The notes under the pieces were generated by a model. The model was not told where the DNA came from and searched no databases. It worked only from the letters and a program-made list of their open reading frames with translations. This document shows positions 1 through 64,000 of a DNA stretch of 64,000 nt, one piece after another. Source of the DNA: Daedaleopsis sinensis (Eukaryota > Basidiomycota > Agaricomycetes > Polyporales > Polyporaceae); NCBI GenBank assembly GCA_033807695.1, contig CM066303.1, forward strand, positions 1,860,001 to 1,924,000. Direction: 5' to 3'. Position 1 is the first letter of the stretch; the number at the start of each line of letters is the position of its first letter. The translations under genes were made by a program, and so were the position numbers.

Positions 1-102
1 ACCGAAACCTGGACTGTCCCCAGTCCCCTGTCTTGTCTCGGAGGGCGGGTGGCGGCCGGTGGGGGCTCCTCCCGACCCGAGGGTCGGACGGAGGCGCCGT
101 CG

Positions 103-109
103 TATAAAG
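103..109 (+). promoter_or_regulatory. TATA box of the first gene
   Basis: TATAAAG lies 44 nt upstream of the ATG at 153, a plausible core-promoter spacing for a fungal gene with a short leader. No other promoter motif is recognised in the GC-rich stretch 1-102. Confidence 0.5.
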
Positions 110-152
110 TAGGGCGGCCTGATCTTCTAGAGTCCCCGAGCGAAATCTCACT

Positions 153-730
153 ATGCCCCACGCCCTCTCTGCCAAGTTCTCGCCCGAAACCCGTCGCCTC
201 GCCGGCGAACTGACCGTCCCCGCCGAGGCACATCTCCTTCGCCTTATCAACGAACTGGAAGACCTCGCGAGCTCCGGGAACGCGGACGAGGACGACTCGG
301 CGGCGTACGCGGAGCAGTTGGGAGATGCCCTGGTGCGTGGTCCGTAGCGTCTGTTCGTGTCGCCCTAAGGGCGACGGGGGAGTAGATCACCGTCTATACG
401 CTCCAAGGCGACCCGGAGGACACCGTGCGCTACGTCCAACGTATCAAGGACGCCGCGAACCGCGTCCCGAACGCCGCTGCGATCTACGCCCGAGTCGACA
501 CCGCCGTGTTGCGGACGCGCCGAGGCTTCCGGCTCGCCGAGCTGCGCGCCGAAGTCGGCTTGCTCTCCTTGGAGCTAGCCACTCTCCGCGAAGTTAGCTG
601 CGCCGTCGATCGTCTTGGGAACTCCCGCTCTACGCTAGCCCTCCGGCACGACGTTCTCCGTCGGCGTATCACCGACGACCTGGACGTCGCGCAGCGCGCG
701 CTCGCGGCTCTGGAGCAAAACGACGAGTAG
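153..730 (+). CDS. Hypothetical 174-aa helical protein, two exons
   Basis: Exons 153-332 and 386-730 are joined by a 53-nt intron (donor GTGCGT, acceptor GAGTAG) in phase 0, giving 174 codons. The start is the first ATG after the TATA box. The product is Leu/Ala/Arg/Glu-rich and looks largely helical, with no Cys cluster, signal peptide or membrane segment. I do not recognise the family. It lies just upstream of the larger Zn-cluster gene in the same orientation and shares its base composition and GTGCGT donor style. Both could be cargo of, or neighbours to, the convergent Gypsy-1 element. The splice model is inferred from frame continuity and consensus sites only. Confidence 0.55.
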
Positions 731-1288
731 GGTGTCGGACCGAAGGTGGAGTTGTCGGGGTGACGCGCGGTCGGGGCCAGGAGTGGCTGGGAGTGGGTAA
801 GGGGGCTCGGCGGTCGTAGCCACGACCGTCGGGGGCCCCTGTGTAGCATGTACCTAGCACGGCAGCCTAATCCCCAACTAGGGCTCTTCTCCACGGCTGA
901 ACGGCTCCGGAGTCCCTGGTCTTCGAGCGGCTTCGATGTGCGCGCGGAGCGCCCAGCGAATTCTCTGGCAGATCTGGGAAGCCCCTCCAGCGCGGCGACC
1001 TCGTCCTTGTACGGTAGGTCGAAGCCCATATCGGGCGGGGCTGCGCTGATCGACTCGTCGCCTGTCACCGCGTCCTCTATCAGCCTCGGCGACCTCGTCG
1101 AACCCGGGGTGGGCGCGAACGTTCGCGCGACCCCCTTACGCATAAAAGGGGGCGCGATCGCGCCTCTTCTCCGGCCCCGCTTCTCCTCGCTGCGCTCTCC
1201 CTTACTGCTTCCCTCTTCGCTGCTCTCGCGCTTGCCTCCTCTCTCGTTGTCCCTTCCCTCTGCTTCTTCCGCCGCTCCTACTTCCGGC
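731..1288 (+). promoter_or_regulatory. Intergenic region with promoter of the Zn-cluster gene
   Basis: No supported gene is seen in this 558-nt gap. A TATA-like CATAAAAG at 1141-1148 is followed by a C/T-rich stretch (about 1160-1265) typical of fungal transcription-start regions, then the ATG at 1289. The open frames crossing the gap on both strands have no coding features and are treated as chance. Confidence 0.4.
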
Positions 1289-3587
1289 ATGTCCGTCGTC
1301 GCTCCGGACCCCAACTATGGCGAGCCGCTCAACACGCTGGAGGCCCTCGTCGAGCGCGGAGAGGCGCCGTCCACCGCCCAGCGCGACACGACTTACGCGC
1401 TGATCTTCGAGGAGCTGGTGCGTCGCTACTGCTCCGCTCCGCGCACCTGACTGCTAACCCCCGTCGTAGCCGGGTTACCTCGGGCCCCTGAACTCCCTGG
1501 ATGATGCCTTCTCCGGCTACCTCGCGCTGGTGCGCGACGACCTTACGCCCAAAGCGCTGAAGGCGTTCGTCCGTCGGTACTCGCTCGAGAGCCGGGACCG
1601 GCGTCTGGCTCAGCTGAAGTCGCGGCAGGAGGAGATCTCCACCCAAGTCGCCGGCATCAAGGCCAGGCTCGGTGCCCAGCAGGCCGAGCCGGAGGGTACC
1701 GTACCTTCGGACGAGCTCGCCCGGGGCGCGAACATGTTGGCCAGGTCCGAGGAGAAGTTGGCGACCTGTAGGAGGAGGGTGACCCAGGTCGCTGAACAGC
1801 GTACGTCGCGCTTCCTTTTCGCCCTGTTGTTTGCTAACCTGCCCCAGTCGAGGAGTTGCAGAAGCATGGGGACTACCGCGAGCTTCAAAAGGCGAGGTCC
1901 CCGTCCTCCGCCGCTCCTGAGGTTCCACCTCCCGCCGACGCTCCCTCTGGCGACGAATCCAGCGACGCGGCGCCTCCCGTCAAGAAGTCGCCTAAGACGC
2001 GTTCCCGCCCCCGTGCGCCGAAGTCGAAGGCCGTTATCGAGGACTCCGACGTGGAGGCCGCCTCTGAGGCCGAAGACGCCGAGAACGCCGACGACGCCGA
2101 CGAACCCGACGAGGGGGACGCCGACGTCGGTGCCGCGCCGACGCCTACCAAGCTCAAGTCCAAGCACGGTAAGAAGGTCGCTGAGCCGAAGCCCAAGGCC
2201 CCGCGCGCCGTCCGGAATCCTCCCGCCGCTCTCGCCCTTGTGGGTCCCGTAAGGACCTTCCCCTCTGTCTCCCTGCTACTCCCCTTCTTTGCTAATCCGT
2301 ACGTGTGTGTCGCAGGCTGTGTGCGAGCGTTGCGGCTCCAGGAAGTCCGACGTCGATTGTGTCCGGACCGCCGGTCTCGTCCGCTGCCAGAAGTGCTCCG
2401 AGGAGGACCAGAGGTGCGATTACCTCGGTCTGAGTCTCCGCGGCGTCGTCAAAGAGTACGGTGGGCCCTCGAACCACAACCCCCGTGTCCTCGCCGTCTT
2501 CAACGGCCACGGCTTCACCTTCCCCCGTGGGCCTATGAAGGATTCGCGCGGTAAGGTCACCAAGGCCCCGCTCACCGCCGAGCAGCTCGCCGAGGGCGCC
2601 AGGCGCGTCTCCGCCATCTTGGCGAGCGGCCTCGTCGTCCGGGTCGTCGACCTCGACGTCTTGCATACGGAGGCTCGCCGAGTCGGCCTCGACCCCCTGC
2701 TCGCGGCGCCGACTCAGTTCCCGAAGAGCTTGCCCAAGGAGGTGCTGCCGGCCGTCGGGACGCGCACTGATTTGACCCGGGCAGGCCCTTCCGGCGCTGC
2801 GACTCCTCGCGGGACTGGCTCCTCGTCGTCGAAGAAGCGCAAGGTGGAGGAGTCGCCTGGCCGCAAACTGCCGGCTACCGCCCCTCCTATCAAACGATCC
2901 AAGTCTTCCGTGCCGCCCACCGTAGAGCCCGTCGTCGCTCCGCCCTCCACGTCGTCCTCTCGTCGGGGCGCGGACGTTCCTCCAGTTTCTCCCTCGGCGT
3001 TGTACCTGAACGACGCTACGATGGCCTCTGTCCGCGCCATTCGCCGCCAGTGGGCGGAGCAGATCGCGATGCTCGGCGCTACGTACCGGACCATGTTGGA
3101 TCTGGTGTCGATGGAGGAGTCCCTTACGAACGCCGTGTTCGGGAGTCCGGTCGGTCAGCGGGGTCGCCTTGTGGCCACGGCGCCTCCCCTGACTATGCTC
3201 GACCTGCCCACCGAGTTCGTCGACTGCGCGTTCGAGCCGTCTTTCCACACCACCTCGCCTTGTCTGCCGCTCTTCGAGGTTCCCGCCGGCTTCGTCTTCT
3301 CCGGTGACGCTGGTTCCACCACACGCTCGGCGACGGGGAATCCGCCGTCAGGCAGCGCGCCGAAGAAGGACGGCCCCTCTGGCGCGTCGTCGGACGCCGT
3401 CGCCGTTGAGCACGCTCTCGACGTCGATGCTTCATCGTCGTCTCGCGCCCGTGCCTCTAAGCCCGGCTCCTCTGTGAAGCGCGGTGGCTCGGGTGTCGTC
3501 CCGTCGAAGAAAGGGAAGGAACGCGCCGTCGTCGAGTCTGACTCCGATGGGGACCTGTTCGCCGAAGACGTGATGTTGCTGGACTAA
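1289..3587 (+). CDS. Zn2Cys6-like cysteine-cluster protein, 710 aa, four exons
   Basis: Exons 1289-1417, 1470-1800, 1848-2248 and 2316-3587 join in frame; introns of 52, 47 and 67 nt have GCTAAC or GCTAAT branch sites near the acceptor. The N-terminal third is helical or coiled-coil, followed by an acidic/basic Ser-Pro-Lys stretch. A six-cysteine cluster then spans residues 290-321 with spacing C-X2-C-X8-C-X8-C-X2-C-X6-C (coordinates 2322-2417). The remainder is Ser/Pro-rich with basic patches such as KKRK near 2830. Fungal Zn2Cys6 domains usually have X6 between cysteines 2 and 3, so the X8 spacing is a variant. The role could be DNA binding or an element-associated protein; nothing fixes it. 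The gene is convergent with Gypsy-1 pol. Confidence 0.65.
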
Positions 3588-3859
3588 TCTCGTGGACTCG
3601 TACTTCTTGCGCTGTACCGTCGTCTCTTGCCTGTCGCTTCTTGGTTGTTGTTCGTGCCCCCTTCCCTTTCGCTTGCCACTCGCTCCGCTTCTCTCGTTCT
3701 TCGCTGCCGTCTTGTCTGTCGTCCTCGCACGCCGTCCTTCTCGCTCTGTCCTTGTCGCTTCCAACGCTGTGCTTTCCGTCGTTCGTAGTGTAGTCGGTCT
3801 GTCTTAATGTGCTCCCTCCGTTGCTCTCGTCGTGTGCCTGATCTCTCTGGTGCTGGTAA

Positions 3860-3865
3860 AATAAA
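3860..3865 (+). terminator. Polyadenylation signal of the Zn-cluster gene
   Basis: AATAAA in an A/T-rich island lies about 270 nt after the stop at 3587. The rest of 3588-4067 is T/C-rich DNA with no supported gene; it separates the convergent plus-strand gene from Gypsy-1 pol. Confidence 0.4.
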
Positions 3866-4100
3866 TATATGGTGTACCACTGTATAGTGTGTGGCCGGGC
3901 TGAATAACGAGGAAGGAAAGGGGAAAAGAATCTTGTTCAGTGGTATCGTCGGCGGCTTGCTTTCTTCGGCGGTCTGCCGCCGCTTGTACTTTTTGTGTGG
4001 GCCTCTTGCTTGGCGTCGTGCGCTTGTTTTCTTCGGGTAATGTCGATGGTGTAGGCACTGTCCTACATCTGGTCCTCCTCCCCACTGAGCTGTCGACTCC

Positions 4101-7100
4101 CTAGTCGACCGCCCGAGCCTCCTCGTTCAGGGCGGACGCGTCGGCGCCTTCGGCGGCACGGTCGTCTGTTGCTGCATCGGCGCTGGCCTGCATCGCGTCG
4201 AGGGTGTCCTCGTCGACGTCGAGTAGGTTGCGCGCGAGGACAATGGGCTCCGTTCTCGCCAAGTACGGGATGACGCGAAACGCCGCGGTGGGCCGGTCGA
4301 AAACCGCGCCGTTGAGTTCCGACAGGATGTACGCGCCCCCCCGGTTGCGGGAGACGACGACGTACGGGCCTAGGTACCGGGGCCGCATCTTCCTGTTGAG
4401 GGACTTCTCGACGGCGGTGTTGCGCATCAGAACCAGGCGGCCTGCCTGCAGATCGTAGTCCCGAATCGTTGCTTGATGGTCTGCCTCAAACTGCCGCGCT
4501 GCTTCGACTCGACTCTGGAATACCGTGGACCTGAGGAGGGCCAGTTGTTCGGGGCGTTTTTGTAGTGCGATGGCCCGGCGCGCGACGAGCTCGTGCGTCG
4601 GGATGAGTGTCGTTGGGACGGGCATGAGGTATGTTGCTTCGGCGATGTCGAAAGGTAGAATCGGCGACGTGCCGGTGATTGCGAAATAGGGTGAGCAGCC
4701 CATCCTTCGACGGTGCGTGACCCGGTCGGCCCACAGCACAGAATAGACTCGGGAGACCCAGAGGTCGGTGTCGCCCTCGCATGCCTTCACCAGGGAGTCG
4801 CGGACGTGGAAGTGGGGTCGCTCGACGATGCCGTTCGCCTGTGAGTTGTAGCCCGAAATGCGGATGTGTTTGATATGGTACTGACGCTCCATGTATTCTA
4901 GGGCGGCGATGAACGGGGTCCCGTTGTCGGACACGATCTCTGCGAGCGCGCCCCACCGGCAGAGGAGGTCTTGGTAGATCCAGTCGCCGACAGTTTTCGC
5001 CGTGCAGGACTTGACCGCACGGGCCTCGGGCCACGACGTCGTCGCGCAGCGGGCGTGCAGGACGTGCTTGTAGCTCCCCGGCATGTCCATGGAGTCGACG
5101 TGAACGCGGACCATCGGCGCGGCGGGGTAGGTGATGGTCGGCGGTATGCTGACCTTGCGAGTTTGCCGTACTTGACATTGGTGGCAGGTGCGCACGTACC
5201 AGGCTGCGTCAGCCTTAATGTCTGGCCACCAAGCTCGCTCCGACAGGAAAGACGTCGTCGCGTGGATACCCCGGTGCCCGATGTGGTCGTGCATCTCGAC
5301 GATAGCTTTGGATCGCTCGTCGCCGAAGAGTACTAGCTGGTATGCCCCGTTGGGCACAATCCGCCAGAGCTTGCCGTCGGCGTCGAGAAAGAACTGTTCG
5401 GCGTACCGCAGGAACCTTTGCTTCTCGCGGTCGTCGTTCGGTATAGGGGCCCCGGTCGCCAGCCAGCTCTTGACGTCGTCGATGCGTGAGTCGAATTTCT
5501 TCGCCTGAGTCGTGCGGGGGAAGTCTGCGTAAGGTGGGGGCAGCACTGCGTCCAGTCGCCCCGATGTGCCGCTTGTCTGTTGGAACAGCACTTGCACCAT
5601 CGTGTCGGAGTAGAGCATCTCGTCGACCGGTGCGTGCGGGAGGGATGGCGGCGGGTTGATGAGGTGAAGGAACCCGTACATCTTGTCGACCCAGTCCTGG
5701 TACTCGTCGTCGTCGCCGTCGTCGGCGGGCTGGTCTCCGTCCTGCGGCGGTCGACGGGAAAGGCCGTCGGGTCCGTGTGTTGCGCCGGGAACGTGCACCA
5801 GCTCGAAGTGGTAGAGGTTAATGGCTACGATCCACCGGTTCATGGAGGCGGACGGGACGACGTCGGGGTTCTGCAGCATCCCCTTGATGTACTTGGCGTC
5901 AGTCTCGACGATGAGGTTGCGGATGCCGACGAGGTAGAAACGGAGCGCCTTCAGCGATCGGTACAGGCCGTAGAGCTCGAGCTTGGGCTGGGAGAATCGT
6001 GCCTCGCGCTCGTTGAGCGTGATGGACCCGAATCGACTATAGTACCGAACTCGCGGGTTGTCGGCGTCCTGCTGCCCCAGCTGGTAACCTACGGCGATGA
6101 AGGAGGTGTCGACGGCGAGTATCACTGGCGCGCCCGAATCGTAGTCGATCGGGCGCAGCGCCGGTGAGTCGAGCAGGGCCTGCTTGAGGTCGGCCATTGC
6201 CTGGAGCTGCTCGGCGCCGAACTCCCAGGGGGCATCCTTCCGGGTGAGCTTGACGAGCGGATGGGCCCGCTTAGCGAAATCGCGGATAAAGATCCGGCCC
6301 ACGCCTACGGTCCCCAGGAAGGCCCGGACGTCAGAGATGTTGGAGCAGGTCTGCCAGTTCACTACGGCGGCGACGTTCGAGGGCTCCGGCGCGCGGCCGA
6401 GAGGTGTGCAATAGTGGCCCGCCGCCGTGAATTTCGGCGGTGCGACTTCCGACTTTGGTCCTGAAAACGTCCCGCCGGCGTGCTTCATGCGCTGGACCAC
6501 ACGGTTGAGGTCGCCGAGGTGCTCCCAGAAATACCTGCGGACCCCAGGGTTTGCCGGGATACATTCGTAGGAACCGTCAATGCGTTGGTAACTGCTTTTC
6601 GGCCCCTTGACAAACACGTCGTCGATGTACGTGAGCGCGCAGTGCGGAATTTCGGGCTGGAGGATGAAGGTGATGTCGTCGTGAAAGATAGGTACGGAGT
6701 TGGACCATCCCATGGGGAGCGTGGTGAGGCGCATAGCGCCGAAGGGGGTCTGGAAAGTGGTCAAGTCCCGAGAGTCTTCGTGGAGTAGCCGTTCGTCGTA
6801 GCCAACGTAAAGGTCTAGCACGGTTCCGCACGAGTTTCCGGCGAACTGCTCGGCGATGTGGTCGGGTATCGGCGGTACGCCGCTGTGCTGGATAGTGACT
6901 TCGTTCAGTGGCTCCAGGCTGTGTACGATGCGAACCGAGCCGTCTTTCTTGAGCACGCAAAACCATCGGGACCGGTAGGACGAGTTCGACGGCTCGTACA
7001 CTCCGGCGGTGATCTTCCTTCGGAGGAGCTCGGTTGCTGGTCGATAGACACCGGGGGCCAGCGGGAAGTTCGTTTGTCGCCAAGGTTTGTGCGGAACCAC

Positions 7101-8038
7101 AGGAATCTTGACCGGCGGAAACATGTCCTTGTCGAGCGTGCCCCGCTCCGAATCCTCCCAAGCGAAAGCGTCCTCGTGCGCTAGGAAAAAGGCGTCGAGC
7201 ACGTCGAGCTCCTCCGGCGTGAGCCACTTGTGCTTCTCGCGCATGGTTTGTCGGCGCTCTGCCGTGTACCGCTTGCCGGGCGCGAACGGTGGCGGGTTCG
7301 GGTTCAGCTCCGGCAGTCCTTCGAGCGGGTCGCCGATAATCTGTCGAACGATGCGAAACTCGGCGGGCAGGTCTGTCATAATTGGCCGGACCTTCTTCGC
7401 CACGGGCTTGTACTTCTTTTTGGTTTTGAGGAAGACGTCCACGGGCACCTCGGCATCCTCGGCGGTCTCGGTCACGCCGGTGACTGACGTTTTTCGGCGC
7501 GGCGCCGACGCGCTGTTCGGGAGTGGCGTGCAGGCTTCGGTGTCGGCCTCGGTCTCGACTTGCAACGGCGCAGGTGGTGAGACGTGGCTACGGAAATATG
7601 TGAAAACGTTCACCACCGCCTCCTTCGGCGATTTCGACGTCGTCGGCGTACTTGGCACGGTGGACTCCGGAGGGGTGGTGTGGCGACGCTTGGCGGAGCG
7701 TCGCGGTAGGGATCTCGTCGCATAGACGGGTTTTGGTACTGCCTTGGTGGCCCGACTATCTGCGGGCATCGGTCGGCGGTCCGCCGAGAGGGTATCGGGT
7801 GTGGGTAGGGCGGCGCCGGCTACGGCACCATTCGAGACAGCGGACAAAAGGGGCTGGAGACGTGGAGAAAGGTCGGGATCATCGCACATGCGAACGTAGG
7901 TTTCTTGTATATTTTTGGGAGAGAGATCGGTCAAGGGGGTCTGGGAAACAAGGAAAAACTCGTCGGTCCTATGGTCATACTCGAGGACGAGAGCGACGTT
8001 CTCATCGTCGGCCTCTACATCCTCGACCACCGAAAACC
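4101..8038 (-). CDS. Gypsy-1 Pol: RT, RNase H, integrase (via -1 frameshift)
   Basis: About 1310 residues open from the gag overlap to the stop at 4101. The frame has no ATG near its 5' end (first candidate codon GTG at 8030), which fits synthesis by -1 frameshifting from gag. Residue numbers run from that GTG. RT spans about 330-520, with the first catalytic Asp in LDLYVGY and the active-site box YIDD at 468-471. RNase H spans about 635-760 (AVDTS, LELYGLY, ETDAKY). The integrase zinc domain has His914/His919 and Cys949/Cys952. Its core acidic residues are D979, D1035 and E1070. No chromodomain is evident at the C-terminus. The protein copies the element RNA to cDNA and inserts it. Confidence 0.9.
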
Positions 8039-8039
8039 C
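7981..8039 (-). promoter_or_regulatory. -1 ribosomal frameshift cassette between Gypsy-1 gag-pro and pol
   Basis: On the minus strand, reading in gag frame, the heptamer G-GGT-TTT occupies 8039-8033, a perfect X-XXY-YYZ slippery site. Slipping -1 there enters the pol frame, which is closed by TGA about 12 nt upstream, so the shift must occur in this short overlap (gag stop at 8015-8017). After a 6-nt spacer, TCGAGGA (8026-8020) can pair perfectly with TCCTCGA (7987-7981). A nested CGACG/CGTCG hairpin can form in the loop. Slippery site plus stem at 5-9 nt is the classical -1 frameshift arrangement; activity is inferred. Confidence 0.7.
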
Positions 8040-11000
8040 ATCGGCATCTCACGCATTCCCGCCGGCGCTGTCCCCTTCGCATACGTAGGCATTGCTATCT
8101 TCTTCCCGGTGTTTGGGCACGTAACTTCGAGCGTCTGCCGACCGTCGGCCTCGTTCCGAATTTCGGCGGACAGCAGTACCTCGAATGGTCGGCCCAGCAA
8201 GACGTCGTAGGAGGCGTTCTGGACGATGTGCATCTGGAGGTAGACCGTGATTCCACCGGCGATGGCCACGGGCACGTCGCGGGCTAGACCAAGCGTGCTC
8301 TGTTCCTCGCCGTTGGCCGACATCATCGTGATGCGCGCCGTCGGATCCCAACTGAGCCCCAACTCGTGTGCCTTGTCGACGCTACACGACACGATTTGCG
8401 ACCCGCTGTCGAGGATACACTCTACAATGTCGGCGTCGTTGACCCAGGTGGCGATGGACCGCAGCTTGAAGCTGTTCGAGGCTACGATCCTGTCGGCGTT
8501 CGCGTCGGCGGAGACCCGGGCACCCACGGCGCCGATCAAGTTGACTCGGTACACTCCCTTAGGCCTCGGTTGCTGCCCAGCGGGAGCGTCCGCCGGCGGA
8601 AGGTAGTTCTGGGGGATGTTCGACGGTGCGTGCAAACGGTCCTCGCTGTCGGGGACCTCCTCGACGCGGGGCGACTGGCGGACAGGCCCGTACCGCGGAC
8701 TACCGCCGACGGGGGTCGTCGAGTCGACTACTGGCACTGGGGTACGGCGCAACGCCGTGGCCTCCTGCATGAGCTTGCGGACGTCGGGGGATATACGTAG
8801 AAGATCGGCGGGAGTAAGGGTGACCGATTCTTTCTCTACAAAGTTGGCACTGAAGACTCTTTTCGCAGCGGTCTCGTCGGCGATCGGCGCCGCGACTTTA
8901 TACGCCGGCGTCGGGGCTACCTGTCTCTCGGCGGAGCGCGCAGGACGTGGCGGCGGCGCCGTCGCGGGGCGGTAGGAGAACTCGTGCGTCGGGGGATCAC
9001 CCGCGCGGGTTGCATCTCGCGCCGCCGCAAACGGAAGGGGGGGGAACGTCGGGTCGTCGTCTTCGGTCGTCGGGGAGCGGGCGCGCGTGCGGTCTGGCTT
9101 GACACTCGCGTCCGCGTCGGCGACGTCCGATGGCCCCTCGGGAGACTGGCCTTCTTCGACGGGATCCTCCTGCGCGTCAGGCTCGTGTTCTACCACTTCG
9201 GGATTCAGCCGGACCGTCCTCGTCGTCTTCTTCGGCGGTAAGGACGTGATTACCACGCCGTCGAACACTTGCCTTGGCTTCTGGTTGCCGCGTTTCTTCT
9301 CCAGGATGTCGTTGGCTAGAGCCAGGTGCTGAGCGAGGCACTCTACATGTTCCTCCATACTGCGTTCCTCCGAGACCAGGACGGACTGTTGGTTGTTGAC
9401 GTACGTGGCCGGCGCCGCAGTAGGTCTTTGTAGGGCGCCGAAGCCGTCGGCGATGGCGAACATCATCTGGCCCACGGGTCCGCCGACGACTGCCTTCTGG
9501 TTCGGGTTCTGCTCGTGCCAGGCCCGGACTTGGTCGACAAGCCAGCGACCAGGAAGGTGCCTCGGTACTTCGACGCCGCCGGGAAGGAGCACACGCCCAG
9601 TAGCGGGGTGGCGTTGGACCAAACCCTCGCGTACGTCCCGGTCCACGGCGCCGCACGTACGGGTCCGGCAGCCCGGGATTCCACAGTAGTAGCACGGTTC
9701 TCTAGGAGGCCTCGGGTAGTCGTTGGCTGGCCAGGGCCGGTTCTGCTGCTGCTGGTAGGCGTTCTGCGACGGCGGGGGATAGGCGTTCGGCGGCGGCCCC
9801 TGCTGGTACTGGTTGCCGTTCTGGTAGGGGTTATTCATCGGCGGGCCGTTCGAGGCTTGCTGGTTCGCTGCCTGGAGGACCGGCTGAATCGCGGCTACGG
9901 CGTCGCGGACCGCGCTGCTGATGATACTCTGAAAGACTTCCGCTTTGATGACGACGTTGTCGGAGGCTGGGGTCGGTCGAACCGTCTGCGGGGTCCACAC
10001 GGCCGCGGTGTTCGGCGTGGCGCCGAGGGTCTGCGTCGGCGGTGCGTCGGCGGCGGTCCTGGTCGGCTGCTCGTAGGCGGCATGGAACGGGTTGTCGTTA
10101 CCGAAGCAGTGGCAGATTGCCTCATGCACGTCCTCCATCTTGTAGGAGTCGTTGACGTCCTTAGCCACTTTGTAGCTGAGCCTGGCTTGGACCCGCTGGG
10201 CCAGGTCGGTGTCGAGGACCTTCATCATTGTGCTGGTGACCTCCCGTTCCGTCAAATCCCTCGTCGGCTTGTCGCGGGCGAGGTAGAGTGCGATAGGGTA
10301 GAGCCGGCGGTAGAACGCTAGATATTCCGGCAGCGTGCTGACTCCAAAGCGCCGAAGGTACTCGCCGACAACGGCGTTGTACTCGTCGACTGTCCAACGC
10401 TTGCTATCCTCTAGGCCCGGGAAGAACTCCAGTAGAGACTTCTTGAGGTCGGCGTAGGTCTTGGACGCATCGGAAAAGTGGGGGTGGGATTCTATCATAC
10501 GCACATAGTCGACCTCGGCGTACATCGCGAGTGTCTTCTTCTTCTCGGTGTCGTCGGCGATCTGATAGTTGGCGATGACCCGGTCCACCTGGTCGAAGAA
10601 ACGGAGAGCCCAGGTCTTGGTGGGATTCGCCGACGGTTCCCACACCGGGGCTCCGCGCTGGTTACGCATGGGCAGCGCCGCAAAGCCGGTTTGGTGAGCC
10701 ATTCTGAATAGGATCTGGGTCGGCGCTGGCACGGGGATGGGATTCGGGGTCGTGGTTGAGAAACTGGATAGGGAGGAGAGGGTTGACGCGGTAGAGTGCG
10801 GGGGACGCTGCACGTCGGCGGTAGGACGGGGGTTTCGGCGCGAGGTAAGGCGGTTAACGTCGGCGATGGGCGCAAGGGGCTGTTCGCCGCTCTGTTCGTA
10901 GCCTCGGCGTGTGCGAGTCACGGTGGGAAAGGACGTTGGGGGATTTTCGGGGGAGGGGGTTCGTCGGCGGTTCGTCAAGGGTCGCGGGGCACTTGTAGCT

Positions 11001-11704
11001 CCCGAAGGTTCGCTTGGTCCTGTTCCTGGCGGGATCCCTGGTCGGCCGGTCGCACAGTTCTCTTGATTCATGCCCGAGGTCTCATCCAGCCTCCCGCGGA
11101 GTGCAGCCAATTGCGTCCCGGTTTCTTCAATCTCGTCGGCGAGCTGTTCCGAAAAATTAATCAGATCAAAACTTTGGGCAAACCATCGGTTCACTGCCTC
11201 GGGGTCCGTCCAGTCTTCCGGCAGCTGGGGCAAAGGCGGTGACGAGGGCCGAGACGGCGACCCCGACCCCGACGACGGCTGGCTCGTCGGCGACGCCAGC
11301 TTGATTGGTGGTAGTCGACTGAGAACCCCTCGCGGTGGGCTCCAAAATGATACGTCAACCGTAGATCTAAGGCTGATACCAACCAGAAGACCACAGAAGA
11401 ACAAGAAAAGCGGGGAGTCCAGTCGATTCCCAATCACAGCGGCGAGCCGAGAGAGCGTCGACGGGTCAAGGAGGGACAAGAGGCGGACGACTACGTCGAG
11501 GAGACCGCCGAGAGTCGGCGTCGCGCCAACCGTGTAGGACGACGCTGAGGGAGTCACGGCAGGGCGCCGGGCGAGTCTGTGCGAGTGGAGACGGACGTAG
11601 AGCGACGAAGCGTAGGCGACAGTAGAACGGACGATCCAGACTAAAGAGAACGCAGCGTAGAGGCCGAAGAGCGCGTCGACGACGACGGTCGGCGTTCCCG
11701 ACAT
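8015..11704 (-). CDS. Gypsy-1 Gag-protease, 1229 aa, with N-terminal hydrophobic segments
   Basis: The first ATG is at 11704; the frame is open 17 codons further but begins with GTG. Two hydrophobic stretches lie near the N-terminus (about residues 10-32 and 97-115), unusual for a Gag and suggestive of membrane association. A short coiled coil follows, then the Gag core (around WALRFFDQVDRV and the downstream helices, about residues 360-550). A Pro/Gln-rich linker leads to a zinc-knuckle-like CX2CX4CX4C with Cys in place of the usual His. The C-terminal aspartic protease has the active-site DSG about 130 residues before the end and a DVLLGRPF motif. It overlaps pol in the -1 frame. Confidence 0.85.
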   Translation of the reverse strand: MSGTPTVVVDALFGLYAAFSLVWIVRSTVAYASSLYVRLHSHRLARRPAVTPSASSYTVGATPTLGGLLDVVVRLLSLLDPSTLSRLAAVIGNRLDSPLFLFFCGLLVGISLRSTVDVSFWSPPRGVLSRLPPIKLASPTSQPSSGSGSPSRPSSPPLPQLPEDWTDPEAVNRWFAQSFDLINFSEQLADEIEETGTQLAALRGRLDETSGMNQENCATGRPGIPPGTGPSEPSGATSAPRPLTNRRRTPSPENPPTSFPTVTRTRRGYEQSGEQPLAPIADVNRLTSRRNPRPTADVQRPPHSTASTLSSLSSFSTTTPNPIPVPAPTQILFRMAHQTGFAALPMRNQRGAPVWEPSANPTKTWALRFFDQVDRVIANYQIADDTEKKKTLAMYAEVDYVRMIESHPHFSDASKTYADLKKSLLEFFPGLEDSKRWTVDEYNAVVGEYLRRFGVSTLPEYLAFYRRLYPIALYLARDKPTRDLTEREVTSTMMKVLDTDLAQRVQARLSYKVAKDVNDSYKMEDVHEAICHCFGNDNPFHAAYEQPTRTAADAPPTQTLGATPNTAAVWTPQTVRPTPASDNVVIKAEVFQSIISSAVRDAVAAIQPVLQAANQQASNGPPMNNPYQNGNQYQQGPPPNAYPPPSQNAYQQQQNRPWPANDYPRPPREPCYYCGIPGCRTRTCGAVDRDVREGLVQRHPATGRVLLPGGVEVPRHLPGRWLVDQVRAWHEQNPNQKAVVGGPVGQMMFAIADGFGALQRPTAAPATYVNNQQSVLVSEERSMEEHVECLAQHLALANDILEKKRGNQKPRQVFDGVVITSLPPKKTTRTVRLNPEVVEHEPDAQEDPVEEGQSPEGPSDVADADASVKPDRTRARSPTTEDDDPTFPPLPFAAARDATRAGDPPTHEFSYRPATAPPPRPARSAERQVAPTPAYKVAAPIADETAAKRVFSANFVEKESVTLTPADLLRISPDVRKLMQEATALRRTPVPVVDSTTPVGGSPRYGPVRQSPRVEEVPDSEDRLHAPSNIPQNYLPPADAPAGQQPRPKGVYRVNLIGAVGARVSADANADRIVASNSFKLRSIATWVNDADIVECILDSGSQIVSCSVDKAHELGLSWDPTARITMMSANGEEQSTLGLARDVPVAIAGGITVYLQMHIVQNASYDVLLGRPFEVLLSAEIRNEADGRQTLEVTCPNTGKKIAMPTYAKGTAPAGMREMPMGFRWSRM

Positions 11705-12094
11705 CGCCGAAATCCGTACTCTGGAGGGGAAAACCAAAACTGAATTCCAAGACACTACTGCGCGAACTAAGTACTACCGCCGTGACGAACAGCCGGTCCC
11801 GCGTGATACAACCCGCCGTCTGACTAACAACCCGCCGCTATCTGAGACCCTGCGTCCCCTGGCCCTAAACCTCGCCCCAGCGCCTACCAACCTTCTCGTC
11901 GTGACGGTGGCTGTGCTTCCGTGTCGCGCCGTCCCAGCCTCGTCCCGTACTGCTAGCCGTCGGGGGTGCGCGGTCCACGTCTCCGTCGGTGGCGAGTCGG
12001 CGCTGGTCCTACCGCCGTGGCGTCGGCGGTCAGGCTGTCGGCGATGGCCGCTGAGGCTCGAAAATACAGGGCTGGGCCTGTGGGGCACCCAACA
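11705..12094. other. Leader/junction region between Gypsy-1 and element A
   Basis: This 390-nt stretch lies upstream of Gypsy-1 gag on the minus strand and ends where sequence shared with element B begins (12095 matches 36119). It has no recognisable LTR end, primer-binding site or gene. A plus-strand frame starting at 11901 runs through it into the truncated RT by chance, creating a chimeric ORF. The junction could be a truncated insertion of element A or a recombination point that removed the 5' ends of both elements. Confidence 0.5.
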
Positions 12095-15000
12095 GCGACA
12101 ACGGAACGATAACACGTTGAAAGACGTCACACCGTTCCCAGATCAGGACAACATTCGATACGATGTCGCACGTGCAAAATATCGCACAAAGATCGATATG
12201 TCCGACGCGTACGAGCAGATCCCGATAGAGGCAGAGGACGTCTGGAAGACGGCGTTCTCTACCATCTACGGAACTGCCATCTCACACGTCATGCAGCAAG
12301 GCGACTGCAATGCTCCCAGTACGTTCCAACGACTCATGACATGGATATTCCGAGAATACATCGGAATATTCGTGCACATATATCTTGATGATATATTCGT
12401 GTTCTCGGAAACTATGGAGGAACACGAGAGTCACTTGACCCTCGTGTTCCAGCGTCTCCGAGAGCAGCGAATGTACCTCAGCAAATCCAAACTAGACCTA
12501 TACTCCGAGAGCATGGACTGTCTCGGCCATCTAATAGATGACAAGGGACTCCACGCTGACTCGGACAAGATGGCTCGCATCCGCGACTGGAGGCCCATGA
12601 GATCGTTGAACGAAGTTCAACGATTTCTCGGACTCGTACAGTATCTGGCCCATTTCTTGCCCGACGTATCTGCATATACGTCGCCGCTCGAATCTATATG
12701 CCGGAACGGGCAACCTTTCCACTGGAGGCCGATTCATCAAGCGTGCTTGAATCGAATCAAGGCTCTGGCGTGCAAGGTGCCCATACTAAAGCCCATAGAT
12801 CCCAAATCGGACGAACCGATTTGGGTGATCACGGACGCTTCAGTATATGGGGTCGGAGCCGTCTATGGACAAGGACCCGACTGGCGAACGTGTCGCCCAG
12901 CCGGGTTCATGTCCAAGAAATTCTCATCAGCGCAACGATCATATCACACCTATGAGCAGGAAGCACTGGGTGTGATTGAGGCGTTGATGAAATGGGAAGA
13001 CCGGCTGATTGGCCGCAAGTTCTTCATCGCGACTGACCATGAGGCTCTCACGAAGCTGAAGACAGCCTCGAGAGAGACCAAAAGTGGCCGGATCATACGA
13101 TGGACCGAGTTCTTGGATCGATTCGACGCGCAGGTAGTGCACGTCGAAGGCGAGCAGAACAAGGTCGCGGACTGTCTGTCGCGGTACTACGAAAACGATG
13201 GGGCAGACGATTTCCATCCAGTCGAGGAGTACGTCAACGCAGACGTCCGCCTCAACCCGGAATTAGACGATCTGCCCGAAGCGCGGAGAAAGGAATTGAC
13301 TGCAGACGTGGAGGTTCGAGCTATGTCGCTTCGCCCCCCACGTCCCCGTAAGGTCGATCCAAATAATGCCGCCGAGTGGCCCGTGAAACGGACTCGGAAG
13401 CCGCGCGACAAGGTCGAACCGCGTGAAGTGGAGGCGGCGGAGATGCACGACGCTGTCAGCGCCGTGACACTCCGCCACATTCCTACCGATACTGCGACGC
13501 TGAAGCAGCGCTACGAGCTATCGGAAGTCACGGTAAAAGACGCCATGCAGGATGGACCTCCACTCGTCACCGCGCTCCGGACCAACGACGAATTGATGAA
13601 ATCAATTCGCGCTGGTTACGGAGCGGATGCACTGTTCAAGAAGGTAGTAGAAAAACCTTCTGCATACCCGAACTTCACGGTCGAGGACGAACTACTATAC
13701 GTCCGTACTCGACTGGGGTTCCAATGCCTGTGCATACCTCGAACGAAGCTCAAGGGTCGGCGACGATTGAACGAGATCGTCATCGACGCTGGGCATCGCA
13801 CAATTGGGCACCTGGGACCTAGGAAGACCATCGAATATTTGCGTCGATGGGTATGGTGGCCCAGAATGTCATTTGAAATCCAACAGTTCTGCGCTACATG
13901 CGAGACCTGCCAGATGTCAAAGACGAGCCCACAACCGCCCGCGGGATGGCTGCACTCGATGCCAATTCCACTGTTCCCGTGGCAGTCAGCGGGAATGGAC
14001 TTTTTGGGCCCATTCCCCGACGCCAACGGGTACAACTACATATGGGTGGTACTGTGTAGACTGACCAGCATGGTACATCTGATACCATGCCGCGTCACAG
14101 ATACGGCTACGGACCTAGCGTACATATACATCCGCGAAGTCATACGACTTCACGGAGTACCCGAAACAATCGTATCGGATCGTGACTCTAAGTTCACGTC
14201 GCGATTTTGGCAAGAGGTACAACGTCTACTAGGAACGCAGTTGCTCATGTCAACTGCGTTCCACCCGCAGACGGACGGAGCGTCAGAGCGTGCTATCAGA
14301 AACGTAGGACAGATCCTACGTTCAATAGTACACCCAGACCAGTCCGACTGGCAGGAGAAGCTCCCGCTAGTCGAATTCGCTATAAATTCAAGTGTCAGCT
14401 CATCTACGGGGTACGCACCTTTCGAACTAATATACGGATATATGCCCAAGATGTCGTCATTCCCGACGATATCTAGGGCTCTACCCGGAGCCAAAGCGTT
14501 TGCAGAGCGCGCCCGACTGAACCTGGAGCAGGCGCACGACGCGATCATCGAGAGTCGCGTCGTGGCGGCCCACCAGGCTAACCGGCGGCGTGCGGCGGAC
14601 CCTCCCCACTACAACGTTGGGGACTTAGTGTACTTATCCACTAAGAACCTGGCGTTGCCAAAGGGCAGGGCACGCAAACTAGCCCCAAAGTACATTGGAC
14701 CTTTCGAGATAAAGTCAGCGCATAATGATACATCTCATTATACGCTCGAATTACCGGAAGAGCTAAAGAAGCGACGAGTGCATCCATCGTTCCACTCGTC
14801 ACTTCTGAAGCCCCATAATGCGAACGATGACGAACTATTCCCCGCTCGGGAAACCAAGAAGTTTTACGACTTCGGTATGCCCGACGATTTGGAGTGGCAG
14901 GTGGACGAGATAGTGGGACATCGATGGCAAGGAAATGCCATCGAGCTCCTCGTACACTGGACAGTAGGCGAGCACACTTGGGAACCTGCGCACGAATGCG

Positions 15001-15119
15001 AGGATCTCAAGTCACTCGACGACTATCTAGCCGTACTCGGCGTAAGGGACTTGGCGCAGTTGCCGCGTAGGGAGCGCGATGCGCCCTCTACGAGTGCAAA
15101 TGGTCCAAGGCGAGAATAG
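12095..15119 (+). pseudogene. Element A Pol fragment, RT start missing
   Basis: The frame is open from the junction to the TAG at 15117-15119 and encodes the RT from just before the first catalytic Asp motif (KIDMSDAYEQI), through YLDD, RNase H, integrase and chromodomain. It differs from element B by at least three residues. One is Arg to Pro (codon 12222-12224) in the conserved motif after the first RT aspartate, likely harmful. The others are Val to Phe near 13872 and Ala to Ser near 15011. An upstream start at 11901 adds about 65 unrelated residues and is not a genuine N-terminus. Without gag-pro and an intact RT it cannot be autonomous. Confidence 0.85.
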
Positions 15120-15156
15120 CAATCAGGCCGCGCGCGTGTAATGACGCGTCGCGGCC
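15117..15156 (+). promoter_or_regulatory. UAG readthrough context and bulged stem, pol/ORF3 of element A
   Basis: TAG (15117-15119) is followed by CAATCA, which fits the CAR-YYA readthrough hexanucleotide. A 12-bp Watson-Crick stem then begins directly: 15126-15137 pairs with 15144-15156, with one bulged T at 15149 and a 6-nt loop. The downstream frame is the same as pol and open to 17693. Identical to the site in element B, so it is not independent evidence. Confidence 0.65.
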
Positions 15157-17693
15157 ACGTGACTGGAATTGAGGCTCCGCCCCAATTCCACATGCGTGGG
15201 ATAGCGCCAGCTCAGGACGCTGGCGGACTTCGAATCATTTTCCTGCATCTCTTCTTCTCAACTATCGCCTACTCCCACCCACCCGACCCGATGAACTCCC
15301 ACAACGCCCCAACCGCCGGCTCGCCGACAACAAGATCCACCGCCGGAGACTCGTGGGGCGCTGCGCCCACCAATACGTGGGGTGAGCCGTCCTCTCACGG
15401 TGGCTGGGGACCGCCGCCGCCACAGGACCCGAGTAGCGTGTCCAGAAGGGGAGGATCGGTGGCGGAAGCCCCCCCGCTTCCGCCGACCGTCCATGCCCCC
15501 CCGGCACCTCAACAACAACTCCCCCCGATCCCGCAATACTACCCGGGGCCGATGTACGGGCAACAGCCCATGTACATCGGCGCCCAGGGGTACCCAGTTC
15601 CCCAAATGATGACTGCAGCCGCCACCCCGGAGGACCCATGGCGCATTGCATACAATGCGTCATGCAAGACCGTCGAGGCGCTGCAGGCGCGCATCAACGA
15701 TCTTGCAAAACGGAACGACGAGGTCGAGGCCGAGCTTCGCGAGACGCGGCAACGAGAACACTCGTTGCGCGAACGCGAGGCTGAGGTCGCGAGGCGTGAG
15801 GCCGACTTGCAGCAACGTCAGTTGCAACTTGTCGGCCCGCCGCCCCGCAATCGCGACCTTCGCGCGTCGTCGCACGCACCGCCAAGGAGGTCCGACTCGG
15901 GATGGCCGCAGCGTCAGTTCGTGGCGCCCGCCACCGCCCAGCCGGCCGGCCCCTCGTCGTCAACTTCCACCGGCCCCTCCTCCGCAACCCAGAACCTCGG
16001 GCCCGCTGCTCCGCCCAACCAGACGGTCGAGACTACTGTCCCGATCGTCCAGCTGGCGGACCAGGACACCCCGATGACGATCGCCGAGAACGCCCCGGCC
16101 GAATCGTCATCCGGGATCATCCCATTAAAGCGCGCCAACGAGGATGGGAACGCTATGGCAGTCGTGCCCGCGCCCGCGATCGACAACGCGCAGCTCCAGC
16201 GCGACGATTTGGGCCAGCGTATTCCCAACGCGCTCATCTCGTCGCACGCTGTTGGCCCAGGGCCTGACCCTTCAGTCGAGGGCCAGCCCTGGTCCAAGTG
16301 GTATATATGGTGGCGCGGCTCGAACGTGGGCGAGCAGATCGACAAAGTGCTCGACACCACTCCCTCCGCGAACGAGCATGGGCCAGTCCCATTCGAGATC
16401 CCAGAGTGGGCAGAGAACGAGTGCACGACGGAGGGTGAGGAAGAGGAGGACAAGCGTGTTCGTCGATCGGCTCGCCGACCGAAGAGCACTCCTCCTCCCA
16501 ACCCCCCCAAATTCGGGCAGCTGCCGTGTGGTCCTTGGGAGGGAGTGAAGATTGTGACGCTCCACCAAGCGCACAACCTTCGCTGCCTCGCCATCAACGA
16601 GAAGAACGTCGAGGCCATGCGCTTTTATACGCGCTTGACGCACGTCGCGCACGAGCCAACTGCGCGCCGAAATGAGGGGCTTCGCTACCTCATTTCGGCG
16701 TACCCGCACGACCAGAAGTACATCGCGCCTTTCAAAGCGCAGGCACTCGAAAATGTCCCTCCCGTTCCCGGACCATCCTCATCATCATCATCCCTTCCTG
16801 CTCCCGTCGCCCCTGCCGAGCCGCAGATCCCCGCGCTCCGCGTCATCCCCTACGAGACCGATACCGCCCAGCAGTGGCTCACGCGCTCGAGATCGGGCCG
16901 TGACCGGTTCATCTCGAGCCTTGGGTCCACCGGCGAGGTGATCCGTCACTTCGCGGCGAAGCCAACCGCGGAATGGCCGCTTGGGATGCGCACGCGCGAG
17001 AACCTTGTTCCGGCTCCCCCGACGGTCCTCGCGATGCCGCAGGCCGCCGACGTCGTGGCTGAGACGTTTCTCTCCACGATCCTGCCATTCGTGCCGCCCG
17101 GTGTCGTCGAGCGGTACGAGGAGTCCTCATTCTTCCGCGGCGCTATCGAGCTCCTCTCCATCGACGGCGTGTACGAGTGGATCGTACAGCAAGGGCAGTA
17201 CGACATGCTGCTAGTGGAGATGACCCCGGCGCCCTACCCCTACGACTGCCGAGGCCTCTGCTACCACCACATCGCGGCCTGGATAGCGGCGCATTCGGCA
17301 CCCTCGCTCGGCGAGCTCACCGCGGCCCTCCACTCCTACGCGCGCCAGACCCGTTGCCGTCTCGAGGACCTCCCTATCGGCACTACCCGCTTCCCCTCCG
17401 TGCCCCGCGACACCCTCGACATCTGCCACGAGTCGTACGCGTCTCGCATACCACTGCGCGAGCATGCATTCGCCCGCGCGGAACGCGACTACAACACCCC
17501 GCCGGCTGAGGACATCATAATGGGAGAAGCGCCCGCGCGAATCGCGCCGCCGCCCACTACCCCTTCCTCATCCTCATCCGCCGCTCGCGCCGCCGCTTCC
17601 GCCGCCGCACCCTCGTCGTCCGCACCCGCTGCCGCCATCGCACCGTCCGCCGCTGCCGCTCCCACTTCCGCTCCCGCTCCCTCCACGGACTAG
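15141..17693 (+). CDS. Third ORF (env position) of element A, 850 codons, unknown function
   Basis: In frame with pol, seven codons after its stop. The first ATG (15141) lies in the loop of the readthrough stem; the next, at 15291, would give 800 aa. The protein has a Pro/Ser/Gln-rich N-terminus, a strong charged coiled coil at about residues 175-235, and a Pro/Ser/Thr linker. Two Trp/Tyr-rich folded-looking parts follow (about 375-530 and 580-800), then an Ala/Ser/Pro-rich tail. There is no signal peptide, convincing membrane anchor or catalytic motif, so it does not look like an envelope glycoprotein. I do not recognise the family. It remains intact although the element is truncated, and differs from B at very few residues (for example Leu/Phe near 15996). 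Confidence 0.75.
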   Translation: MTRRGHVTGIEAPPQFHMRGIAPAQDAGGLRIIFLHLFFSTIAYSHPPDPMNSHNAPTAGSPTTRSTAGDSWGAAPTNTWGEPSSHGGWGPPPPQDPSSVSRRGGSVAEAPPLPPTVHAPPAPQQQLPPIPQYYPGPMYGQQPMYIGAQGYPVPQMMTAAATPEDPWRIAYNASCKTVEALQARINDLAKRNDEVEAELRETRQREHSLREREAEVARREADLQQRQLQLVGPPPRNRDLRASSHAPPRRSDSGWPQRQFVAPATAQPAGPSSSTSTGPSSATQNLGPAAPPNQTVETTVPIVQLADQDTPMTIAENAPAESSSGIIPLKRANEDGNAMAVVPAPAIDNAQLQRDDLGQRIPNALISSHAVGPGPDPSVEGQPWSKWYIWWRGSNVGEQIDKVLDTTPSANEHGPVPFEIPEWAENECTTEGEEEEDKRVRRSARRPKSTPPPNPPKFGQLPCGPWEGVKIVTLHQAHNLRCLAINEKNVEAMRFYTRLTHVAHEPTARRNEGLRYLISAYPHDQKYIAPFKAQALENVPPVPGPSSSSSSLPAPVAPAEPQIPALRVIPYETDTAQQWLTRSRSGRDRFISSLGSTGEVIRHFAAKPTAEWPLGMRTRENLVPAPPTVLAMPQAADVVAETFLSTILPFVPPGVVERYEESSFFRGAIELLSIDGVYEWIVQQGQYDMLLVEMTPAPYPYDCRGLCYHHIAAWIAAHSAPSLGELTAALHSYARQTRCRLEDLPIGTTRFPSVPRDTLDICHESYASRIPLREHAFARAERDYNTPPAEDIIMGEAPARIAPPPTTPSSSSSAARAAASAAAPSSSAPAAAIAPSAAAAPTSAPAPSTD

Positions 17694-17798
17694 TTCCCCG
17701 GTTACGTTCGTTACCATCTTCCTTCGCACGCGCATCCTGCGCGATCCATTCATTCTATTTCTATTGGTTTACGTATATGTTCCGACCGCTGCTCGGTC

Positions 17799-17811
17799 GA
17801 GAGGGGGAGGA
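17799..17811 (+). other. Polypurine tract of element A
   Basis: GAGAGGGGGAGGA directly precedes the TGTAAA start of the 3' LTR, the expected place for the plus-strand DNA primer of an LTR retrotransposon. Confidence 0.75.
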
Positions 17812-18058
17812 TGTAAAGGCCGCGAGGCGTTAATACCCCGGTATTAACGCCTAGTGGCTGTGCTGGCGTCTCGAACCATGGACTACCGCTTATATCATCA
17901 CTGTGGCTGAAGTACTGTACAGTTATCATGTAGTGTATCCGCGTATCAGGGGAAGAGAGAGGACAACTCTCTCTTCACCCCCCGTTGTACACGTCTCCTG
18001 AATATACAGGCTTGGACGAGTCACGACTAGGGCGAGGAGTAGACTCTGTGCATTTACA
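17812..18058 (+). repeat. 3' LTR of element A (247 bp)
   Basis: Starts TGTAAA and ends TTTACA (6-bp terminal inverted repeat). By eye it is identical to both LTRs of element B. With no 5' LTR present, a target duplication cannot be checked. Confidence 0.9.
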
Positions 18059-19449
18059 CCTGAGGATCGCGTATACAGCCATCAAACTAACCTCACAGAG
18101 ACGCCCCAAGTAGCGAGACTGCTACTATTCAAGCATGATGCTCCTCACTGTTCTCAGCTTTAAGCAATAGCACATATAAAAGGGCACATACATTGTGGAG
18201 AGGCATGTCCATATAGGATGAAAGGAGAGGGCCCGGGAAGGATAGCTCTCCAAAGGTTCATGTGGATAATACTGGTGTCGGACTTGGACTCAGACTTGTT
18301 GCGGCGATCTCACGCCGTTCGGAACAACTATCCGCAGTTTGCAGTTGTAGATGTGGGGACGAGAAGTCCGGGCATTTGCGTTTGAAGCTCATTCAGACAC
18401 CGATCACACGGAACATGGAGGAGCGCCAGCCATTCGGTACTGAGAACTTTGTATGGAATTGACCTTGTCTGCTCTGGAACCTGTTCAGAACTTCCGTATC
18501 CTCGTGCATGATCTGCAGGAGAAGCAGAAAGTCAGTCACAAGGATGCCACTGCTAGCACATGAGTAGTAGTACTTGACTGAAGACCGTGACAATGAGGCT
18601 CCGTAAAATGGATCCCAATGTTCCTGGCTCTCGGATTCAGATGTGTACGCATAGACTGCCGAAAGTACGCTAACCTCGCATGTCGGTGATGGTGGGAGAG
18701 AACAGGAGCGCGCCTGCCCAAATGGGTATGTTCAACAAGATTGAGACGCTCGACTGCGGGTGGCTGTCCCTTTCTCTTCTCTCCAACCATCGTCAACCAT
18801 GACTGAAGAATATCTGGTCGTTTCCAGATCAGCATGTGTGAGCTCACAAAATACTCATGTCCAGAGTGGATTCCGAACTTGATCTGCGAAGGTACGCCCA
18901 GCTTATGCTTTACGGTGAAACTATGGCTAACCGAGTTCCCACACTACTAGGTATATTGAGTGGATACACGAGATTTGATACGCTCACCGACCTGCTTTTC
19001 TGGTCATTGGCGAACACTGCTCCGTGTCTCATGATTATTCGGATGTGCACGGAGCACGGAATCAGTAATTTGGACTCCACGCACCGATTCATCCATCTCA
19101 AGCTGTAGCAAGCAGCTCCATGGCCGCCTCCGTAGCCTCACTCCATGGCCATTTACTCCCCTCCTCCGACTTGTCTCTTGCTGAGCACCACTAGACATAC
19201 AGTGTTGAATGCCACACACCCTCTGTACCAAGTGCTGTATCTGTGGCTGCTCATGTCACGGAAGGTACGCTAAATTGAGCACATTGCCGACACTCCTCCC
19301 GGGTCTCTCACACTTATTTCACGCAGAGCGAAGTGACGATTGTCCGCCATCACAGTGCAAGCGCAGCTCCGACTCTCGGGATCTTAGCTCACTCTCGTAG
19401 CTTGCCTCGCCGTCTCAAGATCCTCCTCTCCCGCACACTGCAGTTCTCA
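18059..19449 (+). other. Left part of X1: no firm gene, possible decayed spliced gene
   Basis: A strong TATA box (TATAAAAGG, 18175-18183) is followed by 1.2 kb without a long ORF. Several stretches look like short introns: 18897-18955 starts GTACGC, contains GGCTAAC and ends ACTAG. Similar GTACGC starts occur near 18640 and 19265. Short frames between them encode nothing I recognise. The same stretch recurs at 30009-31395 and 51787-53173, but those copies are too recent for conservation to show coding. A small frame starting at 18857 differs between copies by substitutions and one 3-nt indel. Confidence 0.3.
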
Positions 19450-19457
19450 GGCTCCGA

Positions 19458-19881
19458 TAGGGAATAGCACGGGTTTTTCACGGGTTTTTGGGCGCCAGTT
19501 TTATAGCCCTTGCCGAGCGCTTTCCAACGGTACCGAGATTGCCCAAAACGGATAGAAACTGGGGGAGATATGTCAAAAACAAACTGGCAAAGTTTGGTGG
19601 TGATTGATCAAAAACTGTGACTTAGAGCGTCACAGCAATGTGACGTGTCACCCACGGGTCAAAAACCCGCGGGTTTTTGACCCGTGACTCGATGGGGTCA
19701 CGGATGTCACGCTCCTGGTGACAGTTTTTGATCAATCACCACCAAACTTTGCCAGTTTGTTTTTGACATATCTCCCCCAGTTTCTATCCGTTTTGGGCAA
19801 TCTCGGTACCGTTGGAAAGCGCTCGGCAAGGGCTATAAAACTGGCGCCCAAAAACCCGTGAAAAACCCGTGCTATTCCCTA
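19458..19881. mobile_element. hAT-like foldback MITE
   Basis: A 424-bp element with perfect 161-bp terminal inverted repeats (19458-19618 and 19721-19881) beginning TAGGGAATAGCAC. It is flanked by an 8-bp direct repeat GGCTCCGA (19450-19457 and 19882-19889). The centre contains a further perfect 34-nt palindrome (19653-19686). There is no coding capacity. An 8-bp target duplication and TAGGG-type termini point to the hAT superfamily. It is present in X1 only and ends 32 bp before the ATG of the unknown gene, so it has displaced that gene's promoter. Confidence 0.85.
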
Positions 19882-19913
19882 GGCTCCGAGTCCCCTGCCG
19901 CACACTCTCGCAC

Positions 19914-20695
19914 ATGTCTAGCACACCGTCTTTCAACCCATCCGAGCTCGAGGTTCCAAAACACATTCGCGAGGAGTGGGAGCAGTGGAGCTCGGAGCGG
20001 GACCGCCGACGGAGCGAGGTGCGGGCGAGGTTTACGTGGAGATTAGGTGAGTGCAATTAAATTCTGGATGCACCACTGGCTGACAGTCCACAGTCGCTCT
20101 CACTGGGAACAGGAGGGCGTTCATGCGCTGGACTCCGTCCGAGTACCTCAGAGTTGTGCTCGGCGAGTACGGCTGCAAAGTTGTCGGGTTCTGGCCGCCA
20201 GAGGTCCCGTTCAAGAACCCGAGCAAGCTGATGGGCGGGACCGCACCACTGCAGACCCTGCTGGACCTGTGGATGTCCGGTGCACTGCGGATCGTCAAGG
20301 TCGAGCCGGGCGACCTCGAACAGGCGGCAAGGGATCCGGAGAGCATGCTCCCGAACGGCGTGTCTCCTCCCGACTCCATGCCCGAGCCCGTGCCACAGGT
20401 GCGAGTGCTGCCGCTCGTGCTCCATCCCTACGACATGCACCCGCTCTCGCATCCGGAGGTCGATTCGGGGCTGTACGAGGTGACGACGAAAGCTGGGCCG
20501 GCGATGAGGAAGCGGAGACAGCGGGGGGACGGAAAGAAACCACGGGCACGGCCGATCTCCGGACGGCGACCACGAGCGCACCTGCGCGGTGTGCTCACAA
20601 GCGAGTATGTCTACGAGGCGGCGGGGCAGTCTGTGCTCTCTGACGACTACGTCGAGCAATGGCCTTCGGGGGCATTTAGTGTGTTCCAGGTGTAG
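19914..20695 (+). CDS. Unknown 244-aa protein, copy 1 (two exons)
   Basis: Exons 19914-20046 and 20094-20695 are joined by a 47-nt intron (GTGAGT, CTGAC branch, CACAG) in phase 1. The product has a charged helical N-terminus, a core around residues 55-110 with a conserved-looking GFWPPEVPF, a Pro-rich middle and a basic nuclear-localisation-like stretch (KRRQRGDGKKPRARP). I recognise no named family. Copy 3 at 53208 has the same exon lengths (133 and 602 nt) but an intron 2 nt longer. Substitutions without exon indels suggest selection on the protein. In this copy the MITE lies immediately upstream, so expression may be altered. Confidence 0.7.
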
Positions 20696-21157
20696 CGTGT
20701 CGTAATATATTTTAAAGCTCTCAGTCGTACATTCTCGAGGAGTAGTAAGAAATGGAGTCCTCGATCCTGTGAGTGCATCGGGAGCAGTCCTGCTCAGAAC
20801 ACGAGTCCTCTCGACCACACACCCTCCTCTCGAGGACACAGCACCCACCGTTCTCTATCCCCCCAAGACACCCTTGCACCCACCGTTCTCTATCCTCCAG
20901 AAAACCCCCTAACTTACGAATTCTCTCTGTGGCAGGCATAGTCTCCTCGCCTCCCTGCCGCCCGCCTATCCCGCTGGCCCTGTCGGAACGCATCTCGCGA
21001 CGCCAACTCGCGACTCGGACTCGCTTGGCACTCCGTCGGCACACACACAGCTCAGTCTTCACATGAAACGATAGAATCGCTCGCACCAGTGGAATCCGAG
21101 TGTATTGCTACAGGAGTGCTATGTTACATCGAGTAGGTATTGGTCCGGTCCGTCACT
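20696..21157 (+). other. Intergenic region between convergent genes in X1
   Basis: Holds the 3' ends of the convergent unknown gene and heat-shock gene. An A/T-rich TAATATATTTTAAAG just after the stop at 20695 is a likely 3'-processing region. CACCCACCGTTCTCTAT-like text occurs twice near 20840-20900. No gene is seen. Confidence 0.4.
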
Positions 21158-21761
21158 TCACTCAATCGCGATCTTCTGCGGCGCCATCTCCGGCGTCGTG
21201 CGCGGGAACGTGATCGTCAGCACACCGTCGGCCATCGACACCTTGATCTCCTCAGGCTGCGAAAAACAGTGAGCCCCGTGCCGCGTGCCAGTCGCGCTGA
21301 GAACAAGATCGACATACCTTGACACCCTGAGGCAGCGGCAACGCCCTCGAGAACTTGCCGAACCGGCGCTCGCGCACGGCGTAGCCCTTCTCGTTGTGCT
21401 CGCTCGAGAGCGTCGACTCGCCCGAGACGGTGAGCACGTTGTCCTTGACGTCGAGGTGCACGTGCTCCTTGGTGAGCCCGGGGAGCTCGAACGTCGCGGT
21501 CACGACATTCTTCTCGCGGTCCTCGTGCAGATCCATCCTGTTCGACGGTGTCAGCGCCTGGCGTAGCATAGGGAACGCGGAATGCAGGCGGATCGCTTAC
21601 CTCGGGCGGAGGGGACGCGAGGCGGCGTTCTCATGGGGGTCGCGGTGCGCGACGGCCGAGGACGAACGGGCGCCGGAGGAGCGCGCGTTGAACGCATCGT
21701 CAAAGAGGCGGTCGAAGTCGGCGAGAGAGTAGAACGGCTCAGTGAAGAAGGCGAACGACAT
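21158..21761 (-). CDS. Small heat-shock protein (Hsp20/alpha-crystallin), copy 1
   Basis: Three exons on the minus strand, 21761-21601, 21537-21318 and 21256-21158, with 63-nt and 61-nt introns, encode 159 aa. The N-terminus (FFTEPFYSLADFDRLFDDAF) is typical of basidiomycete Hsp20. The alpha-crystallin domain begins near RMDLHED and includes the ELPG, DNVLTVSGE and FSRALPLP strands and the final DGVLTITFP strand. An I-X-I motif (IAI) stands one residue before the C-terminus. It is an ATP-independent holdase chaperone forming cytosolic oligomers. A heat-shock element lies upstream. Exon 3 differs from copies 2 and 3 at two residues (Val/Ala after KEEIK-type text, and Ala/Val near the end). Confidence 0.92.
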
Positions 21762-21907
21762 CGTGAGGGGAGTGGTAGCGGTTGACTTGGTGTGGTAGGC
21801 TGTATGTAGTTTGCTCCGCAGGTAAAGGTAGATTCTGAAGTGTCGTCCGTCACCGCAGCTGTAGGCCTTTAATACAGGTTGGCCAAGTGCTGGAAATGCA
21901 TAGCGCT

Positions 21908-21915
21908 TTCCCGAA
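21908..21915 (-). promoter_or_regulatory. Heat-shock element of hsp20 copy 1
   Basis: TTCCCGAA is a perfect two-unit inverted nTTCnnGAAn site for heat-shock factor, about 147 bp upstream of the ATG. An imperfect third unit (GTC) follows at the right 2-nt spacing. A TATTAAAG-like element on the minus strand near 21870 could be the core promoter. Present also at 43698-43705 and 55195-55202. Confidence 0.5.
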
Positions 21916-23510
21916 TTGTCTGAACAAGGATGCTTCGGCGAAGCATGAAGTCATCAGTAGAATGTACCAGAGTGGGCGCTTATACTCGACCATTCTCGAT
22001 ATTTCTGAGAACGTCCCCTGTCGAAGAGGAGGATTCGGAGGCAGTCCTCAAGCTTCAAGCTTCAGGTTCGACACTGCATGGCCAGCAACGCTATAATCAC
22101 TCTGAATAGGTGACTGACAGAGGAATTTCCCTCAAAGTTCGGACAAACCTACATAGACACGGGCAGTGGCGGATGCTGCAGGTGGTGAATACTGAGTACG
22201 GAGTATTGAAGCTGGGTTGAACACGTTGATTGGGGTTCTTTGTAGCTAGTACCTACTGCGTACACTGTGGTTCGTGGAGATCACATTGGAGTCGTCTTCG
22301 GTGGTTCAATTGCCAGGCGGCAACCATGATGATATTGTAGAGCCTGGACTGGCCTTGTAGATCAGGGTAAGTATATCATATACGACGTTGATCATGTGGA
22401 GGGAGAGTTGGCTTCACAACGCAGCATCAATGCATCTACCTGGTGCTGTGGATGTGCAGTAACGGCTTCTGAATAATCCATCAATCAGCCAGCTCGCCGA
22501 ATCGGACTGTGGCAAGGACGCTCGAGTCTCTTCCTGGCGCTGTGCGTAAGTAAGCAGACCGGGCCTTGATAGGACCTTGATGCATTCAGTGAGGGCGAGA
22601 GTACGTGTGAAAGCACTCAGAGCATGTGAACAGTGAGGAGAAGGTTGGACTCGGAGACAAGGCACGGCGGTGCGTGAGATGTGTATTGACGGGCGGTTGA
22701 TCTAGGAATCCTCGTGATACGAATCAGGACGACATGGACTTGCGTTCCGCATAGGTGTAGGAAAGCTTGTACCAGGACTGGGGTAGCGAGAAGTTGACTC
22801 GCATGACGTCTCTGCCTTGTGGACCGTGGTCGCACATGGAAGTAGAGTTGTACTTGGCCCGACTGGTGCTGGTCCCGAGTGAGCTGCCTCCTGTGGCATG
22901 TTACGCCGCTGGTTACAAGGCCGAGTTACAGCCGTAGTTTGCTAGCTGAGCACTGACCTCCGGTGCACGGCCAGGGGACCGAGAAACCGCGCGCCCAGGA
23001 ATTCCGGTGTGGCACTTGTGTGGATGGTGCCATGGCCGGAGAACGGGGATGGGTGATAGGAGCCGGATCATCGAGCTGAGCGCTGAGCTCCCAGCGCGGT
23101 GATGGACATGGCATTGTCGTCCAAAACGGAGGCTGTAGGACGAGTACAGACCGAGTCTATTTCCCGGATATCTTTAGCAGCAGCTGACACACGCTACCGC
23201 AGCCTGTGAGGCGGCGAGCGTTGGTGATTCCGCGAGAGCGCGAGGTGCCTGTCACAGTCCTGGGATGCACGGCAGGTTCTAGAGGATGAGAGGAGAATGC
23301 AAAGAGTGTAGTGGGCAGATTGACCCGCGGCCGTCGTGGTGGAAGGGTATTGAGAGCCATGGGCGCCTAGTACAGCCGAGCATAGACGGCAGGAAGGCCC
23401 GTTCCATAACAGGCTCGACGACCACAAGGATCCTCTCTCTTGTTCCTCCTCTCCTCCCACCATGGCCATGGCCAGCATCTTCTTCTTGACGGCTCCGCCA
23501 TCGTCCTGCA
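21916..23510. other. Right part of X1: no gene seen
   Basis: About 1.6 kb without a supported gene. The ORFs here are short, unspliced and have no domain features. A perfect hairpin ATGCTTC-GGC-GAAGCAT sits near 21930. The last 100 bp resembles the region just upstream of the Cid1-like gene at 56855, so this copy carries an orphan piece of that gene's promoter. Confidence 0.5.
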
Positions 23511-23868
23511 TAGAGCCCGAACAAGCTTCAAGTAGCGGCAGCGATGACGCACAGGTCCTTTAAATTCGGTGACGTCAGCGGCGTCTCCTTGGCGGGGCGC
23601 TCGCTCTCTGGTCTCTGTTCGATCTGCACTCGCACTCGCACTCACATGCACTCGTTTGCTCTGCTCTCGCTCTGCTCTCTCAGCGTCGACCGCGATAGGC
23701 TCCTCTCTGGCTCTCCACCTGCGTCTCTCTCACGCTCTCACGCCCTCGCCCGTCCTCCCTACTACGACAGCATCCCCAGGCCCGACAACTCGTCGCGTGC
23801 CCGCCCTCCTGCTGCGCCGCATACCTCCCCTACCGTGAGCGCAACAACGGACCGGGTGTGTTGGAGAC

Positions 23869-24015
23869 GTGTCTCCAGCCAGCCCGCGCTGCTCCCCGTG
23901 CTCTCTTTTCTTCTCGCCCTCCTCTCCCCGCTACAGCCCACAATCCCCGTCGTTCAGCCCAACCTCAGCTCGTTACTGCCCGACGAGCCCCTCCTTCAGC
24001 CGTACATCCCCTAGG
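23869..24015 (+). pseudogene. RNA polymerase II CTD-like heptad fragment (Y1)
   Basis: Seven consecutive heptads in one frame resemble the RPB1 C-terminal repeat YSPTSPS. The clearest are FSPSSPR, YSPQSPS, FSPTSAR and YCPTSPS, flanked by poorer ones on both sides. The frame is closed by TGA at 23836-23838 and runs about 57 codons past the heptads without CTD text. No other RPB1 sequence is recognisable nearby, so it is either a captured piece of the end of an rpb1 gene or an unrelated Ser/Pro heptad. Fragment status is inferred. Confidence 0.45.
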
Positions 24016-25499
24016 TCTGTTAAAGAGGACACCATTCACTCACCTAGCACTCACCTGCCGGACAGGTACTGTAAGCCGTCCGGTGGGGAAGCTCAGGTCT
24101 TCATCGGAACTGACGGCGGCCGAGCAGAGCATGCGTGGTACGGCACCTCGAGCACGCTCGAGCACCCGGGCCCGGGGATTGGCTGACGGAGAAGAAGCGG
24201 GCCTGCGGCGGGGCTCCTGAGTCGGAGACACGGTCCACAAGGCGGAACATCTGTGAGTAATCTATAGCTCAGGCTCTCGGCAGTCGGTCGCTCACTGCAA
24301 CTCGTACCTGACATAGACGTATCTGGGGCACGGCGCCGACGCTGTACGCGTAGACGGCCCGTCTGCGCCAGCGAGCTCCTAAACACACTAAGCAGTTCTG
24401 TGAGTGTCCGGTTCGAAACACACTCACAAATGCATAACTCACCTCGATCGACGCGCAGAGCACCGTCCACTATCGCAAATCTCCAAGACTGTGAGCATAT
24501 GACAAATGCGAGGGCGCAGGATCCGGCCACCCACGAGTCCCGGCATGGTGGAACGGGGTACCGAGCACGTCCTCGCGACCGATGTCTCCTATCCTCCGCT
24601 CTCGTCCCCGTTTCTCTCTGAGCATCGTCTAATCGCCCAGGACAGGTCGACGACGCGCTCCAGTGCGCAATCTCTTGCCCCATACGCACACATTTGCTCC
24701 CTGCTGGCACCTCTCATGCCGTCACCCGGATCTCGCGCGTCCGCTCTGTACTGGCAACCCTCAGCCTCTCTCCCTCCAGCACTCATCTCGTCGGACACGA
24801 CCTGTGCTATGTGACAGGCGCCTTACGGCGATGTCTGCAAGCTCTCTATGTGCGCGCTCTCGGGTTGCGCGTACGTACGCTACCGTACGCGTCCAGCTCG
24901 CTCATATCCTCTGCATAGGCCACAGGGACAGGCACGACCACCCCGCGCGCGGAAAACGTACGTCCCGGCCCTCTGCCGTCCACGCACACCTCTCCTGCGT
25001 GCTGGACGCAATGGACGTGCCGCAGTCGCCTCCGTCCTAGACGTGCTCAGTAAGGCGTCACACATATGATCATATCAATTAAACCACATACCACTGTCCG
25101 ATACGGCCCGACGGTACGGCATTTTAAAAGCCAGGTGAGCGTCGAGCGACCGCTGTGCATGGAGCACCGGGTCAGCAAGATTTGACGACCCGCATCCGCA
25201 TCCGCAACAGACGCGATCCGGCCCGCACGCATGGAGTCGCGTACAGCAGTCAGGTGCGATACGGCGTCCCTGCAAAGTCTGGTTGAGTGTCAGTGCGCCA
25301 GCAACCGCTGGGAGCTAAGCTATCGGTAACTCACGAAGATCTCGTTAGGTGAGCCGTGAGCTCGGACGCCACCCAGGTCAGTCCGACGCCTCGAGCGTGT
25401 TCGGTTCTGAAAGCCTTCGGTAAGACACGAAGCGACACCGACGAAATGGGTCACCGTGACCTACCACACCTCACGGCCTGCCGTGCACGCTGCTAACGG

Positions 25500-27400
25500 T
25501 CACCCGTCGCCCATAGCGAAGTCGCCGGTTGGTGAGTGAGTATACACTGTCGCTACACGAGCTCAGTGATCTACCATGCAGGCTGGATAGCGTGCGCGGG
25601 ATCAAACTCGCGATCGCGTCCGGCGGCCCGTGTCCGTGGACAGCGCAGTCGCTGCCGTCGGGGTGCAGCAGTTCATGTGAGGTGCAGTGCCACGTCCCTG
25701 CACAGTACTGTGAGTGTCCCGTTCGATCCAATGAGTGCATGGCTCACCGCATATGCCACGGTCATGAAGACCGGACGACCCCGCATCCGCAACAGACGCG
25801 ATCCCCCGTCGTCTTCGCATAATCGGCCCGCACGTACGGGGTCGCGTACAGCAGTCAGGCACGATACGACGTTCCTGAAAGTCTCGGTGAGTGTCAGCGA
25901 GCGAGCGACCGGTGGGAGGCCACTCACGAACACCCCGCTAGGTGACACCCCGGACACCGGTCGGCCGGACGACTCGAACGTAATCGTTGCCGGCCTTGGT
26001 GAGACACGAAGCGACGCCGGAGAAAGTGCACCACCTGCCCCTCCTCACGGCCTGCTGTGCGCGCTGATGACGGTCGCGCGTCCCCCATGGACAGATCACC
26101 GGCCGGTGATCAAGTATACACTTCTGCTACACGAGCTCGGTGAATAAAGCTAATCTGGCACACAAGCTTAGTAGGGACTCACATACCTCTCTCCAGGAGG
26201 CGACTCGCGAGCCCGTCCACCGGTCCGTGTCCGAGGACTGTCGACGGCGTGCTCGCAGCGTCCATGCGACGTGCAGTGCGATGCGCCTGCGCAATCATGT
26301 GAGTCCCCGGTTCGATTCAATGAGCGCATGGCTCACCTCGGTAGACCCGCGTATGCTGTACGCGATCAGCTGTAGTGAACTGGCAGGACTGTGAGTGTCC
26401 GATGAACGCAAGTGCAAGACTAGCCACTCACCCGTCCGACCTGCCAGTACCCGATGAGTCACGCACGTGGAACTAGCTGTCGCGGCTCAGGTCATGCAGG
26501 TTGGTGAATGAGTATACGCTGTCGCTATACGAGGTCAGTGATCTCCCATGCAGGCTGGGTACCGTGTACATACCTGTGTCTGGGATCAAATTCGCGACCG
26601 CGTCCGGCGGCCCGTGTTCGTGGCTAGCCACGTCGGCCGCCCCTGACGTGCAGCAGTCCAGGTGAGGTGCAGCGCCACGTCCCTATACAGTACTGTGAGT
26701 GTCCAGTTCGATCCAGTGACATGAGTGCGTGACTCACGCGATCCACCGTCGTCTTCGCATAATCGGCGCGCACGTACGGAGTCGCGCACAGCAGTCAGGC
26801 ACGATATGACGTCCCGTCCCTACAAAGTCTCGGTGAGTGTCAGCGACCGACCGACAGCGGGAGCCCAGCTATCGGCCACTCACCAACACCCTGCTAGGTG
26901 ACACCCCGGACACCGGTCGGCCGGACGACTCGAGCGTGGTCGTGGCCGGTCACCGTCGGCTCCGAAGGCCTTTGGTGAGGCACGAAGCGACGCCGGACAA
27001 AGTGCATCACCTGCCCCTTTTCACGGCCTGCTGTGCACTCTGGTGACGGTCGCCCATCGACAGCTCGCCGGCCGGTGACTTTTGCTACACAAGCTCGGTG
27101 AATGACGCTAATCTGGCACGCTAGCTAAGGACGCACATACCTCTGTCCGGGATTCGACTCGCGAGCGCGTCCACCGGTCCGTGTCCGTGGACAGCAACGT
27201 CGGCCGTCGACGGCGTGCTGGCAGCGTCCATGCAACGTGCAGTGCGACGCGCCTGCGCAATCATGTGAGTCCCCGGTTCGATTCAATAAGCGCATGGCTC
27301 ACCTCGGTAGACCCGCGTAACACGCGGGATCGTCTGCAGAGAACCGGCGGGACTGTGAGTGTCTGACGAATGCAGGCACAAAACTGGGTACTCGCCTGCA
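25500..27400 (+). repeat. Degenerate tandem repeat of about 960-985 bp in Y1
   Basis: Landmark strings recur once at near-constant spacing. A GATCT(A/C)CCATGCAGGCTGG string occurs near 25568 and 26540, CACGAAGCGACGCCGGA near 26004 and 26979, TCTGGCAC near 26154 and 27112, and CCCCGGTTCGATTCAAT near 26312 and 27272. Partial related strings also lie just upstream (25200-25450). GTGAGT and CTCAC motifs are strikingly frequent. No coding frame persists across the units. Confidence 0.6.
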
Positions 27401-30400
27401 GTCCTGTGGTACGTCACAGCGCGGCAGGTCGCACCGTCGGGGGATTGCGACCATTCGAGTCACCGGTCTACGTGCTCGGAATGGCCTCTAATCACAAGTA
27501 AGGTACTGACTGCAGATAGCATGAGCATACGTACCTGGTGCAAGTCCCCGGGCCGGCATTCTAAAGCAAATATCGTGTATTAGATCAGGCACGCAATACA
27601 ATGCATAAACGACGTACACGCGAGTCCGAGATTGCGATACATGCATGACGTCGTCGCGGACGCGCCCGACACGACGTGCGCAGTCCGCCCGACATTGTCC
27701 TCGACGAGGAGGCGGGACACAGACGGGCCGGGAGTATGTGTGTAGGCCCAGACGAAGTGAGAGACGGGGCGAGGGAGCCCAGAGCGAGAGCGGGAGAGGG
27801 GTGAGTGCCGTTTGCAGCTCACGCAGCCCGCTACTTATACGCCCCCGGCTCGGACAGGATGGCCCGTGCACGCAGCCCCCGCTTGCACCCCCATATCCAC
27901 CGTGGGCCCCGCGCAGTCTGGGCACGGACGGGCGGACCAACCAGCGCACGCCACGGCCGGGCGTGCGACGCCAGCTAGCTAGTGCGTTTCGCGAGTCCCC
28001 GCACTATTCAGCCTGCGCACGAGATGTACAGGAAGTTCGCGCTTGGCGGCGTCGGCTCGTACGCGCGCGCTCGGCTCGCGTTGATTGCACTTCGGTAAGT
28101 GACGGGCGGAGCGAGGTGCGAAATTGCGAAGGTGCGGATGTCCGGGGCAGCGGGACGGGGTGCGCGGGGCTGCATCAGGGCTGCATGACCCGTTTTCCAC
28201 CCCCGCCTTCGGGATCTGGGGTGCTCCTCGTGCAACAGGCGAGCCGGGGTGCGCTCCCATCGGGGTTGTGTTCTCGTGCTGGTGCTCTGTCGTACGACGC
28301 ATTACTGGCGGTCGACGGAGTGCGAGGGGAGAGTGCCCTGCTCCGGGGTCTGAGTCGCGCGACATGCACTGCGCTGTGCGCGAGGCCCGAGGCTCGACGT
28401 ACTCATACAGACCCGGGGAGCAGAGACGTCTGCCGAGAAGACAAGTGAGCGGGGAGATGGAACAGGTGAGCAGGCGGGACCCGATCTCAACTATCGCAGT
28501 ACGCGCTACCGCGCCGCCTGTACTTGGTACACCGGCTCGCTACATACTATACGTGCGAACCGGTCCGAACTGACTCGCTCTTTATGCAGATCCATGCGGA
28601 ATACATACGCACGCACGAGTGCTCGACGCGGTGGTATCGTCCTGTGAATAGCATAGAGAGGGCGGCACCGTGCGCTACTCGGCGGAGCCGGGGCAGAACC
28701 CGATCTCTGTCCGGGTGCGTGCCATACCGACTGTACCTGTTGCGGCTCGCCGCCTAACGAGCATGCATGAACTGGTCCAACTCGCTCTGCATTCAAACGT
28801 CTGCGTGAATACACACGCTCACAAGCGTGCTTGACACGGCGGACGTCATTCTGCGAGCGGCTGCTATCGCGCGTCGGCCTGTTCATTTGCACACCCGCGC
28901 ACTCCTTCCTCTCCGAGTCGTCCGTGCACGACGTCTCTGTGTCCCCGGTGCGCCAGTGCGCGGGTCCGGACGCGTCAATGAGGCAGACTTCGCATCCTGT
29001 GTGCCGTGAACTGGTCCGCGGTTTGCATCATGGACTGGGGTTCTCACTGTGCCCACCCCGGCACGCTCAGGAGTCCTTCGGGGTGTACCATGATCGATCC
29101 ACAGATGTATATATATTTATCGTTCTTTGTCAGACTCGGGCTCACGAACACAGCACACAGCTCGAGAGCATGGGTGTACATGCGGAGTCGGTCATCTCGG
29201 ACTCATACCGGGTCGCACACGACCGACTCGCGAAGGATCCTTAACAGTAATATGCAGCACAATTGCGCGGGACTCACATTCAATCGACCGCTCGTATACT
29301 TACGTGTTCTTATGCACTGCTCCGGCAGAGGGATTCTGCAACAATAGTATAGAAGATCGACGGCCACACAATGCGCCGAATAACAATACTTGTATTCCGT
29401 AGACCGTGTATGTGTATTAGAGCAGTCCTCCCTAATGATCATGCTACTAGTACTGCCAGACACAGCTACTTCCATGCAGTACGATTTGTGGCAGATTTGC
29501 ATGCACGTCCGACTCGAGGAGGGACTTGGACTGGTACTCACCTTGCTGTAGACGGCTACCACGAGGATCATCTGTGGGGTGGCAGGTCCTCCGGAGGGTA
29601 TAATCATGATGCATGCCCGGATATGTGCTAGAGATGGCCCAAAAATGATGTTGGGGAGCATGGCAATGATTAGGAACATACTATTGATGCACAATGGCAG
29701 TTCTGATCGCAAAGTGCAGTAGAAAATAGAGGAGAGCGAAGTTGCGGGATGCCTGTAGCAGGGCTCAAAAAACTATGGAGCTGTCGGCAAGTGAGAATAT
29801 TGCAGCAACACTTGTCAGGTGTATGAAGTAGCGAGCTCAGTGGTGTGTAGAGTGGAAGTGACATGTCAAGGGGGAGCCTCGGGACGACAGGACCAACTCG
29901 TCTGAAGCCTCTTGCTACGTCGACCGCAGTGGTCCGTGACATCGTGCCACTAGAGTAATTTCTGTGAAGCGAGGGGGAGTAGTCCCCCATCACAATACAT
30001 CACACTAGCCTGAGGATCGCGCATACAGCCGGCAAACTAACCTCACACTGGCAGAGATGCCCCAAGTCAACCCCAAGTAGCGAGACTGCTACTATTCAAG
30101 CATGATGCTCCTCACTGTTCTCAGCTTCAAGCAATAGCACATATAAAAGGGCACGTACATTGTGGAGAGGCATGTCCATATAGGATGAAAGGAGAGGGCC
30201 CGGGAAGGATAGCTCTCCAAAGGTTCATGTGGATAATACTGGTGTCGGACTTGGACTCAGACTTGTTGCGGCGATCTCACGCCGTTCGGAACAACTATCC
30301 GCAGTTTGCAATTGTAGATGTGGGGACGAGAAGTCCGGGCATTTGCGTTTGAAGCTCATTCAGACACCGATCACACGGAACATGGAGGAGCGCCAGCCAT

Positions 30401-31801
30401 TCGGTACCGAGAACTTTGTATGGAATTGACCTTGTCTGCTCTGGAACCTGTTCAGAACTTCCGTATCCTCGTGCATGATCTGCAGGAGAAGCAGAAAGTC
30501 AGTCACAAGGATGCCACTGCTAGCACATGAGTAGTAGTACTTGACTGAAGACCGTGACAATGAGGCTCCGTAAAATAGATCCCAATGTTCCTGGCTCTCG
30601 GATTCAGATGTGTACGCATAGACTGCCGAAAGTACGCTAACCTCGCATGTCGGTGATGGTGGGAGAGAACAGGAGCGCGCCTGCCCAAATGGGTATGTTC
30701 AACAAGATTGAGACGCTCGACTGCGGGTGGCTGTCCCTTTCTCTTCTCTCCAACCATCGTCAACCACGACTGAAGAATACCTGCTCATTTCCAGATCAAC
30801 ATGTATGAGCTGCACAAAATACTCGTGTCCAGAGTGGATTCCGAACATGATCTGCAACGGTACGCCCAGCTTATGCGTTACGGTGAAACTATGGCTAACC
30901 GAGTTCCCACACTACTAGGTATATTGAGTGGATACACGAGATTTGATACGCTCACCGACCTGCTTTTCTGGTCATTGGCAAACACTGCTCCGTGTCTCAT
31001 GATTATTCGGATGTGCACGGAGCACGGAATCGGTAATTTGGACACGCACCGATTCATCCATCTCAAGCTGTAGCAAGCAGCTCCATGGCCGCCTCCGTAG
31101 CCTCACTCCATGGCCATTTACTCCCCTCCTCCGACTTGTCTCTTGCTGAGCACCACTAGACATACGGTGTTGAATGCCACACACCCTCTGTACCAAGTGC
31201 TGTATCTGTGGCTGCTCATGTCACGGAAGGTACGCTAAATTGAGCACATTGCCGACACTCCTCCGTGTCTCACACTCATTTCACGCAGAGCGATGTGATG
31301 GTTGTACGCCTTCACAAGACAAGCGCAACTCCGACTCTCGGGATCCCAGATCACTCTCGCAGCTGCCTCATCGTCTCAAGATCCTCCTTTCCCGCACACC
31401 GCAGCTGCCGCACACTCCGAGTCACACACATGTCTAGCACGCCGCCTTTCAGCCCGTCCGAGCTCGAGGTTCCAGAACACGTTCGCGAGGAGTGGGAGCA
31501 GTGGAGCTCGGAGCGGGACCGCCGACGGAGCGAGGTGCGGGCGAGGTTTACGTGGAGACTAGGTAAGCGCGATTAAACTAGCTGGTTGCACCACTAGCTA
31601 ACAGTCTACAGTTGCTCTCACTGGGAACAGGAGGGCGTTCATGCGGTGGACTCCGTCCGAGTACCTCAGAGTCGTGCTCGGCGAGTACGGCTGCAAGGTT
31701 GTCGGGTTCTGGCCGCCGGAGGTCCCGTTCAAGAACCCGAGCAAGCTGATGGGCGGGATCGCACCGCTGCAGACCTTGCTGGACCTGTGGATGTCCGGTG
31801 C

Positions 31802-31806
31802 ACTTC
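31802..31806 (+). repeat. Target-site duplication of element B (left)
   Basis: ACTTC abuts the 5' LTR and is repeated at 42083-42087 after the 3' LTR. The empty site in X3 (53580-53584) has a single ACTTC, which proves the insertion point and the 5-bp duplication. Confidence 0.95.
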
Positions 31807-32053
31807 TGTAAAGGCCGCGAGGCGTTAATACCCCGGTATTAACGCCTAGTGGCTGTGCTGGCGTCTCGAACCATGGACTACCGCTTATATCATCACTGTG
31901 GCTGAAGTACTGTACAGTTATCATGTAGTGTATCCGCGTATCAGGGGAAGAGAGAGGACAACTCTCTCTTCACCCCCCGTTGTACACGTCTCCTGAATAT
32001 ACAGGCTTGGACGAGTCACGACTAGGGCGAGGAGTAGACTCTGTGCATTTACA
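31807..32053 (+). repeat. 5' LTR of element B (247 bp)
   Basis: TGTAAA...TTTACA ends. It contains a near-perfect palindrome at 31821-31846 (GGCGTTAATACC, CC, GGTATTAACGCC). It also contains a 10-bp hairpin at 31947-31971 (GAAGAGAGAG, loop GACAA, CTCTCTCTTC). These may serve transcription control or RNA structure. Promoter and R-region borders cannot be fixed by eye. Confidence 0.95.
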
Positions 32054-32090
32054 TCTTTTTTGACTCGCCTCGTACTCAATTCTAGGCGAC

Positions 32091-35000
32091 ATGTCTTTCT
32101 CAGGCGACGCTTCGAATTCCCACCAGGCCGGCAATCCAAACGCGGATCCCACGACGAGGACCAATCCCTCGTCGCGAAGCACTCCGGCCGGAAGCTTCGC
32201 CACCGCCCCGACAGCTCCCCGGGCCCCGTACGTAACAGACGTACCGGACCAGGAACTGAGCCGGGGCGACAACTCAACATCAACGATTTCGCCGACTCCC
32301 CGAGGAGGACGGACCACCCCGCTGATCCGAGGCGCCCCCGGTGAGTCCCCCGAAATCCATCAACCAAATCCAACCATATCCCCGGCCGCGTTCGCGGCCA
32401 GTGCGTCGCAGATGGAAGCGGCGGCAGCGTCGAGTGATCGACGCCCCGCCCATTCCCCTGCGACGACCGAGGAAAGGCAGAACCGGGTGGCAGAAGTTGT
32501 CACGCAAAGCCAGTTAGCTTTGCGTGAACAAATGTATCTGCGCACCCAACAGCTTACCGAGCATGGCCACGAGTTAAATCAACTTCAAGCCCGCTCCACG
32601 GTAGTGATCCAGGAGTACGCCGATGAGGTACGAGCCGCACACGCCCGTACCAATCGCGCACTCCAGGACAACCAAAACATGATCCGCGATGTCGAGCAGA
32701 CCATCGCGGAGGCGCGACTGCTACTAGGGCTACCTCCACTATCGGAGATAGCCCAGCGCCGCAACATGGAGTTCAAGCCAGGCCCCCCAACTAACAATAC
32801 GGAGCAAGACTCGGCGTCGCACGCGGTAGCCGAGTCTACGAGCTCGCACGCGCGACAGTCTGGCGAGAGTCTTGACGAATACGACGCGCGAATCACGCGC
32901 GCCGTACGACATCAAGGTCGCAACCGGCAGGCCATCCAGCCGAATGTGGACGAGGTGCTCCATGCCGCGAACGCATCGATACCGTCCGAGAACGAATCGT
33001 CGCGCTCAGTAGTCCCGCCGCCCGCGTTTGATGAGTCGAACGTAGATAGATATGCGTATCTACGTCCCACGTACAATGATATATTAAACGAGCAGCACGA
33101 CGCTGCACGTATAATGCGCGACGCGCCTAACGCGCCGCGCGGCGAGAACGCGAATAGGGGGGAACAAAATAATGTCAGGTTTGTTGCCCCCTCCGGCGAG
33201 ACAGACCACTCGCGGCAGCCGGCGGGGTCCATCTCGGATGCACTCCGCCCAGGAGCTGCGAGGTATGGCAATGTCACAATATACACGGCGGGACAGCCGA
33301 TGAGCGTGCTCCAATCGACTGCCCCGCGCGCGGACACCACACCTACGGCGAATCCAAGAGCGCATCTCGACGCGCTCTTGGAGCAGCTTGTCAATAACAT
33401 CAGACACAAAGTAGGCAAGAAACTGGTCATCCCGGAAGGGATGAAGCATCCAAAGATTGAGGTACCATCTAAATATGATGGTGCTAACAACCACCAAGTA
33501 TTTTATACTTGGTTGGATGGAGTACTGGATTGGATGCGAGCATACAATGTATGCGGTCCGGACGCGGACGGATATCGACTGATATACTTGCGCCAGCATC
33601 TGAAAGGAGATGCTGACGACTGGTATGCTCAGGAGATAGACCATCCCGACAACTCGCGCACGCCATCGTTCGAGGAGGCAGTATGCCTCCTGCACGCAAG
33701 GTTCGTGCACTCGAGCACGGCTGCCCGCGCGACGGAGGAGTTCATAAAGTGCGCATATCGCTCTCAGAATGGAGTGGAGCGATATGCAGCGGACTTACGC
33801 CGCCGCGCGCGCGAGATGATCGAGCATCCAACGGAATATGAAATGAAACGGAAGCTATTCAACGGGCTGCCTGATAACATCCGACGTAACCTCAGCATTA
33901 ATCGAGGGATTACTGCTGAGTATAATCGTTGGGATACAATCGTGGAGAACGCTCGTCAACTCGAGGAGGCATATGCGGGCGCGGACGCGATTGGTCATCG
34001 CAACGCACCCACATATGTCCGCCCAACGACGAGCGCGAACCAGACAAGCCAGCACCGTCGAGACCGCGAAACGGGACGCAATCGGCACTCCCGCGAGCGA
34101 CCGCGATCGCAATCGCGCGACCGCGGCCGTCGCGAGGAACCACGCGAATCGAGCTCGCGCACACCGACTGCAAAGACGCCTTACCGTCCTCCTACCCCCG
34201 GAGCAAAACCGCGTGATAACGCGTGTTTCGCCTGTGGCCAAGTGGGGCATTTCCGCGGTGACCCGTCATGCCCAAAAGCATCGCAGGGACCCGCGAATGC
34301 CCGTCCTCGACCCCGTTTCCACTCGCAACGAGTAGAAGACGGCGAGGAATCCGAACTGGGACCCGGCCCCGAGCAATGGGGCGGATCCCAGTACGAGAGT
34401 GATCATGGCTCACAGGGCGAGCCAGAGGAGGAGGAAAACGGAGAGGACGATGCAAGCTCGGAAGTAGTACGGGCGCAATCAATGCGAATCATTGATTGCG
34501 ACTCGGAAACCGAGCCAGAAGAACCATACGTCCGTGTTTGCGCAATGCGTACGGAGCCCGGTGCAAAGGAGCGTGTGTATGCCATGAAGGCACACACGCC
34601 CCCGCAGGCCCCGAGAGAGCATTCGGCAACAGTACGGCGTAGGTCTACCACACCACTCATGGTACAACCCAACCGAAGCGCGAAAGAGACGGCGACGTTG
34701 TGCGCACTAGTCGACGTGAACGGGATCATGGCGTACACCCTGTTTGATACAGGGAGTACGACTGATTCGATCACGCCGGAGTTTGCACATATATGCCGTG
34801 CTCCAAAAATAATACTGGAGCAACAAGTCACTCTACAACTTGGATGCTCCGGTAGCCGATCGAAGATCAGCTATGGCACTAGAATACCGGTAAAGCTGGG
34901 GCCAGTGGACGATATCGTATACTTCGACCAAGTTAACCTTGATCGATACGACTGCGTCATTGGCACACCATTCATGGCAAAGTATGGAGTAGTGCTCGAT

Positions 35001-35105
35001 GTGCAGAGGCGGAACATTATAGTGAACGGCACTATAATCCCCGCCTTCAGCCATGAGCAGGACTCGGAGTACCGAAGCAACAGAAAGCGTGAAAGAAGTC
35101 CCTGA
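32091..35105 (+). CDS. Element B Gag-protease, 1004 aa
   Basis: Starts at the first ATG after the LTR, 37 nt downstream. The N-terminal third is Ser/Pro/Arg-rich and disordered-looking with a helical stretch around residues 135-220. The Gag (capsid-like) domain spans about 440-620 (motifs YDG, FYTWLDGVLDW, LKGDADDWYAQE). A zinc knuckle follows at about 710 (CFACGQVGHFRGDPSC, with six rather than four residues before the last Cys). An acidic linker leads to an aspartic protease with DTG near 886 and a VIGTPF motif. It packages element RNA and matures the polyprotein. The ORF ends in TGA, but the same frame continues open into pol. Confidence 0.9.
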   Translation: MSFSGDASNSHQAGNPNADPTTRTNPSSRSTPAGSFATAPTAPRAPYVTDVPDQELSRGDNSTSTISPTPRGGRTTPLIRGAPGESPEIHQPNPTISPAAFAASASQMEAAAASSDRRPAHSPATTEERQNRVAEVVTQSQLALREQMYLRTQQLTEHGHELNQLQARSTVVIQEYADEVRAAHARTNRALQDNQNMIRDVEQTIAEARLLLGLPPLSEIAQRRNMEFKPGPPTNNTEQDSASHAVAESTSSHARQSGESLDEYDARITRAVRHQGRNRQAIQPNVDEVLHAANASIPSENESSRSVVPPPAFDESNVDRYAYLRPTYNDILNEQHDAARIMRDAPNAPRGENANRGEQNNVRFVAPSGETDHSRQPAGSISDALRPGAARYGNVTIYTAGQPMSVLQSTAPRADTTPTANPRAHLDALLEQLVNNIRHKVGKKLVIPEGMKHPKIEVPSKYDGANNHQVFYTWLDGVLDWMRAYNVCGPDADGYRLIYLRQHLKGDADDWYAQEIDHPDNSRTPSFEEAVCLLHARFVHSSTAARATEEFIKCAYRSQNGVERYAADLRRRAREMIEHPTEYEMKRKLFNGLPDNIRRNLSINRGITAEYNRWDTIVENARQLEEAYAGADAIGHRNAPTYVRPTTSANQTSQHRRDRETGRNRHSRERPRSQSRDRGRREEPRESSSRTPTAKTPYRPPTPGAKPRDNACFACGQVGHFRGDPSCPKASQGPANARPRPRFHSQRVEDGEESELGPGPEQWGGSQYESDHGSQGEPEEEENGEDDASSEVVRAQSMRIIDCDSETEPEEPYVRVCAMRTEPGAKERVYAMKAHTPPQAPREHSATVRRRSTTPLMVQPNRSAKETATLCALVDVNGIMAYTLFDTGSTTDSITPEFAHICRAPKIILEQQVTLQLGCSGSRSKISYGTRIPVKLGPVDDIVYFDQVNLDRYDCVIGTPFMAKYGVVLDVQRRNIIVNGTIIPAFSHEQDSEYRSNRKRERSP

Positions 35106-35154
35106 CTCGCACACCCTCGCCGTGGTATTTCCAAAAGAAGTACCACGGTCGAGG
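35103..35154 (+). promoter_or_regulatory. UGA readthrough signal with bulged stem, gag-pro/pol of element B
   Basis: TGA (35103-35105) is followed by CTC. After a 9-nt spacer a 13-bp Watson-Crick stem forms between 35115-35127 and 35141-35154, with one bulged T at 35149 and a 13-nt loop. The frame after TGA is open from 35106 through pol. An in-frame leaky stop with a structure about 8 nt downstream is how gammaretroviruses make Gag-Pol. Here the structure is seen and the function inferred. Confidence 0.65.
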
Positions 35155-38100
35155 AAGTTGAAGATCAGGACCTACGAGCGCAACGTGCTAAACCCACGTT
35201 ACGCCATGATCATCCGTCAATATTTATCCCCTCGGACGAGGAGGATAAATATGAGAAAAAGAAGGCATCGGCAGACCGTAAAACTAAGAAGAAAAACAAA
35301 GTAAGTATCGTTGAAGAGGAAGATGAGGACATCAAGCGACAACGAGATGTTCCTCACCTTCCTCCACATCATCCTTCCATATTCATGCCGACGGATGAGG
35401 AAGACAAGGAGCCTTCCTCACCCCGTATGAAAAAGAAACCAAGAAAAACAACGCACCGCTACAAGTCGGCGCAAAAGGGTCGACCAGGTAAAGAGCAGGA
35501 GACGGACTCACCACCGTCTCCCTCTGAACCCCGATCAACCCAAGCTGAGCCTTCAAATACGAGTGCGAATACCACTAAACCGAGGATCGTGCATATACGA
35601 TACCCGGACAGTGAGCACGCTACACTATCCCGGATGGAGCCACGTATCAATACACGGGACTCTCGCAACCCGACGCCTCCGCTGAAGTATCGCGATACTG
35701 TCAGTCGGAAGTCGAGCGAGAACGTTCGCAGGGATCGGTTTGGACGAGAGGATCCGTACGGAATCAATGACGCCATGGAGGATGAGATAGTTAATCAACT
35801 GTCTCAGCCCCAGCTAAAAGAAGAAGAACTGCCTCATATACGGAAGAAGTGGATAGAGGAGGTATCCGATTTACTCGGAGACATCCCCCTAGTACTTCCT
35901 CCGTGGCGAGAAGTCAATCACCGAATACCGCTTGTTGACGATAACAAGCGGTATAACTACCATCATCCTCGATGCCCGGATGCGCTCAAGGGCGCCCTCC
36001 GGGAAAAGATGGATAAATACATCAATGCGCAATGGTGGGAAATGAAACCCGCCACGCAAGCCGCACCGTTGCTTTGCATTCCCAAAAAGAATGGAAAGCT
36101 ACGTACGGTGGTCGATGCGCGACAACGGAACGATAACACGTTGAAAGACGTCACACCGTTCCCAGATCAGGACAACATTCGATACGATGTCGCACGTGCA
36201 AAATATCGCACAAAGATCGATATGTCCGACGCGTACGAGCAGATCCGGATAGAGGCAGAGGACGTCTGGAAGACGGCGTTCTCTACCATCTACGGAACTG
36301 CCATTTCACACGTCATGCAGCAAGGCGACTGCAATGCTCCCAGTACGTTCCAACGACTCATGACATGGATATTCCGAGAATACATCGGAATATTCGTGCA
36401 CATATATCTTGATGACATATTCGTGTTCTCGGAAACTATGGAGGAACACGAGAGTCACTTGACCCTCGTGTTCCAGCGTCTCCGAGAGCAGCGAATGTAC
36501 CTCAGCAAATCCAAACTAGACCTATACTCCGAGAGCATGGACTGTCTCGGCCATCTAATAGATGACAAGGGACTCCACGCTGACTCGGACAAGATGGCTC
36601 GCATCCGCGACTGGAGGCCCATGAGATCGTTGAACGAAGTTCAACGATTTCTCGGACTCGTACAGTATCTGGCCCATTTCTTGCCCGACGTATCTGCATA
36701 TACGTCGCCGCTCGAATCTATATGCCGGAACGGGCAACCTTTCCACTGGAGGCCGATTCATCAAGCGTGCTTGAATCGAATCAAGGCTCTGGCGTGCAAG
36801 GTGCCCATACTAAAGCCCATAGATCCCAAATCGGACGAACCGATTTGGGTGATCACGGACGCTTCAGTATATGGGGTCGGAGCCGTCTATGGACAAGGAC
36901 CCGACTGGCGAACGTGTCGCCCAGCCGGGTTCATGTCCAAGAAATTCTCATCAGCGCAACGATCATATCACACCTATGAGCAGGAAGCACTGGGTGTGAT
37001 TGAGGCGTTGATGAAATGGGAAGACCGGCTGATTGGCCGCAAGTTCTTCATCGCGACTGACCATGAGGCTCTCACGAAGCTGAAGACAGCCTCGAGAGAG
37101 ACCAAAAGTGGCCGGATCATACGATGGACCGAGTTCTTGGATCGATTCGACGCGCAGGTAGTGCACGTCGAAGGCGAGCAGAACAAGGTCGCGGACTGTC
37201 TGTCGCGGTACTACGAAAACGATGGGGCAGACGATTTCCATCCAGTCGAGGAGTACGTCAACGCAGACGTCCGCCTCAACCCGGAATTAGACGATCTGCC
37301 CGAAGCGCGGAGAAAGGAATTGACTGCAGACGTGGAGGTTCGAGCTATGTCGCTTCGCCCGCCACGTCCCCGTAAGGTCGATCCAAATAATGCCGCCGAG
37401 TGGCCCGTGAAACGGACTCGGAAGCCGCGCGACAAGGTCGAACCGCGTGAAGTGGAGGCGGCGGAGATGCACGACGCTGTCAGCGCCGTGACACTCCGCC
37501 ACATTCCTACCGATACTGCGACGCTGAAGCAGCGCTACGAGCTATCGGAAGTCACGGTAAAAGACGCCATGCAGGATGGACCTCCACTCGTCACCGCGCT
37601 CCGGACCAACGACGAATTGATGAAATCAATTCGCGCTGGTTACGGAGCGGATGCACTGTTCAAGAAGGTAGTAGAAAAACCTTCTGCATACCCGAACTTC
37701 ACGGTCGAGGACGAACTACTATACGTCCGTACTCGACTGGGGTTCCAATGCCTGTGCATACCTCGAACGAAGCTCAAGGGTCGGCGACGATTGAACGAGA
37801 TCGTCATCGACGCTGGGCATCGCACAATTGGGCACCTGGGACCTAGGAAGACCATCGAATATTTGCGTCGATGGGTATGGTGGCCCAGAATGTCAGTTGA
37901 AATCCAACAGTTCTGCGCTACATGCGAGACCTGCCAGATGTCAAAGACGAGCCCACAACCGCCCGCGGGATGGCTGCACTCGATGCCAATTCCACTGTTC
38001 CCGTGGCAGTCAGCGGGAATGGACTTCTTGGGCCCATTCCCCGACGCCAACGGGTACAACTACATATGGGTGGTACTGTGTAGACTGACCAGCATGGTAC

Positions 38101-39143
38101 ATCTGATACCATGCCGCGTCACAGACACGGCTACGGACCTAGCGTACATATACATCCGCGAAGTCATACGACTTCACGGAGTACCCGAAACAATCGTATC
38201 GGATCGTGACTCTAAGTTCACGTCGCGATTTTGGCAAGAGGTACAACGTCTACTAGGAACGCAGTTGCTCATGTCAACTGCGTTCCACCCGCAGACGGAC
38301 GGAGCGTCAGAGCGTGCTATCAGAAACGTAGGACAGATCCTACGTTCAATAGTACACCCAGACCAGTCCGACTGGCAGGAGAAGCTCCCGCTAGTCGAAT
38401 TCGCTATAAATTCAAGTGTCAGCTCATCTACGGGGTACGCACCTTTCGAACTAATATACGGATATATGCCCAAGATGTCGTCATTCCCGACGATATCTAG
38501 GGCTCTACCCGGAGCCAAAGCGTTTGCAGAGCGCGCCCGACTGAACCTGGAGCAGGCGCACGACGCGATCATCGAGAGTCGCGTCGTGGCGGCCCACCAG
38601 GCTAACCGGCGGCGTGCGGCGGACCCTCCCCACTACAACGTTGGGGACTTAGTGTACTTATCCACTAAGAACCTGGCGTTGCCAAAGGGCAGGGCACGCA
38701 AACTAGCCCCAAAGTACATTGGACCTTTCGAGATAAAGTCAGCGCATAATGATACATCTCATTATACGCTCGAATTACCGGAAGAGCTAAAGAAGCGACG
38801 AGTGCATCCATCGTTCCACTCGTCACTTCTGAAGCCCCATAATGCGAACGATGACGAACTATTCCCCGCTCGGGAAACCAAGAAGTTTTACGACTTCGGT
38901 ATGCCCGACGATTTGGAGTGGCAGGTGGACGAGATAGTGGGACATCGATGGCAAGGAAATGCCATCGAGCTCCTCGTACACTGGACAGTAGGCGAGCACA
39001 CTTGGGAACCTGCGCACGAATGCGAGGATCTCAAGGCACTCGACGACTATCTAGCCGTACTCGGCGTAAGGGACTTGGCGCAGTTGCCGCGTAGGGAGCG
39101 CGATGCGCCCTCTACGAGTGCAAATGGTCCAAGGCGAGAATAG
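35106..39143 (+). CDS. Element B Pol: RT, RNase H, integrase, chromodomain
   Basis: The frame is open from the codon after the gag-pro TGA; the first ATG is 35385 (1252 aa from there, used for numbering). RT has the first catalytic Asp in KIDMSDAYEQI (about 279) and YLDD at 341-344. RNase H begins around WVITDAS and includes YEQEALG and ATDHEAL. Integrase has the HHCC zinc domain (GHRTIGHLG, CATCETC) and a catalytic core with MDFLGPF, IVSDRD and a Glu in ASERAIRN. The C-terminal chromodomain (WQVDEIVGHR, LLVHWTVGEHTWEP) places it among chromoviruses, where this domain targets integration to modified chromatin. It ends in TAG, then stays open into the third ORF. Confidence 0.93.
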   Translation, partial: LAHPRRGISKRSTTVEEVEDQDLRAQRAKPTLRHDHPSIFIPSDEEDKYEKKKASADRKTKKKNKVSIVEEEDEDIKRQRDVPHLPPHHPSIFMPTDEEDKEPSSPRMKKKPRKTTHRYKSAQKGRPGKEQETDSPPSPSEPRSTQAEPSNTSANTTKPRIVHIRYPDSEHATLSRMEPRINTRDSRNPTPPLKYRDTVSRKSSENVRRDRFGREDPYGINDAMEDEIVNQLSQPQLKEEELPHIRKKWIEEVSDLLGDIPLVLPPWREVNHRIPLVDDNKRYNYHHPRCPDALKGALREKMDKYINAQWWEMKPATQAAPLLCIPKKNGKLRTVVDARQRNDNTLKDVTPFPDQDNIRYDVARAKYRTKIDMSDAYEQIRIEAEDVWKTAFSTIYGTAISHVMQQGDCNAPSTFQRLMTWIFREYIGIFVHIYLDDIFVFSETMEEHESHLTLVFQRLREQRMYLSKSKLDLYSESMDCLGHLIDDKGLHADSDKMARIRDWRPMRSLNEVQRFLGLVQYLAHFLPDVSAYTSPLESICRNGQPFHWRPIHQACLNRIKALACKVPILKPIDPKSDEPIWVITDASVYGVGAVYGQGPDWRTCRPAGFMSKKFSSAQRSYHTYEQEALGVIEALMKWEDRLIGRKFFIATDHEALTKLKTASRETKSGRIIRWTEFLDRFDAQVVHVEGEQNKVADCLSRYYENDGADDFHPVEEYVNADVRLNPELDDLPEARRKELTADVEVRAMSLRPPRPRKVDPNNAAEWPVKRTRKPRDKVEPREVEAAEMHDAVSAVTLRHIPTDTATLKQRYELSEVTVKDAMQDGPPLVTALRTNDELMKSIRAGYGADALFKKVVEKPSAYPNFTVEDELLYVRTRLGFQCLCIPRTKLKGRRRLNEIVIDAGHRTIGHLGPRKTIEYLRRWVWWPRMSVEIQQFCATCETCQMSKTSPQPPAGWLHSMPIPLFPWQSAGMDFLGPFPDANGYNYIWVVLCRLTSMVHLIPCRVTDTATDLAYIYIREVIRLHGVPETIVSDRDSKFTSRFWQEVQRLLGTQLLMSTAFHPQTDGASERAIRNVGQILRSIVHPDQSDWQEKLPLVEFAINSSVSSSTGYAPFELIYGYMPKMSSFPTISRALPGAKAFAERARLNLEQAHDAIIESRVVAAHQANRRRAADPPHYNVGDLVYLSTKNLALPKGRARKLAPKYIGPFEIKSAHNDTSHYTLELPEELKKRRVHPSFHSSLLKPHNANDDELFPARETKKFYDFGMPDDLEWQVDEIVGHRWQGNAIELLVHWTVGEHTWEPAHECEDLKALDDYLAVLGVRDLAQLPRRERDAPSTSANGPRRE

Positions 39144-39180
39144 CAATCAGGCCGCGCGCGTGTAATGACGCGTCGCGGCC
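39141..39180 (+). promoter_or_regulatory. UAG-CARYYA readthrough signal with bulged stem, pol/ORF3 of element B
   Basis: TAG (39141-39143) is followed by CAATCA, matching CAR-YYA, the context of the tobamovirus readthrough stop and of the pol-env stop in the soybean element SIRE1. The hexamer is followed directly by a 12-bp stem, 39150-39161 with 39168-39180, with one bulged T at 39173 and a 6-nt loop. Seven sense codons link the stop to the ATG of the third ORF in the same frame. Confidence 0.7.
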
Positions 39181-41717
39181 ACGTGACTGGAATTGAGGCT
39201 CCGCCCCAATTCCACATGCGTGGGATAGCGCCAGCTCAGGACGCTGGCGGACTTCGAATCATTTTCCTGCATCTCTTCTTCTCGACTATCGCCTACTCCC
39301 ACCCACCCGACCCGATGAACTCCCACAACGCCCCAACCGCCGGCTCGCCGACAACAAGATCCACCGCCGGAGACTCGTGGGGCGCTGCGCCCACCAATAC
39401 GTGGGGTGAGCCGTCCTCTCACGGTGGCTGGGGACCGCCGCCGCCACAGGACCCGAGTAGCGTGTCCAGAAGGGGAGGATCGGTGGCGGAAGCCCCCCCG
39501 CTTCCGCCGACCGTCCATGCCCCCCCGGCACCTCAACAACAACTCCCCCCGATCCCGCAATACTACCCGGGGCCGATGTACGGGCAACAGCCCATGTACA
39601 TCGGCGCCCAGGGGTACCCAGTCCCACAAATGATGACTGCAGCCGCCACCCCGGAGGACCCATGGCGCATTGCATACAATGCGTCATGCAAGACCGTCGA
39701 GGCGCTGCAGGCGCGCATCAACGATCTTGCAAAACGGAACGACGAGGTCGAGGCCGAGCTTCGCGAGACGCGGCAACGAGAACACTCGTTGCGCGAACGC
39801 GAGGCTGAGGTCGCGAGGCGTGAGGCCGACTTGCAGCAACGTCAGTTGCAACTTGTCGGCCCGCCGCCCCGCAATCGCGACCTTCGCGCGTCGTCGCACG
39901 CACCGCCAAGGAGGTCCGACTCGGGATGGCCGCAGCGTCAGTTCGTGGCGCCCGCCACCGCCCAGCCGGCCGGCCCCTCGTCGTCAACTTCCACCGGCCC
40001 CTCCTCCGCAACCCAGAACTTCGGGCCCGCTGCTCCGCCCAACCAGACGGTCGAGACTACTGTCCCGATCGTCCAGCTGGCGGACCAGGACACCCCGATG
40101 ACGATCGCCGAGAACGCCCCGGCCGAATCGTCATCCGGGATCATCCCATTAAAGCGCGCCAACGAGGATGGGAACGCTATGGCAGTCGTGCCCGCGCCCG
40201 CGATCGACAACGCGCAGCTCCAGCGCGACGATTTGGGCCAGCGTATTCCCAACGCGCTCATCTCGTCGCACGCTGTTGGCCCAGGGCCTGACCCTTCAGT
40301 CGAGGGCCAGCCCTGGTCCAAGTGGTATATATGGTGGCGCGGCTCGAACGTGGGCGAGCAGATCGACAAAGTGCTCGACACCACTCCCTCCGCGAACGAG
40401 CATGGGCCAGTCCCATTCGAGATCCCGGAGTGGGCAGAGAACGAGTGCACGACGGAGGGCGAGGAAGAGGAGGACAAGCGTGTTCGTCGATCGGCTCGCC
40501 GACCGAAGAGCACTCCTCCTCCCAACCCCCCCAAATTCGGGCAGCTGCCGTGTGGTCCTTGGGAGGGAGTGAAGATTGTGACGCTCCACCAAGCGCACAA
40601 CCTTCGCTGCCTCGCCATCAACGAGAAGAACGTCGAGGCCATGCGCTTTTATACGCGCTTGACGCACGTCGCGCACGAGCCCACTGCGCGCCGAAATGAG
40701 GGGCTTCGCTACCTCATTTCGGCGTACCCGCACGACCAGAAGTACATCGCGCCTTTCAAAGCGCAGGCACTCGAAAATGTCCCTCCCGTTCCCGGACCAT
40801 CCTCATCATCATCATCCCTTCCTGCTCCCGTCGCCCCTGCCGAGCCGCAGATCCCCGCGCTCCGCGTCATCCCCTACGAGACCGATACCGCCCAGCAGTG
40901 GCTCACGCGCTCGAGATCGGGCCGTGACCGGTTCATCTCGAGCCTTGGGTCCACCGGCGAGGTGATCCGTCACTTCGCGGCGAAGCCAACCGCGGAATGG
41001 CCGCTTGGGATGCGCACGCGCGAGAACCTTGTTCCGGCTCCCCCGACGGTCCTCGCGATGCCGCAGGCCGCCGACGTCGTGGCTGAGACGTTTCTCTCCA
41101 CGATCCTGCCATTCGTGCCGCCCGGTGTCGTCGAGCGGTACGAGGAGTCCTCATTCTTCCGCGGCGCTATCGAGCTCCTCTCCATCGACGGCGTGTACGA
41201 GTGGATCGTACAGCAAGGGCAGTACGACATGCTGCTAGTGGAGATGACCCCGGCGCCCTACCCCTACGACTGCCGAGGCCTCTGCTACCACCACATCGCG
41301 GCCTGGATAGCGGCGCATTCGGCACCCTCGCTCGGCGAGCTCACCGCGGCCCTCCACTCCTACGCGCGCCAGACCCGTTGCCGTCTCGAGGACCTCCCTA
41401 TCGGCACTACCCGCTTCCCCTCCGTGCCCCGCGACACCCTCGACATCTGCCACGAGTCGTACGCGTCTCGCATACCACTGCGCGAGCATGCATTCGCCCG
41501 CGCGGAACGCGACTACAACACCCCGCCGGCTGAGGACATCATAATGGGAGAAGCGCCCGCGCGAATCGCGCCGCCGCCCACTACCCCTTCCTCCTCCTCA
41601 TCCGCCGCTCGCGCCGCCGCTTCCGCCGCCGCACCCTCGTCGTCCGCACCCGCCGCCGCCATCGCACCGTCCGCCGCTGCCGCTCCCACTTCCGCTCCCG
41701 CTCCCTCCACGGACTAG
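39165..41717 (+). CDS. Third ORF (env position) of element B, 850 codons, unknown function
   Basis: Same frame as pol. If made by readthrough it would be a C-terminal extension of the integrase-chromodomain; if started independently, the ATG at 39315 (800 aa) is the likelier start because 39165 sits in the stem loop. Layout: Pro/Gln-rich N-terminus, charged coiled coil at about 175-235, linker, and two aromatic-rich regions. The second contains EWPLGMRTRENL and YDCRGLCYHHIAAW. A low-complexity Ala/Ser/Pro tail ends it. No signal peptide or transmembrane anchor is seen, which argues against a classical Env. Possible roles are an accessory structural protein or a targeting partner of integrase; neither is shown. 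Confidence 0.8.
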   Translation: MTRRGHVTGIEAPPQFHMRGIAPAQDAGGLRIIFLHLFFSTIAYSHPPDPMNSHNAPTAGSPTTRSTAGDSWGAAPTNTWGEPSSHGGWGPPPPQDPSSVSRRGGSVAEAPPLPPTVHAPPAPQQQLPPIPQYYPGPMYGQQPMYIGAQGYPVPQMMTAAATPEDPWRIAYNASCKTVEALQARINDLAKRNDEVEAELRETRQREHSLREREAEVARREADLQQRQLQLVGPPPRNRDLRASSHAPPRRSDSGWPQRQFVAPATAQPAGPSSSTSTGPSSATQNFGPAAPPNQTVETTVPIVQLADQDTPMTIAENAPAESSSGIIPLKRANEDGNAMAVVPAPAIDNAQLQRDDLGQRIPNALISSHAVGPGPDPSVEGQPWSKWYIWWRGSNVGEQIDKVLDTTPSANEHGPVPFEIPEWAENECTTEGEEEEDKRVRRSARRPKSTPPPNPPKFGQLPCGPWEGVKIVTLHQAHNLRCLAINEKNVEAMRFYTRLTHVAHEPTARRNEGLRYLISAYPHDQKYIAPFKAQALENVPPVPGPSSSSSSLPAPVAPAEPQIPALRVIPYETDTAQQWLTRSRSGRDRFISSLGSTGEVIRHFAAKPTAEWPLGMRTRENLVPAPPTVLAMPQAADVVAETFLSTILPFVPPGVVERYEESSFFRGAIELLSIDGVYEWIVQQGQYDMLLVEMTPAPYPYDCRGLCYHHIAAWIAAHSAPSLGELTAALHSYARQTRCRLEDLPIGTTRFPSVPRDTLDICHESYASRIPLREHAFARAERDYNTPPAEDIIMGEAPARIAPPPTTPSSSSSAARAAASAAAPSSSAPAAAIAPSAAAAPTSAPAPSTD

Positions 41718-41822
41718 TTCCCCGGTTACGTTCGTTACCATCTTCCTTCGCACGCGCATCCTGCGCGATCCACTCATTCTATTTCTATTGGTTTACGTAT
41801 ATGTTACGACCGCTGCTCGGTC

Positions 41823-41835
41823 GAGAGGGGGAGGA
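41823..41835 (+). other. Polypurine tract of element B
   Basis: GAGAGGGGGAGGA immediately upstream of the 3' LTR, the plus-strand primer site. Confidence 0.8.
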
Positions 41836-42082
41836 TGTAAAGGCCGCGAGGCGTTAATACCCCGGTATTAACGCCTAGTGGCTGTGCTGGCGTCTCGAAC
41901 CATGGACTACCGCTTATATCATCACTGTGGCTGAAGTACTGTACAGTTATCATGTAGTGTATCCGCGTATCAGGGGAAGAGAGAGGACAACTCTCTCTTC
42001 ACCCCCCGTTGTACACGTCTCCTGAATATACAGGCTTGGACGAGTCACGACTAGGGCGAGGAGTAGACTCTGTGCATTTACA
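41836..42082 (+). repeat. 3' LTR of element B (247 bp)
   Basis: No difference from the 5' LTR at 31807-32053 was seen by eye, implying very recent insertion. The target duplication ACTTC follows at 42083-42087. Confidence 0.95.
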
Positions 42083-42947
42083 ACTTCGGATCGTCAAGGT
42101 CGAGCCGGGTGACCTCGAACAGGCGGCGAGGGATCCGGAGAGCATGCTCCCGAACGGCGTGTCTCCTGCCGACTCCGCACCCGAGCCCGTGCCACAGGTG
42201 CGAGTGCTGCCGCTCGTGCTCCATCCCTACGACATGCACCCGCTCTCGCATCCGGAATCTGATTCGGGGCTGTATGATATGACAACAACAGCTCAGCCGG
42301 CGACGAAGAAGCGGAGACAGAGGGGGGATGGGAAGAAACCACGGGCACGGCCGATCTCCCGGCGGCGACCGCGAGCGCACCTGCGCGGTGTGCTCACGAG
42401 CGAGTATGTCTACGAGGCGGCGGGGCAGTCTGTGCTCTCTGACGACTACGTCGAGCAATGGCCTTCGGGGGCATTTAGTGTGTTCCAGGTGTAGCGCGTC
42501 GTAATATATTTTAAAGCTCTCAGTCGTACATTCTCGAGGAGTAGTAAGAAATGGAGTCCTCGATCCTGTGAGTGCATCGGGAGCAGTCCTGCTCAGAACA
42601 CGAGTCCTCTCGACCACACACCCTCCTCTCGAGGACACAGCACCCACTGTTCTCTATCCCCAAAACACCTACCGTTCTCTATGCCTCTGAAAACCCCCTA
42701 ACTTACGAATTCTCTCTGTGGCAGGCATAGTCTCCTCGCCTCCCTGCCGCCCGCCTATCCCGCTGGCCCTGTCCGAACGCATCTCGCGACGCCAACTCGC
42801 GACTCGGACTTGCTTGGCACTCCGTCGGCACACGCAGCTCAGTCTTCACATGAAACGATCGAATCGCTCGCACCATTGGAATCCGAGTGTATTGCTACAG
42901 GAGTGCTATGTTACAGAGTCGAGTAGGTATTGGTCCGGTCCGTCACT

Positions 42948-43551
42948 TCACTCAATCGCGATCTTCTGCGGCACCATCTCCGGCGTGGTGCGCGGGAACG
43001 TGATCGTCAGCACACCGTCGGCCATCGACGCCTTGATCTCCTCAGGCTGCGAAAAACAGTGAGCCCCGTGCCGCGTGCCAGTCGCGCTGAGAACAAGATC
43101 GACATACCTTGACACCCTGAGGCAGCGGCAACGCCCTCGAGAACTTGCCGAACCGGCGCTCGCGCACGGCGTAGCCCTTCTCGTTGTGCTCGCTCGAGAG
43201 CGTCGACTCGCCCGAGACGGTGAGCACGTTGTCCTTGACGTCGAGGTGCACGTGCTCCTTGGTGAGCCCGGGGAGCTCGAACGTCGCGGTCACGACATTC
43301 TTCTCGCGGTCCTCGTGCAGATCCATCCTGTTCGACGGTGTCAGCGCCTGGCGTAGCATAGGGAACGCGGAATGCAGGCGGATCGCTTACCTCGGGCGGA
43401 GGGGACGCGAGGCGGCGTTCTCATGGGGGTCGCGGTGCGCGACGGCCGAGGACGAACGGGCGCCGGAGGAGCGCGCGTTGAACGCATCGTCAAAGAGGCG
43501 GTCGAAGTCGGCGAGAGAGTAGAACGGCTCAGTGAAGAAGGCGAACGACAT
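42948..43551 (-). CDS. Small heat-shock protein (Hsp20), copy 2, recombinant
   Basis: Exons 43551-43391, 43327-43108 and 43046-42948 (minus strand) encode 159 aa with the same structure as copy 1. Exon 3 carries the X3-type residues; exons 1 and 2 are alike in all copies. The upstream region beyond 43807 is X1-type. This gene therefore lies on the crossover that produced X2 and is intact, so the exchange kept a functional chaperone gene. A heat-shock element is at 43698-43705. Confidence 0.92.
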
Positions 43552-43697
43552 CGTGAGGGGAGTGGTAGCGGTTGACTTGGTGTGGTAGGCTGTATGTAGT
43601 TTGCTCCGCAGGTAAAGGTAGATTCTGAAGTGTCGTCCGTCACCGCAGCTGTAGGCCTTTAATACAGGTTGGCCAAGTGCTGGAAATGCATAGCGCT

Positions 43698-43705
43698 TTC
43701 CCGAA
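43698..43705 (-). promoter_or_regulatory. Heat-shock element of hsp20 copy 2
   Basis: TTCCCGAA, the same site and spacing as in copy 1. The following stretch to 45300 repeats the gene-free right part of X1. Confidence 0.5.
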
Positions 43706-45658
43706 TTGTCTGAACAAGGATGCTTCGGCGAAGCATGAAGTCATCAGTAGAATGTACCAGAGTGGGCGCTTATACTCGACCATTCTCGATATTTCTGAGA
43801 ACGTCCCCTGTCGAAGAGGAGGATTCGGAGGCAGTCCTCAAGCTTCAAGCTTCAGGTTCGACACTGCATGGCCAGCAACGCTATAATCACTCTGAATAGG
43901 TGACTGACAGAGGAATTTCCCTCAAAGTTCGGACAAACCTACATAGACACGGGCAGTGGCGGATGCTGCAGGTGGTGAATACTGAGTACGGAGTATTGAA
44001 GCTGGGTTGAACACGTTGATTGGGGTTCTTTGTAGCTAGTACCTACTGCGTACACTGTGGTTCGTGGAGATCACATTGGAGTCGTCTTCGGTGGTTCAAT
44101 TGCCAGGCGGCAACCATGATGATATTGTAGAGCCTGGACTGGCCTTGTAGATCAGGGTAAGTATATCATATACGACGTTGATCATGTGGAGGGAGAGTTG
44201 GCTTCACAACGCAGCATCAATGCATCTACCTGGTGCTGTGGATGTGCAGTAACGGCTTCTGAATAATCCATCAATCAGCCAGCTCGCCGAATCGGACTGT
44301 GGCAAGGACGCTCGAGTCTCTTCCTGGCGCTGTGCGTAAGTAAGCAGACCGGGCCTTGATAGGACCTTGATGCATTCAGTGAGGGCGAGAGTACGTGTGA
44401 AAGCACTCAGAGCATGTGAACAGTGAGGAGAAGGTTGGACTCGGAGACAAGGCACGGCGGTGCGTGAGATGTGTATTGACGGGCGGTTGATCTAGGAATC
44501 CTCGTGATACGAATCAGGACGACATGGACTTGCGTTCCGCATAGGTGTAGGAAAGCTTGTACCAGGACTGGGGTAGCGAGAAGTTGACTCGCATGACGTC
44601 TCTGCCTTGTGGACCGTGGTCGCACATGGAAGTAGAGTTGTACTTGGCCCGACTGGTGCTGGTCCCGAGTGAGCTGCCTCCTGTGGCATGTTACGCCGCT
44701 GGTTACAAGGCCGAGTTACAGCCGTAGTTTGCTAGCTGAGCACTGACCTCCGGTGCACGGCCAGGGGACCGAGAAACCGCGCGCCCAGGAATTCCGGTGT
44801 GGCACTTGTGTGGATGGTGCCATGGCCGGAGAACGGGGATGGGTGATAGGAGCCGGATCATCGAGCTGAGCGCTGAGCTCCCAGCGCGGTGATGGACATG
44901 GCATTGTCGTCCAAAACGGAGGCTGTAGGACGAGTACAGACCGAGTCTATTTCCCGGATATCTTTAGCAGCAGCTGACACACGCTACCGCAGCCTGTGAG
45001 GCGGCGAGCGTTGGTGATTCCGCGAGAGCGCGAGGTGCCTGTCACAGTCCTGGGATGCACGGCAGGTTCTAGAGGATGAGAGGAGAATGCAAAGAGTGTA
45101 GTGGGCAGATTGACCCGCGGCCGTCGTGGTGGAAGGGTATTGAGAGCCATGGGCGCCTAGTACAGCCGAGCATAGACGGCAGGAAGGCCCGTTCCATAAC
45201 AGGCTCGACGACCACAAGGATCCTCTCTCTTGTTCCTCCTCTCCTCCCACCATGGCCATGGCCAGCATCTTCTTCTTGACGGCTCCGCCATCGTCCTGCA
45301 TAGAGCCCGAACAAGCTTCAAGTAGCGGCAGCGATGACGCACAGGTCCTTTAAATTCGGTGACGTCAGCGGCGTCTCCTTGGCGGGGCGCTCGCTCTCTG
45401 GTCTCTGTTCGATCTGCACTCGCACTCGCACTCACATGCACTCGTTTGCTCTGCTCTCGCTCTGCTCTCTCAGCGTCGACCGCGATAGGCTCCTCTCTGG
45501 CTCTCCACCTGCGTCTCTCTCACGCTCTCACGCCCTCGCCCGTCCTCCCTACTACGACAGCATCCCCAGGCCCGACAACTCGTCGCGTGCCCGCCCTCCT
45601 GCTGCGCCGCATACCTCCCCTACCGTGAGCGCAACAACGGACCGGGTGTGTTGGAGAC

Positions 45659-45805
45659 GTGTCTCCAGCCAGCCCGCGCTGCTCCCCGTGCTCTCTTTTC
45701 TTCTCGCCCTCCTCTCCCCGCTACAGCCCACAATCCCCGTCGTTCAGCCCAACCTCAGCTCGTTACTGCCCGACGAGCCCCTCCTTCAGCCGTACATCCC
45801 CTAGG
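45659..45805 (+). pseudogene. RNA polymerase II CTD-like heptad fragment (Y2)
   Basis: Same seven heptads as at 23869-24015, unchanged. The two copies are recent, so their agreement says nothing about function. Confidence 0.45.
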
Positions 45806-47289
45806 TCTGTTAAAGAGGACACCATTCACTCACCTAGCACTCACCTGCCGGACAGGTACTGTAAGCCGTCCGGTGGGGAAGCTCAGGTCTTCATCGGAAC
45901 TGACGGCGGCCGAGCAGAGCATGCGTGGTACGGCACCTCGAGCACGCTCGAGCACCCGGGCCCGGGGATTGGCTGACGGAGAAGAAGCGGGCCTGCGGCG
46001 GGGCTCCTGAGTCGGAGACACGGTCCACAAGGCGGAACATCTGTGAGTAATCTATAGCTCAGGCTCTCGGCAGTCGGTCGCTCACTGCAACTCGTACCTG
46101 ACATAGACGTATCTGGGGCACGGCGCCGACGCTGTACGCGTAGACGGCCCGTCTGCGCCAGCGAGCTCCTAAACACACTAAGCAGTTCTGTGAGTGTCCG
46201 GTTCGAAACACACTCACAAATGCATAACTCACCTCGATCGACGCGCAGAGCACCGTCCACTATCGCAAATCTCCAAGACTGTGAGCATATGACAAATGCG
46301 AGGGCGCAGGATCCGGCCACCCACGAGTCCCGGCATGGTGGAACGGGGTACCGAGCACGTCCTCGCGACCGATGTCTCCTATCCTCCGCTCTCGTCCCCG
46401 TTTCTCTCTGAGCATCGTCTAATCGCCCAGGACAGGTCGACGACGCGCTCCAGTGCGCAATCTCTTGCCCCATACGCACACATTTGCTCCCTGCTGGCAC
46501 CTCTCATGCCGTCACCCGGATCTCGCGCGTCCGCTCTGTACTGGCAACCCTCAGCCTCTCTCCCTCCAGCACTCATCTCGTCGGACACGACCTGTGCTAT
46601 GTGACAGGCGCCTTACGGCGATGTCTGCAAGCTCTCTATGTGCGCGCTCTCGGGTTGCGCGTACGTACGCTACCGTACGCGTCCAGCTCGCTCATATCCT
46701 CTGCATAGGCCACAGGGACAGGCACGACCACCCCGCGCGCGGAAAACGTACGTCCCGGCCCTCTGCCGTCCACGCACACCTCTCCTGCGTGCTGGACGCA
46801 ATGGACGTGCCGCAGTCGCCTCCGTCCTAGACGTGCTCAGTAAGGCGTCACACATATGATCATATCAATTAAACCACATACCACTGTCCGATACGGCCCG
46901 ACGGTACGGCATTTTAAAAGCCAGGTGAGCGTCGAGCGACCGCTGTGCATGGAGCACCGGGTCAGCAAGATTTGACGACCCGCATCCGCATCCGCAACAG
47001 ACGCGATCCGGCCCGCACGCATGGAGTCGCGTACAGCAGTCAGGTGCGATACGGCGTCCCTGCAAAGTCTGGTTGAGTGTCAGTGCGCCAGCAACCGCTG
47101 GGAGCTAAGCTATCGGTAACTCACGAAGATCTCGTTAGGTGAGCCGTGAGCTCGGACGCCACCCAGGTCAGTCCGACGCCTCGAGCGTGTTCGGTTCTGA
47201 AAGCCTTCGGTAAGACACGAAGCGACACCGACGAAATGGGTCACCGTGACCTACCACACCTCACGGCCTGCCGTGCACGCTGCTAACGG

Positions 47290-49190
47290 TCACCCGTCGC
47301 CCATAGCGAAGTCGCCGGTTGGTGAGTGAGTATACACTGTCGCTACACGAGCTCAGTGATCTACCATGCAGGCTGGATAGCGTGCGCGGGATCAAACTCG
47401 CGATCGCGTCCGGCGGCCCGTGTCCGTGGACAGCGCAGTCGCTGCCGTCGGGGTGCAGCAGTTCATGTGAGGTGCAGTGCCACGTCCCTGCACAGTACTG
47501 TGAGTGTCCCGTTCGATCCAATGAGTGCATGGCTCACCGCATATGCCACGGTCATGAAGACCGGACGACCCCGCATCCGCAACAGACGCGATCCCCCGTC
47601 GTCTTCGCATAATCGGCCCGCACGTACGGGGTCGCGTACAGCAGTCAGGCACGATACGACGTTCCTGAAAGTCTCGGTGAGTGTCAGCGAGCGAGCGACC
47701 GGTGGGAGGCCACTCACGAACACCCCGCTAGGTGACACCCCGGACACCGGTCGGCCGGACGACTCGAACGTAATCGTTGCCGGCCTTGGTGAGACACGAA
47801 GCGACGCCGGAGAAAGTGCACCACCTGCCCCTCCTCACGGCCTGCTGTGCGCGCTGATGACGGTCGCGCGTCCCCCATGGACAGATCACCGGCCGGTGAT
47901 CAAGTATACACTTCTGCTACACGAGCTCGGTGAATAAAGCTAATCTGGCACACAAGCTTAGTAGGGACTCACATACCTCTCTCCAGGAGGCGACTCGCGA
48001 GCCCGTCCACCGGTCCGTGTCCGAGGACTGTCGACGGCGTGCTCGCAGCGTCCATGCGACGTGCAGTGCGATGCGCCTGCGCAATCATGTGAGTCCCCGG
48101 TTCGATTCAATGAGCGCATGGCTCACCTCGGTAGACCCGCGTATGCTGTACGCGATCAGCTGTAGTGAACTGGCAGGACTGTGAGTGTCCGATGAACGCA
48201 AGTGCAAGACTAGCCACTCACCCGTCCGACCTGCCAGTACCCGATGAGTCACGCACGTGGAACTAGCTGTCGCGGCTCAGGTCATGCAGGTTGGTGAATG
48301 AGTATACGCTGTCGCTATACGAGGTCAGTGATCTCCCATGCAGGCTGGGTACCGTGTACATACCTGTGTCTGGGATCAAATTCGCGACCGCGTCCGGCGG
48401 CCCGTGTTCGTGGCTAGCCACGTCGGCCGCCCCTGACGTGCAGCAGTCCAGGTGAGGTGCAGCGCCACGTCCCTATACAGTACTGTGAGTGTCCAGTTCG
48501 ATCCAGTGACATGAGTGCGTGACTCACGCGATCCACCGTCGTCTTCGCATAATCGGCGCGCACGTACGGAGTCGCGCACAGCAGTCAGGCACGATATGAC
48601 GTCCCGTCCCTACAAAGTCTCGGTGAGTGTCAGCGACCGACCGACAGCGGGAGCCCAGCTATCGGCCACTCACCAACACCCTGCTAGGTGACACCCCGGA
48701 CACCGGTCGGCCGGACGACTCGAGCGTGGTCGTGGCCGGTCACCGTCGGCTCCGAAGGCCTTTGGTGAGGCACGAAGCGACGCCGGACAAAGTGCATCAC
48801 CTGCCCCTTTTCACGGCCTGCTGTGCACTCTGGTGACGGTCGCCCATCGACAGCTCGCCGGCCGGTGACTTTTGCTACACAAGCTCGGTGAATGACGCTA
48901 ATCTGGCACGCTAGCTAAGGACGCACATACCTCTGTCCGGGATTCGACTCGCGAGCGCGTCCACCGGTCCGTGTCCGTGGACAGCAACGTCGGCCGTCGA
49001 CGGCGTGCTGGCAGCGTCCATGCAACGTGCAGTGCGACGCGCCTGCGCAATCATGTGAGTCCCCGGTTCGATTCAATAAGCGCATGGCTCACCTCGGTAG
49101 ACCCGCGTAACACGCGGGATCGTCTGCAGAGAACCGGCGGGACTGTGAGTGTCTGACGAATGCAGGCACAAAACTGGGTACTCGCCTGCA
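47290..49190 (+). repeat. Degenerate tandem repeat of about 960-985 bp in Y2
   Basis: Second copy of the repeat at 25500-27400 (offset 21790), with the same two degenerate units and frequent GTGAGT/CTCAC motifs. Confidence 0.6.
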
Positions 49191-52100
49191 GTCCTGTGGT
49201 ACGTCACAGCGCGGCAGGTCGCACCGTCGGGGGATTGCGACCATTCGAGTCACCGGTCTACGTGCTCGGAATGGCCTCTAATCACAAGTAAGGTACTGAC
49301 TGCAGATAGCATGAGCATACGTACCTGGTGCAAGTCCCCGGGCCGGCATTCTAAAGCAAATATCGTGTATTAGATCAGGCACGCAATACAATGCATAAAC
49401 GACGTACACGCGAGTCCGAGATTGCGATACATGCATGACGTCGTCGCGGACGCGCCCGACACGACGTGCGCAGTCCGCCCGACATTGTCCTCGACGAGGA
49501 GGCGGGACACAGACGGGCCGGGAGTATGTGTGTAGGCCCAGACGAAGTGAGAGACGGGGCGAGGGAGCCCAGAGCGAGAGCGGGAGAGGGGTGAGTGCCG
49601 TTTGCAGCTCACGCAGCCCGCTACTTATACGCCCCCGGCTCGGACAGGATGGCCCGTGCACGCAGCCCCCGCTTGCACCCCCATATCCACCGTGGGCCCC
49701 GCGCAGTCTGGGCACGGACGGGCGGACCAACCAGCGCACGCCACGGCCGGGCGTGCGACGCCAGCTAGCTAGTGCGTTTCGCGAGTCCCCGCACTATTCA
49801 GCCTGCGCACGAGATGTACAGGAAGTTCGCGCTTGGCGGCGTCGGCTCGTACGCGCGCGCTCGGCTCGCGTTGATTGCACTTCGGTAAGTGACGGGCGGA
49901 GCGAGGTGCGAAATTGCGAAGGTGCGGACGTCCGGGGCAGCGGGACGGGGTGCGCGGGGCTGCATCAGGGCTGCATCCCCCGTTTTCCACCCTCGCCTTC
50001 GAGATCTGGGGTGTTCGTTGTGCGACAGGCGAGCCGGGGTGCGCTCCTGTCGGGGTTGTGCCCTCGTGCTGGTGCTCTGTCGTACGACGCATTACTGGCG
50101 GTCGACGGAGTGCGAGGGGAGAGTGCCCTGCTCCGGGGTCTGAGTCGCGCGACATGCACTGCGCTGTGCGCGAGGCCCAAGGCTCGACGTAGTCATACAG
50201 ACCCGGGGAGCAGAGACGTCTGCCGAGAAGACAAGTGAGCGGGGAGATGGAACAGGTGAGCAGGCGGGACCCGATATCAACTATCGCAGTACGCGCTACC
50301 GCGCCGCCTGTACTTGGTACACCGGCTCGCTACATACTATCCGTGCGAACCGGTCCGAACTGACTCGCTCTTTTTGCAGATCCATGCGGAATACACACGC
50401 ACGCACGAGTGCTCGACACGGTGGTATCGTCCTGTGAATAGCATAGAGAGGGCGGCACCGTGCGCTACTCGCAGAACCCGATCTCTGTCCGGGTGCGTGT
50501 CATACCGACTGTACCTGTTGCGGCTCGCCGCCTAACGAGCATGCATGAACTGGTCCAACTCGCTCTGCATTCAAACGTCTGCGTGAATACACACGCTCAC
50601 AAGCGTGCTTGACACGGCGGACGTCATTCTGCGAGCGGCTGCTATCGCGCGTCGGCCTGTTCATTTGCACACCCGCGCACTCCTTCCTCTCCGAGTCGTC
50701 CGTGCACGACGTCTCTGTGTCCCCGGTGCGCCAGTGCGCGGGTCCGGACGCGTCAATGAGGCAGACTTCGCATCCTGTGTGCCGTGAACTGGTCCGCGGT
50801 TTGCATCATGGACTGGGGTTCTCACTGTGCCCACCCCGGCACGCTCAGGAGTCCTTCGGGGTGTACCATGATCGATCCACAGATGTATATATATTTATCG
50901 TTCTTTGTCAGACTCGGGCTCACGAACACAGCACACAGCTCGAGAGCATGGGTGTACATGCGGAGTCGGTCATCTCGGACTCATACCGGGTCGCACACGA
51001 CCGACTCGCGAAGGATCCTTAACAGTAATATGCAGCACAATTGCGCGGGACTCACATTCAATCGACCGCTCGTATACTTACGTGTTCTTATGCACTGCTC
51101 CGGCAGAGGGATTCTGCAACAATAGTATAGAAGATCGACGGCCACACAATGCGCCGAATAACAATACTTGTATTCCGTAGACCGTGTATGTGTATTAGAG
51201 CAGTCCTCCCTAATGATCATGCTACTAGTACTGCCAGACACAGCTACTTCCATGCAGTACGATTTGTGGCAGATTTGCATGCACGTCCGACTCGAGGAGG
51301 GACTTGGACTGGTACTCACCTTGCTGTAGACGGCTACCACGAGGATCATCTGTGGGGTGGCAGGTCCTCCGGAGGGTATAATCATGATGCATGCCCGGAT
51401 ATGTGCTAGAGATGGCCCAAAAATGATGTTGGGGAGCATGGCAATGATTAGGAACATACTATTGATGCACAATGGCAGTTCTGATCGCAAAGTGCAGTAG
51501 AAAATAGAGGAGAGCGAAGTTGCGGGATGCCTGTAGCAGGGCTCAAAAAACTATGGAGCTGTCGGCAAGTGAGAATATTGCAGCAACACTTGTCAGGTGT
51601 ATGAAGTAGCGAGCTCAGTGGTGTGTAGAGTGGAAGTGACATGTCAAGGGGGAGCCTCGGGACGACAGGACCAACTCGTCTGAAGCCTCTTGCTACGTCG
51701 ACCGCAGTGGTCCGTGACATCGTGCCACTAGAGTAATTTCTGTGAAGCGAGGGGGAGTAGTCCCCCATCACAATACATCACACTAGCCTGAGGATCGCGC
51801 ATACAGCCGGCAAACTAACCTCACACTGGCAGAGATGCCCCAAGTCAACCCCAAGTAGCGAGACTGCTACTATTCAAGCATGATGCTCCTCACTGTTCTC
51901 AGCTTCAAGCAATAGCACATATAAAAGGGCACGTACATTGTGGAGAGGCATGTCCATATAGGATGAAAGGAGAGGGCCCGGGAAGGATAGCTCTCCAAAG
52001 GTTCATGTGGATAATACTGGTGTCGGACTTGGACTCAGACTTGTTGCGGCGATCTCACGCCGTTCGGAACAACTATCCGCAGTTTGCAATTGTAGATGTG

Positions 52101-53207
52101 GGGACGAGAAGTCCGGGCATTTGCGTTTGAAGCTCATTCAGACACCGATCACACGGAACATGGAGGAGCGCCAGCCATTCGGTACCGAGAACTTTGTATG
52201 GAATTGACCTTGTCTGCTCTGGAACCTGTTCAGAACTTCCGTATCCTCGTGCATGATCTGCAGGAGAAGCAGAAAGTCAGTCACAAGGATGCCACTGCTA
52301 GCACATGAGTAGTAGTACTTGACTGAAGACCGTGACAATGAGGCTCCGTAAAATAGATCCCAATGTTCCTGGCTCTCGGATTCAGATGTGTACGCATAGA
52401 CTGCCGAAAGTACGCTAACCTCGCATGTCGGTGATGGTGGGAGAGAACAGGAGCGCGCCTGCCCAAATGGGTATGTTCAACAAGATTGAGACGCTCGACT
52501 GCGGGTGGCTGTCCCTTTCTCTTCTCTCCAACCATCGTCAACCACGACTGAAGAATACCTGCTCATTTCCAGATCAACATGTATGAGCTGCACAAAATAC
52601 TCGTGTCCAGAGTGGATTCCGAACATGATCTGCAACGGTACGCCCAGCTTATGCGTTACGGTGAAACTATGGCTAACCGAGTTCCCACACTACTAGGTAT
52701 ATTGAGTGGATACACGAGATTTGATACGCTCACCGACCTGCTTTTCTGGTCATTGGCAAACACTGCTCCGTGTCTCATGATTATTCGGATGTGCACGGAG
52801 CACGGAATCGGTAATTTGGACACGCACCGATTCATCCATCTCAAGCTGTAGCAAGCAGCTCCATGGCCGCCTCCGTAGCCTCACTCCATGGCCATTTACT
52901 CCCCTCCTCCGACTTGTCTCTTGCTGAGCACCACTAGACATACGGTGTTGAATGCCACACACCCTCTGTACCAAGTGCTGTATCTGTGGCTGCTCATGTC
53001 ACGGAAGGTACGCTAAATTGAGCACATTGCCGACACTCCTCCGTGTCTCACACTCATTTCACGCAGAGCGATGTGATGGTTGTACGCCTTCACAAGACAA
53101 GCGCAACTCCGACTCTCGGGATCCCAGATCACTCTCGCAGCTGCCTCATCGTCTCAAGATCCTCCTTTCCCGCACACCGCAGCTGCCGCACACTCCGAGT
53201 CACACAC

Positions 53208-53991
53208 ATGTCTAGCACGCCGCCTTTCAGCCCGTCCGAGCTCGAGGTTCCAGAACACGTTCGCGAGGAGTGGGAGCAGTGGAGCTCGGAGCGGGACCGC
53301 CGACGGAGCGAGGTGCGGGCGAGGTTTACGTGGAGACTAGGTAAGCGCGATTAAACTAGCTGGTTGCACCACTAGCTAACAGTCTACAGTTGCTCTCACT
53401 GGGAACAGGAGGGCGTTCATGCGGTGGACTCCGTCCGAGTACCTCAGAGTCGTGCTCGGCGAGTACGGCTGCAAGGTTGTCGGGTTCTGGCCGCCGGAGG
53501 TCCCGTTCAAGAACCCGAGCAAGCTGATGGGCGGGATCGCACCGCTGCAGACCTTGCTGGACCTGTGGATGTCCGGTGCACTTCGGATCGTCAAGGTCGA
53601 GCCGGGTGACCTCGAACAGGCGGCGAGGGATCCGGAGAGCATGCTCCCGAACGGCGTGTCTCCTGCCGACTCCGCACCCGAGCCCGTGCCACAGGTGCGA
53701 GTGCTGCCGCTCGTGCTCCATCCCTACGACATGCACCCGCTCTCGCATCCGGAATCTGATTCGGGGCTGTATGATATGACAACAACAGCTCAGCCGGCGA
53801 CGAAGAAGCGGAGACAGAGGGGGGATGGGAAGAAACCACGGGCACGGCCGATCTCCCGGCGGCGACCGCGAGCGCACCTGCGCGGTGTGCTCACGAGCGA
53901 GTATGTCTACGAGGCGGCGGGGCAGTCTGTGCTCTCTGACGACTACGTCGAGCAATGGCCTTCGGGGGCATTTAGTGTGTTCCAGGTGTAG
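53208..53991 (+). CDS. Unknown 244-aa protein, copy 3 (two exons)
   Basis: Exons 53208-53340 and 53390-53991, intron 49 nt (GTAAGC, AGCTAAC branch, CTACAG). Same length as copy 1 with substitutions clustered in the Pro-rich middle (SPADSAPEP against SPPDSMPEP) and before the basic stretch, while the GFWPPEVPF core and C-terminus are unchanged. It has no MITE upstream and is the cleanest copy. Function unknown; the basic stretch suggests a nuclear location. Confidence 0.75.
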
Positions 53992-54444
53992 CGCGTCGTA
54001 ATATATTTTAAAGCTCTCAGTCGTACATTCTCGAGGAGTAGTAAGAAATGGAGTCCTCGATCCTGTGAGTGCATCGGGAGCAGTCCTGCTCAGAACACGA
54101 GTCCTCTCGACCACACACCCTCCTCTCGAGGACACAGCACCCACTGTTCTCTATCCCCAAAACACCTACCGTTCTCTATGCCTCTGAAAACCCCCTAACT
54201 TACGAATTCTCTCTGTGGCAGGCATAGTCTCCTCGCCTCCCTGCCGCCCGCCTATCCCGCTGGCCCTGTCCGAACGCATCTCGCGACGCCAACTCGCGAC
54301 TCGGACTTGCTTGGCACTCCGTCGGCACACGCAGCTCAGTCTTCACATGAAACGATCGAATCGCTCGCACCATTGGAATCCGAGTGTATTGCTACAGGAG
54401 TGCTATGTTACAGAGTCGAGTAGGTATTGGTCCGGTCCGTCACT

Positions 54445-55048
54445 TCACTCAATCGCGATCTTCTGCGGCACCATCTCCGGCGTGGTGCGCGGGAACGTGA
54501 TCGTCAGCACACCGTCGGCCATCGACGCCTTGATCTCCTCAGGCTGCGAAAAACAGTGAGCCCCGTGCCGCGTGCCAGTCGCGCTGAGAACAAGATCGAC
54601 ATACCTTGACACCCTGAGGCAGCGGCAACGCCCTCGAGAACTTGCCGAACCGGCGCTCGCGCACGGCGTAGCCCTTCTCGTTGTGCTCGCTCGAGAGCGT
54701 CGACTCGCCCGAGACGGTGAGCACGTTGTCCTTGACGTCGAGGTGCACGTGCTCCTTGGTGAGCCCGGGGAGCTCGAACGTCGCGGTCACGACATTCTTC
54801 TCGCGGTCCTCGTGCAGATCCATCCTGTTCGACGGTGTCAGCGCCTGGCGTAGCATAGGGAACGCGGAATGCAGGCGGATCGCTTACCTCGGGCGGAGGG
54901 GACGCGAGGCGGCGTTCTCATGGGGGTCGCGGTGCGCGACGGCCGAGGACGAACGGGCGCCGGAGGAGCGCGCGTTGAACGCATCGTCAAAGAGGCGGTC
55001 GAAGTCGGCGAGAGAGTAGAACGGCTCAGTGAAGAAGGCGAACGACAT
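54445..55048 (-). CDS. Small heat-shock protein (Hsp20), copy 3
   Basis: Exons 55048-54888, 54824-54605 and 54543-54445 on the minus strand, 159 aa. Exon 3 residues match copy 2 and differ from copy 1 at two sites. All domain features described for copy 1 are present. Three nearly identical intact copies imply recent dosage increase of this chaperone in the haplotype. Confidence 0.92.
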
Positions 55049-55194
55049 CGTGAGGGGAGTGGTAGCGGTTGACTTGGTGTGGTAGGCTGTATGTAGTTTG
55101 CTCCGCAGGTAAAGGTAGATTCTGAAGTGTCGTCCGTCACCGCAGCTGTAGGCCTTTAATACAGGTTGGCCAAGTGCTGGAAATGCATAGCGCT

Positions 55195-55202
55195 TTCCCG
55201 AA
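55195..55202 (-). promoter_or_regulatory. Heat-shock element of hsp20 copy 3
   Basis: TTCCCGAA at the same position relative to the start codon as in the other copies. The following 55203-56765 holds no supported gene. Confidence 0.5.
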
Positions 55203-56854
55203 TTGTCTGAACAAGGATGCTTCGGCGAAGCATGAAGTCATCAGTAGAATGTACCAGAGTGGGCGCTTATACTCGACCATTCTCGATATTTCTGAGAACG
55301 TCCACTGTCGAAGAGGAGGATTCGGAGGCAGTCCTCAAGCTTCAGGTTCGACACTGCATAGCCAGCAACGCTATAATCACTCTGAATAGGTGACTGACAG
55401 AGGAATTTCCCTCAAAGTTCGGACAAACCTACATAGACACGGGCAGTGGCGGATGCTGCAGGTGGTGAATACTGAGTACGGAGTATTGAAGCTGGGTTGG
55501 ACACGTTGATTGGGGTTCTTTGTAGCTAGTACCTACTGCGTACACTGTGGTTCGTGGAGATCACATTGGAGTCGTCTTCGGTCGTTCAATTGCCAGGCGA
55601 CAACCATGATGATATTGTAGAGCCTGGACTGGCCTTGTAGATCAGGGTAAGTATATCATACAAGACGATACAAGACGTTGATCATGTGGAGCAAGAGTTG
55701 GCTTCACAACGCAGCATCAATGCATCTACCTTGTGCGGTGATCCAACAATCTGTCAGCTCGCTGGATCGTGAAATGGATTGACAGTGGCGAGGACGCTCG
55801 AGTCTCTTCCTGGCGCTGTGCGTAAGTAAGCAGGCCGGGCCTTGATAGGACCTTTATGCATTCAGTGAGGGCGAGAGTACGTGTGAAAGTACACAGAGCA
55901 TGTGAGGAGAAGGTTGGACTCGGAGACAAGGCACGGCGGTGCGTGAGATGTGTATTGACGGGCGGTTGATCTAGGAATCCTCGTGATACGAATCAGGACG
56001 ACATGGACTTGCGTTCCGCATAGGTGTAGGAAAGCTTGTACCAGGACTGGGGTAGCGAGAAGTTGACTCGCATGACGTCTCTGCCTTGTGGACCGTGGTC
56101 GCACATGGAAGTAGAGTTGTACTTGGCCCGACTGGTGCTGGTCACCGAGTGAGCTGCCTCCTGTGGCATGTTACGCCGCTGGTTACAAGGCCGAGTCACA
56201 GCCGTAGTTTGCTAGCTGAGCACTGACCTCCGGTGCACGGCCAGGGGACCGAGAAACCGCGCGCCCAGGAATTCCGGTGTGGCACTTGTGTGGATGGTGC
56301 CATGGCCGGAGAACGGGGATGGGTGATAGGAGCCGGATCATCGAGCTGAGCGCTGAGCTCCCAGCGCGGTGATGGACATGGCATTGTCGTCCAAAACGGA
56401 GGCTGTAGGACGAGTACAGACCGAGTCTATTTCCCGGATATCTTTAGCAGCAGCTGACACACGCTACCGCAGCCTGTGAGGCGGCGAGCGTTGGTGATTC
56501 CGCGAGAGCGCGAGGTGCCTGTCACGGTCCTGGGATGTACGGCAGGTTCTAGAGGATGAGAGGAGAATGCAAAGAGTGTAGTGGACAGATTGACCCGCGG
56601 CCGTCGTGGTGGAAGGGTATTGAGAGTCATGGGCGCCTAGTACAGCCGAGCATAGACGGCAGGAAAGCCCGTTCCATAACAGGCTCGACAACCACAAGGA
56701 TCCTCTCTCTTGTTCCTCCTCTCCTCCCACCAGCATCTTCTCCTCGACGACTCTGCCGTCGTCTACACCGTCTGGCCCAGTCTTCGACTCGTCATCTTCG
56801 CACCGTCTGCTGGTCGGATCGCCCGCTGCCCCTACCACGGCCCTTCTCATACCT

Positions 56855-59800
56855 ATGGCCACCACCTTTGCCCCGTCTCCGCTGACCACCACCCCTCCAT
56901 CATCACGCCAACAATACCTCACGCCAAACTCCCCTCCCCAACAGCATCGACGGCTTATCTCGCGGCAACGTTTCACACAAGACTTCTCACAATGTCTCGT
57001 CGAGTTCGTCGTCCAACTTCTCCCCACCACGGAGGAGATGGCCGTCAAGGAGGACGTCCGCAAGCTTCTCGAACGCCTTATCCGCACAATCGAGCCCGAT
57101 AGCAGGCTGCTCTCCTTCGGTAGCTCCGCAAATGGTTTCAGCCTTAAGAACTCCGGTGCGTCCACTCTAGCATTACTTGGTTAGCCCTTTCGATGCTGAT
57201 CGCCCGAACACCCTCAAGACATGGATCTATGTTGTCTCATCGATTCCGGGGAACGTCTGAACGCAGCCGATCTCGTCACAATGGTTGGCGACCTTCTTGA
57301 ACGGGGTGCGTGTGCTGTCCTGTATCGGCGATCGCTATACCCATCGGTCAACGTCTGTAGAAACCAAATTCCATGTCAAGCCCCTCCCTCACGCACGAAT
57401 ACCGATCGTGAAGCTCAATCTCGACCCATCAACTGCATTGCCCTTTGGCATAGCCTGCGACATTGGATTCGAGAACAGGCTTGCTCTGGAGAACACACGA
57501 CTATTGATGTGCTACGCCTCTATTGACCCCGCTCGAGTGCGGACGATGGTTCTGTTCTGTGAGTGTCACATAGTCATACGCTTTGACGCCGCGTACTGAA
57601 TTCTCCGTTACCTCGCTCAACAGTGAAAGTTTGGAGTAAACGACGGTGTGTAACCAATCTCATTCATAGCATCCTAGTAGCTCATATCCTCCTAGCAAGA
57701 TCAACTCGCCCTACAAGGGCACTCTCTCGTCTTATGGCTACGTCCTCCTTGTAATCTACTTCCTTGTGCATGTCAAGAACCCGCCAGTATTGCCTAACCT
57801 ACAGCAAATGCCGCCTCTGCGGCCTATCTCCGAGGTATGTTTGTGGTTTCCATTCACCCTAACGCCGAACGGAGCCTGACATCTAAATGCTACAGGAAGA
57901 GTCCCATCTCAATGGATATAATATTTGGTACTGAGCATTCCATCCCTCTCGCGACCTCTCCGCTGACTGTACGCAGGTTCTTCGACGACATAGAGCTATT
58001 GCGGCAACGATGGAAGTCGTCAAACACCGACACTGTCGCCGATCTGTTCGTACTAACTCCCTCTGACCTCGAGGGTTTCTACCATGTTGCTTATGTGTCT
58101 CATAGGTTGATCGATTTCTTCAAGTTCTATTCCCGAGATTTTGCATACAACACCGGAGTGGCCTCTATCAGAGCCGGCCTTCTCAGGAAAGACGAAAAGG
58201 GCTGGATGTGCGAGGTGTGTTAAGACGTGCCTGGCTCTCCCATCCCTATGATCTGACTGTTCGATAGCAATCCGATTATGGTACCGCCAGGGAACGCAAT
58301 CGGTTATGCATTGAGGTTAGTCATGTGTCCCTCCATGCCTTTCACTTGGTCTGACAGTTTCTAAGGACCCCTTCGAGACTGATTTCAACGTCGCACGCTG
58401 TGTGACCAAGGATGGTCTCTACACTGTGCGTAGCGCGATTGTATTCCCTAACCATTCTAACCTGGGGGATGTAGATTCGGGGGGAGTTCATGCGGGCATC
58501 CAGGATTCTGCAAACACGACCCGAACGGGCGATCCTCGCCCTTGCGGAGCTGTGCGAAGAGCGCAAAGACGAAACACTTGGGCCACCTCCGCCTCAAGCC
58601 CGATCTCTTGGCCCACCTCGATTGAATGCGATACCTCCGCAAACGCCATACACAATTGGTAGTAGTCCGATGCGGCCGAACGGGGTGCCAGTCCCAGCCC
58701 CCGAAGAGCTTGCGTCTCCTCGAAAGCTCTCACAACTGTCCACCCCTATCTCGCCGTCCCCATCTTCGCCGACTGACTCACCGGGACAGCCCACGGTGCC
58801 GAAGGACATTCCCCTTCGCCTTCCGGTCGACAAGCTCGACCACATGGCACCGATACGTAGTAAGTGGACCAGCCCTCCGCCACCCGAGGCGCCAGAGGAG
58901 GACCGCTATGCCTTCGAGGACCGCTTCGGTCAGAGTCTTGCACTTGCCACTGTGTCGAGGGGATCTCGACCACGAGAGCATTCCTACGCATCCTCGAACA
59001 CCAGCGAGGTTCACACGGACGACGACCGGCAATCCGTTGCCGAATCCGACGACGTGCGCTCTGTGCAGTCCTTCGTCGAAGAAGGCGCGGTGCATTATAG
59101 CAGAGAATACCGCGAGCGTGAGAGGCAGCTGGCAAGCTTGCAGGCGCAGCATCAGGCGCTCCAACAGAGGTTGCAGCAGCACTATGGTATCGATCCTTCG
59201 AGCTCCGGGTCCGCTGGCGCATTGCCCCTGAACTCCCGCTTCGAAGGCGGTGTCGACGTCAAGATGATTTCCAGATTGCGCGGCCGTCCAGCAGCGCGCG
59301 TCGTCCAGCAGTCGAGCCCGACTCTAGCAAGTCCGGGAGGACGAGCGACACCCAGTGATCGGTCTGAAGGCTTCACGCCGCCACCGCGCATGGACACGCA
59401 CACGCCGCGACGATCCATGTCGTTCCCTGTGCGGGGCGTGAACAGGTTCTCCATGCCGGTTGTCATCCCGAACCACCTTGCCGCCGCATACCAAGCTCAC
59501 CTATCACCTGCGATGCTCACGGCACCACGGTACGTCCTACAAGCTGCAGCTGAGGCGCAGGCGCAGGCGAGCGTGTACTACGAAGCCATGCCACCGCGTG
59601 AACGCATCTACCGTGCGACAGCGTACAGCCCCCAGACGGAGCTTTCGTCGCCACAAGGCTTGTACGCGCAAGGGAGCACCCCGACAAGGACGGACAAGAG
59701 CAGGAGTCGGAGCAGGAGCAGAAGTTGCTCGCCGTCCGACTCGCTCCGTGACTCGCCTATCATGATGCGCCGCGGACCGTCGACGGAGGAGGCGGGGGAG

Positions 59801-60904
59801 GAGCCCGTTGCAGGACCGTCTCGGCTTCCTACAGATGCGCCTGTCGCGTCATCTCCACTGCAAGACCACGGACGCGGTGAGCGGCTCTATTCGCACCAGC
59901 ACTCACATTCCGCCGCGACCATCACTGCACCGACGCCTCCGGCAACCATGTCCCACTTCACTCTCCCGGCCTCGCTTCCCATGTCCACGCCTGCTGGCAC
60001 CACTCTCGGCCCCCGACACTCGCAGTCGCAGTCGCGGTCGCGATCGCCGCCGTTCCTCCCGTCGCAACGGAACCCGCCACATCCGTACCCGTACCAGCCA
60101 CAGTACCCCAGCCCGCGGATGGGGACCGCCAATCTTCCGCCACGGCTGCGCGCCGACCGCGAGCGTAGCTTCGGGCCGGCGAGTCTTGGCCATGGCGGGC
60201 TTGCCGGGCTGCAGGTGCACACTGGGGCCCCCGAGGCGCGCGCGCTGCCCGCGCAGATCGACGTGCCGCAACTCCGGTCGGACGCGCAGCTGCGTTCGCA
60301 TTCGCCCTTCGCGTCGCGCTCGCACTCCTCGGGCAGCGCATCGCCGCCGATGTCGTCCACGAGCTCGCAGTACGCCCCGTCGTCGTCACCGCTGTCGACG
60401 TCGCCGCCGTCGCCCGCGCAGAGCGACAGGAAGTACGGGCGCGGGGGCGAGAGCGTCGAGGTCGTGAGCCCGCTCCGCTCGCCGATCCCGTTACTCGACG
60501 AGCCCTCCCCAGTGGCGGTGTCTGTTTCGGAGGCGCGCGAAGTAGAGAAGAGCGCGGCTACCCCCGTGCCTATCGTGCGCCCGCCTGTCGTCGTCCCGCT
60601 TGATCTTGTCTCGACTGCAGCCCCGGAACTCGTGGACCAGCACGAAGACGAAACGTCCACCGCCCTTCCCTCTCTCCCTGCCGAGTCTACTGACCCAGCC
60701 CAACCCGAGACGTCGCACCTTGAACCGGTGGACCAAGTGTGCGCGGACATCAAACAGGAGGTGCCCGCGGCGAAAACCCCAGAGGTCTTGGTGACAGAGG
60801 ACCGCCCTCTGATTGATCCAGGTGTTGAGAACGCACAGGAGAACCCGACGACGGGTTCTGTTGAGACAGCTGCTGCCAATGCCCAGGACCCGACCATCGG
60901 CTGA
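56855..60904 (+). CDS. Cid1-like terminal nucleotidyltransferase (poly(A)/poly(U) polymerase family), 1184 aa
   Basis: Ten exons: 56855-57155, 57219-57305, 57361-57558, 57624-57645 (22 nt), 57696-57834, 57896-57927 (32 nt), 57977-58214, 58268-58315, 58366-58425, 58475-60904. All junctions keep frame. The nucleotidyltransferase core has FGSSANGF, catalytic D101 and D103, and the third Asp, D163, in ACDIGFEN. KRRKINSPYKGTLSSYGY matches the central Cid1 motif. The PAP-associated domain follows (LIDFFKFYSRDFAYNTG, about 304-320), then DPFETDFNVARCVTKDGLYTIRGEF. The enzyme adds U or A to RNA 3' ends and steers RNA decay. A Ser/Pro/Arg-rich tail of about 780 residues follows, far longer than fission-yeast Cid1. 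The choice between U and A cannot be read from sequence. Confidence 0.88.
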
Positions 60905-62088
60905 AAACGGGCGCATGTGAGCCAGCTTACCTTACCCTCGCTCTTGACCTGGGATCCGGGTCGATCGCTACGCCCCGCCCATAGACAGACTGGGCTCTCG
61001 CGCGATAGGCTCTGACATGAGCCTGGTGTCGCTCCTCGTCTTCGCGCATCGTGAAGGCGCGTGTCATCCGGTTGAATACGGAGTCTTGTATACGAAGTCT
61101 TGCATACCCCCCGACATGAAGTACTCGCATCTTGCCCATCCCTCGTCCCATCATCTCCTTCGCGAACTCTTTCTTCTCTCTCTCCTCTCTCTCGCATGTG
61201 TCAAGAAACCAAGGCCAATAGTTTCCGCCTTCGATACATTATTGCAACAGCGCGTCCAGTGCCCGTTGCCCGCTCCATTCGCATAATCGGTCTCCGCTCC
61301 ACCGGCACACACATCGACTGTCCGTGACCATCGCATCGCCACTGTCCTATATCCCATATCCCATATCTCATATCTCATGCCCGCTACCTATCGTCTCCCC
61401 AGTATCCTCTGTACGCGTCGACCCTGCTATTCGCTGCTGCTGCTTCCGTTGCCGCTCGCATACGTACATACCACTGCCCATTGCCCCACCCCGGACCCCC
61501 GTCCTCGTCCCCGTCCCCCGTCCCTATCTCCCATCCCCTACGATAGCTCATCGCGTTCGTAATCTCCTCCATCGTCGGGAGTCCCGCACGATAACCAGAT
61601 AACCACAGCGTCCCGATGTCGCCGCGGAGCTCCACACATGCATACGCCCTGGCCTTGGCTTGCTCTTCTCCCTCCCCCCTCTCCATCATGCTCGCGCGCG
61701 TCCGGACAGGTCACATGCGGTCTGTCTGATCCTGGCTGTCAGTGTCTCGCTATATCCTGTATTACCACCACGCCCCACGCACAACACAACGTCCTGTTCC
61801 TGTCTAGGTGGCTCGCCTGTACTAGGTACTAGGTAGGATGTTGGAAATCGAATGGCTGGCTGCTATGCGGGCAGCTTTGACTAGAACTTAAAGTCGGACA
61901 ATCGGAAGAGCGATGACATCGTGACTCAAGCTGGGAAGAAGCCGATAACATATGCATATGTAGGCACGACCTACGGTAGACCGAGGTATTGCTACGTTTA
62001 TGTCTGGACTACTCAGTACACGACGCTAACTGGTTCGCCGTACAAACCAAACTACTTTCTCACCAGAACAATATTCTCAGTTGCCGTG
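60905..62088. other. Intergenic region between convergent Cid1-like and SET genes
   Basis: No supported gene. C/T-rich DNA with a short degenerate 7-mer array (CATATCC/CATATCT type) at about 61348-61378. The open frames here are short and low-complexity. Confidence 0.5.
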
Positions 62089-63556
62089 TCACCGCACCCG
62101 CTTCTCCCCCAGCCTCCCCCACCAATCCGTCTCGCGCGGCCTCCGCGCGACCTCGCCCCAGCCGCCGTCCGAGCCCGTGTGCGCCATCTTCAGGCCGGCG
62201 GCGAGCAACGCATGCTCGCGCACGCGCTCCTCGTCCTCGAGCACCGCGTACCCCTGCACGACGCGCGCGAGCACGGGCTCCCAGATGTCCGGGTGGAAGT
62301 GGCGCGTGGCGAGCATGGCCGCGAGCGCGACGCGCACGCGCGCGAACCCGTCCAGGCCCTCCACGTCCTGCGCGAACCGGTGCGCGCGCACGACAGCGAG
62401 CGCGCGCTGGCCAGGGGATGGGGCCCCGGCTGCGAGCCACTTGTCGAACGCGGCGGCGTCGCGCGCGGGCTGCTCCTTCCACGCGAACTGGTTCACGATG
62501 ACGCGCTGCATGTCGTCCGCGAAGCGCGCGGCGGGGTCGAGCGCGCACGCGGCGCAGGTGCAAGTGAACTTGTATCGTCGCGCGAGTACTTCTTGCCGTT
62601 TGGGGTATGGGGACTCGGCCTCGGTGTACGCGATCGTGACCTGCTCGCCTGCGCGGATCGGCGTGTGCGCGCACACGGTGAACGTCAGCGTGCTGAAGTC
62701 CCAAAACCACATCGCGTTCGCCGCGCAACTGTGTGAGCGCGACGCGCGGGTCAGTAGCTCGAGCGCAATACTAAGTTGCTGAACAGCCGCGGGAGGGCAC
62801 TCACCTGTGGTTAATTCGGGAGATATCCCTTCCCAGCGCGCCGTACTGCGCGCCGTACCCCGGCACGGGCGCGCTGAAGCCAAACGCGTTGGTGTCCATG
62901 ATGCCCTTGAGGTGCGACGGCCACTCGGGGCCCTTCGCGTTCACGAGGGCGTGCACGGCCGCCCTGTTCTCCGCGCGCAGCGCGCCCACCATGAACTCGT
63001 GCACGTTCTGCGTCCCGACTTCTGCAGGCAGCGCGACGGGGTTGAGCAGCAGCGGGCGCTCGCGCATGATCGTCTGCCCGCGCGCGATGTCGGACGTCGC
63101 GATGACGCCGAGGCCCGCGCCCTTGACTGGGGCGACCTTGTACACGGGCGGACTGGGTGTCGTGAATGGCTTGACGAAGCCCGGGAACGCGTTCGCGAGG
63201 TCGTCCTCCATCCCCTTGTAGAGCAGCACGCCTGTGACGAGATGAGACGGGACGCCGGGCTCTTGCGGGTACTCTACGTAGCGCAATGGCCCTCGAGTGA
63301 CGAATTCGTGAACGGGAGGCATGGTGGGAGGTGGCTCTCGTCGACGGTACATGTCCGTGGGGATCTTGACCTCATCGATGGCAGTAGACGGCGCTGAACG
63401 TGTGCTGGACGTGCTCGCTGATGTTCCAGACGACTTGGCAGGAGAGGTGGGTGGTGGTGGCGACTGGGGTTTGGTCTGAGGTACAGCGAGAGGGCTGGAG
63501 GGCGGAGGAGCCCCGGGCCCGGGCTTGGACTTAGGAAGGAGAAACCCGCGCCGCAT
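62089..63556 (-). CDS. SET-domain protein (SMYD/Set5-like), 463 aa
   Basis: Two exons, 63556-62805 and 62728-62089 (minus strand), with a 76-nt intron that splits the codon for Ser251 inside the NHSC motif. Residues 1-85 are a Pro/Ser-rich disordered region. The SET domain starts near 139 (VYKVAPVKGAGLGVIA), includes the catalytic NHSC at 249-252 and the GEQVTIAYTE strand (about 278-287), and ends in a Cys cluster C307-X-C309-X2-C312. A helical C-terminal region follows. The split SET layout and CxCxxC end resemble SMYD/Set5-type lysine methyltransferases; substrate unknown. The start is the first ATG after a TATA box. Confidence 0.85.
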
Positions 63557-63608
63557 GTCGTTGAGTGGGATAGAGAGGGGAGCTGGGGTGAAGTTCGAGA
63601 ATATTGAG

Positions 63609-63615
63609 CTTTATA
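63609..63615 (-). promoter_or_regulatory. TATA box of the SET-domain gene
   Basis: TATAAAG on the minus strand, 53 nt upstream of the ATG at 63556. Confidence 0.5.
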
Positions 63616-63961
63616 TGCGGTATAAGAGGCATTTTAGAGTTCGTGTTCAGGTCACCTGCGCGGATCGTTAGCTGCGTTAGTCTGGATGACTCCAGATAAA
63701 GCAAGATGGAAGGTTAGCTACTTACTAGTACTTATGGCTGTACAATTACTTACCTCCCCGAATGGGCGAACAATGCACCTTCCAGCTGCAGACTGACGAC
63801 ACACGGACGTGAGTAACTCATAACTTGGAACAGGGCTTCGTGCATGATCTTTATCGCACTGATATCCGCTGTACGTGTCAGTACTTCAGTCATGATCACG
63901 ATGCCATCGCTTTTCCTACCACTGCGTTGAAGAAACCCGTGCGATATGTCTGTGTCTGTAG

Positions 63962-64000
63962 GAGAAGCTTGAGCGCGACGACGACCCCCGAGTCCCGCTG
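63962..64000 (+). CDS. Possible start of an exon running off the window
   Basis: The last 39-40 nt read EKLERDDDPRVPL on the plus strand directly after a T-rich TCTGTAG acceptor-like sequence. This could be an internal exon of the next gene. The stretch 63620-63961 otherwise shows no gene. Very little to go on. Confidence 0.2.

Follow-up and report, generated by a model that had tools for sequence, protein, structure and literature searches.

In-frame stop codons between gag-pro, pol, and a third open reading frame in a Daedaleopsis chromovirus: a candidate for two serial readthrough sites

A single readthrough stop is already described in fungal chromoviruses. The Tf1/sushi elements of fission yeast, i.e., Tj1, Tosmo1-3, and Tcry1, are reported to carry an in-frame TGA between Gag and Pol, and transposition of Tj1 is reported to require this gag stop (PMC4600332, PMC10085805). 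The sequence GAA TGA CT is described as strictly conserved around the stop in these elements (PMC10085805). The element presented in this study is likewise a chromovirus with an in-frame TGA, and the same GAA TGA CT is found at both stops of a related family in the same genome (family E). On the other hand, the fission-yeast elements have one stop and no third ORF. In the Tj1/Tosmo type, the stop lies before the protease (PR), whereas here PR is part of ORF1 and the stop follows it, and GAA TGA CT is not present at the first stop of the family to which our element belongs (family A, CCC TGA CTC).

Murine leukaemia virus has a UAG before PR and a pseudoknot downstream of it, and SIRE1-type copia elements, in which gag and pol are fused, have one leaky stop between pol and an env-like ORF. 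Double recoding is known from MMTV and HTLV, with two −1 frameshifts, and from Carnation mottle virus, with two ambers. Our element would share with murine leukaemia virus an in-frame stop that is read through to Gag-Pol and an RNA structure downstream, but the stop is a UGA after PR and the structure is a predicted hairpin 9 nt on. It resembles the SIRE1 type in the stop between pol and a third ORF and differs from it in that the SIRE1 type combines one leaky stop with a fused gag-pol. Nested products from one mRNA are common to MMTV, HTLV, and Carnation mottle virus as well, although these use frameshifts or are RNA viruses. The gag-UAG-pol readthrough of murine leukaemia virus has been described (PMC4178896), as have extra ORFs with no assigned function in some fungal Gypsy elements (PMC2864245). 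Tca2 of Candida albicans is a fungal LTR element with the same gag-UGA-pol layout, but its junction is reported to have given promoter activity and no readthrough in Saccharomyces cerevisiae, and the abstract of that report mentions no in-frame third ORF (PMC2194720). Among stop contexts, UAG CAA UYA is described as the leaky context of TMV and BNYVV, with 32% and 11% readthrough in a plant reporter (PMC2754532), and UGA CUA G as a known high-readthrough motif (PMC12233894). An earlier note on this DNA had suggested that two successive leaky stops in one element would be an undescribed strategy. The single chromovirus stop is known from the fission-yeast reports, whereas for the double case the suggestion holds as far as our search of the open-access literature extends, which found no double-readthrough LTR element; the phrase "double readthrough" appears there in two insect papers, concerning insect genes (PMC5100048, PMC3840789).

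The DNA analysed here, referred to as the window, is a stretch of 64,000 nucleotides from the agaricomycete Daedaleopsis sinensis, and the features of the element are listed in Table 1. The LTRs, target-site duplication (TSD), and polypurine tract expected of a Ty3/gypsy chromovirus are all present. The stop-to-stop frames are 1013, 1345, and 857 aa long. Pfam matches in ORF1 are RVP_2, Retrotrans_gag, and zf-CCHC, all three scoring under their cut-offs; in ORF2, RT, RNase H, H2C2, and SH3_Tf2-1 score over the cut-off and rve and Chromo under it. The domain order is that of Ty3/gypsy (PR, RT, RNase H, IN), with RVP_2 and rve just under the Pfam cut-off. The chromodomain match (PF00385; 17.2 bits against a cut-off of 25.1) is at its expected place at the C end of IN and adjoins SH3_Tf2-1, which is itself over the cut-off. 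The element is a young, recently inserted Ty3/gypsy chromovirus in an agaricomycete host. A search for a primer-binding or self-priming site against the LTR gave a longest complementarity of only 7 nt, and an Rfam scan of the window gave no match. Translation agrees with the earlier note in that gag-pro, pol, and a third ORF occupy a single frame (32091-41717) broken only by TGA 35103 and TAG 39141, and a terminal TAG closes the frame. The statement that pol has no nearby ATG also holds: no ATG occurs in the first 93 codons of the pol frame, and codon 94, at 35385, is the earliest. The third ORF had been placed seven codons after pol, and its first ATG is indeed there, at 39165, but a start at 39315 is better supported because family B and two fungal proteins begin similarly at that position in an alignment whose row L021 lacks the first Met.

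Table 1. Features of the element and of its truncated copy in the window
Feature	Positions	Strand	Remarks
TSD ACTTC (5 bp)	31802-31806 and 42083-42087		flanks element 31807-42082
5' LTR	31807..32053	+	247 bp, TGTAAAGG..CATTTACA; identical to 3' LTR
ORF1, Gag-PR, stop included	32091..35105	+	frame translation; Pfam matches below cut-off
First stop (J1), TGA, context CCC TGA CTC	35103..35105	+	pol-frame stop at this place in 17/17 copies, five subfamilies
ORF2, RT-RNaseH-IN-SH3-chromodomain, stop included	35106..39143	+	frame translation; Pfam
Predicted 17-pair hairpin after J1	35115..35154	+	starts 9 nt past the stop in A
Second stop (J2), TAG, context GAA TAG CAA TCA	39141..39143	+	identical in 8/8 family A copies having J2
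Leader, J2 to likely ORF3 ATG, open in frame	39144..39314	+	alignment with family B
Predicted 12-pair hairpin after J2	39150..39180	+	begins after 6 nt; 45-nt window in lowest 0.7% of element
ORF3, 800 aa	39315..41717	+	likely ATG at 39315
Polypurine tract GAGAGGGGGAGGA	41823..41835	+	immediately 5' of 3' LTR
3' LTR	41836..42082	+	247 bp, identical to 5' LTR
Second, 5'-truncated copy, same J2 (15117-15119) and ORF3	12095..18069	+	99.6% to 36119-42093

Two 11.5-kb tandem repeat units (20284-31806 and 42083-53584), 99.2% identical to each other, flank the element, and a partial third unit (53580-56732) is 97.5% identical to 42083-45252. A 5' piece matching the truncated copy (L048, C4:1856727-1860752), with Pol residues 1-342, lies outside the window approximately 13 kb upstream of that copy, which may thus have been split by an insertion. 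Two long ORFs on the minus strand (4101-8048, 1315 aa, and 8015-11773, 1252 aa) overlap in different frames and are perhaps another retroelement.

All element comparisons were made within one genome of 51.6 Mb in 24 contigs, in which relatives were found by Pol and ORF3 searches and assigned to subfamilies labelled A to E for this analysis. Pol identity to the window element is 98-100% in A, 73% in B, 59% in C3, 56% in C9, and 61% and 51%, in two pieces, in E. The sequence called E5 consists of two pieces approximately 31 kb apart on contig C5 (L053 for J1 and L063 for J2), which could be, but need not be, a single copy that was split. For Pol matches at 36-44% identity, J1 was judged by open-frame lengths, except in L045 and L047, and the region downstream of pol was read in L045, L047, L056, L057, and L060. 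L045 (40%) and L047 (39%) are chromoviruses further removed from the window element; their gag and pol share a stop-free frame (2728 and 2614 aa) that continues past pol into a Gly/Arg-rich extension. In L056 and L057, which belong to other chromovirus families, an apparent ORF after pol was read by eye in the +1 frame. The open frame of C9 is 1201 aa, as read from its sequence. Among the matches listed, the closest named Pol relatives are from Trametes versicolor (60-64%), and a viral-contig scan gave no confirmed relative of Pol. Gene models from Trametes, Lyophyllum, and Phlebia (6 of the 120 proteins listed) may carry model introns at the junction and were therefore not used as evidence.

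J1 was compared in nine copies of A (L031-L037, L048, and L049), three of B, one each of C3 and C9, and three of E, which share descent and represent approximately six different sequences (A, B, C3, C9, E2, and E5). The check suggested in the earlier note, run here within this genome, found that the stop and the zero frame persist in every copy despite divergent flanks. Three of the nine A copies are damaged, L036 by an upstream break in its gag frame and L037 and L049 by an additional stop. The distance from GTPF to J1 is 47, 47, 64, 64, 53, and 52 codons in A, B, C3, C9, E2, and E5, respectively, and that from J1 to LPPxR is 263, 248, 134, 138, and 55 codons in A, B, C3, C9, and E2 (the pattern has no match in E5). 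The flanking lengths thus vary widely while the stop stays in the pol frame, which indicates that many indels have left the zero frame intact. A, B, and E have the context TGA CTN (GAA TGA CT in all three E copies), C3 has TAG AGG, and C9 has TAG GAG; we do not know the last two as leaky contexts. Comparison of these sequences, with a pol-frame stop in five subfamilies and TGA CTN in three of them, supports the Gag-Pol readthrough that the earlier note had proposed. Programmed readthrough is the best-fitting and simplest account of J1 and in our view very probably the right one.

A hairpin is predicted downstream of J1 in A and B. In A, placing the 45-nt window at its best offset within 6 nt puts it in the lowest 0.15% of the element, compared with 4.1% at the fixed offset. 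With 55-nt windows at fixed offset, the folding ranks are 1.4% (A), 3.1% (B), 8.7% (C3), 5.1% (C9), 71% (E2), and 39% (E5), and the structure ranks in C3 and C9 span 0.7-9%. The hairpin is therefore not general. Family B has a predicted hairpin at the same position as A. With the structure of B as the reference, A retains 15 of the 16 pairs in a gapless comparison, 5 of them through two-sided change; none of 20000 random variants pairs as well as A, and the compensation has a P value of 0.005. With the structure of A as the reference, B retains 11 of 17 pairs (P = 0.06; compensation P = 0.58). The folding covered nested structures only.

At J2, all eight family A copies that have the site, including the truncated copy at 15117, read GAA TAG CAA TCA GGC, in which UAG CAA UCA agrees with the type I leaky pattern of TMV (UAG CAR YYA). 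The leader from J2 to 39315 is in frame in seven of the eight; in the degenerate L037 the frame is lost through a 1-nt deletion. Family E reads GAA TGA CTA G in L054 and L055 and GAA TGA CTG G in the diverged L063; in all three, an open leader of 55-57 codons continues in the same frame, and J2 thus carries the same 8 nt as J1 of this family. The structure after J2 in family E does not reach significance (P = 0.09 and 0.50). The contexts of B, C3, and C9 are ACT TAG ACG, GCT TGA CGC, and ACG TGA CCG, respectively; the leaky motifs of A and E are absent from them, and C3 and C9 have just the mildly favourable C after TGA. Among the 7051 stop trinucleotides of the window and 13 loci, J1 and J2 sites counted, TAGCARYYA occurs 6 times and GAATGACT 4 times; the window has no GAATGACT, and L050, L053, and L054 have one each, at the junctions. 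The terminal stops of ORF3, GAC TAG TTC in A and GCG TAG ACT in E, do not carry leaky motifs. The contexts at J2 were recognised post hoc, after inspection. The zero frame at J2 is found in two of the five subfamilies (A and E), which is chance level (1 in 3), so the case for J2 rests on the stop contexts. The second leaky stop proposed in the earlier note therefore fares unevenly: the contexts in A and E speak for it, but in three subfamilies (B, C3, and C9) pol and the third ORF do not share a frame, a finding of the kind that the note had named beforehand as counting against it, and the leader frame is broken in L037. Functional readthrough at J2 in A and E is plausible on these contexts, at about even odds, although unproven and not general.

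ORF3 has relatives in Lentinus brumalis (41% identity over 84%) and Trametes pubescens (27% over 37%), and a profile search for further relatives returned only the same two proteins. In its predicted layout, a low-complexity and coiled-coil N-terminal part is followed by a conserved middle block, and the C-terminal domain is helical. This domain can be aligned with B, C3, and C9 at 15-51% identity, and the third ORF of family E, 664 aa from its ATG, has a C end that is similar by eye. The full-length model is poor (mean pLDDT 44.2) and that of the C-terminal domain is fair (70.6, pTM 0.76). A fold search gave no match at an E value of 0.001 in PDB or BFVD, and a PDB sequence search gave nothing below 0.4. 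Pfam gave no match to the window ORF3 at an E value of 0.1 and, over four ORF3 sequences, coiled-coil-type matches only (best 0.00069, in one member). An accessory structural role is our guess. Frames of 210-246 aa at five further loci (L025-L029) match ORF3 residues 317-478 at 35-37% identity; four of them lie <10 kb from a contig end, beside repeats, and the fifth is 67 kb away. Possibly the ORF3 core has a subtelomeric relic or relative here.

Readthrough is not the only way in which the products downstream of the two stops could arise. Pol might be translated from its own transcript or by internal initiation past the gag stop, and the Tca2 junction, reported to act as a minor promoter, offers a precedent (PMC2194720). 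This is improbable for our element in view of the conserved Pol residues upstream of the first in-frame ATG in A and B (TTVEEVEDQD, common to both), the scattered position of that ATG (codon 94, 41, 106, 30, 20, and 152 in A, B, C3, C9, E2, and E5, respectively), and the zero frame retained in all five subfamilies. A spliced mRNA in which J1 is excised would also join gag to pol, and the CTGAC at the stop in A and B looks by inspection like a branch site. A scan for in-frame consensus introns (GT[AG]NGN..YAG, 45-150 nt) over J1, however, found none in A, B, C3, E2, and E5 and one candidate, without a branch site, in C9. An intron across J1 was accordingly rejected within the scope of consensus introns, with none in five of the six sequences, and we regard splicing as highly improbable beside programmed readthrough at J1.

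A more serious alternative, which we hold to be somewhat less probable than a second readthrough, is that only J1 is programmed and ORF3 is an independent gene, expressed from its own promoter or from an internal start at 39315, the frame and contexts at J2 being coincidental. The third ORF and pol occupy different frames in B, C3, and C9; stops intervene in B and C3, and in C9 the frame is open but shifted. The gaps in the A-B leader alignment are not divisible by three and break the frame, and the DNA blocks GGACTTYGAATC, TCTCTTC, and GACTCCCACCC are common to both leaders; the A leader also holds GGACTTCGAATC (39249-39260) and a pyrimidine-rich stretch common to family B. E2 and E5 have 21 identical bases in common shortly before the ATG, the context of which is CACCATG, and E2-E5 dN/dS is 0.67 in the leader, 0.20 at the ORF3 start, 0.33 in the pol tail, and 0.02 in RT. 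A neutral E leader would remain open with a probability of 0.37, and shuffled A leaders are open in 21% of cases. By these measures the leader shows conservation at the DNA level and weak coding constraint. The frame-breaking gaps and conserved blocks are like those of a promoter or 5' leader, and ORF3 thus probably has a start of its own as well. A bacterial promoter scan of the leader gave no match, the bacterial model not being applicable to fungi. Complete independence of ORF3 is, on the other hand, less easily reconciled with the stop contexts: it is the in-frame subfamilies A and E that carry described leaky motifs at J2, motifs that are rare among the stop trinucleotides, whereas B has TAG ACG and C3 and C9 have little that is favourable, and family E has the 8-mer of its J1 again at J2.

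The best explanation overall, to which we assign a probability of roughly 0.48, is readthrough at J1, a second readthrough at J2 in A and E, and an additional start for ORF3. The majority of ribosomes would terminate at J1 and release Gag-PR, and a minority, aided by the TGA CT context and the hairpin, would pass the TGA and produce Gag-PR-RT-IN. In A and E, a second and rarer programmed readthrough at J2 would yield a little Gag-PR-Pol-ORF3. The sequences show the frames and stops, their conservation and contexts, and the predicted hairpins; the readthrough itself and the ratio of its products are inferred. ORF3 would also be made from its own ATG at 39315, probably on a separate transcript or by internal initiation; this start, likewise inferred, is proposed because a related ORF3 persists in B, C3, and C9 in a frame other than that of pol.

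At these slightly less than even odds, a fungal chromovirus lineage would use two serial readthrough stops to make Gag-PR, Gag-PR-Pol, and Gag-PR-Pol-ORF3 from one mRNA in falling amounts, family E with one 8-nt signal used twice and family A with two signals that are each followed by a predicted hairpin, while related families would have uncoupled ORF3 from pol. If this is true, the element would be an LTR retroelement with two serial readthrough stops, and since the protease lies on the Gag side of the leaky stop, it would be made in Gag amounts. The sister families with an in-frame or an out-of-frame third ORF would then provide a natural comparison for the gain and loss of recoding.
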